A stretch of DNA of 64,000 nucleotides, taken from NCBI RefSeq assembly GCF_000834055.1, contig NZ_JXSQ01000014.1, forward strand, positions 1-64,000, given 5' to 3'. Below, piece by piece: positions 1 through 64,000 of this stretch (position 1 is its first letter; each line of letters opens with the position of its first letter). Below the pieces are notes generated by a model. That model did no database searches and was not told the origin of the DNA. It saw only the letters and a program-made list of their open reading frames with translations. A program made the position numbers and the translations under genes. The DNA comes from Leucobacter komagatae. Its GTDB lineage: Bacteria; Actinomycetota; Actinomycetes; Actinomycetales; Microbacteriaceae.

Positions 1-16
1 GAAGGGCGCGCCCTTC
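1..16. terminator. Hairpin at window edge, probable terminator of an upstream gene
   Basis: The first 16 bases are a perfect palindrome that folds as stem GAAGGG, loop CGCG, stem CCCTTC, followed by a C-rich stretch rather than a T tract. It most likely ends a gene lying before the window. The left part could be cut off by the window edge. Confidence 0.35.
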
Positions 17-69
17 CCCCGTGGGCGCGAACCCCCAGAGTAAGGTGAACAGAATGAAGAGGACCGTTC

Positions 70-1323
70 GTGGCTGAGTCGATGTCGCGGTTCCTGCTGC
101 GCCTTGCCCCAATGATTTATGGGCCGACGCTGCTCTTCGCTCTTGGGCAGGGCGCGATCATCCCGCTCATTCCGACAATGGCTACGCAGCTCGGCGCTGA
201 CCTCGCGACGTCCGGCCTTGTCGCTTCCGCGCTGGTCGTCGGCCAACTCTGCGGGAACATTCCCGCAGGCTGGTTGGTCGCGAAGGTTGGTGAGCGCTTC
301 GCGATGGTCATTGCGGGGGTGCTCGCGTTGGCCGGTGCGATCATGCTGCCGTTCGCTGGGAGCATCGCCGTGCTCACGGTTGCGATCTTCACCAACGGGT
401 TTTGCGCCGCGGTCTTTGGGCTCGCACGGCACTCGTTTATGGCGTCGAACGTGCCGTTTCACTTCCGCGCTAGGGCGCTTGCGCTGCTTGGCGGGAGCTA
501 CCGGTTCGGGATCTTCCTCGGCCCGTTCATCGCGGCGCTACTGCTGTCGGCGACCGGTAGCGCGGCCGCCGTCATCTGGTTCCTTATCATCTGTGTCGCT
601 GCGACGGTGCTGCTCGTGTGGCTCGGCCCTGATCCGGAGCGCGAGTACGGCGCTGGCGAGCGTCCCGCCGAAGCTGGGGGCACCGCAACTGCCGGCATGA
701 GCCTCCCCGACGCTGAGGGTGCGCGCGAGGGCGTCTTCCGCACGATGGTGCGTTTTCGTTCGGTGCTTGCGCGCCTCGGGCTCGCAGCTTCGTCGCTCTC
801 AGCCCTGCGTGCCGCACGGCAGGTCGTGCTGCCGCTGTGGGGAGTTGCCATCGGTCTTGACGCGCAGACCATCGCGCTGGTCGTCGGCATCTCAGGCGCC
901 CTCGACTTTGCGCTGTTCTACGCGAGCGGCCAGGTCATGGACCGCTTCGGCAGGCTCTGGGCGGTGATGCCGTCGATGCTCATGATGAGCTTCAGTTTCC
1001 TCGCGCTCGCCCTCACCGGCGGCCTCAACTCTGCGACAACCTGGTTTGTTGTGCTTGCCGCGGTGATCGGCGTCGGCAATGGGCTGTCGAGTGGTCTCCT
1101 GATGACCCTCGGGGCCGACCTCGCGCCCAGGCAGAACCCCGCACCGTTCCTCGGCTCCTGGCGGACTCTCACCAGCGCGGGTGCGGCAGCCGCGCCACTC
1201 ATCTTCTCGGGCCTTGCCGCCATCGCGCCGATCGCTGTCGCTACCGGCGCGATGGGCGCGATTGGTCTGCTCGGCACCGCAGCGTTTCTGCGTTGGATGC
1301 CGCGCAAGGGGAGTGAACGCTAG
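70..1323 (+). CDS. Major facilitator superfamily transporter
   Basis: A 417-residue integral membrane protein of MFS size with about 12 hydrophobic segments and a central hydrophilic loop near residues 195-230. The motif [10 protein letters not shown] (about residues 65-74) fits the cytoplasmic loop 2-3 signature of the family. It probably exports or imports a small molecule, but the substrate cannot be read from sequence. The GTG start at 70 has a purine-rich GAAGAGGA upstream; an in-frame ATG a few codons later is possible. Its stop codon overlaps the stop of the convergent DUF1445 gene, sharing the bases CTAG at 1320-1323. Confidence 0.8.
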
Positions 1324-2123
1324 CGCGCGTAGTTCGCGTCAGGCACGTCGGTGACGAACATGTAGCCGGGGGCGTGGGTGAGTGCGAACGGCGGCTTCGA
1401 CGCCATGATCGCGGCCTGCGGCGTGACTCCGCACGCCCAGAACACGGGAACCTCGCCGTCGCGCAGTTCGGGGGCGTCCCCGAATTCCGGTGCCAGCAGG
1501 TCGGTGATGCCGAGGCCAGCGGGGGATCCAATGTGCACCGGCGCGCCGTGCACTGCTGGATACCGCCCGGAGATTTGGACGGCGTCCGCGACGCGATCGG
1601 CCGCGATGGGGCGCATCGAGACGACGAGCTCCCCGCTCAGCCTGCCCGCCGGGACGCAATCGCGGTTTGTGCGGTACATCGGCACGTTCCTGCCGAGGGT
1701 TTGGTGGCGGATCTCGATTCCCGCGTCAACCAAGCCTGCCTCGAACGTGAAGCTGCACCCAATGAGGAACGACACAAGGTCGGGGTGCTCCTCCCATGCT
1801 GACGAGGCGTCACTGACCTCCTCGGTGAGCTCCCCGTGGCGCCACACTCGGTACTTGGGGATGTCGGTGCGGAGGTCTGAGCCAGGAGCGAGACGAGATT
1901 CGGTTGCCCCAGCGTCGAGCACTTCGAGTACCGGGCACGGTTGCGGGTTTCGCTGCGAGTAGAGCAGCACGTCGTATGCCCAGTCGGCTGGGACGGAGAT
2001 GAGGTTTGCCTGTACGAGGCCGTGCGCCAGGCCACTCGTTGGCGCGATTACGCCGGCCCTCGCCGCTGCGCGAACTTCCCGTGCGCTGGCGAGCTGAGTG
2101 TCGGTTGCTGTGATGTGCTGCAT
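1320..2123 (-). CDS. DUF1445 / UPF0317 putative hydro-lyase (D-glutamate-cyclase-like, YcsI family)
   Basis: A 267-residue protein of the YcsI/UPF0317 family, recognisable from the N-terminal block with [11 protein letters not shown] and the conserved [17 protein letters not shown] and [10 protein letters not shown] segments. Family knowledge: the mammalian D-glutamate cyclase contains a DUF1445 region and interconverts D-glutamate and 5-oxo-D-proline; Bacillus ycsI sits beside the 5-oxoprolinase genes, as here. I infer a role in supplying or handling 5-oxo-D-proline. The ATG at 2123 is chosen over longer frames because AAGGAGGAG lies just upstream on the minus strand. It is the last gene of the pxp operon, separated from the carboxylase by a 115-bp gap with a hairpin. 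Confidence 0.82.
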
Positions 2124-2196
2124 GAGCGTCTCCTCCTTGAGAATGCTGTGGCTGTGTCCTGTGGTGTGCCGGCGGGCGTCGGCGTTGGGGCCGGTC

Positions 2197-2228
2197 CGGC
2201 GGGGCCTGCGCGCTGCGCGGCCCCGCCG
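2197..2228. other. Intercistronic GC-rich hairpin
   Basis: A perfect 10-bp inverted repeat, CGGCGGGGCC and GGCCCCGCCG, with a 12-nt loop lies between the carboxylase and the DUF1445 gene. There is no T tract, so it may be an RNA-stabilising or partial-termination element that lowers expression of the last gene rather than a full terminator. Confidence 0.5.
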
Positions 2229-2238
2229 CACCAGGCGG

Positions 2239-3996
2239 TTAGGGTTCGATCGTGCCGATGGTCTGGCTCGCTGCGAGCGCGGTTCCTGCCTGCGCTGCCT
2301 GCCTGAGCGTGCCTGCCTGTTGGGCTTTGACCGGGATTTCCATCTTCATGGCTTCGATGATGGCGACGGTCTCGCCGGCCGCGACAGTCGTACCATCGGT
2401 CACCTGCCACTTCGTGAGCGTACCGGCGAAGGGCGCGAGCAGAGTGAATTCGCCGGCGGTGTGCTCCGTGTCGCGTGCGGAGTCGTCGAGGCGAGCGCCG
2501 CCGCCTGCCCCTGCCCCTGCCGCAACGCTGGCGAGGAGGGCGTCTGGCAGGCCCAGCTCGACGCGCCGACCGTCGACTTCGATGGCGAGCCTGGTGAGGG
2601 TCGCTGTCTGCGGGGCCGCAATCGCCGGTGCTGGCGTGAAAGTGGCAGTGCACTCCTCTTCGATCCACCGCGTGTGCACGGAGAAGGTGCCGTCGGGTGC
2701 GGTGAACGCCGGATCGGTGACGATGTGGCGATCGAACGGGAGAACCGTCGCGACACCCTCGATCGCGAACTCCTGCAGCGCACGCCGCGAGCGGGCGATT
2801 GCTTCGTCGCGATCCTTGCCCCACACGATAAGTTTTGCGAGCATCGAGTCGAAGCTCCCCGGCACCGCGTACCCTGCGTAGACGCCGGAGTCGACGCGGA
2901 TTCCCGCACCGCCTGGCTGCTCGAAGCGTGCGATGGTGCCGGGCGTCGGGAGGTAGCCGAGCGCAGGGTCCTCTGCGTTGATGCGGAACTCGATCGCGTG
3001 CCCAAACGTCGGAACCGTTTCGGGCACGGTCATCGGGTTCCCGGCGGCGATGCGGAACTGTTCCTGCACGAGATCGACGCCCGTGACCATCTCGGTCACG
3101 GGGTGCTCGACCTGGAGCCGCGTGTTCACCTCGAGGAAGGTCAGCGTGCCGTCCTCACCTAGGAGAAATTCGACGGTGCCGGCCCCGACGTAGCCCGCCG
3201 CGCCACAGACGTCGGCTGCTGCCGCCTCGATGCGCGCACGCGTTGCTTCGTCGATGAACGGCGCTGGCGCCTCCTCCACGAGTTTTTGGTTTCGGCGCTG
3301 CAGTGAGCAATCCCGGGTGCCGAGCACGACGATCCGCCCGTGTCGATCGCCGAGCACCTGGGCCTCGATGTGGCGCGGCCTGTCGAGGAAGCGCTCGACG
3401 AGGCAGTCGCCCTGGCCGAACGCTGCGGTAGCTTCGCGCACAGCCGACTCATACGCCTCGGCGATCTCGGCGCGGTCGCGCACGACACGCATTCCGCGCC
3501 CCCCGCCTCCGAAGATCGCTTTGATGACGATCGGCATCCCGTGCTTGTCTGCGAAGGCGATCGCTTCGTCGGCGCTGTGCACCGCGCCGGGTGTGCCCGG
3601 CACGAGCGGCGCGCCGACCTCGGCAGCGAGTGCGCGGGCTTTGGCCTTGTCGCCGAGCATTTCGATGGTCTCGGGGTCGGGCCCGATCCACTTCAGGCCG
3701 GCTGCGATGACCGCTGCCGCAAAGTCGGCGCGCTCGGAGAGGAAGCCGTATCCCGGGTGAATCGCGTCTGCACCTGCGTGCGCTGCTGCTGCGAGGAGTT
3801 TCGCGGTGTCGAGGTAGCTCTCTGTTGGGGTGACCCCGTTGAGTGCGTAGGCTTCGTCGGCGAGCCGCACGTGGAGAGCGTCGATGTCCTCGTCGGAGTA
3901 CACGGCGACGCTCGCGATCCCGGCCTCGGCCGCCGCCCGGATGATCCGCACCGCGATTTCGCCACGGTTCGCGATCAGGATCTTCTTCAGCTTCAC
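2239..3996 (-). CDS. Biotin carboxylase fused to biotin carboxyl carrier domain
   Basis: A 585-residue ATP-dependent biotin carboxylase. Residues 1-450 carry the ATP-grasp features: N-terminal [11 protein letters not shown], glycine loop FGGGGRGMR and [12 protein letters not shown]. The C-terminus is a biotinyl domain with EAMKME, whose lysine (about residue 551) would carry biotin. No carboxyltransferase of the acetyl-CoA type is nearby. Instead the gene overlaps by GTGA the fused PxpB-PxpC, whose two domains match the carboxyltransferase half of urea carboxylase. I therefore infer that the two proteins could form a split urea-carboxylase-like enzyme acting on 5-oxoproline or a related amide. 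The GTG start is fixed by the overlap with the preceding stop. Confidence 0.9.
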
Positions 3997-5648
3997 TTGC
4001 TCTTCTCCTGGGTGTGCGGCGGGGCTTCCGCCTGGTCGGGTGTTGTCGCAGCTGGTGGGGTCACTGGCACGAGTTTGACGAGAGTTCCTGGGGTGAGTTG
4101 CGCGGCGAGTTCGAGGTCGTCGTCGTGAACGACAGCGATGACCGGGTAGCCGCCGGTGAGCGGTCTGTCCGTGAGGAACAGTACGGGTTGGCCGTCAGGT
4201 GGGATCTGGAGCGAGCCGATCGCGACGCCCTCGCTCGGGAGTTCGCGCCCCACCCATGCGGCGTCCCTGGCAAGCGGCTGCCCCGCGAGGCGCACGCCAA
4301 CACGGTCGCTGCGCGGCGACACCTCCCATTGGCCGGCTGTGAGCTGCTCGACCGCGTCGGTGAACCAGTTGTCGCGTGGCCCGAGGAGGACGCGAAGGTG
4401 GGTCGTTTCCCCGGCGCGTGGTAGCGCCTGCTCCGCGAGCGCAGCGGGCTCCGGTGCGCCGACGGCGCGTGTGGTCTCGTTCGCGTTCGCGACCGTGTCG
4501 CCGGCCGCGAGGGGTGCTGGGCCGAGCTGCGCGAGCGTGTCGCGAGAGCGGCTACCGAGGAACGGGGGTGCAGCGATGCCGCCGCGCAGCGCAAGCATGG
4601 TGCGGAGGCCACGTTCGGGTGCGCCGAGGGTGAGCTGCTCTCCCTCGCTCAGCCTGAACGGGGTGCCGTGCGGTGCTGGCCTGCTGCCGTGTTGGCCGGT
4701 GATCCGTCCGTGTCGTTGCGCCCCGGTGAGCGCGAGTACCGCGTCGGTGACGGCGACGGCGGCGAAGTCGCCGTGTCCGAGCTCGAGTGCGGCGGCCGCC
4801 GTGCGGTTGCCGACGAGGCGGTTCGCCTGGTGATAGGCCAGCGGGATCGCGGTGCCTGACTCGCCGACGCCCATGCCGGCGACGCCGCGTCGCCCGGCGT
4901 CCTCGATGAGTGTTTGCAGGCCGGGGCTAACGATCGTGAGCGTTGGGGTTCCGGCCGCGGCGGTGGTGCGCTCCTGGGGCGCTGCCGCCGCACGCGCGCG
5001 GATCTGCTCACGTTCGGCGACAAACCGCACCCGTTCGCCGGCGAGCAGCGCGGCTGGACGTTCCCTGTCCGAATCCCACATGCGTTCAGCTGTGGTTCCG
5101 ATGAGCTGCCAGCCGCCCGGGCTTTCGCGGGGATAGACGCCCGAGAAGGCGCCTGCGAGGCCGACTGATCCGGCGAGGATGCGCGGTCGCGGGGTTGCCC
5201 GGCGAGGCACGTTGAGCGCTGGATCGCCGCCGGCGAGGTACGCGAAGCCCGGCGCGAACCCGGTGAACGCGACCGTGTACGTGGCCGCGGTGTGTCTCGT
5301 GATCACTTCGTCGATGCTCATGCCCGCGATGCTGGCGACCTCAGCGAGATCTTCTCCGGTGTAGCTCACGGCAACCGTGCGTTCTGGCGTTGCGGATCCG
5401 TCAGCGCGGACCGTTGCGTGCAGGTCTGCGAGCTGGCGCAGGCGCGGGCCGATGCTGAGGCCGCGTTTGGCCTCGCCGCCGCGGACGAGCACGGTCTCCG
5501 CTGCGGGTACGAGCTCGTCAACGGTGAGTTCCCCGAGCTCCGCCGCGATGCGCAGCGCCGCGAAGACCCCGAGCGCACGCTCGAGGTCGCCGCAGTCGAT
5601 GAGCACGGCGGAGCTTCCCGCCTGGCGGATGCGGAGATCGTGAGTCAT
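3993..5648 (-). CDS. pxpBC: 5-oxoprolinase subunits PxpB and PxpC fused (KipI-KipA, AHS1-AHS2)
   Basis: A 551-residue fusion. Residues 1-215 are the KipI/AHS1 domain ([22 protein letters not shown]). Residues about 235-535 are the KipA/AHS2 domain ([26 protein letters not shown]). In Bacillus and E. coli PxpA, PxpB and PxpC together hydrolyse 5-oxoproline to glutamate using ATP. The same two domains form the carboxyltransferase part of urea carboxylase, which matters because a biotin carboxylase follows. The ATG at 5648 overlaps the pxpA stop as ATGA and the stop overlaps the next GTG, so translation is coupled. Frames extending upstream of 5648 are not supported. Confidence 0.92.
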
Positions 5649-6418
5649 CTTGCGTTGTCCGCGCCGCTGAAGTTTTGGAGGGTGACCCCCGCACCGAGAA
5701 GGGCGGCGCGGACGGCGCGGGCCATGTTCACGGCGTCCGGGCTGTCGCCGTGAACGCAAATCGACTCGGCATGCACGGCGACCTCACTGCCGTCCCGTGC
5801 CGTCACTGTTCCGTGCTGGGCGAGGCGCAGCATGCGTTCTGCGACGAGATCCGGGTCGTGGAGCACAGCGCCGGGCTCGCTGCGGGACACGAGCGCGCCG
5901 GTTGGCTCGTACGCCCGGTCGGCGAAGGCCTCGGTCACCGCGCGCAGACCGGCGGCTCGCGCCTGCTCGACGAGCGGTGAGCCTGCGAGGCAGACGAGCG
6001 CGAACTCCGGGTTGATCTGCTTGATCGCGGAGATCACGGTTGCGGCTTCCGCCTCGTTGAACGCGATGCTGTTGTAGAGCGCACCGTGTGGCTTGACGTA
6101 GCGAACCTCGGTGCCCGCAGCGCGCGCGAGTCCTTGGAGAGCTCCGATCTGGTAGATCAGCCCCGCCTCGAGTTCGTCTGCGGGGAGGGTCATGGGGCGG
6201 CGCCCAAAACCCGCGAGGTCGGGGTAGGCGACGTGCGCACCTACCGCTACGCCGCGCGCCGCCGCGCCGCGGAGGGTGACGAAAGCAGTCTTCGGGTCGC
6301 CGGCGTGGAAGCCGCAGGCGATGTTTGCGCTGGTGACGGTTTCGAGCATGCTCTCGTCGTCGCCCATGCGCCAGGAACCGTAGTGTTCGCCCAGGTCACT
6401 GTTGAGATCGATCTGCAT
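5645..6418 (-). CDS. pxpA: 5-oxoprolinase subunit PxpA (LamB/YcsF family)
   Basis: A 257-residue cytoplasmic protein of full family length. It opens with IDLNSDLGE and continues with [39 protein letters not shown] and a C-terminal ICVHGDSP, all hallmarks of YcsF/PxpA. It is the hydrolase-side partner of PxpBC for ATP-dependent opening of 5-oxoproline, a waste product of glutamine, glutamate and glutathione chemistry. The ATG at 6418 has AGAAGGG upstream on the minus strand. It lies 31 bp after the NRAMP-like gene in the same operon. Confidence 0.95.
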
Positions 6419-6449
6419 AATTGCTATCCCTTCTCTTTAGGTTGAGCGC

Positions 6450-7742
6450 CTACGCGCCGAGGAACTTGAAGATCGTGCTGAACGAGACGACCCCCATGTA
6501 CCAGGTGAGTATGGTCATGAGCGTACCGAGCCAGAGCAGCCATGGGCTGATCCTGTGGCCGTGCAGGAGGTCGCGACGGAACCAGGCAATGTACATGAAC
6601 ACGGTGAAGCCGATGGGCAAGATGAGCCCGTTGAACCCGCCCGCGAAGACGAGAAGCGCGACGGGGGTTGTGCCGAGCAGGAGGTAGGCGGTGAGGCCTA
6701 CAGCGATGAAGATCACGGTAGCCCAGCTTCGGCGACGGTGGTCGAGCTTCGCACTGAAGACGGTCATAAAGGACACCGATGTGAAGGCAGCGCCGATCAC
6801 GCTCGAGAGTGCAGCAGCCCAGAGCACGAGGCCGAACGCACGCATGCCCCATTCGCCGGCAGCCGACTCGAATGCCTGCGCTGCAGGGTTTGCCGAGATG
6901 TCGAGCATCACGCCACTTGCGGTGACGCCGAGGAACGCGAGGAAGAGAACGTAGCGCATGACGCCGGTGACGGCGATGCCCATGAACGCTGAGCGGGTGA
7001 CCTGCTTGATGTTCTCTGGGCCGGCGGTGCCGGAGTCGAGGAGCTTGTGTGCGCCGGCGTAGGTGATGTAGCCGCCAACGGTTCCGCCGACGATGGTCGT
7101 GATCGCGGCGAAGTTGATGCTGTCGGGCAGGACGGTCTGACGGAGCGCCTCGCCGACGGGCGGACTCGCGACGATCGCGACGGCGATGGTGAGGAGGATC
7201 ATGACGATCCCGAGCACGATGATCGCCCGGTCCATGATGAGCCCCGCGCGGTGCGATAGGAAGATGCCGATCGCGAGGATGGCGCTGATCGCACCGCCAA
7301 TCTTCGAGTCGAGGCCGAAGAGCGCGTTCAGGCCGAGCCCGGCGCCGGCGATGTTGCCGATGTTGAATACGAGGCCGCCGACGATCACGAGGACCGAAAG
7401 AATGAAGCCCGAGTAGGGGATTGCGGCGTTCGCGAGCTCCGCTGCCCGCTTCCCCGAGAGGGTGATGATCTGCCAAATGTTGGCCTGCACGATGAAGTCG
7501 ATGAGGATCGACACGAGGATGCCGAAGGCGAAGGAGGCGCCGAGTGTCGCGGTGAAGGTCGCGGTTTGGGTGATGAAGCCGGGGCCGATGGCCGAGGTCG
7601 CCATGAGGAAGATCGCGCCGATGAGGGAGGCGCGGCGCGACTTCGCGAAGCCGACGGTTCCGCTGGCGACGGTCGCGGGGCCGGGGACTGTGACCCGCCC
7701 GCCTTCGTCCTGTTGGCTGTCTGGGGAGTGTTGCGTGCTCAT
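6450..7742 (-). CDS. NRAMP-like transporter of the YcsG type, probable 5-oxoproline-operon carrier
   Basis: A 430-residue protein with about 11 membrane segments, NRAMP in overall layout. The first membrane segment reads SAIGPGFITQ where metal-transporting NRAMP proteins carry Asp-Pro-Gly-Asn, and segment 6 reads GGYITYAGAHK without the usual Met-Pro-His. Both metal-binding motifs are therefore absent. Bacillus ycsG, in the equivalent place next to pxpA, has the same relation. I infer uptake of an organic substrate such as 5-oxoproline rather than manganese or iron. First gene of the operon; AAAGG precedes the ATG. Confidence 0.85.
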   Translation of the reverse strand: MSTQHSPDSQQDEGGRVTVPGPATVASGTVGFAKSRRASLIGAIFLMATSAIGPGFITQTATFTATLGASFAFGILVSILIDFIVQANIWQIITLSGKRAAELANAAIPYSGFILSVLVIVGGLVFNIGNIAGAGLGLNALFGLDSKIGGAISAILAIGIFLSHRAGLIMDRAIIVLGIVMILLTIAVAIVASPPVGEALRQTVLPDSINFAAITTIVGGTVGGYITYAGAHKLLDSGTAGPENIKQVTRSAFMGIAVTGVMRYVLFLAFLGVTASGVMLDISANPAAQAFESAAGEWGMRAFGLVLWAAALSSVIGAAFTSVSFMTVFSAKLDHRRRSWATVIFIAVGLTAYLLLGTTPVALLVFAGGFNGLILPIGFTVFMYIAWFRRDLLHGHRISPWLLWLGTLMTILTWYMGVVSFSTIFKFLGA

Positions 7743-7813
7743 TGTGGGGCCTTTCGCGTCGTTGCGGCTCGGAGGGGACAGGGTGTGGCCAACACGAGAC
7801 TGACCGTTCCATC

Positions 7814-7841
7814 AGAATACTGGTTCAGTCGAACAATGCAA
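7814..7841 (-). promoter_or_regulatory. Probable promoter of the pxp operon
   Basis: On the minus strand, -35 TTGCAT (7841-7836) and -10 TATTCT (7819-7814) are spaced by 16 bp, placing the transcript start near 7807, about 65 nt before the NRAMP-like ATG. The GntR-site candidate lies immediately upstream. Confidence 0.45.
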
Positions 7842-7844
7842 GTC

Positions 7845-7861
7845 AGATTGCTCAACAATCT
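7845..7861. promoter_or_regulatory. Inverted-repeat operator candidate for the GntR regulator
   Basis: A perfect palindrome, AGATTG-CTCAA-CAATCT, lies between the divergent pxp operon and gntR, touching the gntR -35 box at 7861 and sitting 4 bp from the pxp -35. Its size suits a dimeric FCD-type GntR repressor. Position and symmetry are seen; the binding protein is inferred. Confidence 0.5.
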
Positions 7862-7889
7862 TAGGCATAGTCCGTGCGCTTGCTACACT
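7861..7889 (+). promoter_or_regulatory. Leaderless promoter of the GntR gene
   Basis: TTAGGC (7861-7866), 17 bp, TACACT (7884-7889), then six bases to the ATG at 7896. Transcription would start at or next to the start codon, and no ribosome-binding site is visible, so the mRNA is probably leaderless. The -35 box overlaps the palindrome, which fits autorepression. Confidence 0.45.
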
Positions 7890-7895
7890 TCGAGC

Positions 7896-8582
7896 ATGTC
7901 GTCAGTTCTTGGTTCGGCGCCCGCTGGCGAAGGCGGAGCAGTCGTCTCGCGGACGATGGAAGCTGCCGCGGAGATCAGGTCACGCATCTCGCACGGTGAG
8001 CTCAAGCCCGGCGACCGCGTGCCCGAGGCAAAGCTCGCCGAATCGCTCGGCGTCTCCAGAAACACGCTGCGCGAAGCGTTCCGCTCCTTGAATCAAGAGG
8101 GGCTCATCACCCAGGTGCCCAATCGCGGGGCGTACGTCGCGATCCCCAACATCAACACGATCATCGATATCTACCGCGTGCGCCGGCTCATCGAGTGCCA
8201 AGCGGTCGCCGATGCACTCCCACGCCACCCGGCATTCACCGACATGCGCAGCGCCGTCGAGGCGGCCCTGGAACAGCGTGACCTCGACGATTGGGCCGGG
8301 GTTGCTGGCTCGAACATTCGGTTCCACCGAGCAATCTTCGAGCTCGCGGACAGTCCACGGCTCAACCGACTGTACGTACAACTCACTACCGAGCTGCGGC
8401 TCGCATTCGGCCTCATCGATGACCCGGAGTACCTTCACGCACCGTTTCTCGAACGCAACCTGGAGATCCTCGAACTCATCGAAGCAGGAGAAACAGCGAA
8501 GGCGTCTGAGCTGTTGCGGGAATACCTATTCCTCGCCGAACGAATTCTGCTCGCAGGCTACGAGCGCCTCAGCACTACCTGA
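7896..8582 (+). CDS. GntR-family transcriptional regulator, FCD subfamily
   Basis: A 228-residue DNA-binding regulator. Residues about 20-85 form the winged helix (GELKPGDRVPEAKLAESLGVS, then NTLREAFRSLNQEGLI). Residues 95-220 form the all-helical FCD effector domain, with metal- or acid-binding histidine and aspartate candidates in NIRFHRAIFELADSPRL. Divergent orientation from the pxp operon and the palindrome between them suggest control of 5-oxoproline or D-glutamate use. The start at 7896 is preferred because the longer frame runs through the promoter and the homology begins only here. Confidence 0.85.
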   Translation: MSSVLGSAPAGEGGAVVSRTMEAAAEIRSRISHGELKPGDRVPEAKLAESLGVSRNTLREAFRSLNQEGLITQVPNRGAYVAIPNINTIIDIYRVRRLIECQAVADALPRHPAFTDMRSAVEAALEQRDLDDWAGVAGSNIRFHRAIFELADSPRLNRLYVQLTTELRLAFGLIDDPEYLHAPFLERNLEILELIEAGETAKASELLREYLFLAERILLAGYERLSTT

Positions 8583-8584
8583 GC

Positions 8585-8616
8585 GCTTCCCGCCACCAGG
8601 CAAACTTGGCGGGAGC
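8585..8616. terminator. Bidirectional hairpin between convergent genes
   Basis: GCTTCCCGCCA (8585-8595) and TGGCGGGAGC (8607-8616) pair with one bulged T. It lies between the converging GntR gene and the minus-strand hydrolase. No T tract is present on either side. Confidence 0.5.
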
Positions 8617-8648
8617 GGCAAACGGGGCGCGGCCGCGAGCGTCATGGG

Positions 8649-9536
8649 TTAGCTGTCGACGCGTTCGAGCAGCCAGGTGGCAATGTCGCTGTAGACCGCG
8701 TCGCGGTGCGTTTCGTTGAGGATCTCGTGGCGCGCGCCGGGGTAGATCTTCAGCGCGACGTCACGCACGCCGCGCGCCCGGTAGGCGTCGGCAAGACGGC
8801 GCAGGCCATCACCCCTGGAGAGCGGGTCATCGCCGCCGGAGACGATGAGGAGCGGGACGCCGCCCGCGAGCTTCTCCCCGGGAACACCGAACAGCCTGAG
8901 CCCGTCACTCAGGCCGAAGAGCTTGATGATGTTCGCCTCGAAGCACAGCGGATCCGCCAGGAAGGCAGCGGCGGTCGCCGGGTCACGGCTGAGCCACTCG
9001 AATCCGGTCGCCCCATCATCGGCCGCCCACTTCGCGTTGAGCTTGCCGCTCTCCATGTACCGCGGAGTTCGGTACGCGCTGCCCGAAAGCACAACGGCAT
9101 CCCACTGGCGTGGGTGCTCGTTAATGATCCGCTGCGTCATGAGCGACCCCCACGAATGGCCGAACTGCGCGACCCGCATGCCCGGATGCTCCGCGCGGAT
9201 GATGCCCGTGAGCTGCCGAATCGCCGCCTCGGCTGCCCGCAGGCCACCGGGGCCGAGCTTGCCAAGCAACGTCAGTTCGCCGCCGTGCTGCTTCCTCCCG
9301 GTTTCGCCGTGGCCGCGGTGGTCGTTCGCGTACACGACGAAGCCAGCCTCGGTAAGGAATCGCGCAAACGCCTCGTAACGGAGCGCGTGCTCGCCGATGC
9401 CGTGCGATATCTGGACCGCAGCGTGCGGTTCAGGTGTGGCTGCCGGGTTCGGTGCCCACGCGTATGCGCTGATCTCGATACCGTGCTCATCGGTGTAGGT
9501 GAAGTCGCGGCGTGCCGACGTGTGCTGGGCGTTCAT
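8649..9536 (-). CDS. Alpha/beta hydrolase, monoacylglycerol-lipase-like
   Basis: A 295-residue cytoplasmic serine hydrolase. Visible are the oxyanion segment SHGIGEHALRY (about residue 44), the DHRGHGETG loop, the nucleophile elbow GHSWGS (Ser near residue 123), the acid in SGGDDPLS and the histidine in GARHEILNE. This order matches Hydrolase_4 monoacylglycerol lipases and lysophospholipases. The ATG at 9536 is used because a -10-like GACAAT lies exactly six bases before it; longer frames run into the divergent gene's promoter. No ribosome-binding site is clear. Substrate: an acylglycerol or other carboxylester, not resolved. Confidence 0.85.
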   Translation of the reverse strand: MNAQHTSARRDFTYTDEHGIEISAYAWAPNPAATPEPHAAVQISHGIGEHALRYEAFARFLTEAGFVVYANDHRGHGETGRKQHGGELTLLGKLGPGGLRAAEAAIRQLTGIIRAEHPGMRVAQFGHSWGSLMTQRIINEHPRQWDAVVLSGSAYRTPRYMESGKLNAKWAADDGATGFEWLSRDPATAAAFLADPLCFEANIIKLFGLSDGLRLFGVPGEKLAGGVPLLIVSGGDDPLSRGDGLRRLADAYRARGVRDVALKIYPGARHEILNETHRDAVYSDIATWLLERVDS

Positions 9537-9542
9537 AGCTCC

Positions 9543-9570
9543 ATTGTCGCGCACTGCGCGCAAATATACT
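9543..9570. promoter_or_regulatory. Compact divergent leaderless promoters
   Basis: TATACT (9565-9570) is six bases before the plus-strand ATG at 9577. On the minus strand GACAAT (9548-9543) is six bases before the ATG at 9536. Only 40 bp separate the two start codons, so the promoters are interleaved and each -35 region must lie over or beyond the other -10. Confidence 0.5.
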
Positions 9571-9576
9571 GGGGCA

Positions 9577-10539
9577 ATGCGGCGATCGTTCCTGTGGGTT
9601 GCGCCTCTTGCTCTTGGGGCGCTACTCGCGGTGTCGGCGTGCACGCCAAGCGAGGCTGAGGGAGAAGAACTAGTGGCTGGAGACCTGCAGATCACGGCGT
9701 TCACGGTGCCCGGACCCGGCGCTGCAACCGGACACGGCGAGCACGCCGTTGGCTCCGCCACAGTCCCCGTTCGAGGGTATGAGCCGAGCGTTGGCGTGGA
9801 CCCGTGGGCAACGCTGGTGTGGGCGCACGGCGGGTCCTTCGTGCGCGGCACGCTCGACTGGCCGGAAGCCGACTGGGTATCTCGCAGCTTCGCGGCCGCG
9901 GGGATCAGGGTGATTTCCGTTGATTACGTGCTCGCAAGCGACACGGTCAAGGCCCCAGCCCCGTCAAATGACGTCGCGGCGGTCGTTGCCTGGGCTGGAG
10001 CGGAGTACGACGGCCCGCTCGTCGTTGGCGGTGCAAGCGCGGGCGCGCACCTCGCAGTGCTTGCCACGCTTCACCAGCGTGACAGCGCTCCAACACAGGC
10101 CGCAGCAGCGCTGCTTCTGGAATACCCCACCCTCCACCGAGAGCAGCGGGCAGACCCGCGGATCGCTGACGCGGTGGCCGCGCTCCCGGAGGCACGTCGT
10201 TTCCGGGCAGACCGGATCGCCGAAATGTATGACTTCTATCTCGGTGAGGGCACCGCTGGAGCCGGCCCCGCGATCGTTGCAGGCGAGCTGCCGACGGAGC
10301 GGCTCGCATTGCTACCGCCGACCATCATGGTGAACGCCGACGCGGATGAGCTTCGAGCATCTGGAGAGGAGTTCGCTGAGCAGCTCAGGGCGGCAGGTGT
10401 CACTGTCGTGGAGGCTGTCGAGCCCGACACCGTGCACGGGTATCTCAACCGCCCTGACGAGTCGGAGACTGCGCGTGCCCAGGCGGCCGCCACGATCGAG
10501 CGCTTCGTCACCGAGCTGCGGGTGCTGCTCGAAGCCTGA
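9577..10539 (+). CDS. Secreted lipoprotein esterase, alpha/beta hydrolase fold-3
   Basis: A 320-residue protein with a lipoprotein signal: charged start MRRS, hydrophobic core, then lipobox AVSAC with Cys near residue 22. The mature part is a hormone-sensitive-lipase-type esterase with oxyanion HGGSF, nucleophile GGASAGAH, an aspartate in NADADEL and a histidine in DTVHGYL. It would be membrane-anchored on the outer face and cleave short acyl esters. The start at 9577 gives a normal signal peptide; the 26 extra codons of the longer frame would destroy it. Divergent from the intracellular hydrolase. Confidence 0.82.
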   Translation: MRRSFLWVAPLALGALLAVSACTPSEAEGEELVAGDLQITAFTVPGPGAATGHGEHAVGSATVPVRGYEPSVGVDPWATLVWAHGGSFVRGTLDWPEADWVSRSFAAAGIRVISVDYVLASDTVKAPAPSNDVAAVVAWAGAEYDGPLVVGGASAGAHLAVLATLHQRDSAPTQAAAALLLEYPTLHREQRADPRIADAVAALPEARRFRADRIAEMYDFYLGEGTAGAGPAIVAGELPTERLALLPPTIMVNADADELRASGEEFAEQLRAAGVTVVEAVEPDTVHGYLNRPDESETARAQAAATIERFVTELRVLLEA

Positions 10540-10546
10540 CCGTCTC

Positions 10547-10948
10547 CTAGAGCGCGGCGAGCGCGTCGATCTCGACGAGCATCTCAGGGTGCGGCAGGCC
10601 AACGAACACTGTCGTTCGGCACGGGAGGTTTCCGCTCGGCACGTTGGCGGAAATGAACTCGCCGTACGCCTCGTTCATCGCCGGGAACAGGCTCTGGTCC
10701 GTGAGGTAGACGCGAAACATGAGGACGTCCTCGACCGAGGCGTCGCCCGCTTCGAGGATCGCGCGGATGTTTTCGAGCGTGCGGAGCGTCTGCGCATGGA
10801 CGTCGCCTGGAGCGATGTAGGTGTTCGTATCCGGGTCCATCGGGCCCTGCCCGGAGACCTGCAGCAGATTGCCTTTTCGGATGCCCTGCGAGAAGACGTG
10901 AGCGGGCGCTGGCGCCTGTGAGGTGCGGATAACGGTCGTGTGTGGCAT
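10547..10948 (-). CDS. RidA-family enamine/imine deaminase
   Basis: A 133-residue YjgF/RidA protein of normal length. The C-terminal CRTTVFVGLPHPEMLVEID carries the conserved arginine that binds the substrate carboxylate. RidA proteins hydrolyse reactive 2-amino-acrylate and other enamine or imine intermediates released by PLP-dependent dehydratases. Position at the end of an operon that includes a PLP D-amino-acid dehydratase-like enzyme fits that task. AGAAGGA precedes the ATG at 10948; the gene lies 15 bp after the sugar kinase. Confidence 0.85.
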   Translation of the reverse strand: MPHTTVIRTSQAPAPAHVFSQGIRKGNLLQVSGQGPMDPDTNTYIAPGDVHAQTLRTLENIRAILEAGDASVEDVLMFRVYLTDQSLFPAMNEAYGEFISANVPSGNLPCRTTVFVGLPHPEMLVEIDALAAL

Positions 10949-10963
10949 GAGAATCCTTCTGGG

Positions 10964-11943
10964 TTAGCGGAGAATATCGGCGGTACGTGGGGCGAGATCG
11001 GTCGCGCGAGGGAGGCCCTCCCAGTCGCCGATGATCGTGACGGAGTGCGCCGCTACTCGACCGGCGAAGTCAAGTCGTTCCTGCGGGTCCGTCGCGTGCA
11101 GCACGCCGGAGAGGTAGCCGGCGGCGAAGGCGTCGCCCGCCCCAACCGGGTCTCGCTCGACGACGTGGGTGACGTTCTGATCGAACTCCCCTGTTTCGGC
11201 GACCGAGACGGCGCCGTCGGCGCCGCGCTTCACGACGACTTCCCGCGGGCCGAGCGCACGGATGCCGCGGGCAAGCTCGAGGTCGCGAGCAACGTCGACG
11301 GTATGCGCGGCAGCGGCATCGCCCTCGCTCCCGAGCAAGATGCGCGCCTCTGCGGTCGTCGCGAACACAATGTCGCTTGCGCCGTGAATTCGAGGAGGAC
11401 CCGGCGGGCGTCGTCGGTGTCCCAGAGGCCTGCCCGGTAGTTGAGATCGAGGGAGATCGGCACGCCGGCGCTCTCCGCGCTCTCAACTGCGAGACGCATT
11501 GCGTCGCGCGGTTCCTGTCCGAGCGCGGCTGTGATCCCTGTCAGGTGGAGCAGCCTGGCGGCCCTGATCTCGTCAACGGGAATGTCGGCAGGGCTGAGCC
11601 GCGAGCCTGCGCTGTTCGCCCGCGCGTATTGGACGCGGAGCCTGTCGAACCCCTGCTGGCTGCGCACCATGAGGCCGGTGTGGCCTGGCCCGCTTAGGCC
11701 GAGCGTGCGAACGCCCTCGGCCTGCAACTCGCGTTCGATGAACTCACCGACGCTGTCGTTGCCGAGGCGGCCGACCCACGTCGTTGCGTGACCGAGGCGC
11801 GTGAGGCCGATAGCGACGTTCGTCTCCGCGCCCCCAAACGAGAGGTGGAACTGTGGATGCGACTCGAGGAGGAGCGATGCCTGGGCGGAGAACAGGCCCA
11901 TCGTCTCGCCGAGGGTGACGGTGCGGCCAGAGGGGGGAATCAT
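10964..11943 (-). pseudogene. PfkB-type 2-keto-3-deoxygluconate kinase, frameshifted
   Basis: The N-terminal part (11943 to about 11374) reads as a ribokinase/KDG-kinase with TLGETMGLFSA, FGGAETNVAIGL and LDLNYRAGLWD. The rest (about 11373 to 10964) continues in another frame with FATTAEARILLGSE, VVVKRGADGA and the catalytic DPVGAGDAFAAGY. Restoring one base near 11374 joins the two halves at EFTAQA-DIVFATT without loss. As written the protein would stop being homologous after about 190 residues. The family phosphorylates 2-keto-3-deoxygluconate or related keto-acids. Either a true mutation or a sequencing error; the site is not a homopolymer. ATGA overlap with the gene upstream. Confidence 0.8.
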
Positions 11944-13193
11944 GAGAAATATAGTCCGATCAGTTCACGAATGCGGTGATCGTCGTCGATCACCGGAACA
12001 AGGCTCCACCTATCGAGGGTTGTGCATGGGTGGGAGATGCCTAGTTCGACGAGATCGCCAACGGCGATCTTGGTGGCGGCCTCGGGGTCGAAACGGATGA
12101 AGGCATGCTGATCTGCGAGATCGGTCACGGTTGCGTCAAACGCCCGAGCGTCGGTGCCGCTGCGCGAGCGCGCCCCCAAAACAACGGGCAGGCCCTGGTC
12201 GAAGCCGACGTCTCTGCGGCCGCACAGCAGCAGCGCGAAGCCGGGCTCGGGCACGCTGAGCACCGGTGCCCAGACGCTGATTGCCGGGGAGAAGCGCGGC
12301 CCGGCGGAGTTGCCGCGCGCAGCGGGGCTTACCCGCGAGTAGAGGCCGCTGTCGTGGGTGAGGTAGGCCCCGCTTCGCAGGATGACACGCTCGGCCGTAG
12401 CGCCGCCGGCGATGAGCCCCGCGAATGCCGCGTCGAAGTAAGCGCTGCCGCCGATGCTCACGAGCGGCTCGGCTGGGAGCAGTTCTGCGGCAGCAAGCTC
12501 GCCGAGCGAGGCAGCGAGGTTCGTAGCGAACACGGTGACAGCGGCTGCGATTTCGTCAGGCGAATCGCCGGGGAGCGTGCCCTCGTACGCCGTGAGCCCG
12601 AGCACCCGGACGCCGGGTGTTGCCGCCGCGGCGCGTGCGAGCCCGGCGAGTTCGACGTCGGTGCGGGTGCCGGTGCGGCCGCCGGCGTGCCCGACTTCGA
12701 GCATGACCGCGATCTCCCGCTTCCCGTCCGCAGTGCTCCTGTCGCGGAGCACCTCGAGGCCTGCCAGCGAATCGACAGTGACGACGCACTCGAAGTCGGC
12801 GTCGCGATCGAGCTCCGCACGGAGCCACTCGACGGCCGAGGGTTCGACGAGTTGGTTTGCGAGCAGCAGCCGCGAGATGCCACCGTCGCGGAAGACGCGC
12901 AGTTGGGCCGGCGTCGCTGCCGTTATCGCCCAGGCCCCGGCCCGCATCTGCTCGCGCGCGAGCTGCGGTGACATCGCCGTCTTGCCGTGCGGGGCGAGCT
13001 GTGCGCCGAGCGACCGCACATAGGCCATCATTGCGGCGATGTTCGCGTCAAGGGCTGGCCCGTTGAGGCTCAGCTGGGGAAACTCCCGGTCGGCTGCAAA
13101 CAGCGACGAACCAACGAGGTCGTCGGGGGTGCCAGCGCGCGCGAGAGCGGGGCCGAGCCCTTTCACCAGGCTCAGCTGGTCGCGTGGAATCAT
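11940..13193 (-). CDS. D-serine dehydratase-like PLP enzyme (alanine-racemase-fold amino-acid deaminase)
   Basis: A 417-residue protein of the fold-III PLP family that includes D-threonine aldolase and D-serine dehydratase. The N-terminal barrel carries the PLP lysine in LAPHGKTAMSP (about residue 70) and the downstream segments EVGHAGGRTG and LTAYEG. The C-terminal part has HDSGLY and ISHPC, matching the metal-binding D-serine-dehydratase-like domain. Such enzymes act on D-amino acids with a beta-hydroxyl group, releasing ammonia and a 2-keto acid. In this operon, between a D-acylase and a KDG-type kinase, a hydroxylated D-amino acid such as D-glucosaminate is a plausible substrate (inference). 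Starts and ends in ATGA overlaps. Confidence 0.8.
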   Translation of the reverse strand: MIPRDQLSLVKGLGPALARAGTPDDLVGSSLFAADREFPQLSLNGPALDANIAAMMAYVRSLGAQLAPHGKTAMSPQLAREQMRAGAWAITAATPAQLRVFRDGGISRLLLANQLVEPSAVEWLRAELDRDADFECVVTVDSLAGLEVLRDRSTADGKREIAVMLEVGHAGGRTGTRTDVELAGLARAAAATPGVRVLGLTAYEGTLPGDSPDEIAAAVTVFATNLAASLGELAAAELLPAEPLVSIGGSAYFDAAFAGLIAGGATAERVILRSGAYLTHDSGLYSRVSPAARGNSAGPRFSPAISVWAPVLSVPEPGFALLLCGRRDVGFDQGLPVVLGARSRSGTDARAFDATVTDLADQHAFIRFDPEAATKIAVGDLVELGISHPCTTLDRWSLVPVIDDDHRIRELIGLYFS

Positions 13194-13999
13194 GACGGGA
13201 GTCTCCGATCTTGCGGCAATGCGCCCATCCTTCTGGAGATGTCGGTTGCCGCAGCAATAACGAGTGGGACAAGTTCTGGGACTCGTTCGCGCGGCACGCG
13301 CGACACGGGGCCCGAAACGCTCACTGCGTGAGAGCAGCCGCCCGAGGCGTCGAAAATTGGGGCGGCGACGCAGCGAATACCGTCCTCGTTTTCGACGTCG
13401 TCGATCGCCCACCCCTGTTCGCGGATCGTTGCGAGTTCCGCGCGGAGGCCCGCGGCGGTGGTGATCGTCGTTGCGGTGCGCGCCGGCATCCCTGCGTCGA
13501 TCACCGTCTGTATCGTCTCGTCGTCGGCGAAGGCGAGGATGCACTTCCCTACGCTCGTCGAGTACATGGGCTGCGTGTTGCCGACTCGCGAGATCATGCG
13601 CACGGCGTGTGGGCTGTCGACCTTGTCGATGTACACGACGCTGGGGGTCGCCGAACGTACGAGGTGCGCGGTCTCCATCGTGCTCTCGCTGAGTGTCGCG
13701 AGCGCCTCGTGCATGTCTCGATCTGGGCGCACGCCTGAGAGATAGGCCTGGCCAAGGCGCGCGGTTTCCCAACTCAAGCGGTACGAACCCGATCCCGGGG
13801 CCTGCTCGAGGAACGACGTCTCGAGCATTGGTTGGAGCAGTCGTGTCACCGTGCTCTTGTTGAGGTCGAGCTCGGTCGCGATCTGGGTGATGGTGCGGCC
13901 ATCCCCATTGAGGTCGTCACCGAGAAGCTGGAGTATCGAGAGCGCGCGGCGAAGCGAGGCTGAATTGTTCCGCGGAGCGGAGTCTGAGGTCGTTGTCAT
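13190..13999 (-). CDS. IclR-family transcriptional regulator
   Basis: A 269-residue regulator with the IclR winged helix near residues 15-80 (RALSILQLLGDD, TQIATELDLNKSTVTRLLQ) and the ligand domain after residue 95 (YSTSVGKCILAF, DDVENEDGIRCVAAPIFD). The family includes KdgR, a repressor of keto-deoxygluconate genes. The ATG at 13999 is preferred because it overlaps the previous stop as ATGA, like its neighbours; a GTG at 14014 would add five residues. The likely targets are the two TTGCAATGCA palindromes in the divergent promoter 1.7 kb upstream. Confidence 0.85.
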   Translation of the reverse strand: MTTTSDSAPRNNSASLRRALSILQLLGDDLNGDGRTITQIATELDLNKSTVTRLLQPMLETSFLEQAPGSGSYRLSWETARLGQAYLSGVRPDRDMHEALATLSESTMETAHLVRSATPSVVYIDKVDSPHAVRMISRVGNTQPMYSTSVGKCILAFADDETIQTVIDAGMPARTATTITTAAGLRAELATIREQGWAIDDVENEDGIRCVAAPIFDASGGCSHAVSVSGPVSRVPRERVPELVPLVIAAATDISRRMGALPQDRRLPS

Positions 14000-15591
14000 G
14001 AGGTTGGTGTCCACATCGGTCGGCGGAGGCCGTGTCCCGGATAGCGGTCGGTCAGAGTTCCTTGGGAAAGCACCGGGACGCCGGCGATGAATACTTCCAT
14101 GATGCCCCGTGCCGGCCGAGTGGGGGCGTCGTAGTCCGCGCCGTCCGCGATCTCATCGGGGTGCACGAGGCAAAAGTCGGCGATGGATCCGGGTCGTGCG
14201 CGACCGCGGTCGCCGAGGCTGAAGCGGGCGGCGGCGCGGTAGGACAGGTGGTCTGCGGCCTCGGCCCAGCTCCAGTCTCTCCAGTCGACCACGTGGCGCC
14301 GAAGCATACGGGCGAAGCTTCCCCAGCCCCTGGGATGCGGATGGGAGCCGAGGTAGATTCCGTCGGAGCCGCCGAGGTGGGCAGGATGGTTAGCGATTGC
14401 GCGCACATCCGCTATTTGATTGCTCGCCGGCTGTTGCACGATTGCGCCGACGCCGAGACCCGTTGCGAGAAGCAACTCGCAGACGAACTCGCCGAGTTCT
14501 TGCCCCGTAGCGGCAGCGGCAGCGGGTAGCAGCTGCCCCTCAACCCAGCGCCAGTCGGGGTGCGCCGCACTCGCGACCGTGACGCGCGAGAGGAGCTCTG
14601 CGATGCTGGGGAACCAGTCGCGTCTGAGCTCCTCGAGGGTTGCCCGATCGGCGAGCGCGGCGAGGGTTGCGGCGGGGCCGCCCTCCTGGAGGCGCGCGGG
14701 GAGCGCCAGCATTGTCAGGATCGTGTTCCCTCTTCTGTATGGGTACGAATCGAACGTGACGCTGATCCCGCTGTCAATGGCCTCGTCTATCGCGGGGAGC
14801 ACGAGCGCCGCAGGAGCGTGCAGGTGCGAGATGTGGATCGGTGCTCCGGCTTCGCGTGCAAGCCCAAAGAACTCGGCGAGACCCTGAGGCGCAGACTGCT
14901 CGTAGCCCCTGAGATGGGCGACGAGGGGCGCGCCCGATGCTGCCGCGATGCCTGCGTAACGCAACAGCTCACGGCGGTCGGCGAACCCGTTCGGCACATA
15001 CTCAAGCCCGAGGGAGATGCCGCAGGCGCCCGCATCCAGTGACGCGACCGCAAGTTCGGTGGCGGCCTCAAGCTGCGATTCTGTCAGCGGCTCGGCCGTG
15101 AAGCCGGCGACGGCGGAGCGGAGCGTGCCGGCCGGCAGCAGCATTGCCGCGTTAATCCGAGACTGCGAGGAAAAGTGGGTGAGCACATCGTCGACCGAGC
15201 AGTCTCCTGAGAGTGCGGGCGGAACCGGGCCGTTGATCGCCGAGAAGTAGCGTTCGTTCATGGGTGCCGATTCGGCGGTCGCCGGGGCGAAGGAAACACC
15301 GTCTTGGCCGATGATCGCTGTGGTAATGCCCTGACGAAGCAGGCCGAGTTCGGGGGTCTCGCGGCCGAGCGCGCCCTCCGCGTGGCTGTGTGCGTCGATG
15401 AACCCTGGCATCAGAATGCGGCCAGCGGCTGCGAGGGTGGCGAATCCCTGCGGCAGGGCGGCGTCGGGGGGAAGCACCTCGCGCACGACGCCCGCAGCGA
15501 TGACAACGGTCGCTCTGTCGAGCCCGGTCATGCCCTCGCTGGGGATGAGCGCATCGCGGATGGCGAACGCGTCGTGCTGAGTCGGTGCCAC
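13996..15591 (-). CDS. N-acyl-D-amino-acid deacylase (D-aminoacylase family amidohydrolase)
   Basis: A 531-residue amidohydrolase. The metal motif GFIDAHSH is at residues about 63-70, followed by HISHLHAP, a segment LRGYEQ, and LGSDGIYLG with the conserved aspartate before HPRGWGSFARML, all typical of D-aminoacylases. The family removes acetyl or other acyl groups from D-amino acids. GTG at 15591 is the chosen start because AAAGGGG lies a few bases upstream; the longer frame would run through the -10 box. First gene of the minus-strand operon deacylase, iclR, PLP enzyme, kinase, ridA. Confidence 0.85.
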   Translation of the reverse strand: MAPTQHDAFAIRDALIPSEGMTGLDRATVVIAAGVVREVLPPDAALPQGFATLAAAGRILMPGFIDAHSHAEGALGRETPELGLLRQGITTAIIGQDGVSFAPATAESAPMNERYFSAINGPVPPALSGDCSVDDVLTHFSSQSRINAAMLLPAGTLRSAVAGFTAEPLTESQLEAATELAVASLDAGACGISLGLEYVPNGFADRRELLRYAGIAAASGAPLVAHLRGYEQSAPQGLAEFFGLAREAGAPIHISHLHAPAALVLPAIDEAIDSGISVTFDSYPYRRGNTILTMLALPARLQEGGPAATLAALADRATLEELRRDWFPSIAELLSRVTVASAAHPDWRWVEGQLLPAAAAATGQELGEFVCELLLATGLGVGAIVQQPASNQIADVRAIANHPAHLGGSDGIYLGSHPHPRGWGSFARMLRRHVVDWRDWSWAEAADHLSYRAAARFSLGDRGRARPGSIADFCLVHPDEIADGADYDAPTRPARGIMEVFIAGVPVLSQGTLTDRYPGHGLRRPMWTPTS

Positions 15592-15645
15592 TTTGCCCCT
15601 TTCACAATCTCGCCGACGGGCGGAGTGCCGTCGGCGTGTGTTCTC

Positions 15646-15718
15646 ACTGTAGCCACAATCACCATAATTTTGCAATGCAACATACCTCGTTGCAATGCAG
15701 AAGATTTGCTGGTACCTT
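15646..15718. promoter_or_regulatory. Mirror-image divergent promoters with two IclR-type operators
   Basis: Palindrome 1 is TTGCAATGCAA at 15670-15680 and palindrome 2 is TTGCAATGCAG at 15690-15700, centres 20 bp apart. The minus promoter uses TTGCAA (15675-15670), 18 bp, TACAGT (15651-15646). The plus promoter uses TTGCAA (15690-15695), 17 bp, TACCTT (15713-15718). Each -35 is thus inside one palindrome, so one regulator could block or time both operons. Confidence 0.65.
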
Positions 15719-15765
15719 CACCATGAGCTTCAACAGTGGCTTCCAACGACGGAAGGAAATCCTCA

Positions 15766-17298
15766 ATGCATAGTCCTCATCGCTCCCGCGCAGCTGCCGC
15801 TGCCGCGGGGCTTGGAATCGCGAGCCTCGCGCTCCTGACAGCGTGTAGCCCACCGAGTGCTGGCACGGGTGGTGGTGGCGACGCGTCGATCATCACCGTT
15901 GCCGAAACCACCGCGCCATCGTCACTCGACCCCCAGCGCTCGAGCATGTTCGCCGATCGCTTCGCGTGGCAGCTGAGCTACGAGTGCCTCATGACCACGA
16001 GCCCGGACGGCGAGGTGCAGCCGAGCCTCGCTACGGGTTACGAGCTTTCCGAAGACTCGCTCGAATACACCTTCACCCTCCGTGATGGCGTGAAGTTCTC
16101 CAACGGTGACACCCTCGACGCAGACGACGTTGTCTACACATTCGAGCGTCTCACCGAGAGCCCCGAGCGCATCGACATTGAACTCTTCCCGACGCTCTCA
16201 CACGCTGAGAAGGTCGACGATATGACCGTGAAGTTTGTGCTCAAGAGCCCCGATGCTGGCTTTATCAACAATATGGGCAACCCGCTCGTGTGGGGCTGCT
16301 CGATCCTCAGCGCCGCGGCCGAGGGCGATAACCTCACGACCAACATGGTCGGCACGGGCCCGTGGACGCAGGTCGCGTACGAGCCCGAGACCAGCCTGGA
16401 GTTCGAACGCAATGAAGAGTACTGGGGTGAACAGGCCAAGTCTGAGGCGCTGAACATCCTCTACATGCCCAACATGGGCACGCAGGTGAGCAACCTCAAG
16501 GCAGGCAAGGTCGACATCGTATTCCCCGACCAGGGCGGCGTCGCAGACCTTGAGAAGGAAGGGTTCACAGTCACCAACGTGAATACCGACTCGACGATCT
16601 TCCTCCAGATCAACAACACGAAGGCGCCGTTCGATAACCCGAAGGTGTTGCAGGCGATGGCGCTCGCTTTCGACCGCCAGGAGCTCGCCGACAAGGCGTA
16701 CGGCGGAGCCGCGCAGCCGAGCGGGTATCTCCCGCCGAGCCTCGCATGGGCGCCGAAGGTTGAGGACCTACCGAACCACACACAAGACCTCGAAAAGGCC
16801 AATGCGCTCATCAAGGAAGCCGGCTTCGAGAGTGGCGTTGACCTCAATCTCGTGTACATCAACGGGTACGACCCCGGCACGAACGACCTTCTCGCCGTGA
16901 TGCAGGATCAGCTCGCCAAGGCAGGCTTCAACGTCGAGCTCGATCCGCTCGAGGCTGCCGCCTGGAGCGAGCGCCGGGGCGATCTCAATGCGTATGAGCT
17001 CAGCTGGAATGCTCAGTCGTACTACTCGAACCCCTACCAGTACGTCGCACCGGTTCCCGGGCGTCAGGGCGACGTGCCCGAGTCGCTGCAGACACTGATC
17101 GACAACGCGTGGAGCGCGTCGAGCGAGACCGAGTACCAGGAAGCGCTCAGCGCAATCGCGGTGCACGAAGCCGAGATCGTCTACCCGACGCTCACGCTGC
17201 TCGCACGCGATATGTTCGTGGCCCACGACGCCAAGGTGAAGGGCGTCGAGATTCCGTCGAGCCAGAGCCGCACCTTCCTCGCGCAGGTCACCAAGTAG
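15766..17298 (+). CDS. Peptide/oligosaccharide ABC transporter substrate-binding lipoprotein (family 5)
   Basis: A 510-residue extracellular solute receptor. The signal peptide ends in lipobox LLTAC (Cys near residue 27), followed by a Gly-rich linker. The mature protein has the family-5 features LDPQRS, LATGYELSEDSLEYTFTLRDGVKFSNGD and VGTGPW. It would deliver a di/oligopeptide, glycopeptide or amino-sugar-containing ligand to the permease. The ATG at 15766 follows GGAAGGA; an upstream GTG at 15736 would precede the signal peptide needlessly. First gene of the plus-strand operon that includes the deacylase-linked catabolic genes. Confidence 0.9.
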   Translation: MHSPHRSRAAAAAAGLGIASLALLTACSPPSAGTGGGGDASIITVAETTAPSSLDPQRSSMFADRFAWQLSYECLMTTSPDGEVQPSLATGYELSEDSLEYTFTLRDGVKFSNGDTLDADDVVYTFERLTESPERIDIELFPTLSHAEKVDDMTVKFVLKSPDAGFINNMGNPLVWGCSILSAAAEGDNLTTNMVGTGPWTQVAYEPETSLEFERNEEYWGEQAKSEALNILYMPNMGTQVSNLKAGKVDIVFPDQGGVADLEKEGFTVTNVNTDSTIFLQINNTKAPFDNPKVLQAMALAFDRQELADKAYGGAAQPSGYLPPSLAWAPKVEDLPNHTQDLEKANALIKEAGFESGVDLNLVYINGYDPGTNDLLAVMQDQLAKAGFNVELDPLEAAAWSERRGDLNAYELSWNAQSYYSNPYQYVAPVPGRQGDVPESLQTLIDNAWSASSETEYQEALSAIAVHEAEIVYPTLTLLARDMFVAHDAKVKGVEIPSSQSRTFLAQVTK

Positions 17299-17308
17299 CA
17301 GTCCAGCT

Positions 17309-17336
17309 GTGTGGGCCGGGTTTGCCCGGCCCACAC
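17309..17336. other. Intercistronic hairpin after the binding-protein gene
   Basis: A 12-bp perfect stem, GTGTGGGCCGGG and CCCGGCCCACAC, closes a TTTG loop between the receptor gene and the first ATPase. There is no T tract. Such hairpins commonly protect the abundant receptor mRNA from decay and reduce downstream reading; that role is inferred. Confidence 0.6.
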
Positions 17337-17355
17337 GCCCAGAAAGGTTCGGCCG

Positions 17356-18155
17356 ATGCTCGAGCTCAAGAACGTATCTATTTCCTATCGAGCTGGCACG
17401 AAACCGGCAGTGTCAGGCGTCTCGCTGTCGATCGCAGCCGGGGAACGCGTCGGGATTGTCGGAGAGTCCGGCTCGGGCAAGAGCACGCTCACGTCGGCCG
17501 TGCTGCGCTCACTTCCCAGCGGCACGCGAGTCGATGGAACGATCACCTACCGTGGCCAAGACATCGGCGCGATGAAAGCAACGCAGTTTCGGGAGCTGCG
17601 AAGCGATCAGATCGCCCGGATTCCCCAGGATCCACTTGCCAGCCTCAACCCGGTGATCCGCGTTGGCGACCAGCTTCGACACGTGATCCAAGCACACCGG
17701 AAGCTCTCGAAAGCCGCGTGTATTCCGCTGATTGAGGCCGGCCTCGCAGAGGTCGGAATTCCCGAGCCGAGTCTGAAGCGCCGTGCCTTCCCGCACGAAC
17801 TCTCGGGCGGAATGCGCCAACGTGTACTGATCGCGATGTCGCTGATCAACGAACCCGACCTACTCATCGCGGACGAGCCAACGACGGCCCTAGACGTGAC
17901 CGTGCAGGCCCAGATCCTCGACCTGCTACAGCGCGAACTTGATCAGCGTGGCATGTCGCTGCTCCTTATCACCCACGACATCGGCGTCGTTGCGGAAGTG
18001 TGTTCGCGAATCATCGTCATGCGCAACGGCGAGATCGTCGAAGACGGCCAGACCGTCGACCTCATGGCAAACCCGCAGCACCCATACACGCAGCAGCTCT
18101 TCGCCGCGGCGAGCATGCACGACGCGAACACCTCAGGAAAGACGGGGGCGGCACG

Positions 18156-18159
<4 letters not shown>
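17356..18159 (+). CDS. Peptide-type ABC transporter ATP-binding protein, DppD-like
   Basis: A 267-residue ATPase: Walker [10 protein letters not shown] (about residue 37), Q-loop in [12 protein letters not shown], signature LSGGMRQR, Walker [13 protein letters not shown] and H-loop LLLITHDIG. The HPYTQQLF tail is typical of oligopeptide ATPases, though the usual Cys-rich cluster is absent, ending soon after. AGAAAGG lies nine bases before the ATG. Ends in an ATGA overlap with the second ATPase. Confidence 0.92.
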
Positions 18160-19144
<985 letters not shown>

Positions 19145-19148
<4 letters not shown>

Positions 19149-20092
19149 CGAAATACATTCTCGGCCGAATCGCGTCATCGCTCGGCGTGCTCTTCGTGCT
19201 CAGCGCGCTCATCTTCTTCGCAGGGCGGGGCCTCATCGAGGGCAACCCGGCAACGCTCATCGCAGGGTCGAAGGCAACACCGGAGCGCGTGGCAGAGCTC
19301 GAACACGAGCTCGGCCTCGACCGCCCCATCCTTGTCCAATACCTCGAATGGTTGTGGGGCGTTCTGCGCGGCGACTTCGGCACCTCGCCGTTCTCCGGGC
19401 TGCAGACGACGGAGGTGCTGCAGCAACAAGCGCCTGTCTCGTTTGAGCTCGCGATTCTCAGCTTGATCGTCGCCGTGCTCATCGGTGTGCCGCTCGGTGT
19501 GATCGCGGCGAAGCGCGCGGGCAGCCCAGTCGACGTGTCGATCCGCATCCCCATGATCCTGCTGTTCGCGATCCCCGGCTTTATCACGGGCACGATCGCG
19601 ATCATCCTCGCCACGACGTTCCTCACGAACCTCTACTCGCCGACGTACATCCGTTTCGAAGATAGCCCGCTCGGCAATCTCCAAAGCATGATCCTGCCCG
19701 CTGTGGCGGTCGGGATCCCAACCGCGCCACTCATCATGCAGATGACCAGAGCATCGATGATTGAGATTCTGCACCAGCCATTCGTCGCGAGCGCGCGAGT
19801 GAACGGCCTCTCAGACAGGCTGGTCACCTACGGCTACGCGCTGCGGGCAGCCCTCCCGCCCATCCTCACCTTCATCGGTTTCACGTTCGGCGCTCTCATC
19901 GGCGGCCTGCTCATCGTCGAACAGATATTCAGCCTGCCTGGGCTTGGGCGCGGCATTCTGCAGTCGATTGGCACCCGCGATTTTGTGCAACTCAATGCCC
20001 AGGCGATGGTGCTCGCAGGGTCGTTCATCGCAGCGAACCTCATCGTTGACCTCCTCGTGCCCGCCCTCGACCGAAGGATTGCGCGCAAATGA
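19145..20092 (+). CDS. Peptide-type ABC transporter permease, DppB-like
   Basis: A 315-residue membrane protein with six predicted helices. It begins with the family hallmark TKYILGRIASSLGVLFVLS, a large outer loop with LGLDRPILVQYLEWL, and the EAA loop ARVNGLSDRLVTYGYALRAALPP. The C-terminus GILQSIGTRDF fits DppB/OppB. The ATG overlaps the previous stop as ATGA, and the stop overlaps DppC. Confidence 0.92.
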
Positions 20093-20958
20093 CCACGCAG
20101 CTCACAGACACCATCGTGAACACCCTGCCGCGCGCCAAACAGCGGCGAAGACTCTCGCGCGTCGGCATCATCGCCTTCGGCGTACTCGCCGCATTCATCC
20201 TGCTCGCGGTCATCGGCCCCTGGCTCGCACCGTTCGACCCGAACCAGATTAATGTCGGCGAGCGCCTGCTGCGGCCAACGGGCGAGTTTTTCTTCGGAAC
20301 CGACGCCCTCGGCCGTGATCAGCTGTCACGAGTGCTTACCGCGATCCGCCCTGCGGTCATCGCGGCGTTCACCGCGACGCTCTTCGCGCTCGTTATCGGC
20401 ACGGCCCTTGGTCTGATCGCGGGCTTCTGGGGCGGCAAGATCGACAGTCTTGTCTCGCGGATCATCGACTTCCTGTTCGCGATCCCCGAGTACCTTCTCG
20501 CGATCCTCGTACTTGCGATCCTCGGCCGTGGCCTGCTCAACGCTGCGATCGCCATTGGCATCGTATTCATACCCCGGTTCGCCCGGACGGTGCGCAGCGC
20601 AACCCAAGAGATCATGGCGCGCAACTACATTAGTGCGGCGCGACTGTGCGGCCGCGGGCAGGTCTCGATCATGCTGCGTCACGTGCTCCCGAACATCACC
20701 TCACCCCTGATCGTGATCGCGGCGATCAACCTCTCGATGTCGTCGGGTGCGTACGCTGCGCTCAGCTTCCTCGGGTTCGGGGTGCGCCCGCCGGAGCCAG
20801 ACTTCGGCTCGATGATCTCCGACTCGCTGCAATACATCGGGAGTGACCCGTGGCTCATTGTGCCGCCGGCGCTCGTGTTCGTGACGTTCATTCTTGCGAT
20901 CAACCTTGCAGGCGATGCGCTGCGCGACCTGCTCGACCCCAAATCCGTAAAGGCATAG
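20089..20958 (+). CDS. Peptide-type ABC transporter permease, DppC-like
   Basis: A 289-residue permease with the N-terminal OppC-N helix, the FGTDALGRDQLSR block that precedes the core, and the EAA loop ISAARLCGRGQVSIMLRHVLPN. It ends with LRDLLDPK, the normal DppC ending. Pairs with the DppB-like subunit to form the channel. Completes the importer: receptor, two ATPases, two permeases. Confidence 0.92.
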   Translation: MTTQLTDTIVNTLPRAKQRRRLSRVGIIAFGVLAAFILLAVIGPWLAPFDPNQINVGERLLRPTGEFFFGTDALGRDQLSRVLTAIRPAVIAAFTATLFALVIGTALGLIAGFWGGKIDSLVSRIIDFLFAIPEYLLAILVLAILGRGLLNAAIAIGIVFIPRFARTVRSATQEIMARNYISAARLCGRGQVSIMLRHVLPNITSPLIVIAAINLSMSSGAYAALSFLGFGVRPPEPDFGSMISDSLQYIGSDPWLIVPPALVFVTFILAINLAGDALRDLLDPKSVKA

Positions 20959-20964
20959 GAACAG

Positions 20965-22341
20965 ATGATGACCCAGTTGACGACTACCCAACTCGCTGCG
21001 GTACAGGCGGCGCTCGACGCTGAGGTGCCGCAGCTGCTAGCCGAGCACCGCGTGCCGGGTGTCGGGATCGGTGTTCGCATCGGCGACGCAGAGATCGCTA
21101 GCGGCTACGGTGTGACAAATCTCGAACACCCGCTGCCGGTCACAGGCGACACGATCTTTCAGGTCGGCTCAATCTCGAAGACGTTTGTCGGCGTCGTCGC
21201 CGCGCAGCTCGAGGCAGAGGGCCTGCTCGACATCGACGCGCCCGTCGCGCCACTGCTCGCGGGGCTCGGCGCACTCGACGAGCGCATCACCATGCGGCAC
21301 CTCCTCACACACGGTTCAGGGATCGACGCGCAGTACATGATCGGTCGCGCACACGAACTCCTCGCGGAGCACGCCGACGACAGCATCCAGGCCTCGATTA
21401 CTCACTACGCAGAGGACGAGCTGATGTTTGTTCCAGGCTCCGACTTCTCGTACTCCGGCCCGGGGTTCATGGTTGCGGGCGCCGTGATCGAGCGGATCAC
21501 GGGCAAAGCCTGGGCCGATGTGCTGCGCGAGCGCGTGCTCCTGCCTGCTGGGATGGAGCAGACCTTCACCACGGCGGACGAAGCTATCACCCATCGGGTC
21601 GCTGCGCCGCACGACATCACAGAAGACGAGCCGCGCCTCGCACGGAATGAGGGGTGGCAGCTCGGCTGGCAGCTTCCCGGGTGGGACGTTCCAGGTGGGG
21701 GAGTGCTCAGCACACCGCGACAGCTCATGCGCTACTCGCAGTACGCGGCGGAAACCAATGACGCACTCGGGTTCACGCGCGTCCTCGCATCGCGCCAGGT
21801 TCCCGGTCTCGATGTCGGCTACGCCTGGATGATTGAGCCAAAGCGCGACAGGGCGGCCTTCGGCCACGACGGACTGACGATCGGCTACGCGAGCCGCTTC
21901 ATGATGATTCCCGAGGATGCGCTCTCCTACGCGATCCTGTCGAACTCCGTTAAGGGGAAGCCGCTCGTGCGGGCGGTTGAGGGTGTCATCCTCGACGCGC
22001 TCTACGGGGTGCAACAGGCGAGCACGGTTCCTGCGTTCGACCCCGAGCAATTCAGCGAGCTCGTCGGCCTCTACGACTGCGGGTTTTACGGGCAGGTTAG
22101 GCTGCGGGTTCGAGACGACGGGCGGGCGTTCGAGATGATCTCGCTGCCAGCAAACCGCGGTGATGGGTCGTTTACGATCGACCCGATGTCGAGTCCTTGG
22201 CTGCTGCCGGTTGGTGAGGGGCTGCTCTCGGTCGACCCGGGGATCGATGACCCCGACCATTTGGTTCCGTATGTGCGCAACGCCGCCGGCGCAGTGACCG
22301 CCCTACGCATTGGTGAGCGTATCGCCCGCAAGGTGCTGTGA
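20965..22341 (+). CDS. Beta-lactamase-related serine hydrolase, D-aminopeptidase/esterase-like
   Basis: A 458-residue class-C-type hydrolase with no signal peptide, so probably cytoplasmic. The SxxK motif is SISK (Ser69, Lys72), the second motif is Tyr-Ser-Gly in SYSGPGF (about residue 155), and the third is the HDG triad in FGHDGLTIG (about residue 298). These match the serine-beta-lactamase fold used by D-aminopeptidases, DD-peptidases and esterases. In an operon with a peptide importer and next to D-amino-acid enzymes it probably trims imported D-containing peptides or amides. AGGAACAG lies before the ATG. Confidence 0.82.
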   Translation: MMTQLTTTQLAAVQAALDAEVPQLLAEHRVPGVGIGVRIGDAEIASGYGVTNLEHPLPVTGDTIFQVGSISKTFVGVVAAQLEAEGLLDIDAPVAPLLAGLGALDERITMRHLLTHGSGIDAQYMIGRAHELLAEHADDSIQASITHYAEDELMFVPGSDFSYSGPGFMVAGAVIERITGKAWADVLRERVLLPAGMEQTFTTADEAITHRVAAPHDITEDEPRLARNEGWQLGWQLPGWDVPGGGVLSTPRQLMRYSQYAAETNDALGFTRVLASRQVPGLDVGYAWMIEPKRDRAAFGHDGLTIGYASRFMMIPEDALSYAILSNSVKGKPLVRAVEGVILDALYGVQQASTVPAFDPEQFSELVGLYDCGFYGQVRLRVRDDGRAFEMISLPANRGDGSFTIDPMSSPWLLPVGEGLLSVDPGIDDPDHLVPYVRNAAGAVTALRIGERIARKVL

Positions 22342-23024
22342 CTGCCGTGCGCAACAAACACGAGACGCTCCGCGCGGTCAGCCTCGGGGGCATAGTCGCG
22401 GTGCTGCGCGCGAGCAGCGCTGAGCGCGCGATCGTTGCCGGGGAGGCACTCATCGACGCAGGTATTGGCGCTATCGAGGTGACCTTCACTGTGCCGGAGG
22501 CGCCGCGGGTGATTGCGGAGCTCGCCGCGTTCGCTGGGGATCGCGCGGTGATCGGCGCAGGCACTGTAACGGCGGTCGCGCAGGTCGACGCCGCGGTCGC
22601 GAACGGTGCGGAGTTTCTCGTCTCTCCCGGCCACGCTGCTGATGTCACCGCGCAGATCATCGACTCGGGTGCGCTCGCGATGATCGGCGCATTTACCGCC
22701 GGTGAGGTGCTCGCCGTGATGCGGGCTGGCGCCGACATAGTGAAGTTTTTCCCAGGTGGGATCGCTGGCCCCGCGGGTATCAGGGCGCTCAGCGGCCCTT
22801 ATCCCGATGCGCGGTTCGTGCCGACGGGCGGGGTGAACCCTGGCAACCTTGGCGCCTGGTTCGAAGCCGGGGCAATCGCGGTCGGTGCCGGCTCGGAGCT
22901 CGCGCCGGCCGCCGCCGTTGAAACGGGAGACACGGGGGCTATTCAGGCGCGGGCGAGAGAGTTTCTTGCGGCTTTCTCTGAACTGGGCACGACCGTTGAT
23001 GCGGCGCCGCCTGGCCACCCCTAG
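22338..23024 (+). CDS. eda: KDPG / 4-hydroxy-2-oxoglutarate aldolase
   Basis: A 228-residue class I aldolase. Key segments are GIGAIEVTFTVPEA (base and substrate binding), VIGAGTVTA, FLVSPG and the Schiff-base lysine in ADIVKFFPGG, then FVPTGGVN. It splits 2-keto-3-deoxy-6-phosphogluconate to pyruvate and glyceraldehyde 3-phosphate. The GTG start overlaps the hydrolase stop as GTGA. Together with the sugar kinase on the opposite strand it would finish a keto-deoxygluconate route. Confidence 0.9.
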   Translation: MTAVRNKHETLRAVSLGGIVAVLRASSAERAIVAGEALIDAGIGAIEVTFTVPEAPRVIAELAAFAGDRAVIGAGTVTAVAQVDAAVANGAEFLVSPGHAADVTAQIIDSGALAMIGAFTAGEVLAVMRAGADIVKFFPGGIAGPAGIRALSGPYPDARFVPTGGVNPGNLGAWFEAGAIAVGAGSELAPAAAVETGDTGAIQARAREFLAAFSELGTTVDAAPPGHP

Positions 23025-23033
23025 ACTTGAGAA

Positions 23034-23981
23034 ATGAGCGATTTCGTCTTGTCACTGCCGACCGATCCCGACCTGCGAGAGGCCGTCGGTGAGATCGACG
23101 GCGTCGAGATTGTCGAGTGGGACGTCGAAGGGCCGGCGCCTCGCCAGAGCATTGACATCGTCGTGCCGCCCTACTGGGGAGGCATCCGCAGGCTCGCGAA
23201 CCTCGCCGAGATCGACGTGAAGCTCGTGCAGTGGCAGTCGATCGGCTTCAACGGGCTCGACCGCTACGTTCCCGCCGGCCTGCCAGTCGCAAACGCGACA
23301 AGCGTGCACGAAGCGTCGACAGCGGAGCTCGCACTCGGGCTGACGATCGCAGCGCAGCGTGGCCTGCCAGCATTCACGCGAGATGGTCTCGAAGGCAGGT
23401 GGGATCTGCGCACGTTCCCAAGCCTCGCCGACCGACGCGTACTCATCGTCGGTTACGGCGGGGTTGGCAAGGCAATCGAGGCGCGCCTTGCTGGCTTCGA
23501 GACGCAGATCACGCGGCTCGCGCGTTCGCCGCGCGACGAGCAGAACCTTGCGGGTGAGCCCGTGCATGTGCACGGTATCGACGAGTTGACGAACCTCCTT
23601 GCGGATACCGAGATCCTCATCGTCGGGTTGCCGTTGAGCGATGCAACGCGGGGCCTGTTTGACGCGGCGGCGCTTGCCGCGCTGCCGGACGACGCGCTCG
23701 TGGTGAACGTGGGGCGCGGGCCGCTTATCGACACGGACGCCCTCGTAGCCGAACTGACAGCGGGCAGGCTGCGCGCGGCGCTCGACGTCACAGACCCTGA
23801 GCCACTGCCCAGCGATCACCCGCTGTGGTCGCTGCCGAATGCGCTCATCACGCCCCACGTTGGCGGTGACTCGACCGCGATGCTGCCGCGGATGGTGGAT
23901 CTGGTCCGCAGGCAGATCGCGCACCTGCGCGCCGGCGAGGCTCCGGAGAACATCGTGCTGGGGGAGTGGCCGGGAGCGTAA
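23034..23981 (+). CDS. D-isomer-specific 2-hydroxyacid dehydrogenase
   Basis: A 315-residue NAD(P)-dependent oxidoreductase. The Rossmann fold carries VGYGGVGKAIEARL; the substrate side has VNVGRGPLID (Arg) and the catalytic pair Glu in DVTDPEPLP and His in TPHVGGDS. It reduces a 2-keto acid or oxidises a D-2-hydroxyacid. TAGACT lies six bases before the ATG at 23034, so it appears to be separately transcribed as a leaderless mRNA inside the end of the operon. No ribosome-binding site is needed or seen. Confidence 0.85.
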   Translation: MSDFVLSLPTDPDLREAVGEIDGVEIVEWDVEGPAPRQSIDIVVPPYWGGIRRLANLAEIDVKLVQWQSIGFNGLDRYVPAGLPVANATSVHEASTAELALGLTIAAQRGLPAFTRDGLEGRWDLRTFPSLADRRVLIVGYGGVGKAIEARLAGFETQITRLARSPRDEQNLAGEPVHVHGIDELTNLLADTEILIVGLPLSDATRGLFDAAALAALPDDALVVNVGRGPLIDTDALVAELTAGRLRAALDVTDPEPLPSDHPLWSLPNALITPHVGGDSTAMLPRMVDLVRRQIAHLRAGEAPENIVLGEWPGA

Positions 23982-23991
23982 CACTCCCAGT

Positions 23992-24016
23992 AGGGCGACG
24001 CGATCTTCGCGTCCCT
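23992..24016 (+). terminator. Hairpin after the dehydrogenase
   Basis: GACGCGA and TCGCGTC pair around a TCT loop, with AGG and CCT extending the stem past a small bulge. It follows a weaker GGGAG/CTCCC hairpin at the stop codon. No T tract is present. Confidence 0.45.
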
Positions 24017-24131
24017 GATCTACCGAGTTGATGCCGGTCTGCCTGTCGAGGCGGAGTCGGTAGACGCGGCCGCTTGCAATGCCTTGCAGATGCGCTCGAC
24101 CGCGAGCCGTCGGCCACTCGCGAGGTCGATC

Positions 24132-24550
24132 CTAGTCGTGTGCCGACCGCCATTGCGCTAGCTGGGATTCGATCGTCGCAAGTGCTTCCAAAGGCGCCGA
24201 GGAGAATGTACTCACAGCCGTTGGCCGTCCCGCGACGTCGTGCAAGGACATGTCGTACATGAACTTGCCGCCACCCATGTCACGGAGCATGCCGCTCATG
24301 CGATAGTGCGGTGAGCAACCCTTGATTCCCAGCAGCCATCCCTGAGGTTCGAAGGACGATCTGGCCGCAGCGAGCGCGGCAAATGCATCAGCGCCGTACC
24401 CCTGGTGGGGAGACCATCAATGTCGACGGTCACTTTGTATACCTGTCCCGCCGGTTGGGAAACGTCTTCGGTGAGGCGCACGCTTGCTGGTCGCTCATGG
24501 GCGCCACGATATGCCCGCAAATCGGAGTAGACGGAGACCTCTTCTGTCAT
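24132..24550 (-). pseudogene. Small unknown gene with a C-run frameshift
   Basis: Reading from the ATG at 24550 gives MTEEVSVYSDLRAYRGAHE through VDIDGLP, then the frame is lost. Restoring one base in the GGGG run at 24407-24410 joins to QGYGADAFAALAAARSS, GWLLGIKGC and MGGGKFMYDMSL and ends at the TAG near 24132 after about 139 residues. I do not recognise the family. Its place downstream of a toxin-immunity pair makes a second immunity protein possible. The ATG overlaps the stop of the upstream remnant as ATGA, so they were co-transcribed. Confidence 0.6.
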
Positions 24551-24733
24551 CTTCCTAGATCCTCCAAGGGCAGCCAAAGCGCACCGTCAGGTGTCCCGTT
24601 GATGAGAAAGCCTTCCGCCAGTGAGTTCTGTTCAATCAATTTGTTCCCCCGCGAGCGTCGCCGTCGCGGTGCCACCCGGCACAAAAGCGGGGGAACTGTA
24701 GAGCGAGAACGCGGGCGTGCCGCCTGAATGCAT
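24547..24733 (-). pseudogene. Decayed coding remnant between immunity gene and small gene
   Basis: Two abutting frames look coding: one from ATG 24733 reads MHSGGTPAFSLYSSPAFVP and stops at 24632; the next overlaps it and reads NSLAEGFLINGTPDGALW to a stop overlapping ATG 24550. They are probably one frameshifted gene end. No family recognised. AAGGAAGG upstream of a TTG near 24767 could once have been its start. Confidence 0.35.
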
Positions 24734-24816
24734 TGCGGGGGAGATCCGTTCTCTGGGAATGCTACTCAAGAGACCTTCCTTGGGTGTGGATCTTGGTGGG
24801 TTGTTGCGTGGGGCAG

Positions 24817-25410
24817 CTACTCGGTGGTTGGGGTGGGGTTGAAGAGGGGTTCCCAGTCACCAAACTGGGGGATATCGAACCAGTCGTGCGAGACGTCTAC
24901 GCCACGCGATTCACGGGTCTCGACGTGCATCGGCTTGCCGAATCCTTGTGGGGTCATGATCTCCTCCTTCACGTAGCCGTCTGCTTCGAACTGCATCATT
25001 ACCGCTCCGATGCTGTCTGTGAGGTTAAGGAAGCGTTCTTCTTCGGGGTAGGCGTACCAGGTGATCTGGGAGAGCATGATCTGGGTGGCGTTGCCGCTGT
25101 ACGGTGTGGGATCTTTGTGATGCGGTTCGTAGTATCCGCCCCATATGTAGGATGCTTCAACGCGTCCATGGGCGTCCAATTTCTGCATTTTGAGGCCATT
25201 CGCCTGAGGGCACATCTGGATCAGCCCTGTTGGACGTCCGAGCTCCTCGTCAAAGCGGACGATGCCAAACCATTCCCCGTCCTGGCGCGCGTTCAGCTCG
25301 TAGCGGGCTTGAGCCTCGTCTGGGGTGAGCTCGTTGGTAAACAACCCCCACTGTTTGTTGGGGTTCTCTGGGCCGGCACCGATTTTGTCTGCGTAAATGT
25401 AACGATGCAC
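24817..25410 (-). CDS. Probable immunity protein for the adjacent polymorphic toxin
   Basis: A 197-residue acidic, aromatic-rich soluble protein without membrane segments or signal. It is rich in Trp, Tyr and Glu (for example YIWGGYYEPHHKD, SHDWFDIPQFGDW), common for immunity proteins that plug a nuclease. No family name is certain. It lies 52 bp downstream of the toxin gene on the same strand, with a clear GAAGGAG 11 bases before the GTG start. The base composition is lower in GC than in the neighbours. Function is inferred from position. Confidence 0.55.
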   Translation of the reverse strand: MHRYIYADKIGAGPENPNKQWGLFTNELTPDEAQARYELNARQDGEWFGIVRFDEELGRPTGLIQMCPQANGLKMQKLDAHGRVEASYIWGGYYEPHHKDPTPYSGNATQIMLSQITWYAYPEEERFLNLTDSIGAVMMQFEADGYVKEEIMTPQGFGKPMHVETRESRGVDVSHDWFDIPQFGDWEPLFNPTPTTE

Positions 25411-25462
25411 GAGGCGTACTCCTTCTCAAGGAAGACGTGTGGCAACGAACGGTGTAGCGACT

Positions 25463-26497
25463 CTAATTGTAGATATGTCCGAGGACATCACGAATAAGCA
25501 CTTGGGGATCGAGGTTTCGCGCGTGGTCGAGTATTGCTTGCGGGATCTCGCCACGCTGCACCGGAACCTCAAGAACAAGCCTCCCGTCAAGCTTCCCGCC
25601 GGAAGCTATCGGCGTATTTGGGGCGTATTTTGCGAGCATCTCATCGATATAGAGACGCGCGGTTTTCGGCGTAACATCCCAGAGCTGCGTATTCTTCCGC
25701 GACACGATCGCAACGTCAGGGACGTAGGAATCAAGAAACTTTCCGTTTCGGAGTGCTACCTCGTTCTGCGGGTAGCGGTGATGGTTTTGATAGTTGAACT
25801 CTTGCCACTCGGCCCGTACACGCCGCCAAGGCTCGATATCGGTGCGATCGAGAAGTTTGTTCAACCAGTCTGGGTTTCGTGAGCGCACGATGCTCTCACC
25901 GTTTCGGGTGGTGACTCTGACCGTAGATGAACCAGCCTTGCTCGCAGCAATTCCTGCGTCGATCGCGGCTGTTCCAGCTTTTGCTCCAGCCCGGGCCGCC
26001 CGACCGCCAGGGATCGCACTCAACCCAATCATCACGGCGAACTCAGCCCCAGACATCTCGCCTGCTGCGAACGCCATCACGTCGTCTGCAAGCAGCACCG
26101 CCCCCAGCACAGCAGCGGTCACGGCTGCGATGATCGCGATCGGTCCGGTCACTACGAACGCGGCAATCGCCGCGATAATCACGACTACGGTCGCGATGAC
26201 CACGATGACTTGCCACCAGTCAGAGTTATTGATTTTCTCCCACCATGAATCAGCGGGAACTCCCGGGTCTCTTGCCGCGTCGATCAGTTTCGCGACACTG
26301 TTACTCGTGCTGGTGTAGCCGTCTTTTGCTTCCCACACCAAAGCTTTCGCAGCTTCCAGGCGAGCAGAAGCGTCAGAGACGCTTGACTGCCGCGCTGCAA
26401 CACTTGAAGATGCGGAAGAGTCTTGTGTGCGGAGCCTGGGCTGCTTCGAGATCGGTGCGGGCCAGGCGAAAACGGCGCAGATGATGTCGTTGAACAA
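25463..26497 (-). CDS. Polymorphic toxin remnant with nuclease-like C-terminal domain
   Basis: A 344-residue open frame whose first ~20 residues look non-native; it starts only at a TTG and probably lost its real N-terminal secretion domain. Residues 22-90 are an Ala/Ser-rich linker, 95-145 two membrane-type helices (WWQVIVVIATVVVIIAAIAA, then IIAAVTAAVLGAVLLADD), then an Ala/Gly linker. The last ~140 residues (NKLLDRTDIEPWRR, NGKFLDSYVPD, SRKNTQLWDVTPKTA, LVLEVPVQRGEIP) resemble restriction-endonuclease-fold toxins of contact-dependent or type VII systems; Asp in LDSYVP and Glu in LEVPVQ would be candidate catalytic residues. Family fit is from memory. GC is lower than around it. Confidence 0.6.
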   Translation of the reverse strand: MFNDIICAVFAWPAPISKQPRLRTQDSSASSSVAARQSSVSDASARLEAAKALVWEAKDGYTSTSNSVAKLIDAARDPGVPADSWWEKINNSDWWQVIVVIATVVVIIAAIAAFVVTGPIAIIAAVTAAVLGAVLLADDVMAFAAGEMSGAEFAVMIGLSAIPGGRAARAGAKAGTAAIDAGIAASKAGSSTVRVTTRNGESIVRSRNPDWLNKLLDRTDIEPWRRVRAEWQEFNYQNHHRYPQNEVALRNGKFLDSYVPDVAIVSRKNTQLWDVTPKTARLYIDEMLAKYAPNTPIASGGKLDGRLVLEVPVQRGEIPQAILDHARNLDPQVLIRDVLGHIYN

Positions 26498-26506
26498 TTG
26501 CAGCGA

Positions 26507-26906
26507 ATGGAGTGCGATCAGGCCACGGGCACGTGGAGTACTCTCACCAACATCGAACTCGCAGGGGAGAATACTGGCGAAACACTCGACATCCGCGGGA
26601 GTAGGGGTCGTTGGGCGGGGCCCAATTGATGCTCAGGGGAGCTACGAGCACGTGGTGAAGTTCGACGATCCTCAACGCGTGCTGTCTCGAAATCACTTCG
26701 AGTTCGGTCTCACCTCCAACAACGAGTTCTGGGTGGCCGACCTCGGGGCCGCGAACGGAACATACGTCGTCGCACGCGGCGCACAACGGCTGCTCGCTGC
26801 CCACGAGCGCACGCGGCTCTTGCATGGTGACCAGCTGCTCTTCGGCGAGGTAGCGATGAGACTGCATATTATGCAGGCTCAGCAGGCCCCAACGCGTCGT
26901 CCCTGA
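26507..26906 (+). pseudogene. FHA-domain protein, 5' end lost and frameshifted
   Basis: The C-terminal frame contains an intact forkhead-associated core: VVGRGP, RVLSRNHFEF, DLGAANGTYV and LHGDQLLFGE. The preceding FHA strand reads in another frame (TNIELAGENTGETLDIRG), so an indel near 26597-26606 broke the gene. No good start codon or ribosome-binding site precedes it, and its left edge abuts the truncated toxin in divergent orientation. FHA domains bind phosphothreonine and are common in type VII secretion loci. Likely non-functional here. Confidence 0.6.
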
Positions 26907-27006
26907 GTGCGCTAAGCGAGAGCAGGATAGGCTTGAGGGGTGAATGCGCTGGCACGCGCACGACCGTAACCAAGATCCCCGTCTGCCCCTTGGAGTGAAT
27001 AACACA

Positions 27007-28392
27007 ATGGCTGAACAGTCCCGCCTCGATAAGGTCATCTCTCTCGCCCGCCACCGCGGCTTCGTCTTCCAAGCGGGTGAGATTTATGGCGGTTCTCGTT
27101 CCGCGTGGGATTACGGCCCTCTCGGCACTGCTCTCAAGGAGAACATCAAGCGCCAGTGGTGGAAGGCGATGGTCCAGCGCCGCGACGACGTTGTCGGCAT
27201 CGATTCGAGCGTCATCCTCCCGAAGCGCGTCTGGGAAGCCTCCGGCCACGTCGAGGTCTTCAGTGATCCGCTCGTCGAGTGCCTCCAGTGCCACAAGCGC
27301 TACCGTGAAGACCACCTCATCGAGGCCTTCGAAGAGAAGAAGGGCCGCGCGCCGAAGGACGGACTGTCAGAGATCGTGTGTGTCGCCTGCGGCACCCGCG
27401 GCCAGTTCACCGAGCCGCGCGCCTTCTCCGGCCTGCTGAAGACCTACCTCGGGCCGGTCGACGACGAGGCTGGCCTCCACTACCTCCGCCCCGAGACCGC
27501 GCAGGGCATCTTCGTGAACTTCGCGAACGTGCTGCAGGCCGCACGCATGAAGCCGCCGTTCGGCATCGGCCAGATCGGCAAGAGCTTCCGCAACGAGATC
27601 ACCCCGGGCAACTTCATCTTCCGCACCCGTGAGTTCGAGCAGATGGAGATGGAATTCTTCGTCGAGCCGGGAACCGACGAAGAGTGGCAGGAATACTGGA
27701 TGAAGGAGCGGATGGACTGGTACGTCGGTCTCGGCATCGACGCCGACAACCTGCGCTTCTACGACCACCCAAAGGAGAAGCTCTCCCACTACTCGAAGCG
27801 TACCGCGGACATCGAGTACCGCTTCGGTTTCACGGGCAGCGAGTGGGGTGAGCTCGAGGGCATCGCGAACCGCACAAACTTCGACCTCTCGACCCACTCC
27901 GAGCACTCGGGCAAGGATCTCAGCTACTTCGATCAGACGAAGAACGAGCGCTGGATGCCCTACGTGATCGAGCCTGCCGCCGGCCTCACCCGCTCGCTCA
28001 TGGCGTTCCTCGTCGACGCATACCGCGAGGAGGAGGTGCCGAACTCGAAGGGCGGCACCGATACCCGCACGATGCTTGCTCTTGACCCGCGCCTCGCGCC
28101 GGTGAAGGCAGCGGTGCTCCCGCTCAGCCGCAACGAAAACCTGTCGCCGCTCGCCCGCGAGATCGCGCAGGAACTCCGCGAGGACTGGAACATCGACTTC
28201 GATGATTCGGGCGCGATCGGCCGGCGCTACCGCCGCCAAGACGAGATCGGCACACCGTTCTGCGTCACTGTCGACTTCGATTCGCTCGACGACAACGCGG
28301 TGACCGTGCGCGAGCGCGACACGATGCAACAGGAGCGGGTACCCCGCGCCGAACTCCACGCCTACCTCGCAGAACGCCTCCGCGGCGCCTAA
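27007..28392 (+). CDS. glyS: Glycyl-tRNA synthetase, single-chain class II type
   Basis: A 461-residue class II synthetase of the dimeric bacterial/eukaryotic type. It opens with [23 protein letters not shown] and shows motif 1 near [14 protein letters not shown], the zinc-like CLQCHKRY and VCVACG pair, motif 2 [23 protein letters not shown] and motif 3 [10 protein letters not shown], then the anticodon-binding domain. It charges tRNA-Gly. The ATG at 27007 with TTGGAG ten bases upstream is preferred to an upstream in-frame start. Confidence 0.97.
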
Positions 28393-28404
28393 CCAGGGAG
28401 CACG

Positions 28405-29727
28405 ATGACGCAACCCCCGATCGACGGTCACACACCAAACACCGGAGGTTCGCAGCCCCCGGGTGCATCGGTCCCGCCAGCGGGGCCACTGCATCCGGGG
28501 GAACCCGGAGCGCCGGGCGAGACTGAGCTGCCCGTCCCCCCGGCGCAGCCGGGTCACGTCGCAGCACCAGGCCAGCCAGGCGAGTCGCTACCACCCGTGG
28601 TTCCCGTGCCGCCAGGCATGCCGGAGCCGCAGCCGGGTGCAGCGGTGCCTCCGGGCACACCGGCCCCGCCGCCCGCACCGGGCGGGGGAACGCCACCGCA
28701 GTGGGCCTGGGCACAGCCACAGCCGCAGTTCAAGCAGGTCGAGACCGAGCCACTCGAGTACCACAGGCTCTACCGCGGTGCCCCGAAGTTCGCGTGGTGG
28801 AAGCCACTCGTCGTGCTCCTGCTCGCGGCGAGCATCTACTTCGCAATGAACATTGCGTTTTCGCTTGCGCTCATGCCGCTGCTCGTGATCTTCGACCCGG
28901 ACTACGTGAACGATGCGCTGTTCACGCAGATCTCTCCGATCCTTGACACGCAGCACCCGTGGTCGATCGTGCTCGGCCTCGGAAGCGTGGCACTCATGAT
29001 TCCCGCGGTGCTGCTCGCGATGCTTTCACTCGGCATCCGCCCCACGGGGCGTGTGTGGTCGGTAGCGGGCAAGATCCGGTGGGGCCTGCTTGGTCGCACG
29101 ACGGGTGCGGCGGTGATCGGCATCCTGGTGATGAACGGCGTCGGCATGCTCGTGGGTATCGCCATGGAGTCTTTCTCCCCAACCACCACCTCTGGCACAA
29201 TTGCCGCCGAGGCTCCCGGTTTCAATGGCACGGCGGCGCTTGTTTCGTTCCTGCTGGTGCTCCTCCTCGTGCCGTTCCAGGCGGCGGCCGAGGAAGTCGT
29301 GTTCCGCGGCTTGTTCCTGCAGGTGCTCGGATCGTGGATGCGCTCACCGTGGCTCGCGATCGGAATATCTTCCGTGGTGTTCGCCATCATGCACATTTAC
29401 GATATTTGGGGCATGGTCGTCGTTGGGCTGATGGGCCTGACCGCTGCCTGGGTCACTTGGAAGACGGGCGGCCTCGAGGCTGCAATTGCGATCCACATCA
29501 TCAACAACATCGCTGCGTTCGCGTTCATGGCGGCGGGGGCAACTCCCGACACCGGGCAGGTGGAGAGTTCTGCCGGTCCAGAATCGATCATTGGCCAGGT
29601 CCTCGGCCTTGCCGTTTTCGCGTGGTTGGTTATGCGCATCTTCCGGAAGCACGGCTACGGCCGCGAACGTATTGACACGGTGTGGCGTCCGGTCGCTGTC
29701 GCTCAGCCAGGGCTCGGGCAAGCGTGA
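28405..29727 (+). CDS. CPBP-family intramembrane metalloprotease with proline-rich N-terminus
   Basis: A 440-residue protein. The first ~110 residues are a disordered Pro/Gly/Ala tract facing the cytoplasm. Then come about eight membrane helices with the CPBP motifs: AAEEVVFRGLFLQ (Glu-Glu and Arg), the histidine in SVVFAIMH and the second motif AIAIHIINNIAAF (His and Asn). CPBP (Abi) proteases cleave prenylated or membrane substrates. AGGGAG lies before the ATG. The stop overlaps the next gene by GTGA. Confidence 0.85.
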   Translation: MTQPPIDGHTPNTGGSQPPGASVPPAGPLHPGEPGAPGETELPVPPAQPGHVAAPGQPGESLPPVVPVPPGMPEPQPGAAVPPGTPAPPPAPGGGTPPQWAWAQPQPQFKQVETEPLEYHRLYRGAPKFAWWKPLVVLLLAASIYFAMNIAFSLALMPLLVIFDPDYVNDALFTQISPILDTQHPWSIVLGLGSVALMIPAVLLAMLSLGIRPTGRVWSVAGKIRWGLLGRTTGAAVIGILVMNGVGMLVGIAMESFSPTTTSGTIAAEAPGFNGTAALVSFLLVLLLVPFQAAAEEVVFRGLFLQVLGSWMRSPWLAIGISSVVFAIMHIYDIWGMVVVGLMGLTAAWVTWKTGGLEAAIAIHIINNIAAFAFMAAGATPDTGQVESSAGPESIIGQVLGLAVFAWLVMRIFRKHGYGRERIDTVWRPVAVAQPGLGQA

Positions 29728-31106
29728 AACAGGCGCTCCTGCTCGGAGGCGGTGTAGCGGCGTTCGCCGCGGCGCTCGATCTCGCCGAAGTCGGTGTCGA
29801 GGTGTGGATCGCGGACACCGCGATTCGTGTCCCTGAGCGCGATGTGCGTGACCCAGGGGGAGAGGTGGCTGCGCTGCTCGGTGAGATCGCAGCTCCGCTC
29901 ACGCCCGAAGCACACGGCACGCCAGGGGCAGCCCCGTCGACCGTGACACCCGCCCAGGTGTCACTGATCGCGCGTGATGGCGCGTGGCGCCCGCTACCCG
30001 AGTCTTCGGTCTGGGGGATACCGGCGGTACCCCTCTCGAGGGCTGCGCTCGCGCTGTTCGGCGCACCCGGCGCCTTCAGGGCCTACCTCGATCGACTCAA
30101 GCCCGTGCTCACGATCGGCAAAGAACCCAACCTCGGCAAGCTCGTCGATTCACGTGTCGGCCGCGCTGTGCGCGAGACCGCGGTCGATCCGCTCGTTCAC
30201 GAACGCTTCGGCGTGCGCGCACACGATGCCGAGGTCGCGCTCGTCGAGCAGGGGCTGAATGAAGCGTTGACCCGCGCCGGGTCGCTCAGCGGCGGGGCGA
30301 TGCAGCAGCAGGAAGCACACGTTGCACGTGAAACCGTCGTCGCCCCGGCCGCGGGGTGGCATGAGTTTGGTGAGCTCTTGGTGGCGCACCTCGAGCTCTA
30401 CGGCGCAAAGCGGTTTACCAGTTCGGTGGTGTCATGCGAGCGGGCAAGTTCCCAAGGCGCGGGGTGGACAGTGACCGACGCTGAGGGCCGACGCCTGGCA
30501 TTCGACGCCGTAATTGGCGACCTCGAGGACATCGCACGGGTTGCCGTGAACGCCTCCGGCGTCGCTGACGCCGGGCCGACAGAGGGTGTTGCGGGCCTGG
30601 TTGCAGCGCTTGCCTCACTGTTGCCGGCGACGACGCGGCAATATGCCGATATCGGCATTCAGGGGGAGAGTGCGCGGTCGGCGGATGGACATGCGCCAGC
30701 AGATGACAGGCTCCTCCTGCTCGAAACGGCGGAGGCAGGTACGTGGACGGCGCGCGTACTTGGCGGCGGCGTCAACGGGAGTGCGATCTGGCTTTCCGGC
30801 CCAGCCGGACCGGGGGACCTGCAGTTGCCTGCGCGGCTCCCTGCGGATTTGCTTACCGGCGCGATCGAGGCGGCCGGACTTGGTGACGTTGCCTCCGAGC
30901 CGGTCGTGCGCGTTCGTGCCGCTGCATTCGCGACACTTGCTGAGCGCGACGCTGCGGAGCTCGCACGGGCGGAGTGCGCAGCCGCCTACCCTGATCTGAT
31001 TGTGGCGGGCGAGCAACTCCACGGGGGTGAGCTTGGAGAGGCCCTCGCTGAGGCGCGGCAGCGAGCGGTGGTCTTGCGTCGAAAGCTGACCGGGATCTCC
31101 GAATAG
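29724..31106 (+). CDS. FAD-dependent amine/porphyrinogen-oxidase-like protein
   Basis: A 460-residue protein that starts with a dinucleotide-binding fold, ALLLGGGVAAFAAALDLAEVG and WIAD. The rest (PLVHERFGVRAHDAEVALVE, a membrane-shy middle, a C-terminal segment IVAGEQLHGGELGEALAEARQ) follows the layout of protoporphyrinogen/coproporphyrinogen oxidase and related flavoproteins, though the motif is weaker than in HemY/HemG. A hemD-like gene lies 1.4 kb downstream. GTG start overlaps the CPBP stop. Could instead be another amine oxidase. Confidence 0.55.
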   Translation: MKQALLLGGGVAAFAAALDLAEVGVEVWIADTAIRVPERDVRDPGGEVAALLGEIAAPLTPEAHGTPGAAPSTVTPAQVSLIARDGAWRPLPESSVWGIPAVPLSRAALALFGAPGAFRAYLDRLKPVLTIGKEPNLGKLVDSRVGRAVRETAVDPLVHERFGVRAHDAEVALVEQGLNEALTRAGSLSGGAMQQQEAHVARETVVAPAAGWHEFGELLVAHLELYGAKRFTSSVVSCERASSQGAGWTVTDAEGRRLAFDAVIGDLEDIARVAVNASGVADAGPTEGVAGLVAALASLLPATTRQYADIGIQGESARSADGHAPADDRLLLLETAEAGTWTARVLGGGVNGSAIWLSGPAGPGDLQLPARLPADLLTGAIEAAGLGDVASEPVVRVRAAAFATLAERDAAELARAECAAAYPDLIVAGEQLHGGELGEALAEARQRAVVLRRKLTGISE

Positions 31107-31184
31107 CTCCAGTTGGCGTTGATACCCTCGAGGGGTACGCTGTATATTTCCCAATAGGAATGTATAAGAGTCGGCCGCGAAGAG

Positions 31185-31190
31185 TAGGCT
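31185..31190 (+). promoter_or_regulatory. Probable -10 box of the membrane cassette in an AT-rich gap
   Basis: The 111-bp gap 31107-31217 holds a CCCTCGAGGG palindrome and an imperfect TATATTTCC/GGAATGTATA pair. TAGGCT (31185-31190) is the best -10, giving a short leader with GGGAGG before ATG 31218. Confidence 0.35.
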
Positions 31191-31217
31191 GTGAACAATA
31201 CGGTCGGGAGGCACCAC

Positions 31218-31523
31218 ATGAGGGGCAAAGTAGGTTTCGTAGTCGGAGCCGCACTCGGGTACGTGTTGGGAACTCGTGCCGGGCGTGCTCGCTATGAGCA
31301 GATCAAGCGTGGCGCAATCGCTGTGTGGGAGACACCACTCGTGCAGCAGGGAGTGACCTCAGTGAAGGACACTGTCGGCGACCGCGTTGATGACGTGAAG
31401 GCCGCGGCCGCACGCGCAGCAAAGTCTGCGTTCGTCGCCGTAACGCAGCCGAAGCCCGAGCCAGCGCAGTCGCAGCGAACAGCAGCTGTGCCTGAACGCC
31501 CAACGGAGGAGACTTCGGCATGA
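31218..31523 (+). CDS. YtxH-like small membrane-associated protein
   Basis: A 101-residue protein with a glycine-rich N-terminal helix, KVGFVVGAALGYVLGTRAGR, followed by a charged helix and a disordered Pro/Glu tail. This is the form of actinobacterial YtxH-type proteins. The ATG at 31218 has a strong GGGAGG, so it is preferred to GTG 31191. It overlaps the next gene by ATGA and forms the first member of a three-gene cassette. Confidence 0.7.
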   Translation: MRGKVGFVVGAALGYVLGTRAGRARYEQIKRGAIAVWETPLVQQGVTSVKDTVGDRVDDVKAAAARAAKSAFVAVTQPKPEPAQSQRTAAVPERPTEETSA

Positions 31524-32038
31524 GCCGCAAACGCGATGAGGCCGGCACCTTCGAGCTGATGGCCAGGCTTCCCCAACAGATCGTCTCGCTCGCGAAAATC
31601 GAGTACGAGAACGCGAAGCGGGAGGCCGTTGGCGCTGCGAAGAAGGCCGGCATCGGCGCCGTAGGTGTCGCTATCGCGCTGTTCTTCCTCTTCTTCACGC
31701 TGCAGGCGCTCGTCATCGCGGCGATCGCTGCGCTGGCGCTCGTGTGGCCGTGGTGGCTCGCTGCGCTCGTTGTCGCTGCTGCCTTGCTCCTGCTCGCAGC
31801 GGGAGCGCTATTCGCTGGATTCAAGCTCATCCGGCGCGGCAACCCGGTCCCGGAAGAGACGCTTGCGCGGGTCGGAGACGACGTAGCAGCGCTTGGAGAC
31901 ATCGGCGTGAACACTGAGTCGCACCCGCGACCTGCCGGAAGCGACAGCTCTCCGGAGCCGCGGGTATCGACCGCTTCGGCCGGCGCTCGTCAGGCGCGTA
32001 ACGCCACGGAAACCTATGGATATGGAGGGGAGCGATGA
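31520..32038 (+). CDS. Phage-holin-3_6 superfamily (PF07332-like) membrane protein
   Basis: A 172-residue protein with a cytoplasmic amphipathic N-terminus (LPQQIVSLAKIEYENAKREA), two long hydrophobic helices (residues ~45-70 and 75-95) and a disordered C-terminal tail. It matches the actinobacterial chromosomal holin_3_6 family, whose cellular role is unknown; it is not a prophage sign by itself. ATGA overlaps on both sides. Confidence 0.75.
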   Translation: MSRKRDEAGTFELMARLPQQIVSLAKIEYENAKREAVGAAKKAGIGAVGVAIALFFLFFTLQALVIAAIAALALVWPWWLAALVVAAALLLLAAGALFAGFKLIRRGNPVPEETLARVGDDVAALGDIGVNTESHPRPAGSDSSPEPRVSTASAGARQARNATETYGYGGER

Positions 32039-32298
32039 GCCAACACGAGCAGCGCGCCCTCGGCATCGCCGAGGCACAGGTTGCGCGGGCGGAGCTCTAC
32101 GACACCCTCGGGCAGTTGAGCGACCGGCTGAACTACGCGAAGCGCATCGATGATGCGACCGAGCGAGTCTCCGCGCGCATTCAGGAGGAGCGTCGCGAGC
32201 GGCCGCTCGTCTTCGTGGCGGGTGTCGTGGTTGTCGCCGCGACGGCAGGCGCAATCGTGTGGGCCCTCGCAAAGCGCGCGAGTAAGAATTTCCGCTGA
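32035..32298 (+). CDS. DUF3618 protein
   Basis: An 87-residue protein with a helical N-terminal region (ARAELYDTLGQLSDRLNYAKRID) and one C-terminal membrane helix (VFVAGVVVVAATAGAIVWAL). It has the layout of DUF3618, routinely encoded next to holin_3_6 and YtxH-like genes in actinobacteria. Function unknown; probably a membrane-surface scaffold. Confidence 0.75.
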   Translation: MSQHEQRALGIAEAQVARAELYDTLGQLSDRLNYAKRIDDATERVSARIQEERRERPLVFVAGVVVVAATAGAIVWALAKRASKNFR

Positions 32299-32492
32299 TC
32301 GCTCCCTTAGGCCATGCTGTTGGGGTGGCAACACGCGTAACGGGTCGGTTTCGATCGTGCCGATGCGGCCCTCAGTTTTGCGTCTTGACCGGCGCAGGGC
32401 GAGAATAGGTGAACACGCGGCTCCGAGCGGGCCGTATCTTTGAGAATCCGCGCTCAGCGCGGTTCTTGTTCGTTTCGAGTGATGTGGGGTGT

Positions 32493-33275
32493 ATGTCGGA
32501 TCAGGCTAAGCTGCTCGGCGGCCTCCGTGTGCTTGTTCCGCGCGGCGGGATTTGGGGTGACCTTGTGTCGCAGGCGCTGCGGGATCGTGGCGCACAGACC
32601 GTGATCGCGCCGCTCGTGGACTTTTCTCACACGAGCGAGGAAGACAAGCTTGTCGAGGCGCTGAAGGCGCTCGAATCCGGTGAGTTCGATTGGATGACGG
32701 CGACGAGCGCGACCGTCGCCGACGTGCTCAAGCACCACAATGCTGAGTTTCACGAGCGAACGAAGGTTGCGATCGTTGGCGAAGCGACCGCCGTCGCGTT
32801 CCGCGAGGCAGGCTATCCCGTCACGCTGACCCCCGACGAGGACAACAACACCACCTTCCAGCTTCTCAAGGAGTGGAATGAGATCGACTCGGGCGAGGTC
32901 TTGCGTGTCTTGACGCTCCGCTCGGACGTGGCAACGCCCGTTCTCACGATGGGCCTCATTGAGCGAGGCCACGATGTCACTCAGGTGCTCGCGTTTCGCA
33001 CCATTGGAGTGCCGGCCTCCGTGCACATTCGCGAAGATATCGACTCGGGCCGCATCAATGCGATCCTCGTGGCTTCCGCGAAGATTGCTGAGGAAGTGCG
33101 CAAGCAGTTCCCGAAGCTGCCTGAGAACACCCTCGTCGTGTGTGTTGGGGAGAACACCCTTGCCGCGGCTGAGGAACTCGAGTTGTCCCGCAACGGCATC
33201 GACCGGCAGGCCGAGGTCGACGCCATCATCGAAGCGGTCGAGTCCGCAATCGATCACAGCGACATGTTGGACTGA
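32493..33275 (+). CDS. hemD: Uroporphyrinogen-III synthase family protein
   Basis: A 260-residue two-lobed protein. The N-lobe starts with GGLRVLVPRGGIWGDLVS and the second lobe has IGVPASVHIREDIDSGRINAILVASAKIAEEV, then VVCVGENTLAAAEELE. HemD closes hydroxymethylbilane with inversion of ring D in heme synthesis. It may sit apart from the other hem genes. ATG 32493 follows GTGGGG; a GTG at 32409 would add 28 residues that lack homology. It is followed after 2 bp by an unknown gene. Confidence 0.85.
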   Translation: MSDQAKLLGGLRVLVPRGGIWGDLVSQALRDRGAQTVIAPLVDFSHTSEEDKLVEALKALESGEFDWMTATSATVADVLKHHNAEFHERTKVAIVGEATAVAFREAGYPVTLTPDEDNNTTFQLLKEWNEIDSGEVLRVLTLRSDVATPVLTMGLIERGHDVTQVLAFRTIGVPASVHIREDIDSGRINAILVASAKIAEEVRKQFPKLPENTLVVCVGENTLAAAEELELSRNGIDRQAEVDAIIEAVESAIDHSDMLD

Positions 33276-33277
33276 CC

Positions 33278-33697
33278 GTGGCTCGCGTTGAGGTGCACAC
33301 GGACCGGGTGGTTATTCGCCTGACCGCTGCCGAAAAGACGGTCTCTCTCCGTCGCCGCGATATCGTGCTCGATCGTGCGGCGATCCGCTCCGCGGTCATC
33401 ACAGAGGATCCGTGGGTGTGGATCCGCGGGATCCGCTCGCCAGGGGCCGGGCTGCCGCGCGGGCTCGCCTACGGAACCTGGCGCACGCGCGGGGGCAAGG
33501 ATTTCGTGCTTGCAAGGCGCGGGCGCGAGGCCGTCGTGATCGATCTTGAGGTGCCAGAGAGCGCCGACGAGAACCGTGGCTGGATCGGCGAGTTCGACAC
33601 GTTCTCTCGTGTGATCATCTCGACGGTGCACGCCGCAGACCTCGTGCGCGCACTCCGCCTCGACGGCGAAGCGTACGCGGCCGAGACTACGCAGTAG
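33278..33697 (+). CDS. Conserved protein, PH-like fold suspected
   Basis: A 139-residue soluble protein with alternating strands and a basic middle (WVWIRGIRSPGAGLPRGLAYGTWRTRGGKDF) and a C-terminal amphipathic helix (STVHAADLVRALRL). It resembles small actinobacterial PH-like proteins, but the family is not certain. GTG starts two bases after hemD, so it is translationally coupled. Function unknown. Confidence 0.7.
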   Translation: MARVEVHTDRVVIRLTAAEKTVSLRRRDIVLDRAAIRSAVITEDPWVWIRGIRSPGAGLPRGLAYGTWRTRGGKDFVLARRGREAVVIDLEVPESADENRGWIGEFDTFSRVIISTVHAADLVRALRLDGEAYAAETTQ

Positions 33698-33724
33698 CCA
33701 GGGCCGCGCGCCCGCAGCGTCTAC

Positions 33725-34300
33725 TCAGTCGTTGACGATGATGAGCTCTTCGACGCTCGCACGCGATCGCGGAGCGAGCTCGCGCTCCTTGAGCGCTTCG
33801 GCGAGCTGCTCCGGCACGCCAAGCTTGCCGATGGTCATCACGGAGACGACGCGCAGTTCTGCGCCGAGCTCAAACGCCTCGCTGATCTGAGCGGCGTCGA
33901 AGCCACCCATCTGGTGCACGTAGAGACCCTCCGAGTGCGCCTGCACGGAGAGGTGAGCGACAGCCTGCCCCAGGTCGTATTCGGCCCAGCGCAGCGGCTC
34001 ACCGGTCTCGCTCGCCACGACGGCAACGTTCACAACCAGGGCTGAAGCAGCACCTGCCCACTGCGCGTTGAACCCGGCGAGTGCGCCCTCAATCTTGCCG
34101 AACGACTCGCTTCCGCGACGCGCAACGATGAAGCGCCACGGCTGGGTGTTGCTCGCGCTTGGCGACCAGCGTGCTGCCTCGAAGGCGCTGCGCAGTGCGT
34201 CCTCGGGGAGGGCGTGGTCGCTATCGAATGCCCTCGGGCTCCAGCGCTCAGAGAGCGTGCTGAGGATCGGGGTGCTGGTGGTTGCGTGCTTCGCAGACAT
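33725..34300 (-). CDS. Nitroreductase-family flavoprotein
   Basis: A 191-residue FMN-dependent oxidoreductase. Signature pieces are ERWSPRAFD, ARWSPSASNTQPWRFIVARR (FMN phosphate and ring contacts) and GQAVAHLSVQAHSEGLYVHQMGGFD. It reduces nitro groups, quinones or other electrophiles with NAD(P)H. AGGAG lies six bases before the ATG at 34300. Frames extending beyond it run through a terminator. Confidence 0.88.
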   Translation of the reverse strand: MSAKHATTSTPILSTLSERWSPRAFDSDHALPEDALRSAFEAARWSPSASNTQPWRFIVARRGSESFGKIEGALAGFNAQWAGAASALVVNVAVVASETGEPLRWAEYDLGQAVAHLSVQAHSEGLYVHQMGGFDAAQISEAFELGAELRVVSVMTIGKLGVPEQLAEALKERELAPRSRASVEELIIVND

Positions 34301-34325
34301 GAATCTCCTGGATGAAACGAAAAGG

Positions 34326-34358
34326 GGGCGTTCGCCCTGCCAAGTGGATTGAACGCCC
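34326..34358 (-). terminator. Hairpin behind the LysR gene
   Basis: GGGCGTTC (34326-34333) and GAACGCCC (34351-34358) form an 8-bp stem; on the minus strand the segment ends with GAACGCCCCCTTTTCG, a short T tract. It would end the LysR transcript before the nitroreductase. Confidence 0.5.
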
Positions 34359-34379
34359 GATCCGGGCTGCGTATTCCAG

Positions 34380-35279
34380 CTAGCTGAAGTCGAGCGCATC
34401 CCTGGCAGCTGCCGTGATGATCTCCGTGAGCGTGTCGAGCACGGGTGAGTGCAGATTCCATCGCTGCCAGTAGAGCGGGAGTGCGAGCGATCGCTCTGGC
34501 AGCACCTCGACGAGGGTGCCGGAGGCGAGCGGCGCGGCGCACTGCAGCGCCGGCACCATGCCCCAGCCCATGCCGAGCTCGATGGCCGTCACGAACTCCG
34601 CGGACGAGGGGACGAAGTGCCGCGGCGGAATGCTCGGCTGCTCGGATACACCCGCGTACTCGCGGAGGAAGCGATCCTGAAACATGTCGTGCCTGTCGAA
34701 ATCGATGCGCGGAGCAGCGGCGAGGAGCTCCGGCGTCACCCCGTCGGCGAAGTGCTGGCGGTAGAGCGCGGGGGAGGCGACCGGGTGATAACGATCCACC
34801 CCGATACGGGTCGAGACGCAGCCCGGGACTGGCTCGGGGGTCGCGGTGAGGGCCGCCATCGCGTCGCCGCTGCGGAGGCGCTCGGTCGAGACTGTCTCGT
34901 CTGCCCTGAGCACCTCGAATCGCGCGCCGGTCTCAGCGGCCGCGCGGGCGAGCGCGGGTACGAACCACGTCGCGAGCGAATCCGCGTTGATCACGAGCCG
35001 CACGAGCGAGCCGCGCGCGCTGCCCTGATCGAGCTCTGCTGAGACGTCCTCGACGACCTGCGCGATCTGCCTCGCCGCCCTGAGCACGGCTGCTCCTGTC
35101 GCGGTGACCGCGACCGGGCGACTGCGCATGAGCAGCACGGAGCCGGTTCGCTCCTCCATGTTCCGAAGCCGCTGGCTCACCGCGGAGGGTGAGACGTGGA
35201 GGAGCCGCGCTGCGCCCTCGAGGGAACCCTCGTCGACGACGGCGGCAAATGTTCTGAGGTGTTCGAGGGGGAGATCCAC
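34380..35279 (-). CDS. lysG: LysR-family regulator, LysG/ArgP type
   Basis: A 299-residue regulator whose N-terminal helix-turn-helix is EHLRTFAAVVDEGSLEGAARLLHVSPSAVSQR. The ArgP/LysG subfamily is suggested by ITPELLAA-type C-terminal half and, above all, by the divergent lysE gene. In Corynebacterium LysG activates LysE when lysine or arginine builds up. GTG start, with TAATAT five bases upstream, so the transcript is probably leaderless. A palindrome overlapping this -10 fits autorepression. Confidence 0.82.
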   Translation of the reverse strand: MDLPLEHLRTFAAVVDEGSLEGAARLLHVSPSAVSQRLRNMEERTGSVLLMRSRPVAVTATGAAVLRAARQIAQVVEDVSAELDQGSARGSLVRLVINADSLATWFVPALARAAAETGARFEVLRADETVSTERLRSGDAMAALTATPEPVPGCVSTRIGVDRYHPVASPALYRQHFADGVTPELLAAAPRIDFDRHDMFQDRFLREYAGVSEQPSIPPRHFVPSSAEFVTAIELGMGWGMVPALQCAAPLASGTLVEVLPERSLALPLYWQRWNLHSPVLDTLTEIITAAARDALDFS

Positions 35280-35284
35280 ACCCC

Positions 35285-35302
35285 ATATTAAGCACAGCTA
35301 AT
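35285..35302. promoter_or_regulatory. LysG box and lysG -10
   Basis: ATTAAGC-ACA-GCTAAT is an imperfect palindrome of LysR spacing. Its left arm overlaps the lysG -10 (TAATAT on the minus strand, 35290-35285). It lies about 55-70 bp upstream of the lysE -10 (TAGCGT at 35357-35362), a suitable activation distance. Confidence 0.4.
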
Positions 35303-35369
35303 GCTCCGTGAGAAAGTTTCGTGTGGCTGTAGTAGCGGCGAGTGTCGCTGACGCCGTAGCGTCGTCTCC

Positions 35370-35981
35370 GTGATCCTTCCCTTTCTTGTCGGCCTCGGCA
35401 GCGGCCTCTCCCTGATCGTCGCGATCGGCGCACAGAACGCCTTTGTACTCCGGCAGGGGATTCGACGCGAGCATGTGCTGCCCGTCGTGCTCATCTGCGG
35501 CCTCACCGACGCCCTGCTGGAGACACTCGGCGTCGCGGGCATCGGCCTCGTGATCGAGCGCGCGCCCGTGCTGCTTGAGGTCGTGCGCTGGGGCGGCGTT
35601 GCGTTCCTCGTCTGGTATGCGTGGACAGCCGCGCGGCGTGCGGCGAGACCGGAGGCGCTCGTCGCCGCCGAGGGCGGGGAGCCGCGCTCGCTGAAGAGCG
35701 TCGTGCTCGCGTGCCTCGCGATCACCTACCTCAACCCGCACGTCTACCTCGACACGATGGTCCTCATGGGGTCGATCGGCAACGCCCAGGGAGACCCTGG
35801 GCGCTGGTGGTTTGCCGCGGGTGGTGCCATCGCGAGCATCGCGTGGTTCTTTGTGCTCGGTTACGGCGCTCGCGCGCTCACGAGGTTCTTTGCGACGCCG
35901 CGCTCGTGGCAGATCCTCGACGGTGTCGTGGCGGTCATCATGCTCGTCATCGCCGCGAGGCTCGCGTTTGGCGGCATCTGA
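35370..35981 (+). CDS. lysE: LysE-family basic amino-acid exporter
   Basis: A 203-residue membrane protein with about six helices. It opens with IVAIGAQNAFVLRQGI, the LysE/ArgO signature, and contains LNPHVYLDTMVLMGSIG. It exports lysine or arginine. GTG start with TAGCGT seven bases before it: leaderless. Convergent with the threonine aldolase gene, 64 bp apart, without a clear terminator. Confidence 0.93.
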   Translation: MILPFLVGLGSGLSLIVAIGAQNAFVLRQGIRREHVLPVVLICGLTDALLETLGVAGIGLVIERAPVLLEVVRWGGVAFLVWYAWTAARRAARPEALVAAEGGEPRSLKSVVLACLAITYLNPHVYLDTMVLMGSIGNAQGDPGRWWFAAGGAIASIAWFFVLGYGARALTRFFATPRSWQILDGVVAVIMLVIAARLAFGGI

Positions 35982-36045
35982 GCCCTTGGCGTCCCGGGGG
36001 TCGCCTCACGCGCCTTGCGCCGCTGGGCGGGGCTGCTGCGTCAGG

Positions 36046-37092
36046 CTACGCAGTGATCAGGGCGAGGAGCTCGTCAACGTCTTCCTGGCTCGTGTCGAAG
36101 GCGCACATGAGCCGGTACAGTCCGGCCCGACTCGGCCACGCGCCGAACGCGAAGCGAGCCTGGGCGCGCTGCGCAACTTCGTCCGGAAGCTCAACGAAGA
36201 CCGCGTTTGACTGCACGGGAAACGCGATCCGCACATCGGGGTTTGCGGCCTTATCGATCCCGGCGGCGAGCCTGGCGGCCATCGCGTTTGCGTGCGATGC
36301 GGATCGGAGCCACAGGTCGCCTCCGTAGAGGGCCTCCAGCTGCGCCGAAGCAAAGCGCATTTTCGAAGCGAGCTGCAGGTTGATCTTGCGCAGGTATTCC
36401 ATTCCCGGCGTTGCATCTGGCCGCAATACGATCACGGCCTCCGCTGCGAGCGCACCGCTCTTCGTGCCTCCGAGGCTCAGCAGATCCGCCCCGGCGTCGC
36501 TCGACACCGCTGCGAGGCTGGTCTGCAGGTGAGCGGCAGCCGCGCCAAGACGGGAGCCATCAACGTGGAGCAGCATGTCACGCTCGTGGGCGTGGTCCGC
36601 GAGCTCACGTATCTCCGCTGGGGTGTAGCAGGTGCCAAGCTCAGAGCTTTGGGAAATAGTGACTGCGAGCGGCTGCGCGCGGTGTTTGCTGCCCCAGCCC
36701 CACGCCTCGCGGTCAACGAGTTCTGGGGTGAGCTTGCCGTCTGCTGTCGGCACAGCGAGCAGTTTGAGCCCGCCGGTCTTTTCGGGCGCGCCTGCCTCGT
36801 CGGTGTTGACGTGCGCCGTCGCGGCGCTAATGACCGCACCCCAGCGTGGCAGCGCGGCCTGTAGTGCGAGGACGTTTGCCCCGGAGCCGTTAAACACGGG
36901 GAATGCTTCTGCTTCGTCGCCGAAGAGTCGCTTCGCCGTCGCTTGGAACTTGAGCGTCCACTGGTCCCCGCCGTATGCGACGGTGTGGCCGACGTTCGCA
37001 GCAGCGATGGCGGCGAGCACCTCCGGGTGAATCCCGGCCCAGTTGTCTGAGGCGAAGGCGACTGGGTGCTTGGCTGTGTTCGTATCGGTCAC
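36046..37092 (-). CDS. Low-specificity threonine aldolase
   Basis: A 348-residue fold-I PLP enzyme. Family segments are FASDNWAGIHPEVLAAI, FNGSGANVLAL (PLP phosphate site), VDGSRLGAA and the PLP lysine in LSLGGTKSGALAAEA. It cleaves threonine or allo-threonine to glycine and acetaldehyde. The GTG start is preceded by TAGGCT at the exact six-base leaderless distance. Probably monocistronic. Confidence 0.9.
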   Translation of the reverse strand: MTDTNTAKHPVAFASDNWAGIHPEVLAAIAAANVGHTVAYGGDQWTLKFQATAKRLFGDEAEAFPVFNGSGANVLALQAALPRWGAVISAATAHVNTDEAGAPEKTGGLKLLAVPTADGKLTPELVDREAWGWGSKHRAQPLAVTISQSSELGTCYTPAEIRELADHAHERDMLLHVDGSRLGAAAAHLQTSLAAVSSDAGADLLSLGGTKSGALAAEAVIVLRPDATPGMEYLRKINLQLASKMRFASAQLEALYGGDLWLRSASHANAMAARLAAGIDKAANPDVRIAFPVQSNAVFVELPDEVAQRAQARFAFGAWPSRAGLYRLMCAFDTSQEDVDELLALITA

Positions 37093-37143
37093 CGTTTCAG
37101 CCTAGACCTGTTCGCCTTGGCTGGTGTCGCGGCTGCGCGCACT

Positions 37144-37171
37144 GCTGCTCGCGCGGTGGGCCGCGAGCAGC
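37144..37171 (-). terminator. Hairpin after the SIP gene
   Basis: GCTGCTCGCG and CGCGAGCAGC form a perfect 10-bp stem with an 8-nt loop, downstream of the minus-strand siderophore-interacting protein gene. No T tract. Confidence 0.45.
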
Positions 37172-37211
37172 GAGGAACTCGGCGCCGCGGTGGTCGGGCA
37201 GCAGCGGCGCT

Positions 37212-38012
37212 TCAGCGTTTGCGCCAGTAGCCGCAGAACTTTACCTGAGCCTTCGGTACCGAGAGCTCGTTCACGAGGTGTTTGCGCCCGCCGCTCGCGA
37301 GGTGTTGCTCGCCGATGATGAACGCTTGGAATCCAGGGTCATCGAGGCCTTCTGAGCCAAGAGAGCGCAACGCGGCGAGCGCCTCCGCCCCTGGCCGTGA
37401 GGTCGCTGCCCGGGTTATCCAGTGCACGCGCACGCCGCTCGGGGCAGCGACGGGCTGCCGGTCGGAGGGGTCTGAGATTTCGATGATGGCGTCGCCTGTC
37501 GTGTCGGCGGGGAGGTCCCGAAGTACTCCGAGCACTGCCGGCAGAGCGGTCTCCTCTCCGGCGATGCGGACGTGCCGAGCGTTCTGCGCTGCAAAACCGC
37601 AGCCCTGGTCGATCAGCCCGACTGTCGCGCCGACGGGAAGCGACGCGGCCCAGGGGCCGGCGAAGCCCTCAGCGCCGTGTGCCACGAAGTCAATATCGAG
37701 CTCGCGCTGCTCGGGGCGGAAGTTGCGCACGGTGAGGCTGCGGATCACGGGCCGCGTCGCCTTCGGGAGCGTGAGGTAGCGGAGGTAGCCCTTCGTGTCG
37801 AAGCGGTCGGAGAGCTGGTCGAAGCGGGTGCCCTCGGCGATGGGGAGCGCAAGCCGCAGCCACTGGTCGAACCCGAGGTGGCGCCAGTCGGCGAGCGCGT
37901 CGCCGGTGACCGTGACCCGGACGAAGCTCTGCGAGATCCGCTCGGCGCGGCTGACTTCGGCGGTCACAAGGCCGGTCGTCGCGTGGTCTGCGCTGATGTT
38001 GGTCGACACCAT
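37212..38012 (-). CDS. Siderophore-interacting protein (ferric-siderophore reductase, SIP family)
   Basis: A 266-residue FAD/NAD(P)-type reductase. The N-terminal flavin domain has RVTVTGDAL, RYLTLPK, SLTVRNFRPEQRELDIDFVAHG and GPWAASLPVGATVGL. The C-terminal half has FIIGEQHLASGGRKHLVNEL and FCGYWRKR, the SIP ending. It releases iron from imported siderophores. AAAGAGC precedes the ATG at 38012. No convincing DtxR/IdeR box was found in the 228-bp upstream gap. Confidence 0.9.
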   Translation of the reverse strand: MVSTNISADHATTGLVTAEVSRAERISQSFVRVTVTGDALADWRHLGFDQWLRLALPIAEGTRFDQLSDRFDTKGYLRYLTLPKATRPVIRSLTVRNFRPEQRELDIDFVAHGAEGFAGPWAASLPVGATVGLIDQGCGFAAQNARHVRIAGEETALPAVLGVLRDLPADTTGDAIIEISDPSDRQPVAAPSGVRVHWITRAATSRPGAEALAALRSLGSEGLDDPGFQAFIIGEQHLASGGRKHLVNELSVPKAQVKFCGYWRKR

Positions 38013-38240
38013 TGGGGCTCTTTTCGCTCAGTGGGCTCTGCGGCTGGGAGTGGGGCTCGGGTGCGTGAAGCGGTGGGTGCTGTGGTGTTGCGGTGAGGCG
38101 CGCGAGCGGTGAAACTGGAGCAATCCCGGGGGAGGGGGAGGCCCAGTGTCGGTGCAAGCGGGTAGGTTCATCTCAGGCTAGATCGATTCATCTGATGATT
38201 CAAGGGGTGCGGGCCGGGTGTCCGTGGGGAAAGGGTGCAC

Positions 38241-38966
38241 ATGCTGCTGAATACGCTCCCGCTGCGGTGGGTGGAGGAGTCGGCGAATGCGCCTGCGGAT
38301 CGGGGCGTCTGGTTCGCTCAAATCCCGGCGGTGAAGCAGCTGCTGGACGAGGGCTTGACGTTTGGTGCGCTCACGGTGCTCGTCGGGGAGAACGGTGCGG
38401 GCAAGTCCACCATTGTCGAGGCGATTGCCGCTGCATACGGGTTGAACCCGGAGGGCGGAACCCACAATGCGCGCCACTCGACGGTCGTGAGCGAGTCCCC
38501 GCTCAACGAGCACCTGCAGCTCGCCCGCGGTGCCGGGTCATCGCGGAAGGGCGTGTTTCTTCGGGCAGAGACGATGCATGGGCATTTCGGTTATCTCCAC
38601 GCCATCGAGATGGAGGACGGTGGCCCGCGGGGCCTGCATAACTTCCAGAGTCATGGTGAGTCGTTCCTTGAGTTCGTGCAGGCGCGCGCATCGATGCCGG
38701 GCCTCTGGGTATTCGACGAGCCAGAGTCTGCGCTGTCGTTCACGAGCTCACTTGGGCTGCTCGCGCACATGGTGGCGATCGCCGAAAGTGGGGCGCAGGT
38801 CATCCTCTCGACGCACTCCCCGATCCTCGCGGCGGTGCCGGGTGCCGATATTTATGAGCTCGGGTCGTGGGGGATGCGCCGCAGCACCTACGACGATCTT
38901 GAGATGGTCGACAGCTGGCGGCGCTTCATGGCAGCGCCAGAGCGGTACCTCAGGCATCTCGAATAA
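38241..38966 (+). CDS. AAA ATPase, ABC-type predicted ATP-binding protein
   Basis: A 241-residue protein with Walker [10 protein letters not shown] (about residue 49), a glutamine-bearing middle, an ABC-like [12 protein letters not shown]alker B near residue 155 and a D-loop/H-loop stretch [11 protein letters not shown]. This is the OLD/RecF-like ATPase group (COG3910-like). No membrane partner is adjacent. AAAGGG lies five bases before the ATG; a GTG two codons earlier is possible. Role unknown. Confidence 0.8.
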
Positions 38967-39028
38967 TTGGGGCCCGCCACCCGCTGCGGCTTGGCGGTTG
39001 GGACTGGCGGGATTTGCGGTTTCGTTCT

Positions 39029-39055
39029 AAACTTGAGTCATATCCACTCAAGTTT
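39029..39055. promoter_or_regulatory. HAIR element (HspR operator) of clpB
   Basis: AAACTTGAGT and ACTCAAGTTT are perfect 10-bp arms around a 7-nt spacer; the core CTTGAGT-N7-ACTCAAG is exactly the HspR-associated inverted repeat. It covers the likely -10 (TCATAT, 39038-39043) with a -35 TTGCGG at 39014-39019. HspR with DnaK would repress the gene until heat shock. Confidence 0.9.
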
Positions 39056-39112
39056 GCGATTCCGGGTGAGAAGCACACGAGTCGCACAGCCCGCTCATCA
39101 CGAAAGGACATC

Positions 39113-41281
39113 ATGCAGGCAAACTGGCAGCCGGCCGCAGAAGAAGGCAAGGAAAGTGCGCTCGAGCAGTTCGGCGTGAACCTCACCGAGGTAGCCCGCT
39201 CGGGCAAACTCGATCCCGTGATCGGGCGCGACAGCGAGATCCGACGCGTGAGCCAGGTGCTCACCAGGCGCACGAAGAACAATCCCGTGCTCATTGGTGA
39301 GCCAGGCGTTGGTAAGACCGCCGTCGTCGAGGGGCTCGCACAGCGCATCGTCGCGGGCGACGTGGCCGAGTCGCTCAAGGGTAAGGAGCTCATCTCGCTC
39401 GATATCTCCGCGCTCATCGCCGGCGCGAAGTACCGCGGCGAGTTCGAGGAGCGCATGAAGGCTGTGCTCGCCGAGATCAAGGAATCCGACGGCAAGATCA
39501 TCACCTTCATCGATGAGCTGCACACGCTCATGGGTGCGGGCGGCGGTGAGTCCTCGGTCGCGGCCTCGCAGATGCTCAAGCCCATGCTCGCGCGCGGCGA
39601 GCTGCGCCTCATCGGGGCGACGACGCTCGACGAGTACCGCGAGTACATCGAGAAGGATGCGGCGCTCGAGCGGCGCTTCCAGCAGGTCTACGTTGGCGAG
39701 CCCTCGGTCGAGGACACGGTCGCGATCCTCCGCGGCCTCAAGGAGCGCTACGAGGCGCACCACAAGGTCACGATCGCAGACTCCGCGCTCGTCGCAGCCG
39801 CCTCGCTGTCGAACCGCTACATCACCGCCCGCCAGCTCCCAGATAAGGCGATCGACCTGATCGACGAGGCCGCGAGCAGGCTGCGCATGGAGATCGATTC
39901 CGCGCCGCTCGAAATCGACGAGCTGCGTCGCGCGGTCGACAGGCTCAAGCTCGAAGAGCTCGCACTGAAGAAGGAAAAGGACGAGGCCTCGAAGGAGCGC
40001 CTCGCGAAGCTCCGCGAGGATCTCGCCGAGAAGCAGACCGAGCTCGCAGGCCTCGAGGAGCGCTGGGAGAAGGAGCGCGCGACCCTGAACCGTGTCGGCG
40101 CGCTCCGCGAGAAGCTCGACCAGAAGCGCATGGACGCCGAGCGCGCGCAGCGCGAGGGCAACCTCGAGCGCGCCTCGAAGCTGCTGTACGGTGAGATCCC
40201 CGTCATCGAGAAGGAGCTCGCCGAGGCCGAGAACGCTGAGCTGCAGGGCACCACCGGCCCAGACGGCGAGCCGCGCATGGTGAACGAGCAGGTCACCGAC
40301 GAGGACATCGCCGGCGTGGTCGCCGCGTGGACCGGGATCCCCGTCGGCCGCCTCATGCAGGGGGAGACCGAGAAGCTGCTCGCGCTCGAGCGCGAGCTTG
40401 CGAAGCGCGTCGTTGGGCAGCAGGAGGCTGCTGAAGCCGTCGCCGACGCAGTGCGGCGCACGCGCGCAGGGATCGCGGATCCGAACCGCCCCACAGGCTC
40501 GTTCCTCTTCCTCGGCCCGACCGGCGTTGGAAAGACGGAGCTCGCGAAAGCGCTCGCCGAGTTCCTCTTCGATGATGAGCACGCGATGGTGCGCATCGAC
40601 ATGAGCGAGTACGGCGAGAAGCACTCGGTGTCCAGGCTCGTCGGTGCCCCTCCAGGGTACGTCGGCTACGAGCAGGGCGGACAGCTCACGGAGGCCGTGC
40701 GCAGGCGCCCCTACTCGGTCGTGCTGCTCGACGAGGTCGAGAAGGCCCACCCCGAGGTGTTCGACGTGCTGCTGCAGGTGCTCGACGACGGCCGACTCAC
40801 CGACGGTCAGGGGCGCACCGTGGACTTCCGCAACACGATCCTCATCCTCACCTCGAACCTCGGCAGCCAGTACCTCGTCGACCCCGACATGGCGTGGGCC
40901 GCCAAGGTTGACGCCGTGCACGAGACGGTGCGCCGCGCGTTCAAGCCCGAGTTCGTGAACCGGCTCGACGAGATCGTCATCTTCCACCCGCTCTCGGTCG
41001 AGGCGCTCGGCCAGATTGTCGAGATCTCGATCGATCGGCTCCAGGCCCGGCTTGCTGAGCGCAGGCTCACGCTCGCGGTTACTCCCGAGGCCAGGGCCTG
41101 GCTTGCACAGCGCGGCTACGACCCCGTGTACGGGGCGAGGCCGCTGCGCAGGCTCATGCAGCGGGAGATCGACGACAGGCTCGCGCGCGGCATCCTCGGC
41201 GGCGAGATTCGCGACGGCGACGTCGCCCGGATCGGCGTCGCCCCGGACGGCGAGGAGCTCGTGCTGCTGCCGGCCGGATAG
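39113..41281 (+). CDS. clpB: ClpB-type AAA+ disaggregase without N-terminal domain
   Basis: A 722-residue two-ring Hsp100. NBD1 begins almost at once ([13 protein letters not shown], Walker A GEPGVGKT near residue 68). The coiled-coil M-domain (about residues 265-390) is present, and NBD2 holds [26 protein letters not shown] and a C-terminal sensor-2 [10 protein letters not shown]. No IGF/IGL loop for ClpP binding was seen, so it is a disaggregase and not a protease subunit. The Clp-N domain (~150 residues) is missing: the start at 39113, with AAAGGA upstream, follows the HAIR directly. Refolds aggregates with DnaK. Confidence 0.92.
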
Positions 41282-41290
41282 GTCGAGCTG

Positions 41291-41327
41291 GGGTGCCCGG
41301 AACATCACATGGGGTGGCCGGGCGCCC
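41291..41327 (+). terminator. Hairpin after clpB
   Basis: GGGTGCCCGG (41291-41300) and CCGGGCGCCC (41318-41327) form a 10-bp stem with one G-T pair and a 17-nt loop. No T tract. Confidence 0.45.
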
Positions 41328-41430
41328 CGCGCAGCCGACCGAACCGATCACCGAATATTCATCACAAAACGGTAACGGACTCCGGTAGGGTGGGTGCACC
41401 GCGTGACGCTGCGCGGCGTGAGGAGCACCA

Positions 41431-42339
41431 GTGATCCACCGAAAACTGCGCACAACCCCGGCGCCTGAACGCGCATTCGGGTGGCGCACCCCGCTCCTGT
41501 CAGGGGTGTTTGTGCTCGCGCTCACCGCAGCCCTTGGCTCCAACCCGTTCACCGCGAGCGCGAGCGCCCTGCAACTCCACGGCGCGCTCCACCGCAGCGA
41601 AACGTTCGGCATCATCTCGCACCGCGGGGCAGCCGCACTCGCGCCGGAGAACACGCTTGCCGCGATGCGCCTCGCATTCGAGCAGGGCGTCGATTTTGTT
41701 GAGGCCGATCTGCACCTCACCGCCGACGGAGTGCCGGTACTCATGCACGACCCGACCCTCGACCGCACCACAACAGGGGCGGGGCCGGTGTCTGCGCACT
41801 CGCTCGAGCAGCTGCGTGCGCTCGACGCAGGGTCCTGGTTTGGGCGGGACTTCGCGGGGGAGCCGATCCCAACGCTCGAGGAGTTTCTCGATGAGCTCGC
41901 GCCGACGAATAGTCGCGCACTCATCGAGCTCAAGGGATCCTGGAGCGACGAGCAGGTCGCGGGGGCCGTCGACATGCTGCGGGCACGGTACCTGGTCGAC
42001 CGGGTCGCCTTCGAATCGTTCGAACTCGAAAACCTCGAGCGGCTCGCAGTGCTGGCCCCCGAGTACGCGCGGGTGATGCTCACGCGCGAGTGGGACCAGC
42101 CAACGCTCGATACCGCAGCCGCGCTCAACGTCTCCGCGATCGGCGCGAGGAGCAAGGTGTTCGAGGCGGACCTTGGGCTGGTCGAGGCCGCACGGGTGCT
42201 GGGGATCGGGACGATGGTCTACACACTCAACACGGAGCAGCAGTGGCGACAGGCGCGCTCGCAGGGAATCGACCTCGTCATCACGGACGATCCTGTAGCA
42301 CTTGAAACATGGCGCGAAAATCTCAGCGGTGACGTGTAG
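41431..42339 (+). CDS. Secreted glycerophosphodiester phosphodiesterase
   Basis: A 302-residue protein with an N-terminal membrane/signal segment (TPLLSGVFVLALTAALG) and a GDPD barrel: SHRGAAALAPENTLAAM, VEADLHLTADGVPVLMHDPTLDRTT, ALIELKG and LVITDDPVA. It cleaves glycerophosphodiesters to glycerol 3-phosphate, probably from lipids or teichoic acids outside the membrane. GTG start preceded by GTGAGGAGCACCA. TAGGGT at 41386-41391 may be its -10. Confidence 0.9.
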   Translation: MIHRKLRTTPAPERAFGWRTPLLSGVFVLALTAALGSNPFTASASALQLHGALHRSETFGIISHRGAAALAPENTLAAMRLAFEQGVDFVEADLHLTADGVPVLMHDPTLDRTTTGAGPVSAHSLEQLRALDAGSWFGRDFAGEPIPTLEEFLDELAPTNSRALIELKGSWSDEQVAGAVDMLRARYLVDRVAFESFELENLERLAVLAPEYARVMLTREWDQPTLDTAAALNVSAIGARSKVFEADLGLVEAARVLGIGTMVYTLNTEQQWRQARSQGIDLVITDDPVALETWRENLSGDV

Positions 42340-42382
42340 CGTCGAAAGCGGTGCACACAGGCACCGCCGACGAAGGAGATAC

Positions 42383-43336
42383 ATGACGAAGAGCATACGT
42401 ATTGGTAACTCTGAGCTGGCAGTCGCGCCACTCTCACTCGGGGCAAATGTATTCGGATGGACGGCCGACCGCGACGCATCATTCGACGTGCTCGACGCTT
42501 TCGTCGCAGGTGGCGGCAACTTTGTCGACACCGCCGATGGCTACTCGGCGTGGGTCCCTGGGAACTCTGGTGGAGAGTCCGAGACGATCATCGGCGAATG
42601 GCTGACAGCCCGCGGCGCCCGCGACGGGATCACCATTGCCACAAAGGTATCCACGCACCCGCAGTTTGCCGGGCTCTCGGCCGTGAACGTCCGCGCGGCA
42701 GCTGACGCCTCGCTAGCTCGCCTCCAGGCCGAGCACATCGATCTCTACTACGCACACTTCGACGACGCAGAGACCCCGCTCGAGGAGACCGTCGCGGTGT
42801 TCTCCGAGCTCGTCGACGCCGGAAAGATCCGCGCCGTCGGCGTCTCGAACTACAGCGCCGAGCGCGTCGCAGAGTGGTTCCGCATCGCGCGCGAGGGCGG
42901 CTACCACCTGCCGGTGGCGCTGCAGCCCCACTACAACCTGCTCGAACGAGACTTCGAAACGAACGGCCTCCAGGCTGTCGCGGCGGCGGAAAACCTCTCG
43001 GTGTTCCCCTACTTCGGTCTCGCGAAGGGGTTCCTCGCAGGAAAGTACCGTGACGAGGCGGCGGCCGGCGCCGCCGACGCGAGCCCGCGCGCCGGCCAGG
43101 CGCTGGACTACCTCGACGATCGCGGGCGCCGCGTGCTCGCAGCGCTTGACACCATTGCCGAGGCGCACGGCGTCGAGGTCGCGACCGTGTCGCTTGCTTG
43201 GCTGCGCCTGCAGCCGACCATTGGCGCGCCCATTGCCAGCGCGCGCACAACAGCGCAGCTGCCTGCGCTCCTCGCCTCAGTGACGCTCGATCTCAGCGAA
43301 GACGAGGTCGCGGCGCTCACCGCAGCAGGCGCGTAG
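42383..43336 (+). CDS. Aldo/keto reductase
   Basis: A 317-residue TIM-barrel NADPH reductase. Motifs: FVDTADGYSAW (catalytic Asp/Tyr), ITIATKVSTHP (catalytic Lys), DLYYAHFDD (His), GVSNYSAERV and C-terminal APIASARTTAQL for the cofactor phosphate. Substrate unknown. AAGGAGATAC lies before the ATG at 42383, 43 bp after the phosphodiesterase. Confidence 0.92.
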   Translation: MTKSIRIGNSELAVAPLSLGANVFGWTADRDASFDVLDAFVAGGGNFVDTADGYSAWVPGNSGGESETIIGEWLTARGARDGITIATKVSTHPQFAGLSAVNVRAAADASLARLQAEHIDLYYAHFDDAETPLEETVAVFSELVDAGKIRAVGVSNYSAERVAEWFRIAREGGYHLPVALQPHYNLLERDFETNGLQAVAAAENLSVFPYFGLAKGFLAGKYRDEAAAGAADASPRAGQALDYLDDRGRRVLAALDTIAEAHGVEVATVSLAWLRLQPTIGAPIASARTTAQLPALLASVTLDLSEDEVAALTAAGA

Positions 43337-43341
43337 CCGCT

Positions 43342-43359
43342 CCGCACCGTGCGGTGCGG
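43342..43359. terminator. Hairpin between convergent genes
   Basis: CCGCACCG and CGGTGCGG form an 8-bp stem with a two-base loop between the AKR and upp genes. It could act on either strand; no T tract is present. Confidence 0.45.
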
Positions 43360-43371
43360 CCTGCCGAAAGG

Positions 43372-44004
43372 TTAGGCCGTGCCGTACAGCCGGTCGCCAG
43401 CGTCGCCGAGACCAGGGACGATGTACGCGTTCTCGTCGAGACCCTCGTCGAGCGCTCCGAGAACGAGCGTGACGTTGCGGTCTCCCGCAGCCTTCTGCAT
43501 CAGTTCGACGCCCTCCGGCGTGCCCAAGATACAGATCGCGGTGATGTCGTCTGCGCCGCGCGCAAACAGGAAATCGATCGCCGCGGCGAGCGAACCACCG
43601 GTCGCGAGCATCGGGTCGAGCACGAAGCACTGCCGCCCTGCGAGCGACTCGGGGAGGCGCTCAGCGTAGGTCGTCGGCTCAAGTGTTTCCTCGTCGCGGA
43701 CCATGCCGAGGAACCCTACCTCGGCGGTGGGAACGAGCGTCACCATGCCCTCGAGCATGCCGAGACCAGCGCGCAGGATCGGCACGATCAGCGGCAGCGG
43801 TTCGCTCAGGCGCACACCCGTGGTCTTTGCCACAGGCGTCTGAATCTCGATGGGGTCGACGCGCACCTCCCGTGTCGCCTCGTAGGCCAGGAGCGTCATG
43901 AGCTCCTCAACCAGGAGGCGGAAGGTCGGCTGCGGCGTCTTCACGTCGCGCAGCACCGTCAGTTTGTGTGTGATCAGTGGGTGATCTGCCACGAAGACTC
44001 GCAT
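43372..44004 (-). CDS. upp: Uracil phosphoribosyltransferase
   Basis: A 210-residue pyrimidine-salvage enzyme. It shows [21 protein letters not shown], the PRPP motif [12 protein letters not shown] and the uracil-site [16 protein letters not shown]. It makes UMP from uracil and PRPP. The ATG at 44004 has TAGAAT six bases before it on the minus strand and is probably translated from a leaderless mRNA. Confidence 0.97.
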
Positions 44005-44009
44005 ACGCC

Positions 44010-44016
44010 TATTCTA
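44010..44016. promoter_or_regulatory. Shared overlapping -10 boxes of upp and tadA
   Basis: TATTCT (44010-44015) is six bases before the tadA GTG; on the other strand TAGAAT (44016-44011) is six bases before the upp ATG. The two boxes overlap by five bases and the start codons are separated by only 17 bp. Confidence 0.6.
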
Positions 44017-44021
44017 TTGCC

Positions 44022-44495
44022 GTGAGCACCATCCCTCCATCACCAGACGAGCTTCGCGCTTTGGCGATCGCCATGGCGGAGGCGCAGCGCGCCTTCGAAG
44101 AGGGTGAGATCCCCGTCGGCGCGGTCGTGCTCGGCCCAGACGGTGGGGTGATCTCGACGGGAAGAAATGCCAGGGAAACGAGTGCGGATCCGACGGGACA
44201 CGCTGAGATCGTCGCGATCCGCGAGGCAGCTCGGCTGCGCAATGACCGCTTCCTCGATGGATGTACGCTCGTCGTGACGCTCGAGCCCTGTGTCATGTGC
44301 GCTGGCGTCATCCTCGCAGCTCGGCTACCCCGCGTGATCTTCGGCGCGTGGGACGAAAAAGCGGGGGCGGTCGGCAGCGTCTACGATCTGTTGCGCGACG
44401 GCCGCCTCCCGCACCCGGTCCCCGAGGTCGTCGCTGGAGTGCGCGCAGCCGAATGCGCTGCGCTCCTCGCCGACTTCTTTGCGACCCGCCGCTAG
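44022..44495 (+). CDS. tadA: tRNA-specific adenosine deaminase
   Basis: A 157-residue zinc deaminase. It has the HAE motif in TGHAEIVAI and PCVMCAG with the two zinc cysteines, plus a preceding NARETSAD segment and FGAWDEKAGAVGSV. It converts A34 of tRNA-Arg to inosine. GTG start, probably leaderless. The stop overlaps that of the convergent ABC ATPase gene in CTAG at 44492-44495. Confidence 0.94.
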   Translation: MSTIPPSPDELRALAIAMAEAQRAFEEGEIPVGAVVLGPDGGVISTGRNARETSADPTGHAEIVAIREAARLRNDRFLDGCTLVVTLEPCVMCAGVILAARLPRVIFGAWDEKAGAVGSVYDLLRDGRLPHPVPEVVAGVRAAECAALLADFFATRR

Positions 44496-45607
44496 CGGCG
44501 AATCTCGCGGGCGGCGACCGCGACCGGCTCGGCGGTGAACGCCACCGACACCCGCTCGCCAGGCACAAACACCGCCTCGGCGCCGTGCTGCGACGCGAGC
44601 GTCGTGCCATCAGCAAGCTGCACAATTGTCCGTCTGATCGACCCGAGGAAACCACTCGAGACCACGACGGCGCCCGCAAGGATTCCCGGCTGCTCAGCGG
44701 TCGCTGTGCCAGCGTGCGCCGCGGTGAGCCGCACGTGCTCCGGCCGCACGTAAGCCGTGACCGCGGCGGCCTCGGCCGTCAGGTCACTGGCGGCAAGCGC
44801 GGGGATCGCGACGCCGTGCACGCGCACGACCCTGCCGTCCGGGTGCGAGTCGAGCACACCGTCCACCCGATTCGATAGGCCGACGAAGTCAGCGATGAAC
44901 GGCGAAGCCGGGCGCCGGTAGAGTTCCTCGGGCGTGCCGAGCTGAGCGATCCTGCCTCCCTCCATGACCGCGACCCTGTCGGAGATCGCGAGGGCCTCCT
45001 CCTGGTCGTGAGTCACAAAGATCGTGCTGATGCCAAGCTCCGTTTGGATCGCGCGGATCTGCTCACGCAGCCGCACTCTGACCTTCGCGTCGAGCGCCGA
45101 GAGCGGCTCGTCCAGCAGCAGCGCCTGCGGCCGCGTCACCAGTGCGCGAGCGAGCGCCACACGCTGCTGCTGGCCGCCGGACAACTCGTGCGGGAACCGG
45201 TCGGCGAGGTGGCCGAGGCCGACAACCTCGAGCATCTCCGAGGCCCGCCGCGTACGCTCGCTGCGATCCACCCGGCGCATGTGCAACCCAAACTCGACAT
45301 TCTTCGTGACGGAGAGATGCGGAAAAAGTGAATACTGCTGGAAGACCATCCCGATGTCGCGGCGGTTCACCGGCACATCCGTAACATCCTCGGCGCCGAG
45401 CAGCACACGCCCCCCAGAGACCTGCTCGAGGCCAGCAACACAGCGGAGCGCCGTCGTCTTCCCGCACCCAGACGGGCCGAGCAAGCAGACGAGCTCGCCA
45501 GCGGCGAGCTCAAGGCTGAAGTCGCGCAGCACGGTCGTTGCGCCGTACGACTTTGTGACGCCCTGGAGGGTGACTGGCGAACCTGCGAGTACGGGGCTAG
45601 CGGCCAC
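44492..45607 (-). CDS. ABC transporter ATP-binding protein (iron/polyamine/phosphonate importer class)
   Basis: A 371-residue CUT/POPT-like ATPase: Walker A GPSGCGKTT, Q-loop VFQQYSLFPHLSV, signature LSGGQQQR, Walker B ALLLDEPLSALD, H-loop FVTHDQEEAL, then a TOBE-type C-terminal domain. GTG 45607 overlaps the permease end by 11 bp and has a near-perfect AAGGAGG, so it is preferred to longer frames. The exact ligand (iron, polyamine, 2-aminoethylphosphonate or thiamine) is not decided. Confidence 0.9.
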   Translation of the reverse strand: MAASPVLAGSPVTLQGVTKSYGATTVLRDFSLELAAGELVCLLGPSGCGKTTALRCVAGLEQVSGGRVLLGAEDVTDVPVNRRDIGMVFQQYSLFPHLSVTKNVEFGLHMRRVDRSERTRRASEMLEVVGLGHLADRFPHELSGGQQQRVALARALVTRPQALLLDEPLSALDAKVRVRLREQIRAIQTELGISTIFVTHDQEEALAISDRVAVMEGGRIAQLGTPEELYRRPASPFIADFVGLSNRVDGVLDSHPDGRVVRVHGVAIPALAASDLTAEAAAVTAYVRPEHVRLTAAHAGTATAEQPGILAGAVVVSSGFLGSIRRTIVQLADGTTLASQHGAEAVFVPGERVSVAFTAEPVAVAAREIRR

Positions 45608-46442
45608 GTGAGGCCTCCTTCGTTGAAGCGGTGCCGCGGCGGGTGCCACGGCGCTTGGGAGCGGCGTTCGTCGCGCTCACGATGAGGAGCAGCACAAACG
45701 CGCCGATGAGTGACAGAAGCGAAACGGCGACGGCGACAAACGGGTCCGACTGGGAGATCTGCAGCAGCGCGGTCTGCAGCGTCGTGCGATTCAAAAGCGA
45801 TGACACCGTGAACTCACCGAGCACGATCGCGATCGTGATGAGCGAGGCAGCGAGGAGGCCGCGGCGCACCCCTGGCGCGATCACCCGGAGCAGCACCGTC
45901 GGCCACGATGCGCCGAGCGACCGTGCGGCTTCCGCGCGGACCTTCGCGTCCATCCCGGTGAGGTCTGCGACGATCGCGCGGTAGGCAAACGGGAGCACGA
46001 GCACGCCGTAGGCCAGCGCGAGCGTCCACTCGCCCGACCCGACCGCCTGACCAATCCCGCGGTAGATGGGGGCAAAGCCGACGACAAGCACGATCGCAGG
46101 GATCGCGATCGGTAGGACCGTGACGAGGTCGAGCGCGCGGTGCAGACGCGGATACCGCAGATGCACGAGCACAACGGTCGGGAAGAACAGGAGCAACACA
46201 ATCGCGAGGGTGATCACCGCGAGCACGAGTGAGTTCTGAAGGCCGGTAAACAGCACCCGGTAGCTGCGCTCCTTCTCGGGATCAAAGAGCGACGCCCAGT
46301 GTCCGAGACCGTAGCCGCCTTCGACCGTGCGCAGGGTGAACTCGAGCATCGCAACGAGTGGCACGAGAAACACGACCCCGATCGCTGCGACAACGAGCCG
46401 CGCGACCGCCGGTGAGGGTCTACCCGGCACCCGCCCGCTCAT
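45597..46442 (-). CDS. ABC transporter permease (BPD, second)
   Basis: A 281-residue BPD-type permease with six helices and an EAA loop with EAARSLGASWPTVLLRVIAPG. It partners the other permease and the ATPase. The ATG at 46442 overlaps the upstream stop as ATGA and is preferred to an in-frame GTG nine bases earlier. Confidence 0.88.
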   Translation of the reverse strand: MSGRVPGRPSPAVARLVVAAIGVVFLVPLVAMLEFTLRTVEGGYGLGHWASLFDPEKERSYRVLFTGLQNSLVLAVITLAIVLLLFFPTVVLVHLRYPRLHRALDLVTVLPIAIPAIVLVVGFAPIYRGIGQAVGSGEWTLALAYGVLVLPFAYRAIVADLTGMDAKVRAEAARSLGASWPTVLLRVIAPGVRRGLLAASLITIAIVLGEFTVSSLLNRTTLQTALLQISQSDPFVAVAVSLLSLIGAFVLLLIVSATNAAPKRRGTRRGTASTKEASRGR

Positions 46443-47284
46443 CGCTGCCACCGTGCCGCGACAGCCATGAGCTTGCCGTAGCCGAGCATCACAACGGTCA
46501 TCACGAGGATCATGCCGAGCGCGAGCACACCGGCGTTCGCGGCGAGCGAGCCGCCGGTTTCACTGATGAGCGCTGACCTGATCCGCAACGGAACAATTTG
46601 GGAGCCCTGACTGATGAGTGCAGCGGCCGTGGCGTATGAGGAGAACGCATTCGCAAAGAGCAGCAGCAGCGAACCGAGAAACGCCGGCGCGAGCACCGGG
46701 GCGCCGACGCGGCGCCAATAGCTGCCGCTCGAACCGCCGAGCGTCGCGACTGCCTCCGCCCAGCCCGGCCTGAGCGCGACGACCGCTGGGAGAAACGTGA
46801 TGACCATGAGCGGAACCTGAAAGTACAGGTAGGGCAGGATGAGCCCGGGAAGCTCGTACAGCCACACCCCATCGGCGTGGATGTCGACCGCGAGGTGCTC
46901 GCGAAGCAGCGCGGTGATGAACCCTTGCGCGCCGATCGTCGCGATGAACGCGAACGCGAGCATGACGCCGCCAAACTGGGCGAGCACGGAACTCGCAGCG
47001 TCGATCACGCGGCGAAGCGGGCCATTCTCTGGGAGCGCGGCAAGCGCCCAGCACAGGAGCGCCCCGATCACCGCGCCGACGACTGCGGTGAGCGCGCTGA
47101 GCCAAATGCTCGCCCCAAATGCGCTGAGGGTTTCAGGCGCGGTGAGCACCGCAAGATGTGCCAGCGAGAAGCCATCCGGCCCGGTGAAGCCGCTCACGAC
47201 TGCGAGCAGGGTCGGGATGAGGAGGAACACGAGCACGTATGCCGTGAAGGGGACAAGGCCGAGGGCCTGGAGGGCGCGTTTCAT
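46439..47284 (-). CDS. ABC transporter permease (BPD, first)
   Basis: A 281-residue permease, six helices, with the EAA-like segment EAVATLGGSSGSYWRRVGAPV. The ATG at 47284 (LMKRALQALGLVPFTAYVL follows) is chosen; a GTG at 47299 would add five residues and neither has a strong ribosome-binding site. It follows the receptor gene after a 65-bp gap with a hairpin. Confidence 0.85.
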   Translation of the reverse strand: MKRALQALGLVPFTAYVLVFLLIPTLLAVVSGFTGPDGFSLAHLAVLTAPETLSAFGASIWLSALTAVVGAVIGALLCWALAALPENGPLRRVIDAASSVLAQFGGVMLAFAFIATIGAQGFITALLREHLAVDIHADGVWLYELPGLILPYLYFQVPLMVITFLPAVVALRPGWAEAVATLGGSSGSYWRRVGAPVLAPAFLGSLLLLFANAFSSYATAAALISQGSQIVPLRIRSALISETGGSLAANAGVLALGMILVMTVVMLGYGKLMAVAARWQR

Positions 47285-47305
47285 GAGCGTGCCGTGCACG
47301 AGAGA

Positions 47306-47340
47306 GGCCCGGTTACCGCGGCAACCGCGGCAACCGGGCC
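47306..47340. other. Intercistronic hairpin after the binding-protein gene
   Basis: GGCCCGGTT and AACCGGGCC form a 9-bp stem around two ACCGCGGCA copies. It occupies the same place (receptor to permease) as the hairpin in the peptide importer operon. Confidence 0.55.
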
Positions 47341-47349
47341 CGCTACTCG

Positions 47350-48489
47350 CTACTTGACGACGGCCGCCCAGCGCTCGGCGAGGAGCGCGTTCGCCGCGTC
47401 AACCTGATCCTGGTCTGGGGAGACCCAATCGGCGGAGTCCGTGCCGAACGTCGCCTGCTCGATGAGCTTCTCGTCGACGGTGCCCGCCTGCGTGAGGGCT
47501 TCGATGCGCACGGGGACGGCGTTCCCCTCGAGGAAGAGCGCCTGCGCCTCATCCGAGAAGATCCACTCCTGCCAGAGGCGTGCCGCTGCGGGGTTCGGGG
47601 CGTCCTTGTTGATCGCCTCGTTGTAGAACGACACGTAGACAGGCCCCGGGATAGTCGTGGTCTTCCAGCTGGGCTTGTCGGCCGCGGCAGCTGCGTTGTT
47701 GAACGACCAGTCGAGTACCACCGGGGTCTCGCCCGAAGCGATCGTGGCGGGTGTCGGGTCGAGTGTGAGGAAGTTGCCTGCGTCGCGAAGCTCCTGCGCG
47801 AAGTCAACGCCAGGGCCGAAATCGTCAACGCCGCCGCCGTTGAGCGCTGACAGCCAGCCCACTGCGGCGAAGGCCGCACCCGCCTGCGTCGGGTCGCCGT
47901 TGAGCGCAACCGCTCCCTTGAAGTCGGCGCCAAGCAGATCCGAGAGCGCCTTGGGCTCAGCGAACTTGTCTGCGTCGTAGCCGAGCGACATGATGCCGGA
48001 GTAGTTGTTCACCCAGAGCCCGGAGGCTTCCTTGTTTTCGGCGGGGATGTCGTCCCAGTTCTCTACCTGGTACGCGGCGAACTTGTCGGTGTTCGCGAGC
48101 GCGACGGCCGAGCCGAGGTCGAATACGTCCGGTGCGGTGTCCTGCCCCTTGAGGTTCTCCGCTGCCTGGATCTCTTCCGCGCTAGACGCGTTAGGGTTTG
48201 CCGAGTTTACGGTGATCCCGTACTTCTCCTCGAAGCCGGCAATGATCTCGCCGTAGTTCGCCCAGTCTTCCGGGAGGGCAACAACGTTGAGCTGCCCCTC
48301 TTCCTGCGCTGCGGCGACGAGTCCTTCGATCCCGCCGAAGTCCTCCGCGCTTGTCGCGGTTGCTGCGTCGGTGGCGGATCCCCCTCCCTCAGTGGCGGGA
48401 GCACCGGTCGAGCACGCCGCGAGCGTGCCGGTCAGCAGGAGGGCGCCGGCGGTGATGAGCGCCGGTCGCAAGAATGCGCGTGAAGTCAC
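47350..48489 (-). CDS. ABC transporter substrate-binding lipoprotein
   Basis: A 379-residue receptor. The signal ends in lipobox TLAAC (about Cys26), then a disordered Thr/Ala linker. The mature part (GQLNVVALPEDWANYGEIIAGFEEKYGI, NNYSGIMSLGYDADKF, WQEWIFSDEAQALFLE) is the two-lobed type shared by iron, polyamine and phosphonate receptors. GTG start with GAAAGG upstream. TAGTGT on the minus strand at 48580-48575 is a possible -10. Confidence 0.88.
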   Translation of the reverse strand: MTSRAFLRPALITAGALLLTGTLAACSTGAPATEGGGSATDAATATSAEDFGGIEGLVAAAQEEGQLNVVALPEDWANYGEIIAGFEEKYGITVNSANPNASSAEEIQAAENLKGQDTAPDVFDLGSAVALANTDKFAAYQVENWDDIPAENKEASGLWVNNYSGIMSLGYDADKFAEPKALSDLLGADFKGAVALNGDPTQAGAAFAAVGWLSALNGGGVDDFGPGVDFAQELRDAGNFLTLDPTPATIASGETPVVLDWSFNNAAAAADKPSWKTTTIPGPVYVSFYNEAINKDAPNPAAARLWQEWIFSDEAQALFLEGNAVPVRIEALTQAGTVDEKLIEQATFGTDSADWVSPDQDQVDAANALLAERWAAVVK

Positions 48490-48675
48490 TGTGAACCTTT
48501 CATCTGTGCGACGGAGAGCTCACGGAAGGGCGTATGTGCCCACCCGCTCAAGCGCTCCCCGAGCTGACGGGTCAACACTAGAAAGGTCACGGAAACGGAA
48601 GACCGCCACCGGGTAGCCGCGCAGTGAACGCTCGGCAAAGCAGCCTGAACGCTGCGGCGCGTGCGTGCGCCCCCA

Positions 48676-48762
48676 GCCCGCGCCGCTAGAGCCCGCGCCG
48701 CTAGAGGCCGCGCCGCTAGAGCTCGCGCCGCTAGAGCTCGCGCCGCTAGAGCTCGCGCCGCT
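48676..48762. repeat. 15-bp tandem repeat carrying the 3' end of the DUF4031 gene
   Basis: Five full copies and one partial copy of a 15-bp unit, plus-strand form GCTCGCGCCGCTAGA, with three variants in the outer copies. On the minus strand each unit reads Arg-Arg-Glu-Leu-stop in the frame of the DUF4031 gene. The gene terminates in the first copy, and the rest extend the untranslated tail. Confidence 0.9.
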
Positions 48763-49015
48763 GCTTGCCAGTCACGCGCAGCCCAGAGGCGATGAGCCTG
48801 CGAACGAGTTCGCGGCCACCGACGTGTGTGGCCCCGGCAGCGACGAGAGCGGCGTGCATGTCCGCTGGCACGTCGTAGTGATCGATGTCGAAGCCGCGGC
48901 GCGGGATCCCGTTCTCGGCAGCGAAGGCGTGCAGCTCGGCGAGATTGTCATCGCTCACAAGATGCGCCCACAGCTTGCCGTGGGCGGGCCAGCTCGGGTC
49001 GTCGATGAGTACCAT
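48746..49015 (-). CDS. DUF4031 protein
   Basis: An 89-residue soluble protein beginning MVLIDDPSWPAHGKLWAHLV, with HYDVPADMHAALVAAGATHVGGRELVRRLIASGLR. This is the DUF4031 layout; function unknown. It lies 15 bp after the CDF transporter with no visible ribosome-binding site, so it relies on coupling. Its last four codons are repeated several times downstream. Confidence 0.78.
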   Translation of the reverse strand: MVLIDDPSWPAHGKLWAHLVSDDNLAELHAFAAENGIPRRGFDIDHYDVPADMHAALVAAGATHVGGRELVRRLIASGLRVTGKQRREL

Positions 49016-49030
49016 CTGTGCCGCGCGCGG

Positions 49031-49993
49031 TTAGTCGCTGGAGAGCATGACGATCGAGCTCGTCGTCGGTGTCGGCAGGTTCGGGTCGAGCCACACGTCC
49101 GGCTCGATGTAGATCACGCGTGCGGCGGGCACAGCCTCCCTGATGCGGCGCTCAGCGAGGTTGATGATGAGGGAGACTTCGCTCATCGTCGTGTTCGCCG
49201 GCAGAGAGACCTTCGCTCCGACCATCAACTCGTCCGGGCCGAGGTAGAGGGTCTTCATGTGGATGATCCGGTCGATTTCCTTCGCGTCTGCGAGGGCAAA
49301 CTGAATCTTCTTCACGTCTTCCTCGGTCGCGCCCTCGCCCACCAGCAGGCTCTTCGTCTCGACACCGATCACGACGGCCACGGCAATGAGTAGCGCGCCA
49401 ATGAGGATCGTTGCGGACGCGTCGAAGACAGTGTTCCCGGTCAGCGCGGTGAGCCCGACGCCGAGGAACGCGAAGACGAGGCCGACGAGCGCGGCAAAGT
49501 CTTCGAGGAGGATCACGGGGAGTTCGGGCGACTTCGAGCGCCGAATGAACGTCATCCACGTTGAGATGCCCTTGTGCGGGCGGCTTTCCTTGACCGCGGT
49601 GCGCAGCGAGAAGCTCTCCAGCACGATCGCGATTGCGAGCACGACGAGTGGCAGCCACCACATGGCGATGGTGTGGGGGTCACGAATCTTCGAGATGCCC
49701 TCCCAGATGGAGAACAGGCCACCAACGGTGAACAGGACGATCGCGACAATGAACGCGTAGATGTAGCGTTCCCTGCCGTACCCGAATGGGTGCTCGCGAT
49801 CTGGTGCGCGACGCGACTTGCGGCCGCCGAGGAGGAGGAGCAGCTGGTTGCCTGAGTCCGCGAGCGAGTGCACGCCCTCCGCGAGCATCGCCGAGGATCC
49901 CGATAGTGCCCACGCGATGAACTTCGTTATGGCGATGCCGACGTTCGCGAGGAGCGCGGCGATGATTGCGCGCTTGCCACCTTCACTGCTCAT
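49031..49993 (-). CDS. Cation diffusion facilitator (CDF) metal transporter
   Basis: A 320-residue membrane protein: N-terminal helices with AEGVHSLADSGNQ (first metal site, His-Asp), a His-rich PDREHPFGYGRERY loop and a second site around LLEDFAALVG (Glu-Asp). The C-terminal cytoplasmic domain follows (KEIDRIIHMKTLYLGPDELMVGAKV). It likely exports zinc, cobalt or manganese. AGGAGG lies four to five bases before the ATG at 49993. Confidence 0.92.
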   Translation of the reverse strand: MSSEGGKRAIIAALLANVGIAITKFIAWALSGSSAMLAEGVHSLADSGNQLLLLLGGRKSRRAPDREHPFGYGRERYIYAFIVAIVLFTVGGLFSIWEGISKIRDPHTIAMWWLPLVVLAIAIVLESFSLRTAVKESRPHKGISTWMTFIRRSKSPELPVILLEDFAALVGLVFAFLGVGLTALTGNTVFDASATILIGALLIAVAVVIGVETKSLLVGEGATEEDVKKIQFALADAKEIDRIIHMKTLYLGPDELMVGAKVSLPANTTMSEVSLIINLAERRIREAVPAARVIYIEPDVWLDPNLPTPTTSSIVMLSSD

Positions 49994-50128
49994 GATGCCT
50001 CCTGGGTTGATGCCCTTCGGCCTCAAGTGTATGCGGCAGCGCATGCTTTTCCAGGGTGTCGCGCCGATGACACAGAAAGCGCGAAGACTATGCGCGGGAG
50101 AACCCCAATCTCGGGCAGACTGGAGTGC

Positions 50129-50980
50129 ATGACGACGCAGCCCGAGAACATAGCCCTTCCAAGCACCGCAATGATCGGAGTCGGATCGATGGGGGGTGCG
50201 ATCCTTGCCGGCCTTCGGAGCCCTGGGGTGGACATCGCGAAGCCCATCACCGTGACCACGAACTCCGCAGCAAGCGCGGCCGAGTTTGCAGACGCAGACG
50301 ATGTTGTAGCCTACGCAGCGGAGACCGAGCCCGACGCGAACCGCATCGCGGTGCGCGACGCCGAGCTTGTGATGCTCGCGGTGAAGCCATGGATGATCGC
50401 GGACGTCGCCAGGGGCATTGCCGGCGACGTCGCGCCTGGCACCATCGTGGTGAGTGTCGCGGCAGGAGTCTCCTGCGCACAGATCGAAGCCGAGCTTCCC
50501 GAGGCCCAGGTGGTACGCGCAATGCCGAACACCCCATCGCACCTCGGCCGCGGCGTCACAGGCGTCGCAGGGGGCGCCTCGGCGTCGCCTGAAGCGGTCG
50601 ACACCGTTCGCCGACTCTTCGAAACCGTCGGAGACGTGATCGTCGTGCGTGAGGATCAGATCAACGACGTCGCGGCAGTGTCCGGTTCGGGGCCAGCATA
50701 CGTTTTCCTCTACGTCGAAGAAATGACGGCGGCCGCGATCCGCAGGGGGTTCACCCCTGAGCAGGCGCGCGTGCTCGTCAACGGGACGGTGTCTGGCTCG
50801 GCGGAGTTGCTCGTGCAGAGCGGCGAGGCACCCGGCCAGCTGCGACGCAACGTCACGAGCCCGAAGGGCACAACCGAACAGGCAGTCATCGTCTTGCAGG
50901 ATGCCGGCTGGGGAGAGCTCTTCGACCGGGCGCTCGCCGCAAACGTGCGCCGTTCAGAAGAGCTCGAACGCGGCGAATAA
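50129..50980 (+). CDS. proC: Pyrroline-5-carboxylate reductase
   Basis: A 283-residue NAD(P)H enzyme. It has GVGSMGGAILAGL, VKPWMIADVARG, VRAMPNTPSHLGRGVTG, and VSGSGPAYVFLYVEEM with the C-terminal SPKGTTEQA, all ProC hallmarks. Last step of proline synthesis. The start at 50129 has CAGACT seven bases before it; the longer frame lacks homology. Confidence 0.95.
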   Translation: MTTQPENIALPSTAMIGVGSMGGAILAGLRSPGVDIAKPITVTTNSAASAAEFADADDVVAYAAETEPDANRIAVRDAELVMLAVKPWMIADVARGIAGDVAPGTIVVSVAAGVSCAQIEAELPEAQVVRAMPNTPSHLGRGVTGVAGGASASPEAVDTVRRLFETVGDVIVVREDQINDVAAVSGSGPAYVFLYVEEMTAAAIRRGFTPEQARVLVNGTVSGSAELLVQSGEAPGQLRRNVTSPKGTTEQAVIVLQDAGWGELFDRALAANVRRSEELERGE

Positions 50981-51027
50981 CCCCGAGCCGGGGGCGCGCG
51001 TGGGTACGGGCGCGGCGCCCCCCCCCC

Positions 51028-51107
51028 GGTAGCTCAGGAGTCCCCCCGGTAGCTCAGGAGTCCCCTCGGTAGCTCTGGGGTCCCCTTGGTAACTCTGGGA
51101 TCCTCGC
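51028..51107. repeat. 20-bp tandem repeat, four copies of rising divergence
   Basis: Four 20-bp units of the type GGTAGCTCAGGAGTCCCCCC, starting at 51028, 51048, 51068 and 51088. Copies 1 and 2 differ only at one base; copies 3 and 4 drift further. A C-run precedes the array. The 247-bp gap between proC and trkA holds no gene. Confidence 0.85.
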
Positions 51108-51227
51108 AAGTAAGGCCCAAAATCGCAGTTTCTTGCATCGTTACTGCAGATCACTGAGATATTGCCGCTGCGACGCGCGGGCGGCCAAAGCAGCCGCGCA
51201 GCGACGTGCGGGCGTCCCGCCGCGCAC

Positions 51228-51893
51228 CTAGCCGATGGTCGCGAAGCGCTCCACGTCGGCCGCCGTGCCCGAAACGATAATGAGGTCGTGGGGGGAGATC
51301 ACCGTCTCCTGCGTCGCGTGGGTGAACGGCTCACCCGGCGTCTTCACGCCGACCACGGTGACGCGGTATCTGGTTCGTACGCCGCTCTCGCGGAGGCTGC
51401 GTCCGCGCACCGAACGCGGCGGATACATCTTCGCGATGACGTAGTTGTCGTCGAACTGGATGAAGTCGAGCATCGACCCCGAGAGCAGGTGTGCGACGCG
51501 CTCGCCGGCCTCCCGCTCCGGGTAGATGACGTGGTTCACGCCGATCCGCTCAAGGATTTTTCCGTGCGAGTGCGAGATTGCCTTGGCCCAAATCTGGGGC
51601 ACACCGAGGTCAACGAGGTTCGCGGCGATGAGCACGCTCGATTCGATCGAGGCACCGGTTGCGACGACCGCGATCTGAAACTCGTCCGCACCAATCTGCT
51701 GCAGCGCCTCGATCGAGCGGGCGTCGGCCTGCACCGCGTGCGTCACGCGATCGGACCACTTCTGCACGAGCTCGGCGTTGTTGTCGACGACGAGGACCTC
51801 TCGGTCTTGCCTGTCGAGCTGGCCGGCGGTCGAGGCGCCGAACCGGCCGAGCCCGATCACGATGACGGGGGCATCACTTCGAATATCAACCAA
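51228..51893 (-). CDS. TrkA/KtrA-type potassium-uptake regulator
   Basis: A 221-residue cytoplasmic RCK protein: Rossmann VIGLGRFGASTAGQL, VVDNNAELV and DARSIEALQQIGADE, then a TrkA-C domain (YRVTVVGVKTPGEP). It gates the adjacent channel by nucleotide. A TTG start at 51893 with GAGGAAAGG upstream overlaps the channel gene by eight bases. Confidence 0.9.
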   Translation of the reverse strand: MVDIRSDAPVIVIGLGRFGASTAGQLDRQDREVLVVDNNAELVQKWSDRVTHAVQADARSIEALQQIGADEFQIAVVATGASIESSVLIAANLVDLGVPQIWAKAISHSHGKILERIGVNHVIYPEREAGERVAHLLSGSMLDFIQFDDNYVIAKMYPPRSVRGRSLRESGVRTRYRVTVVGVKTPGEPFTHATQETVISPHDLIIVSGTAADVERFATIG

Positions 51894-53322
51894 CGATCGG
51901 CCTTTCCTCAGGGAATCTAAACAGTCGGGAGCGGCTCGTCGCCGCTACGGCAGCGGCGAGCGTGACGGTGCCGACACGGCCAGCCCACATCGTCGCAGCG
52001 AGTATGTATTTGCCGGGTTCTGGCAGCGCCTCAGACAGGCCGGTACTGAGCCCGCAAGTGCCGAAGGCGGAGATCACCTCAAAGAGTGTCTCATCGAGCG
52101 TCGTGCCGGCGATGTGCATGATCGCTGTTGTCGAGATGAGTACGATCGTCGCACCCCAGATGAGCACGGACACCGCGACGCGGAGCACCTCGGTCGGGAT
52201 GCGCCTGCCGAACGCCTGCATGTCTTGGTAGCCGCGGGCCTCCGCGTACGCCGCGAGGAACAGCACCGCGATCGTTGTGACCTTGATGCCGCCGGCTGTC
52301 GACGCCGAACCGCCGCCGACGAACATGAGCATGTCGAGCACGAGGCGCGTCGAGCCGTTCATCTCCGATGGGTCGATGATGCCGAGGCCGCCTGAGCGGG
52401 TCATGATCGACATGTACCAGGCGTCAAAGAGCGTGCGGCCGACTGGTTCGGCGCCGAGCGTTGCCGGGTTGTTCCATTCGAGCGAGGTGATGAGCAGCCA
52501 GCCAAGAATGACGAAGATGAGCGTGGTCGCGAGCGTGAGCTTCGCGTGCAGGCCGAGGTGGCGGCGCTTCGGGGAGCCCTTCACCACATAGCGGTAGAGC
52601 GCAAAGATGACGGGGAATCCAATGCTGCCGAGGAACACACCGAGGGCGAGAACGGTGAGCAGATAGTAGTCGCCGAGATACGACTCGAGCCCGCCGGCGA
52701 GCGGCACGAACCCCGTGTTCGTGAACGCGGATGCCGCGAGGTAGAAGCCGTTCCACAGCGCGTGCCAGAAATCCATGCCGTCTGCCATGAGCCGCGGGGT
52801 GATGAGGAGGGTCAGCCCGGCCTCAATGACCAGCAGGCTGACCGCTACCGCGCCAAGGAGGCCGCCGATGTCGCCGAGGCCGACAGCCTGGCTCTCGGAC
52901 GCGCCGCGCGCCGTCCGGTTCGGGTTCGTGTCGCTGGCGACGAGCAGGCGCTGCCTGAGTCCGAGCCTGCGGGTGACCGTCAGGCCGAGGAGGCTGGCGA
53001 TCGTGAGCACGCCGACGCCGCCGATCTGAATGCCGAGCAGGATGACAATCTCACCGAACAGCGACCACTGGGTCGCCATGTCCACTGTCGAGAGCCCGGT
53101 GACGCAGATCGCTGATACGGCGGTGAAGAGTGCGTCAGCCAGTGGGGTGACGGTTCCCGTCGCGCTCGCGATGGGGAGCGCAAGCAGCGCCGTCCAGATC
53201 GCGACGAGGCTCGTGAAGACGAAGATCGCGAAGCGGGCCGGTGTGGTGTGGACGAGTGCATGGAACCATGACTGTCGATTGCCTTGGAACGGAGCCCTAT
53301 TGGCTAGCGCGCTTGAGCTCAC
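51886..53322 (-). CDS. TrkH/KtrB-type potassium-uptake channel
   Basis: A 478-residue membrane protein with four pore-helix repeats. Potassium-selectivity glycines lie in ICVTGLSTVD, AFTNTGFVPL, RSGGLGIIDP and GTCGLSTGL. A tail KVTTIAVLFLA follows. GTG start preceded by AAGGAG. With TrkA it forms a KtrAB-like uptake system. Confidence 0.93.
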   Translation of the reverse strand: MSSSALANRAPFQGNRQSWFHALVHTTPARFAIFVFTSLVAIWTALLALPIASATGTVTPLADALFTAVSAICVTGLSTVDMATQWSLFGEIVILLGIQIGGVGVLTIASLLGLTVTRRLGLRQRLLVASDTNPNRTARGASESQAVGLGDIGGLLGAVAVSLLVIEAGLTLLITPRLMADGMDFWHALWNGFYLAASAFTNTGFVPLAGGLESYLGDYYLLTVLALGVFLGSIGFPVIFALYRYVVKGSPKRRHLGLHAKLTLATTLIFVILGWLLITSLEWNNPATLGAEPVGRTLFDAWYMSIMTRSGGLGIIDPSEMNGSTRLVLDMLMFVGGGSASTAGGIKVTTIAVLFLAAYAEARGYQDMQAFGRRIPTEVLRVAVSVLIWGATIVLISTTAIMHIAGTTLDETLFEVISAFGTCGLSTGLSEALPEPGKYILAATMWAGRVGTVTLAAAVAATSRSRLFRFPEERPIVG

Positions 53323-53394
53323 ATCTCCTTCTTTCAGCGAACGGTGAGGGTGAATGTTGTCATGCTACACACTGGGCGGGATACCCTGGTGTCT

Positions 53395-53859
53395 ATGCCA
53401 GACATTTTCGGAGTGATCGCGGACGCGACGAGACGTGACATCTTGCAGGTGCTGCTCGGACGCCACGTCGACGAAGCAGAGATGAGTGTCTCCGAAATCG
53501 TGAACCAGCTTGAGATCAGCCAGCCTACAGTTTCGAAGCACCTCAAGGTGCTTCGCGACGCAGAATTGGTCACGGTGCGTGAGGAGGGCCAACACCGGTT
53601 CTACTCGCTGAACGCTGAGCCGCTCGAAATGGTTGAGGATTTCGTGATCCCATTTCTCTCGGCCGGGTTCGATACAGAGGTGACCGTTGAATACCTCGAC
53701 GGCAACGGATCCACCCTTACAGGGCCTGAGGGATTGCAGAACGGGGAGCCGGTTCTGCCCGAGGAAGCGACGGTCGCTGTGGAGCGAATCGGTCGCGCAG
53801 CGGCGGTCGCAGAGCACCGCGTGAAGGAGCTCGTAGCTCGGTTTAAGCTGCGAGAGTAG
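53395..53859 (+). CDS. ArsR-family helix-turn-helix regulator
   Basis: A 154-residue winged-helix regulator: IFGVIADATRRDILQVLL then MSVSEIVNQLEISQPTVSKHLKVLRDAELV and a C-terminal dimer helix. No metal-binding Cys-Xaa-Cys is present, so the signal is not an obvious metal. TACCCT is seven bases before ATG 53395, leaderless again. Confidence 0.85.
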   Translation: MPDIFGVIADATRRDILQVLLGRHVDEAEMSVSEIVNQLEISQPTVSKHLKVLRDAELVTVREEGQHRFYSLNAEPLEMVEDFVIPFLSAGFDTEVTVEYLDGNGSTLTGPEGLQNGEPVLPEEATVAVERIGRAAAVAEHRVKELVARFKLRE

Positions 53860-53960
53860 CTCGCGAGTTCGCGCGAGCCTCTCAGGCGTTGTAGACTGTT
53901 GATCTTGTGGGCCACGTTACGGTTAGGCCCCGTACGGCCCCTAGAGACGTGAGGTAACTG

Positions 53961-54059
53961 ATGGGTTCAGTAATCAAGAAGCGCCGCAAGCGCATGTCGA
54001 AGAAGAAGCACCGCAAATTGCTTCGTAAGACGCGCCACCAGCGCCGCAACAAGAAGTAG
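53961..54059 (+). CDS. bS22-type small ribosomal protein (AURKAIP1/COX24-like)
   Basis: A 32-residue very basic peptide, [19 protein letters not shown] continuing [13 protein letters not shown], which matches the mycobacterial 30S protein bS22. ATG at 53961 with GAGGTAACTG. A -10-like TAGACT at 53892-53897 fits a promoter and a GGGCC/GGCCC hairpin lies in the leader. Confidence 0.9.
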
Positions 54060-54087
54060 TCACACCACCGCGCAAGCGGCAAGTGAC

Positions 54088-54124
54088 AAAGGGCACCGAG
54101 CTTCGGCTCGGTGCCCTTTTCTGT
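54088..54124 (+). terminator. Intrinsic terminator of the bS22 gene
   Basis: GGGCACCGAGC (54091-54101), loop TTCG, GCTCGGTGCCC (54106-54116), then TTTTC. A textbook rho-independent terminator, the clearest in the window. Confidence 0.95.
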
Positions 54125-54216
54125 TTCTTGGTTTACTCATGGCATGCACTTCGCGGCCCCAGGGTGTGCGCAAAGCACTTCGATGGGCGACGCCCGCAGG
54201 CCACGGCGGCCGTGCG

Positions 54217-54960
54217 CTAGCGGCCGAACTGCTGGAATTCGATCCAGTTTCCGAACTCGCACGCGAGGTGCCAGCGGTGCGCGCCCGCCATTCTTTTCCC
54301 AACGAGGCTTGGGAACTCGACGGTGTTCCACGACTCGAAGCCGCCCCCTGGCAGATTTCGGAACTGGTGGCGGACCCCGCCAATCGGCTGGCCGGCCGCG
54401 GTGCGCGCCACTCCCGCGATCTGTCGCGGGAAGTCTGGCGATGCCTGCGTGGTGAGCGACGAGATATCGCTGTAGTCGATGAAGAACTCAGTGGGGAGCG
54501 GGGATCCGCCCGTGGTCTCGATGACCTGCTGCCTTCCGAGTTCGTCTTCGCCGATGAAGAAATGGTCCGGGCACGCGGCGAGCATCGCATCGGAATCGGG
54601 TTCTGCCGACTCTGCGTTCATCCACTCGGCGAACTCTTCCGCTGAGCCCGTCGGTGACTGAACGCGGATAGTGCTCGCGATCCGCCTGCCGGCGGAGAGT
54701 TTCGTGGCAACCGCGATGCCTGCGTTGCTCAGTCGAATGCGCGGGGCGATGCGCTGCTGCAATGCCGCCGCGCCGATCGATCGCTTGAGGTCGAACAGGC
54801 GCGTGCGGAGCGCGTCAACGTCGCTGAGCTCTGCGCTGGTTGCTGGCGACCCGAGGAGTCGCAGCACGCGCTGCTGGCGGCCGAGTTCCCAGGCGAGCAC
54901 GCGGTCTCGGTCTACTGGTTCCCCGTTGATGGTCGTGACGAGGGGGAGGTGCTGTGTCAT
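54217..54960 (-). CDS. Unknown soluble protein divergent from a TetR regulator
   Basis: A 247-residue protein without signal or membrane segments. Repeated elements: an N-terminal helix (DRDRVLAWELGRQQRVLRLLG), a middle with IRLSNAGIAVATKLSAGRRI, then CPDHFFIGEDELGRQQVIETTGG and C-terminal WNTVEFPSLVGKRMAGAHRW. I do not recognise the family. AAAGGA lies before the ATG. The TetR repressor next door probably controls it, since the promoter is embedded in a perfect palindrome. Confidence 0.6.
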   Translation of the reverse strand: MTQHLPLVTTINGEPVDRDRVLAWELGRQQRVLRLLGSPATSAELSDVDALRTRLFDLKRSIGAAALQQRIAPRIRLSNAGIAVATKLSAGRRIASTIRVQSPTGSAEEFAEWMNAESAEPDSDAMLAACPDHFFIGEDELGRQQVIETTGGSPLPTEFFIDYSDISSLTTQASPDFPRQIAGVARTAAGQPIGGVRHQFRNLPGGGFESWNTVEFPSLVGKRMAGAHRWHLACEFGNWIEFQQFGR

Positions 54961-54990
54961 CTGGCGTCCTTTCTGCTGCGAACAGGCTAG

Positions 54991-55018
54991 CCTTATTGCA
55001 AGTAAACTTGCAATAAGG
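54991..55018. promoter_or_regulatory. Perfect 28-bp TetR operator
   Basis: CCTTATTGCAAGT and ACTTGCAATAAGG are 13-bp perfect arms with a two-base spacer. On the minus strand TTGCAA (55013-55008), 18 bp, TAGCCT (54989-54984) forms a promoter reading the unknown gene, with the operator over its -35 and spacer. Confidence 0.8.
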
Positions 55019-55036
55019 CGTTCTAGAATTGGTGCC

Positions 55037-55678
55037 ATGCGCTCCCAGCTGAACCCCACACCGGTCCCACGGCCAGGCGGTCGATCCGCGCGCATTCAAG
55101 AGCGGGTGTTCGCGGCCACCCTCTCGCAGCTCGCGACCGAGAGCCTCTCCACCATGAGCGTGAAGCGCATCGCAGAGGAGGCGGAGGTCGCCGAAACCAC
55201 CGTCTACCGCCGCTGGGGTTCGCTCGTCGACCTCGTGCTGGCTGCGGTCACTGCGTATGCGAGCGAGCGGAACCCGATCCCAGACCGAGGCGACCTCGAG
55301 GCCGACCTGCGCGCCCTCCTCGAGAACGTGGCAGGTCTCCTCGAGCAAGACGCGACGCGACGCATCTTCCAGTTTGCTGTGGCCCTCGAAGGCTCAAACG
55401 AGGAGTCAACGCGCGCACGCGCCCGATTCTGGAACGAGCGATTCGAAGCCGGGGGCGCGATTGTGGCGCGTGCGGTTGAACGCGGCGAAATACCGGCCGG
55501 CGTGGATCCGCTTGCCGTCATCGAAACCCTCGTCGGGACGGTGTACGTCCGGGCCTTCGTTTCGGGGCGGCCGTCGACCCCTGACCAGCTCGAAGCGTCG
55601 GTTCGAGCGGCGCTCGACGTTGCAACGGGGGCGGCGGCAGAGAAGCGAACGGCAGCACCGGCCAGCGCCGTAGACTGA
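55037..55678 (+). CDS. TetR-family transcriptional regulator
   Basis: A 213-residue regulator: basic start, IQERVFAATLSQLATESL and AEVAETTVYRRWGSLVDLV form the helix-turn-helix, followed by the helical ligand domain. TAGAAT lies seven bases before the ATG at 55037. Its stop codon is inside the -10 box of the following gene. Confidence 0.88.
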   Translation: MRSQLNPTPVPRPGGRSARIQERVFAATLSQLATESLSTMSVKRIAEEAEVAETTVYRRWGSLVDLVLAAVTAYASERNPIPDRGDLEADLRALLENVAGLLEQDATRRIFQFAVALEGSNEESTRARARFWNERFEAGGAIVARAVERGEIPAGVDPLAVIETLVGTVYVRAFVSGRPSTPDQLEASVRAALDVATGAAAEKRTAAPASAVD

Positions 55679-55682
55679 AACC

Positions 55683-55976
55683 GTGGAACCCGTACGCATC
55701 ACCCTCATCGGAAAGCCAGGCTGTCATCTCTGCGACGACGCGCGCGAGACGATCGAGTCGGTGCGCGCTGGCCTGGCCGCTGACGCAATTGCGACTGAGT
55801 TCATTGAACTCGACATACTGCAGGACGAGGCGCTCGCCCGGCTGCACTCTGAGGAGATCCCCGTCGTGCGTGTCGGCGAGAAGCGGCACGCAATCTGGCG
55901 GGTCGACCCCGAGAAGTTCGAGGCCGCTGTTCGGCGCGCAGCCGGAAAGCCTAAGCTGTCGTTCTGGCGCAGGTAG
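55683..55976 (+). CDS. Glutaredoxin-like (DUF836-type) thiol protein
   Basis: A 97-residue thioredoxin-fold protein with an active-site CHLC (about residues 14-17) and IPVVRVGEK before the cis-proline. It is probably a glutaredoxin substitute. GTG start at 55683; TAGACT (55671-55676) six bases before it, formed partly from the tetR stop. Confidence 0.85.
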   Translation: MEPVRITLIGKPGCHLCDDARETIESVRAGLAADAIATEFIELDILQDEALARLHSEEIPVVRVGEKRHAIWRVDPEKFEAAVRRAAGKPKLSFWRR

Positions 55977-56051
55977 CCGCCGCACCCGATCCACACCCGC
56001 CGCGTAGCCAGGAGGCAACGTCGGTATCGCCCGCACAACGAAGGAGTCATC

Positions 56052-56354
56052 ATGGCAGTACGCCACATTGTGAGCTGGAAGATGAACGGCGAGACCGCTG
56101 CCGATCGCGCGCGCCAGGCGACGGAGATCGCTGAAGCGCTGCGTGCGCTCCCCGCGACCGTCCCGGGGATTCGTGCGCTCGACGTGCACCTCAACGAGCT
56201 CAACGCCGAAGCGAACTGGGACCTTGTGCTCGTAAGCGACCACGAGGACAGGGACGCGCTCGACGTCTACGCGACGCACCCCGATCACCTCGCCGTCGTC
56301 GCCCTCGTGAAGGAGCGCGCCGCCGGCCGCGCCGGGGTCGACTTCGAGGTCTAG
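56052..56354 (+). CDS. Dabb-family (stress-response A/B barrel) protein
   Basis: A 100-residue ferredoxin-like protein of the Dabb group: VRHIVSWKM at the start, LNELNAEANWDLVLVSDHED and YATHPDHLAVVALVKE. It forms a dimeric barrel of unknown ligand. AAGGAG precedes the ATG. The next gene starts four bases after its stop. Confidence 0.85.
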   Translation: MAVRHIVSWKMNGETAADRARQATEIAEALRALPATVPGIRALDVHLNELNAEANWDLVLVSDHEDRDALDVYATHPDHLAVVALVKERAAGRAGVDFEV

Positions 56355-56358
56355 CCGC

Positions 56359-57522
56359 GTGCCAGGGGAAGCGCGAGCGTCGCGGATCCACCTGAGCGCA
56401 GCTCTCGCGCAGCGCATCGTCGATGAGCTCACCCCCGCGCTTCAGGAGAATCTGAACCTCATGGACGCTGAGGGGTTCATTATTGCCTCGGGCGACGTGA
56501 GCCGCGTTGGCACGCTGCACCCCGGTGCGCGCGAGGCGGCCGCGAAGAATGAGGTGGTGAGCGTCTACGCTGATTCGGCGCGCTCGGGCGAGCGTCCGGG
56601 AGTGAACCTGCCGCTCGAATACCGCGGCAAGGTCATCGGGGTTGTCGGCGTGACGGGGAAGCCCGCGAAGGTGCGCTCCCTCGCTCCCGTCCTGGTGCTC
56701 ACAATCGCGCTGTTGTTCGAGCGAGAGGCCGAGCTCGTCGGTGAGTCGCGGCGCGACGCAGCGGATCGCGATGTGCTCGCGCGGCTCCTGTTCGGCTCGC
56801 GGCCCGGTGATGCCGTTGGCATGCTCGGGCAGCGCCTCCCCGCACTCGAAGGCCCGTGGTTGCTCGCCGCCTGCATGGCGGGCGCGCGAGGGGAAGGCGC
56901 ACTCGATGAGGGCGCCGCGGTGCGCCTCAGGCGCACCCTTGGCGGGGCCGCCGTCGTCGGTTCGCTCCGCGGGGTGCTGTGGGTGTTGGTGAGCGACGTG
57001 CGCGGTGAGGGCGGTGCGCGCGCCGTTGCGGCCGTTGCGGCCGAGCGGATAGCTGCCCTCCTTCCCGGGGTAGGCGTTGTTCACAGCGGAATCTGTCGCA
57101 GCGCAGAGGAACTCGTGCGTGAGGCGGGGAACCTTGCCCTGCTCTCCGCGAGGCCCGAGCTGTGCGGTGACGCGGTGATGGCGGCGAGTTCGCTGCATCT
57201 CAGGCTTGCCGCGGCACAGCTGCCCCCTGGTGCGGCAGCGAGCCTGCGTTCGGTGCTTGCGGAGGTCACTCAGGCGGAGCGGGAAACGCTCGCGGCGTAT
57301 CTCGCGTCCGGTGTTGCTGCTGAACTGTCGCGGTCGAACTACACCCACAGGAACACGGTGAGGCGACGGTTGCAGTCGATCGCGGAACGGACGGGCTTTG
57401 ACCTGCGCGTGCCGGAACAGGCGGCCGTGCTCGCCCTCGCGCTCGCCGCCGACGAAGAATACGCGCAACGCACCGCGAGCCTAGTGCACTCTGCACAGAT
57501 TTCGGGCGGATCGCGCCAGTAA
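56359..57522 (+). CDS. CdaR-type sugar-diacid/glycerate regulator
   Basis: A 387-residue activator. Residues 10-140 are the sugar-diacid recognition domain (LAQRIVDELTPALQENLNLMDA, GVNLPLEYRGKVIGVVGVTG) and the C-terminus a PucR/CdaR helix-turn-helix (YTHRNTVRRRLQSIAERTG). CdaR family proteins activate glycerate and glucarate genes, and a glycerate kinase and permease follow. GTG start four bases after the Dabb stop. Confidence 0.9.
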   Translation: MPGEARASRIHLSAALAQRIVDELTPALQENLNLMDAEGFIIASGDVSRVGTLHPGAREAAAKNEVVSVYADSARSGERPGVNLPLEYRGKVIGVVGVTGKPAKVRSLAPVLVLTIALLFEREAELVGESRRDAADRDVLARLLFGSRPGDAVGMLGQRLPALEGPWLLAACMAGARGEGALDEGAAVRLRRTLGGAAVVGSLRGVLWVLVSDVRGEGGARAVAAVAAERIAALLPGVGVVHSGICRSAEELVREAGNLALLSARPELCGDAVMAASSLHLRLAAAQLPPGAAASLRSVLAEVTQAERETLAAYLASGVAAELSRSNYTHRNTVRRRLQSIAERTGFDLRVPEQAAVLALALAADEEYAQRTASLVHSAQISGGSRQ

Positions 57523-57523
57523 A

Positions 57524-57542
57524 TAGGTGCGATCCGCACCTA
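57524..57542. promoter_or_regulatory. Palindrome upstream of glycerate kinase
   Basis: TAGGTGCG-ATC-CGCACCTA has perfect 8-bp arms, immediately before the -10 TATGCT (57564-57569). Probable CdaR operator. Confidence 0.6.
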
Positions 57543-57576
57543 GCCCACTTCCGGCATCGCTCCTATGCTGAAACGC

Positions 57577-58747
57577 ATGCCTGGCAAAGATCGCCCCGTG
57601 ATTGTCGCAGCCCCCGATTCATTCAAGGGGAGCTGCTCGGGCGACGACGCCGCGCGGGCGATGATCGCCGGTGCGCGTGCCGTGTTCGGCGACACCGCAG
57701 ACTATGTGGCGATCCCCCTCGCCGACGGCGGGGAGGGCACGCTCGACGCGTTGCTCACCGCGTGGGGCGTCGAGGCCAGAGAGGCGCGCGTACACGACGC
57801 GCTCGGCCGTGACCGGCTTGCCCGCTACGGGGTGAGCGCCGACGGCTCTACGGCGATGGTTGAGGCGGCCGAGGCCAACGGACTGCCGTGGGTGAGCGAC
57901 GAGCCGCTCCGGCCGCTCGACGCAGACACGTTCGGGGTCGGCGAACTCATCCTCGCCGCACTCGACGGCGGCGCGACCGAGATGCTGTTGAGCGTCGGAG
58001 GGTCGGCGACGAGCGACGGCGGAACCGGCATCCTCCGCGCGCTCGGCGTGCGCTTCCTCGGTGCCGACGGTGGCGACGTCGCTCCCGGAGCGGCCGGCCT
58101 CGCCAGCATCGAGACGATTGACGATTCAGGGTTGGATCCGCGCGCACGCGCCGCGTCGTGGCGGATCGCCGTGGATGTCGGCTTCCCGCTGTGCGGCGAG
58201 GAGGGCGCTGCGGCGGTATTTGGGCCACAAAAGGGAGCGACCGAGGCAGACGTTGCGGTCATCGACGCTGGGCTCGCGCACCTCGCGACGCTCCTTGCCG
58301 AACGCAACGGCATCGCGGCGACCGAATACACGCAGCGCGCAGGCTTCGGTGCGGCAGGGGGGATCCCGCTCACCGCAGTTGCCCTGCTTTCGGCCGAGAC
58401 GATCGCTGGCGCCGACCTCGTCTCAGACGCGATCGGTCTGCCCGCGCTGCTCGCTGGCGCCGACCTCGTGCTCACCGGTGAGGGCCGCCTCGACAGCCAA
58501 TCGGTGAACGGCAAGGTCGTGGACCTCGTCGTTCGCACCCTACCCGCCGGTGTACCGGTCGTGGTGATCGCCGGCTCCGTCGCGCTCACCGCTGCGGAGT
58601 GTCGAGACGCCGGAATTACGGCTGCGTTCTCGATCGCCGCCGGCCCAACGGGCCTGTCCGACCTCGTCGCACACACCGAACGCCGCATCACGGAGACCGC
58701 CGCGCAGGTCGCCGCGCTTGCCGCGCCCCCCCAAACTCACCAGCTGA
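57577..58747 (+). CDS. Glycerate 2-kinase, end frameshifted in a C-run
   Basis: About 389 residues of a GK-I (GlxK/GarK) kinase: VIVAAPDSFKGSCSGDDAARA, ADGGEGTLDAL, VGGSATSDGGTGILRALG, VFGPQKGA and TGEGRLDSQS. ATG 57577 is seven bases after TATGCT. Near the end a run of seven C at 58726-58732 throws the frame; the written frame then runs 680 bases across the permease gene with junk Arg/His codons to 59424. With six C it stops at 58745-58747, 63 bases before gntP. Converts glycerate to 2-phosphoglycerate. Confidence 0.8.
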
Positions 58748-58810
58748 CACCGCCGTCAGCGAACCGAATCCTCTACAGACACTGTCGTCACTTACGAAAG
58801 CGAGAAAACC

Positions 58811-60166
58811 GTGCTCGATCTCATCGTGCTATTGGTACTGGTTGCCGGGATAGTCCTGGTCACAGCCAAGTTCAAAATATCCCCCTTCCTTGCGTTGCTC
58901 GGCGCCGCCTTCATCGGAGCGTTCGCGTTCAGGCTGCCGGTCGACGAGATCATCCCGACCATCACGGAGTCCTTCGGCAAAACGATGGGCAACATCGGGC
59001 TCGTGATCCTCTTCGGCACGATGATCGGGGTGATCCTCGAGCGATCTGGCGCGGCGATCGCGATGGCCGACGCGCTCATCAAGCTCATCGGCACCCGCTT
59101 CCCAACGCTCACGATGACGGTCATCGGCTACATCGTGTCGATCCCCGTGTTCTGCGACTCGGGCTTCGTGATCCTCAACTCGCTGCGGAAAGCCATCGCG
59201 AAGCGCGCACAGGTGTCGCTCGTTGCGATGTCGATCGCGCTCATGACGGGCCTGTACGCGACGCACACGCTCGTACCGCCAACCCCGGGTCCGCTCGCGG
59301 CGGCCGCGAACCTCGAGGTCGAGTCGCAGCTTGGCCTGCTCATTGGCCTCGGCCTCATCGTCGCGGCGGTCTCCGCGCTCGCCGCGCTGCTGTTCGCGAA
59401 CCGCTTCCTCAAGCGAGACATTGAACTGCTGCCGATGCCCGAGGGTGAGGTCGAGCAGAGCTACGACGAGCTCAAGGCCGCCTACGGCAAACTGCCCAAC
59501 GGGTTTGTTGCCTTCCTGCCGATCCTCATCCCGATCCTGCTCATCTGCCTCTCGTCGATCGCGAAGCTCCCCGCGCTGCCGTTTGGTGATGGCGTCGCGG
59601 CGAACGTGCTGAACTTCATCGGGACCCCCGTCATCGCGCTCGCAATCGGGCTCATTTCTGCGGTCTTCCTGCTCCGCGGCAACGGCAAGCTTGTGCGCTT
59701 CAACACGCAGATCGCTGACGGCATCACGATCGCGGCACCGATCCTCATGATCACCGCGGCAGGCGCGGCGTTCGGCGGCGTGCTCGGCAAGAGCAGCATC
59801 ACGACGTTCCTCGCAGACAACCTCGCGACGCTCGGCATCGGAATCGCCGTCCCGTTCCTCATCTCGGCCGCGCTGAAAACCGCGCAGGGATCTTCCACGG
59901 TTGCCATGGTCACGACGAGCGCCATGCTGCTGCCGCTGCTCCCGGCCCTCGGCCTCGGCAGCGACGTCGGTGCGGTGCTGTCCGTCCTCGCGATCGGCGC
60001 TGGCGCGATGGTGGTCTCCCACGCAAACGACTCCTACTTCTGGGTCGTCTCGCAGTTCAGCCGCATCCCAACGGCGACGGCGTACCGCACGCTCACGCCC
60101 GCGACGCTCGTGCAGGGTGTCTCGGCGTTCGCGGCGGTCTGGGTGATCAGCCTCATCATGCTGTAG
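58811..60166 (+). CDS. GntP-family gluconate/glycerate permease
   Basis: A 451-residue protein with about 12-14 helices. It has the GntP features IPVFCDSGFVILNSL, YATHTLVPPTPGPLAAA and VVSHANDSYFWVVSQFS. It imports gluconate or glycerate-like sugar acids for the adjacent kinase. GTG start with a weak purine tract upstream. Confidence 0.92.
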   Translation: MLDLIVLLVLVAGIVLVTAKFKISPFLALLGAAFIGAFAFRLPVDEIIPTITESFGKTMGNIGLVILFGTMIGVILERSGAAIAMADALIKLIGTRFPTLTMTVIGYIVSIPVFCDSGFVILNSLRKAIAKRAQVSLVAMSIALMTGLYATHTLVPPTPGPLAAAANLEVESQLGLLIGLGLIVAAVSALAALLFANRFLKRDIELLPMPEGEVEQSYDELKAAYGKLPNGFVAFLPILIPILLICLSSIAKLPALPFGDGVAANVLNFIGTPVIALAIGLISAVFLLRGNGKLVRFNTQIADGITIAAPILMITAAGAAFGGVLGKSSITTFLADNLATLGIGIAVPFLISAALKTAQGSSTVAMVTTSAMLLPLLPALGLGSDVGAVLSVLAIGAGAMVVSHANDSYFWVVSQFSRIPTATAYRTLTPATLVQGVSAFAAVWVISLIML

Positions 60167-60224
60167 CGGCGCGGCGGGCGGCTATCGGTTCGCGCCGAGC
60201 GCCGAGCGCCGCCAGCCTAGTCGC

Positions 60225-60278
60225 GCTGTGGCCCGGAGCGACGACCACCCACTGGGGGTCGAAGCTCCGGGCCACAGC
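60225..60278. terminator. Long bidirectional hairpin between convergent genes
   Basis: GCTGTGGCCCGGAGC (60225-60239) and GCTCCGGGCCACAGC (60264-60278) are 15-bp perfect arms with a further inner stem. It lies between gntP and the convergent oxidase and has no T tract. Confidence 0.7.
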
Positions 60279-60325
60279 TCTTGCGCATGCGCTCTGCGAG
60301 TGTCGCTCAGCGAGTGCCGCTCAGG

Positions 60326-61468
60326 CTACGCCGCGTTGGGCGCGACGCCGTGTGAATCGAGCCTGAACTCCGCGGGCGGCAGCGACAGCCCGGTCGCCGA
60401 GTCGGCGAGGATCCGCCCGACTGCCGGCGCGAACTTATAGCCGTGGCCGGAGAAGCCGGCTGCGACCGTGAGCGGGCCCACCCGGTCGAGCACGAAGCGC
60501 CCATTCGGCGTCGACGTGTAGGTGCAGCTGATTTCAACGCCCGAGTCCGGGTCGAGACCGGGGAACCATTCGGCGACGTGCTCCCGCACCGCCGACCGCA
60601 CCTCGGGGGTGGCCGCGAACGTGCGCTGATCCGGATCCACTTCGTGCCCGACCGCGTGCAGGCCGAGCTTCACGCCCTCGCCCGGGCTCGGCATGCCGTA
60701 CACGTTGCCGCCCCGCTCGTCGAGCGCGTCCGGCGCGAACATGTGGTTGAACGACGGCCAGACGAGTCCAGGGTCGCGCGGTGTGAAGTGTGCCGGGTGC
60801 TCCTCGGTGACGGCGAGTGCCGGAAGATCCACGTGTTCAGCGAGCAGCGGCTGCGACCACGCGCCAGCCGCAACAATTGCGTGATCCGCTGTCACCCACC
60901 TCACCGCGCCGTCGGCCCCCGCGACCTCGACCCGCACACCGTCGCCGATCGGTTCGATAGCGAGCACGCGTGCGCCCCGCTCGATCGTCGCGCCGTCTCG
61001 CTGCGCCGCGTTCTCGAGCGCATCGAGTGCGCGGGCGGCGTACCCGATTCCGGCCCGCCTGCCGAGGAGTACGGGGCCAGCAAAACGCATTCCGGCCCAG
61101 CGGGCCGTTGCCTCTGCAGGGGTGAGGAGCGCGACATCGGCACCCCGGGCAGCGAGCGCCTCGTGCGAGGCGAGCACGGTCGCCTCGTCGCCCTGCGTGA
61201 CGAGCCCGTGCAGGTTGAGCAGCGGCTCAGGCGCACTCGCCTCGAGCTCGCGCCACAGCGTGAAGGCCTCGTCGAAGAGGTCGAGGTAGAAGCCCTCGTG
61301 GTAGGCGTTGTTGATGTTGCGCGTCGAGCCGTGCGATGCGCCCCGCGTGTGGTGCGGGGGAAACTGCTCGATGAGGTGCACGCGCTTGCCGCGCTGCGCG
61401 AGTTGCCATGCGGCACTCAGCCCGATGATGCCGCCGCCGATGATGAGGTGGTCAGTGTGCTGGGTCAT
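60326..61468 (-). CDS. Sarcosine / N-methyl-tryptophan oxidase-like flavoprotein
   Basis: A 380-residue FAD oxidase: HLIIGGGIIGLSAAWQLAQRG at the start, ASHGSTRNI (Arg/His near the flavin), CTYTSTPNGRFVLDRV (the Cys for covalent FAD attachment) and GFSGHGYKFAPAVG. It oxidises N-methyl amino acids to formaldehyde and the free amino acid. TAGCCT is six bases before the ATG: leaderless. Confidence 0.88.
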   Translation of the reverse strand: MTQHTDHLIIGGGIIGLSAAWQLAQRGKRVHLIEQFPPHHTRGASHGSTRNINNAYHEGFYLDLFDEAFTLWRELEASAPEPLLNLHGLVTQGDEATVLASHEALAARGADVALLTPAEATARWAGMRFAGPVLLGRRAGIGYAARALDALENAAQRDGATIERGARVLAIEPIGDGVRVEVAGADGAVRWVTADHAIVAAGAWSQPLLAEHVDLPALAVTEEHPAHFTPRDPGLVWPSFNHMFAPDALDERGGNVYGMPSPGEGVKLGLHAVGHEVDPDQRTFAATPEVRSAVREHVAEWFPGLDPDSGVEISCTYTSTPNGRFVLDRVGPLTVAAGFSGHGYKFAPAVGRILADSATGLSLPPAEFRLDSHGVAPNAA

Positions 61469-61543
61469 GCTCCGAGGCTACCCGGAGTGACGCAGGCGGT
61501 GTGCGGTGCTAGCGTGAGCCTTCGGACACTAGGGAGGCCCCGC

Positions 61544-61963
61544 ATGAGATCAACACCGCTTCGGCTGAGCGCGGGAGCGTTCGTCGCGATCGCACTGCTT
61601 GCTGGGTGCGCTCCTGCTGACACCCCAGAGCCACCCGCAGGGCCGGATCAGTCGACCGGGCCGGTGATGCTCTCGCCAACGGCCGATGAGCTCGGGGGTC
61701 TCGTCGCCGACGGCACACTGCCTGCCGCGTTCCCCGCCGACGCCGAGCAGGTGCGGGTGCTCACCCTGGGGGACAGGGTGGCTGCGTCGTGGCAGGGCGC
61801 CCCGCTCGCCACGGACTGCGTTGCAAGCGATCAGCAGGTCGCGTCGTATGCGATTCCTTTGTTGCTCATGGATGTGGGCCTCGAGCAGGTCGAGCAGTGT
61901 GGCGACGTGTGGCAGGCGGAGCAGGCTGATGGTTCGCGGGTGCTGTGGAATAGCGCGGACTAA
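61544..61963 (+). CDS. Small secreted lipoprotein of unknown function
   Basis: A 139-residue protein. The signal ends in lipobox LLAGC (Cys near residue 22), followed by a Pro/Gln linker. The mature part carries two cysteines (DCVAS, EQCGD) that may pair. GGGAGG lies before the ATG. No family recognised. Confidence 0.7.
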   Translation: MRSTPLRLSAGAFVAIALLAGCAPADTPEPPAGPDQSTGPVMLSPTADELGGLVADGTLPAAFPADAEQVRVLTLGDRVAASWQGAPLATDCVASDQQVASYAIPLLLMDVGLEQVEQCGDVWQAEQADGSRVLWNSAD

Positions 61964-62003
61964 CGCGGACTAACGCGGCGAGCGCCGCGCCGCGACGGTC
62001 TGG

Positions 62004-62654
62004 CTAGCTCACTTCGTTCGCTTCGCCGGTTGGGCCGGCCGCGGTGGGGGTCGTGGCCCCGGTCACGCCAGCGCTGCCGGAACTGCCGGAACTGTCGCGC
62101 CCCGGCAGGTCGGAGTGCAGGTGCACCCGTTCGCCGACGGCGTTGAAGATGCTGATGACCTCGGCTGGGCGATTGCCCGCGGCGCGTATCCGGTGCGGTG
62201 TGGTGGTGTCGAACTCGGCAGCATCCCCTGGCACGAGCACGAGCGACTGCTCGCCGAGGTCGAGGTGGAGTTCTCCCGAGAGTACATACAGCCACTCGTG
62301 GCCGTCGTGTACTTGGAGCTCGCGGTCGGGGGCTTCCGGGCGGTAGGTGATCTTGAATGCCCGCACGTCGGATGCCTCGCGGGTGAGTGGTGCGATGGTC
62401 ATCGCGCCGCGTGTGAGCGGCGCGCGGTGCACGCGCGGGTCTTGGTCGGTGCGGGGGAGGAGATCGTCTATGCGGATCCCCAGTTGCCTGGTGAGCGGGA
62501 GGAGCAGCTCAAGGCTCGCCTGGCGTTTGCCGGATTCCAGCCGCGAGAGCGTGCTCACCGACATGTCCGCGCGGGTTGCGAGGTCGTCTAGGGTCCAGCC
62601 GCGCTGTTGCCTGGCGGCACGCAGGCGAGGTCCGAGTTGCTGCAGGTCTTCCAT
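62004..62654 (-). CDS. XRE-cupin transcriptional regulator
   Basis: A 216-residue regulator: Cro/C1 helix-turn-helix at residues 8-60 (RLRAARQQRGWTLDDLATRAD, SVSTLSRLESGKRQ), then a cupin barrel (HDGHEWLYVLSGELHLDLGEQ, PGDAAEFDTTTPHRIRAAG). A Ser/Gly/Thr tail follows. ATG 62654 is used since longer frames run across the divergent promoter. It probably binds the direct repeats upstream of the flavoprotein. Confidence 0.85.
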   Translation of the reverse strand: MEDLQQLGPRLRAARQQRGWTLDDLATRADMSVSTLSRLESGKRQASLELLLPLTRQLGIRIDDLLPRTDQDPRVHRAPLTRGAMTIAPLTREASDVRAFKITYRPEAPDRELQVHDGHEWLYVLSGELHLDLGEQSLVLVPGDAAEFDTTTPHRIRAAGNRPAEVISIFNAVGERVHLHSDLPGRDSSGSSGSAGVTGATTPTAAGPTGEANEVS

Positions 62655-62714
62655 CGGTGTGCTCGTTTCTCGTCGTGCTAGCCGGGGAGGCGGCCCACGG
62701 ACCCACACCCCAAT

Positions 62715-62750
62715 CTTGCCAATATAGCAATGCGCCTTGCCAGTATTGCA
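62715..62750. promoter_or_regulatory. Two 15-bp direct repeats, operator candidates
   Basis: CTTGCCAATATAGCA (62715-62729) and CTTGCCAGTATTGCA (62736-62750) match at 13 of 15 bases and start 21 bp apart, two helical turns. Each contains a TTGC/GC-A inverted half. They lie between the XRE-cupin gene and the flavoprotein. Confidence 0.6.
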
Positions 62751-62771
62751 CGTTCGGTGCACGATAGCAGC

Positions 62772-63731
62772 ATGCCAGACACACACTTTGACGCAATCAT
62801 CGTTGGCGGAGGGGCCGCGGGCCTGAGCGCCGCGCAGGCACTGGGTCGCTCCCTGCGCCGCACGCTGGTGATCGACGCTGGCGAACCACGCAACCGTTTC
62901 GCCTCGCGCATGCACAACGTGCTCGGAAACGACGGGGTAACCCCAGCAGACCTCCTCGAACGTGGCCGCTCAGAAGCGGCGGCCTACGGCGTCGAATTTG
63001 CCGCAGGCAACGTCGCGGTGGTGCGCGACAGGGGGAGCCACCTCGAGGTCGAACTCGCGGCGAGCGGCACACCGGCAGCGCCCCAGCCAACAGCGCTCAC
63101 CACGCGCGCCCTCGTCGTCGCCTCCGGCGTCCACGACGATCTGCCAAGCATCCCCGGCCTCGCCCAGTACTGGGGGAGCACCGTGCTCCACTGCCCGTAC
63201 TGCCACGGCTGGGAGGTGCGCGGCGGGAAGCTCGCCGTGCTCGCCACCTCCCCCGCATCCATCCACCAGGTCATGCTGTTGCGCCAGTGGAGCGACGACG
63301 TGACGGTGTTCGGGGCGGCGCTCGGTGACCTCGAGGCGGACACCAAGCGGGCACTGCTTGCGCGCGGGATGCGGATCGTGAACGAGCCGGTCACCGAGGT
63401 GATCGGAGACGACGCACGCGTCACCGGGGTTCGCACGGCAGACGGTGCCCACCACGACATCGACGCGATCTTCACCATGAGCAAAGTACAGCCGCGCGAC
63501 AGCTACCTCGGCGAGCTCGAACTCGCCCGCGCCGAGGGCCCCTTCGGCAGCTTCCTCGCGGTCGACGCCACCGGGCGCACCAGCCACAATCGCGTCTGGG
63601 CCGTTGGAAACGTTTCGGCCCCCATGGCGGCTGTGCCGATGGTCATGGGTGCTGGAGCCGGGGCAGGCGGCGCGATCAACTTCGCTCTGCTCGAAGAGGA
63701 CTTCGCGCTCGCAGTGCAGGACGCACGATGA
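62772..63731 (+). CDS. Thioredoxin-reductase-like NAD(P)/FAD oxidoreductase
   Basis: A 319-residue flavoprotein: DAIIVGGGAAGLSAAQALGR, active-site HCPYCHGWEVRGG (redox Cys pair) and C-terminal VWAVGNVSAPMA. The paired cysteines suggest a thioredoxin reductase or related disulfide reductase for a thiol. A CACGAT-like -10 lies six bases before ATG 62772. The stop overlaps the next gene by ATGA. Confidence 0.88.
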   Translation: MPDTHFDAIIVGGGAAGLSAAQALGRSLRRTLVIDAGEPRNRFASRMHNVLGNDGVTPADLLERGRSEAAAYGVEFAAGNVAVVRDRGSHLEVELAASGTPAAPQPTALTTRALVVASGVHDDLPSIPGLAQYWGSTVLHCPYCHGWEVRGGKLAVLATSPASIHQVMLLRQWSDDVTVFGAALGDLEADTKRALLARGMRIVNEPVTEVIGDDARVTGVRTADGAHHDIDAIFTMSKVQPRDSYLGELELARAEGPFGSFLAVDATGRTSHNRVWAVGNVSAPMAAVPMVMGAGAGAGGAINFALLEEDFALAVQDAR

Positions 63732-64000
63732 ATGACGCCAACCTCGACCCGGCGGCCTTCTGGGAACAACGATACGGGGAGGCTGACCGCGTCTGGTCTG
63801 GGCGCGTGAACGCGGCGCTCGCCGCCGTGGCGGGCGACCTGCAGCCCGGCCGCTCGCTCGATCTGGGGTGCGGCGAAGGCGGCGACGTGCTCTGGCTCGC
63901 TGCGCGCGGCTGGGAGGCGACAGGCATCGACCTCTCACCAACGGCCGTTGGTCGCGCGGAGGCAGAGGCCGAGTCGCGCGGCCTTTCGGCAACCTTCGTC
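63728..64000 (+). CDS. SAM-dependent methyltransferase, cut by window end
   Basis: The first 91 residues are visible: FWEQRYGEADRVWSG, then the SAM motif I LDLGCGEGGDVLWLA and ATGIDLSPTAVGRAE. This is a class I (often tellurite-resistance-like, TehB-type) methyltransferase. It is translationally coupled to the oxidoreductase, so the two may detoxify together. Confidence 0.85.
   Translation, partial: MNDANLDPAAFWEQRYGEADRVWSGRVNAALAAVAGDLQPGRSLDLGCGEGGDVLWLAARGWEATGIDLSPTAVGRAEAEAESRGLSATFV

What the first reader, a model, noticed from the sequence alone, without database searches (positions are those of the whole stretch)
10547..23024. Possible catabolic system for an acylated amino-sugar acid or D-amino acid, with import, trimming, deacylation, deamination and cleavage in one locus
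Seen: deacylase, IclR regulator, D-serine-dehydratase-like PLP enzyme, KDG-type kinase, RidA on one strand; a full peptide-type importer, serine D-aminopeptidase-like hydrolase and KDPG aldolase on the other. Known: deacylation of an N-acyl-D-amino acid and beta-elimination of a hydroxy-D-amino acid give a 2-keto acid; for D-glucosaminate that acid is 2-keto-3-deoxygluconate, the substrate of KDG kinase then KDPG aldolase; RidA quenches enamine by-products. Inference: N-acetyl-D-glucosaminate or a related peptidoglycan/chitin-derived amino-sugar acid is the substrate. A PLP enzyme of D-serine-dehydratase fold, rather than the usual ammonia-lyase, would be new for this step.
Basis: partly seen in the sequence, partly recalled or inferred. 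Interest (0 to 1): 0.8.

Follow-up and report, generated by a model that had tools for sequence, protein, structure and literature searches.

The report
Amino-sugar acid breakdown gene cluster
An actinobacterium carries one co-regulated set of genes that probably imports an acylated amino-sugar acid and turns it into central carbon, a route already proven in marine bacteria but built here with a different deacylase and importer, and with one gene apparently broken.

Summary
The gene content is real and is one unit. Two other genomes keep the divergent layout (G051; Leucobacter MAG L110, cut before the aldolase). All three carry a 30-bp double operator between the halves; it is unique in the window's genome. 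Corrections: the kinase is split by a frameshift (intact in both relatives), and the last dehydrogenase is absent from G051's locus.

New here is an actinobacterial counterpart whose deacylase clade has Asp at the zinc-ligand Cys (30 of 33 deacylases beside PLP genes) and lacks OngB's specificity residues. In 60 PLP-centred loci, kinase and aldolase occur together 19 times, aldolase alone once. Some relatives add GntP permeases, lactonases or GH20.

Against a simple chitin reading, the window's genome has no LPMO_10, GH18 or GH20 match, and its importer and CubicO-type hydrolase look peptide-directed, so the exact substrate is open. New variant of a known kind; confidence 0.55.

The parts
10547..10948 (-). 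RidA-family enamine/imine deaminase, 133 aa (OngD-like role)
   Evidence: Pfam Ribonuc_L-PSP E 1.8e-29; 82% identical and syntenic in G051
10964..11368 (-). C-terminal piece of the split PfkB (KDG-type) kinase
   Evidence: PfkB E 4.1e-15, profile 187-295; 54-56% to the G051 kinase
11230..11943 (-). N-terminal piece of the split PfkB (KDG-type) kinase; reading frame lost near 11370
   Evidence: PfkB E 2.1e-18, profile 27-186; intact 317-aa orthologue in G051 whose best PDB match is 2-keto-3-deoxygluconate kinase 1v19
11940..13193 (-). Fold-type III PLP enzyme, 417 aa, D-serine deaminase/OngC-like: proposed D-glucosaminate-type deaminase
   Evidence: Pfam D-ser_dehydrat and Ala_racemase_N; best PDB match 3gwq D-serine deaminase E 4.9e-64; PHGKT and SHPC motifs kept
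13190..14014 (-). IclR-family regulator
   Evidence: Pfam IclR_C E 1.4e-44, HTH_IclR; NCBIfam BhcR/KdgR-like, below cut-offs
13996..15591 (-). D-aminoacylase-fold deacylase of the Asp-ligand (GQDG) clade; the start at GTG 15591 is my choice
15670..15699 (+). Double operator: two copies of TTGCAATGCA, 20 bp apart, in the divergent promoter (that it is an operator is inferred)
   Evidence: Same two copies and spacing in G051 and L110; 3 pattern hits at these two sites against 0.08 expected in the window; one place in the own genome at up to 2 mismatches, 0 for the reversed control
15766..17298 (+). Lipoprotein-type solute-binding protein, SBP_bac_5 family
   Evidence: Pfam SBP_bac_5 E 4.8e-80; PDB matches named heme-binding protein, dipeptide-binding protein, AgaA and others
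17356..18159 (+). ABC transporter ATPase 1 (Opp/Dpp type)
   Evidence: ORF; 76% and syntenic in G051
18156..19148 (+). ABC transporter ATPase 2 (Opp/Dpp type)
   Evidence: ORF; 78% and syntenic in G051
19145..20092 (+). ABC permease 1
   Evidence: ORF; 84% in G051
20089..20958 (+). ABC permease 2
   Evidence: ORF; 83% in G051
20965..22341 (+). Serine hydrolase of the class C beta-lactamase/CubicO kind; no signal peptide apparent by eye
   Evidence: Pfam Beta-lactamase E 5.7e-59; PDB 7spn (IS11), 2qmi (Pbp related beta-lactamase), 4y7p (alkaline D-peptidase); 66% and syntenic in G051
22338..23024 (+). KDPG/KHG aldolase
   Evidence: Pfam Aldolase E 8e-38; NCBIfam eda TIGR01182 167.5 bits, over its cut-off of 156.05; 63% and syntenic in G051
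23034..23981 (+). D-2-hydroxyacid dehydrogenase; same strand, 10 bases downstream; membership of the unit uncertain
   Evidence: Pfam 2-Hacid_dh_C E 2e-43; no match in the G051 stretches read

Best explanation
The locus is one IclR-controlled catabolic unit for an N-acylated 2-amino-2-deoxy aldonic acid, most likely of the N-acetyl-D-glucosaminate type, possibly imported as a conjugate. Proposed order: the Opp-type ABC importer brings the compound in; the cytoplasmic CubicO-type hydrolase removes or opens a linked group (weakest step); the amidohydrolase deacylates the amine; the fold-III PLP enzyme eliminates water and ammonia to give 2-keto-3-deoxygluconate, with RidA clearing the enamine/imine; the PfkB kinase phosphorylates it; KDPG aldolase yields pyruvate and glyceraldehyde 3-phosphate. 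Shown here by sequence: gene families, synteny with G051 and L110, shared two-copy promoter element, repeated linkage of kinase and aldolase with this enzyme pair, kept catalytic motifs. Inferred by analogy with the characterised ong enzymes: every reaction. In the window's own genome the kinase reads as two pieces, so the route is either recently broken there or the assembly has an error.
For: Kinase and aldolase co-occur in the PLP gene's neighbourhood (19 both, 1 aldolase only, 40 neither; Fisher 1e-14) and track the deacylase (18 of 19 kinase loci against 15 of 41 others). The combination needs 8 changes on the PLP tree, at least 6 forced by starred branches, so it is not one inherited block. 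80 deacylase-centred loci from genome contigs: PLP in 66, RidA in 63, kinase in 25, aldolase in 18, GH20-like in 15, GntP-like in 9. Tsukamurella has RidA, IclR, kinase, PLP, deacylase, KDPG aldolase and a gluconate:H+ symporter side by side. A lactonase family recurs beside it in 7 loci (one member Pfam-tested). The published ong pathway uses the same kinds of enzyme in the same order (PMC9537276). Promoter element and synteny join the two halves.
Against: The window genome has no LPMO_10, GH20 or GH18 match, and only 4 of 54 family genomes with this deacylase have an LPMO_10 match (5 of 245 without; Fisher p 0.059). OngB's specificity residues are not kept. The importer and serine hydrolase resemble peptide systems; Phyllobacterium pairs such importers, a serine hydrolase (27% to the window's) and the PLP enzyme without kinase or deacylase. 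The PLP family is broad: OngC itself also takes D-serine and D-threonine (PMC9537276). Many loci have deacylase plus PLP without kinase or aldolase nearby: 15 of 33 in the family set, 38 of 66 in the wider set. The kinase is split in the window.
Confidence: 0.55

Rival explanations
1. D-amino-acid peptide scavenging: the importer takes up acylated or D-residue peptides, the serine hydrolase is a D-peptidase, the deacylase frees D-serine or D-threonine, and the PLP enzyme makes pyruvate or 2-oxobutanoate; kinase and aldolase serve another intermediate.
Against: Does not explain why KDG-type kinase and KDPG aldolase are linked in the conserved unit, nor GntP, lactonase and GH20 in relatives.
Confidence: 0.22
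2. Same route, other stereoisomer: N-acetyl-D-galactosaminate or a related acid, passing through 2-keto-3-deoxygalactonate.
For: A Klebsiella record has the PLP enzyme, a deacylase, RidA and a sodium:solute symporter beside a DGOK kinase and a 2-dehydro-3-deoxy-6-phosphogalactonate aldolase; both kinase pieces match bifunctional KDG/KDGal kinase models below cut-off.
Against: The window aldolase passes only the eda model's cut-off, not the galactonate one's; the intact G051 kinase matches a KDG kinase best.
Confidence: 0.12
3. The unit is a decaying remnant in this strain: the kinase is a pseudogene and the route no longer runs. (Not exclusive with the main reading of what the unit was for.)
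For: Frame lost in the kinase; no other close KDG kinase in the genome, only a 34%-identical PfkB on another contig.
Against: Both pieces stay well conserved in their own frames (54-60% to G051), the other genes of the unit are open frames, draft assembly of 62 contigs; a sequencing error is not excluded.
Confidence: 0.3
4. Two unrelated neighbours: a D-amino-acid operon and a peptide-import operon that happen to be divergent.
For: In other genomes the core occurs with other transporters (GntP, MFS, sugar ABC).
Against: Same layout in G051 and L110 with a shared two-copy promoter element; the aldolase sits in the importer half and the kinase in the other.
Confidence: 0.03

Closest known systems
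ong cluster of Pseudoalteromonas prydzensis (oxidative chitin utilisation; PMC9537276: outline, passages and one section seen; PMC12017989: abstract, results parts 1-3 of 4 and passages seen)
   Same: Deacylase of D-aminoacylase fold, fold-III PLP deaminase, KDG kinase, RidA; KDPG aldolase in Vibrio, Klebsiella and Serratia versions; order of reactions.
   Different: Asp instead of Cys zinc ligand and other pocket residues in the deacylase; PLP enzyme about 32% identical to the P. piscicida one and outside its clade; IclR instead of MurR/RpiR; Opp-type ABC plus CubicO hydrolase instead of TonB receptor, SSS symporter and GH20; no LPMO_10 match in the genome; kinase frameshifted.
Core cluster of other Actinomycetota found here (e.g. 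Tsukamurella L094, Agromyces subbeticus L085/L157, Saccharothrix, Amycolatopsis)
   Same: Deacylase clade, PLP enzyme, kinase, RidA, IclR; the aldolase in some.
   Different: Other transporters (GntP, MFS, sugar ABC; Agromyces has a peptide-type ABC, 25-41% identical); lactonase or GH20 in some; no CubicO hydrolase match.
D-aminoacylases AfDam (1m7j) and BbDam (3gip)
   Same: Fold; columns of the HxH, two metal His, catalytic Asp and carboxylate Arg.
   Different: Asp at the Cys ligand; Lys254 and Glu226 (OngB numbering) replaced by His or Thr and by Tyr.
Fold-III D-serine dehydratase family (3gwq; 3anu; D-threonine aldolase 4v15 is a more distant match)
   Same: PLP lysine motif PHGKT and SHPC metal motif (eliminase type; meaning of the motifs recalled).
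   Different: Substrate not known; genomic setting points to a sugar acid.

Membership tests
ong (GlcNAc1A) cluster | OngB-type deacetylase with Cys97 metal ligand and Ser292/Gln298 pocket | tested here: not met
   Window has Asp at Cys97, Thr at Ser292, Ala in the Gln298 column, Tyr at Glu226
ong (GlcNAc1A) cluster | PLP enzyme inside the OngC clade | tested here: not met
   P. piscicida, Klebsiella and Cupriavidus rows form a starred set without the window (SH-aLRT 98, quick tree, no bootstrap, no test_one_clade)
ong (GlcNAc1A) cluster | Fold-III PLP deaminase, RidA and KDG-type kinase beside a D-aminoacylase-fold deacylase | tested here: met
   All present; kinase split in the window, intact in G051 and L110
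ong (GlcNAc1A) cluster | KDPG aldolase (in some ong clusters) | tested here: met
   22338-23024, over the eda cut-off
ong (GlcNAc1A) cluster | GH20 hexosaminidase and LPMO to make the substrate | tested here: not met
   No GH20, GH18 or LPMO_10 match in the genome; GH20-like gene in 15 of 80 relatives' loci
ong (GlcNAc1A) cluster | MurR/RpiR regulator, TonB receptor, SSS symporter | tested here: not met
   IclR regulator and Opp-type ABC importer instead
ong (GlcNAc1A) cluster | Activity on GlcNAc1A and GlcN1A | not testable with these tools
   Needs enzymes
D-aminoacylase family (subtype V amidohydrolase) | D-aminoacylase-like barrel fold | tested here: met
D-aminoacylase family (subtype V amidohydrolase) | Cys/His/His metal site | tested here: not met
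   Asp in the Cys column of the window; GQDG in 30 of 33 deacylases found beside PLP genes, GNCG in 3; both His kept
Fold-III D-serine dehydratase/deaminase family | PLP lysine and His/Cys metal motif of eliminating enzymes (motif meaning recalled) | tested here: met
   PHGKT and SHPC kept; Pfam D-ser_dehydrat
2-keto-3-deoxygluconate kinase | Continuous PfkB kinase of KDG type | tested here: not met
   Split in the window; the G051 orthologue is continuous and matches KDG kinase 1v19 best, E 6e-50
CubicO/Pab87-type D-peptidase (name recalled) | Class C beta-lactamase fold hydrolase acting on D-residue peptides | tested here: inconclusive
   Family match only; activity unknown

The most novel reading that the evidence does not exclude
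Actinobacteria own an independently assembled pathway for oxidised amino sugars, whose first enzyme is a new family of carbohydrate deacetylases with an Asp-His-His metal site; the window's version has been re-tooled with a peptide-type importer and a CubicO hydrolase to feed on a peptide- or acyl-linked amino-sugar acid not yet known as a bacterial nutrient.
Probability: 0.25. Interest if true: 0.7.

Novelty: new variant of a known kind. Interest (0 to 1): 0.42.

Why it matters
The published survey found the oxidative amino-sugar route, with one exception, only in Gammaproteobacteria (section read). For its genome survey it required at least four co-occurring genes at over 30% identity to the P. 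prydzensis cluster (passage); the deacylase here is 26% and the PLP enzyme 32% identical to those of P. piscicida, so clusters like this would tend to be missed. If the assignment holds, actinobacteria also recycle oxidised amino sugars, through a separately recruited deacylase family. The odd importer and hydrolase of the window's version also make a testable puzzle about which conjugated sugar acid is eaten.

Tried and rejected
Two unrelated operons: rejected on the shared promoter element and synteny. Chitin degradation by this strain: not supported, no LPMO_10, GH20 or GH18 match in the draft genome. OngB orthology: rejected on residues and tree. Using substrate hints from the binding protein: uninformative, 94 PDB sequences matched, best 60 shown, of mixed names. 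Residues that separate kinase-linked from other PLP enzymes: Gln82 in 24 of 24 against 11 of 33, but the sets are related by descent, so I draw nothing from it (L093 and L096 were put into the kinase group by hand there). Fold comparison did not usefully separate OngB from D-aminoacylases. Paper searches: no actinobacterial GlcNAc1A catabolism seen in the listings, which were capped for some (15 of 1,148, 8 of 191, 12 of 362, 10 of 16); one search found nothing; only open-licence papers are held. In PMC2842291 one passage proposes a glucosaminate deaminase gene with a KDG kinase in Cupriavidus.

Dropped, chosen or set by hand: the 60 PLP-centred loci are 60 of the 95 places other than the window's, two of them from one genome (G064); L031's aldolase was added from L091; the window's own kinase counted as present on the tree although split. 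The 109 rows were picked because they hold GQDG, so the Asp count there is circular and I do not use it; the scan also used that motif as one of two patterns. L063 fell out of the deacylase tree. L054 looks incomplete because kinase and deacylase lie in one merged open frame in my list. PLP neighbours of the 54 high-scoring deacylase genomes were read by eye.
Full report
What is there. The minus-strand half is RidA, PfkB kinase, PLP enzyme, IclR, deacylase; the plus-strand half is binding protein, two ATPases, two permeases, serine hydrolase, KDPG aldolase, then a D-2-hydroxyacid dehydrogenase. The kinase is in two frames. The window's genome is a 3.67-Mb draft of 62 contigs. It is probably Leucobacter: genome G291, listed as the same genus, has a contig of 1,280,327 bases, the length of a Leucobacter tardus contig; this is inference.

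One unit. G051 carries the same order: RidA, kinase (one 317-aa gene), PLP (61%), IclR, deacylase (59%), and divergently binding protein (75%), ATPases, permeases (83-84%), serine hydrolase (66%), KDPG aldolase (63%). The uncultured Leucobacter contig L110 has the same order up to its contig end just past the serine hydrolase, with an intact kinase; whether an aldolase follows cannot be seen. In all three the divergent promoter holds TTGCAATGCA twice, 20 bp apart. In the window the pattern occurs at 15670-15699 (3 hits, two of them the two strands of one site, against 0.08 expected), and the double site is the only place in the genome at up to 2 mismatches, with 0 for the reversed control. A scan of the other loci for the exact repeat on one strand found it only in G051 and L110. 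That an IclR protein binds it is inference.

Kinase and aldolase belong to it. From 299 family genomes searched with the PLP enzyme, 95 matched; I read 60 of the 95 non-window places with up to 10 kb either side where the contig allowed. Kinase and aldolase were both present in 19, aldolase alone in 1, neither in 40 (Fisher 1e-14); a deacylase was present in 18 of 19 kinase loci and 15 of 41 others (p 1.6e-5). On the PLP tree (72 rows, quick method, no bootstrap) the combination needs 8 changes, at least 6 forced by starred branches, against a mean of 19 in shuffles. The window pairs with G051 only; L110 was not in that tree. The Pseudoalteromonas row sits elsewhere with Klebsiella and Cupriavidus. 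Among the 54 genomes with a high-scoring deacylase (bits over 570; next 460), 53 have the PLP gene within about 6 kb (read by eye).

Outside the family. The GH20, GntP, MFS and lactonase counts are phmmer matches to one query each, not Pfam checks. Sixteen of the 80 are shorter than 21 kb, cut by contig ends, so absences there are weak. 38 of the 66 with PLP have neither kinase nor aldolase. In Sanguibacter the run is GH20, deacylase, PLP, RidA. Sugar-type ABC binding proteins and ROK or LacI regulators occur around some. Four loci, three of them titled Planctomycetes, form a deacylase subclade without PLP nearby.

The known pathway. In P. prydzensis the ong genes encode OngB, OngC, KdgK and OngD; deletion of each of these stops growth on GlcNAc1A; OngB deacetylates GlcNAc1A, OngC makes KDG and ammonia and also takes D-serine and D-threonine, KdgK makes KDG-6-P; OngD's role is unknown; some ong clusters add kdgA (PMC9537276: passages, section 17). 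OngB's structure and pocket are in PMC12017989 (results parts 1-3 of 4 read). I used the P. piscicida cluster (L093, unannotated record) as reference: PLP, a regulator-sized gene, deacylase, RidA, a transporter-like gene, kinase, GH20, and a gluconolactonase-like gene after it. Its GH20 and gluconolactonase are Pfam-tested; the others are assigned by match, length and order against the published cluster, not by experiment.

How the window differs. The window's deacylase has Asp where OngB has its Cys ligand, Tyr for Glu226, His for Lys254, Gly-Asn-Thr for Ser290-Ser291-Ser292 and Ala in the Gln298 column. Of 33 deacylases found beside PLP genes, that is without choosing by this motif (though by likeness to the window's enzyme), 30 have GQDG and 3 GNCG. 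In the 109 GQDG rows aligned with OngB, Tyr replaces Glu226 in all, Lys254 is His in 73, Thr in 30, other in 6; both metal His, the catalytic Asp, the carboxylate Arg, Tyr194 and Tyr285 are kept in 109 and the HxH pair in 108. On the tree the 57 GQDG rows plus one row without the exact motif form one starred branch apart from OngB. The model (pLDDT 95) matches D-aminoacylases and OngB nearly equally. Importer, CubicO hydrolase and deacylase together were seen only in the window, G051 and L110; Agromyces (L085/L157) and L041 have an importer without the hydrolase, Phyllobacterium L100 both without a deacylase, L075 a weak hydrolase match without importer.

What is open. The genome has no LPMO_10, GH20 or GH18 match (the controls rang in 1, 4 and 6 of 14 known genomes), and in the family LPMO_10 occurs in 4 of 54 deacylase genomes and 5 of 245 others (p 0.059). 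So the acid is probably scavenged, or the substrate is another acylated amino-sugar acid or conjugate. A second KDG kinase is not evident. Of 48 loci with a kinase match (some the same genome twice), 45 cover at least 85% of the model in one frame; the exceptions are the window, a partial one in Cupriavidus and a merged-frame artefact in L054.

Verdict. Observation partly confirmed, interpretation partly supported, the claimed new enzymatic step already published. What remains of interest is an actinobacterial variant with a distinct deacylase clade and an unusual import module.

Noticed in passing
L096 (Klebsiella pneumoniae CP125156.1), 2763-9164: PLP enzyme, deacylase and RidA beside a DGOK-family kinase, a 2-dehydro-3-deoxy-6-phosphogalactonate aldolase and a sodium:solute symporter: a possible galactosaminate version.
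   Followed up: partly
L100 (Phyllobacterium plasmid), 1-17152: PLP deaminase gene flanked by two peptide-type ABC importers and a class C beta-lactamase-family serine hydrolase, no kinase or deacylase match nearby.
   Followed up: partly
L032 and L036: Deacylase, PLP and RidA with a 308-aa gene between RidA and deacylase, DHDPS family in L032 (L036's not tested), perhaps a direct KDG aldolase in place of kinase plus KDPG aldolase.
   Followed up: no
L047 12243-16136 and similar loci (about ten): PLP gene near glutamine synthetase-like, peptidase C26 and amino-acid permease genes, which recalls a gamma-glutamyl polyamine route; another setting for the same enzyme family.
   Followed up: no
L107, L111, L115 (Planctomycetes): Members of the Asp-ligand deacylase clade without PLP, RidA or kinase match nearby; role unknown.
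   Followed up: no
L093 17744-18643: A gluconolactonase-like (SGL) gene directly after the ong genes in Pseudoalteromonas piscicida.
   Followed up: no
window 24817-26497: Two adjacent minus-strand reading frames that look by eye like a secreted polymorphic-toxin-type protein and a small partner; not analysed.
   Followed up: no
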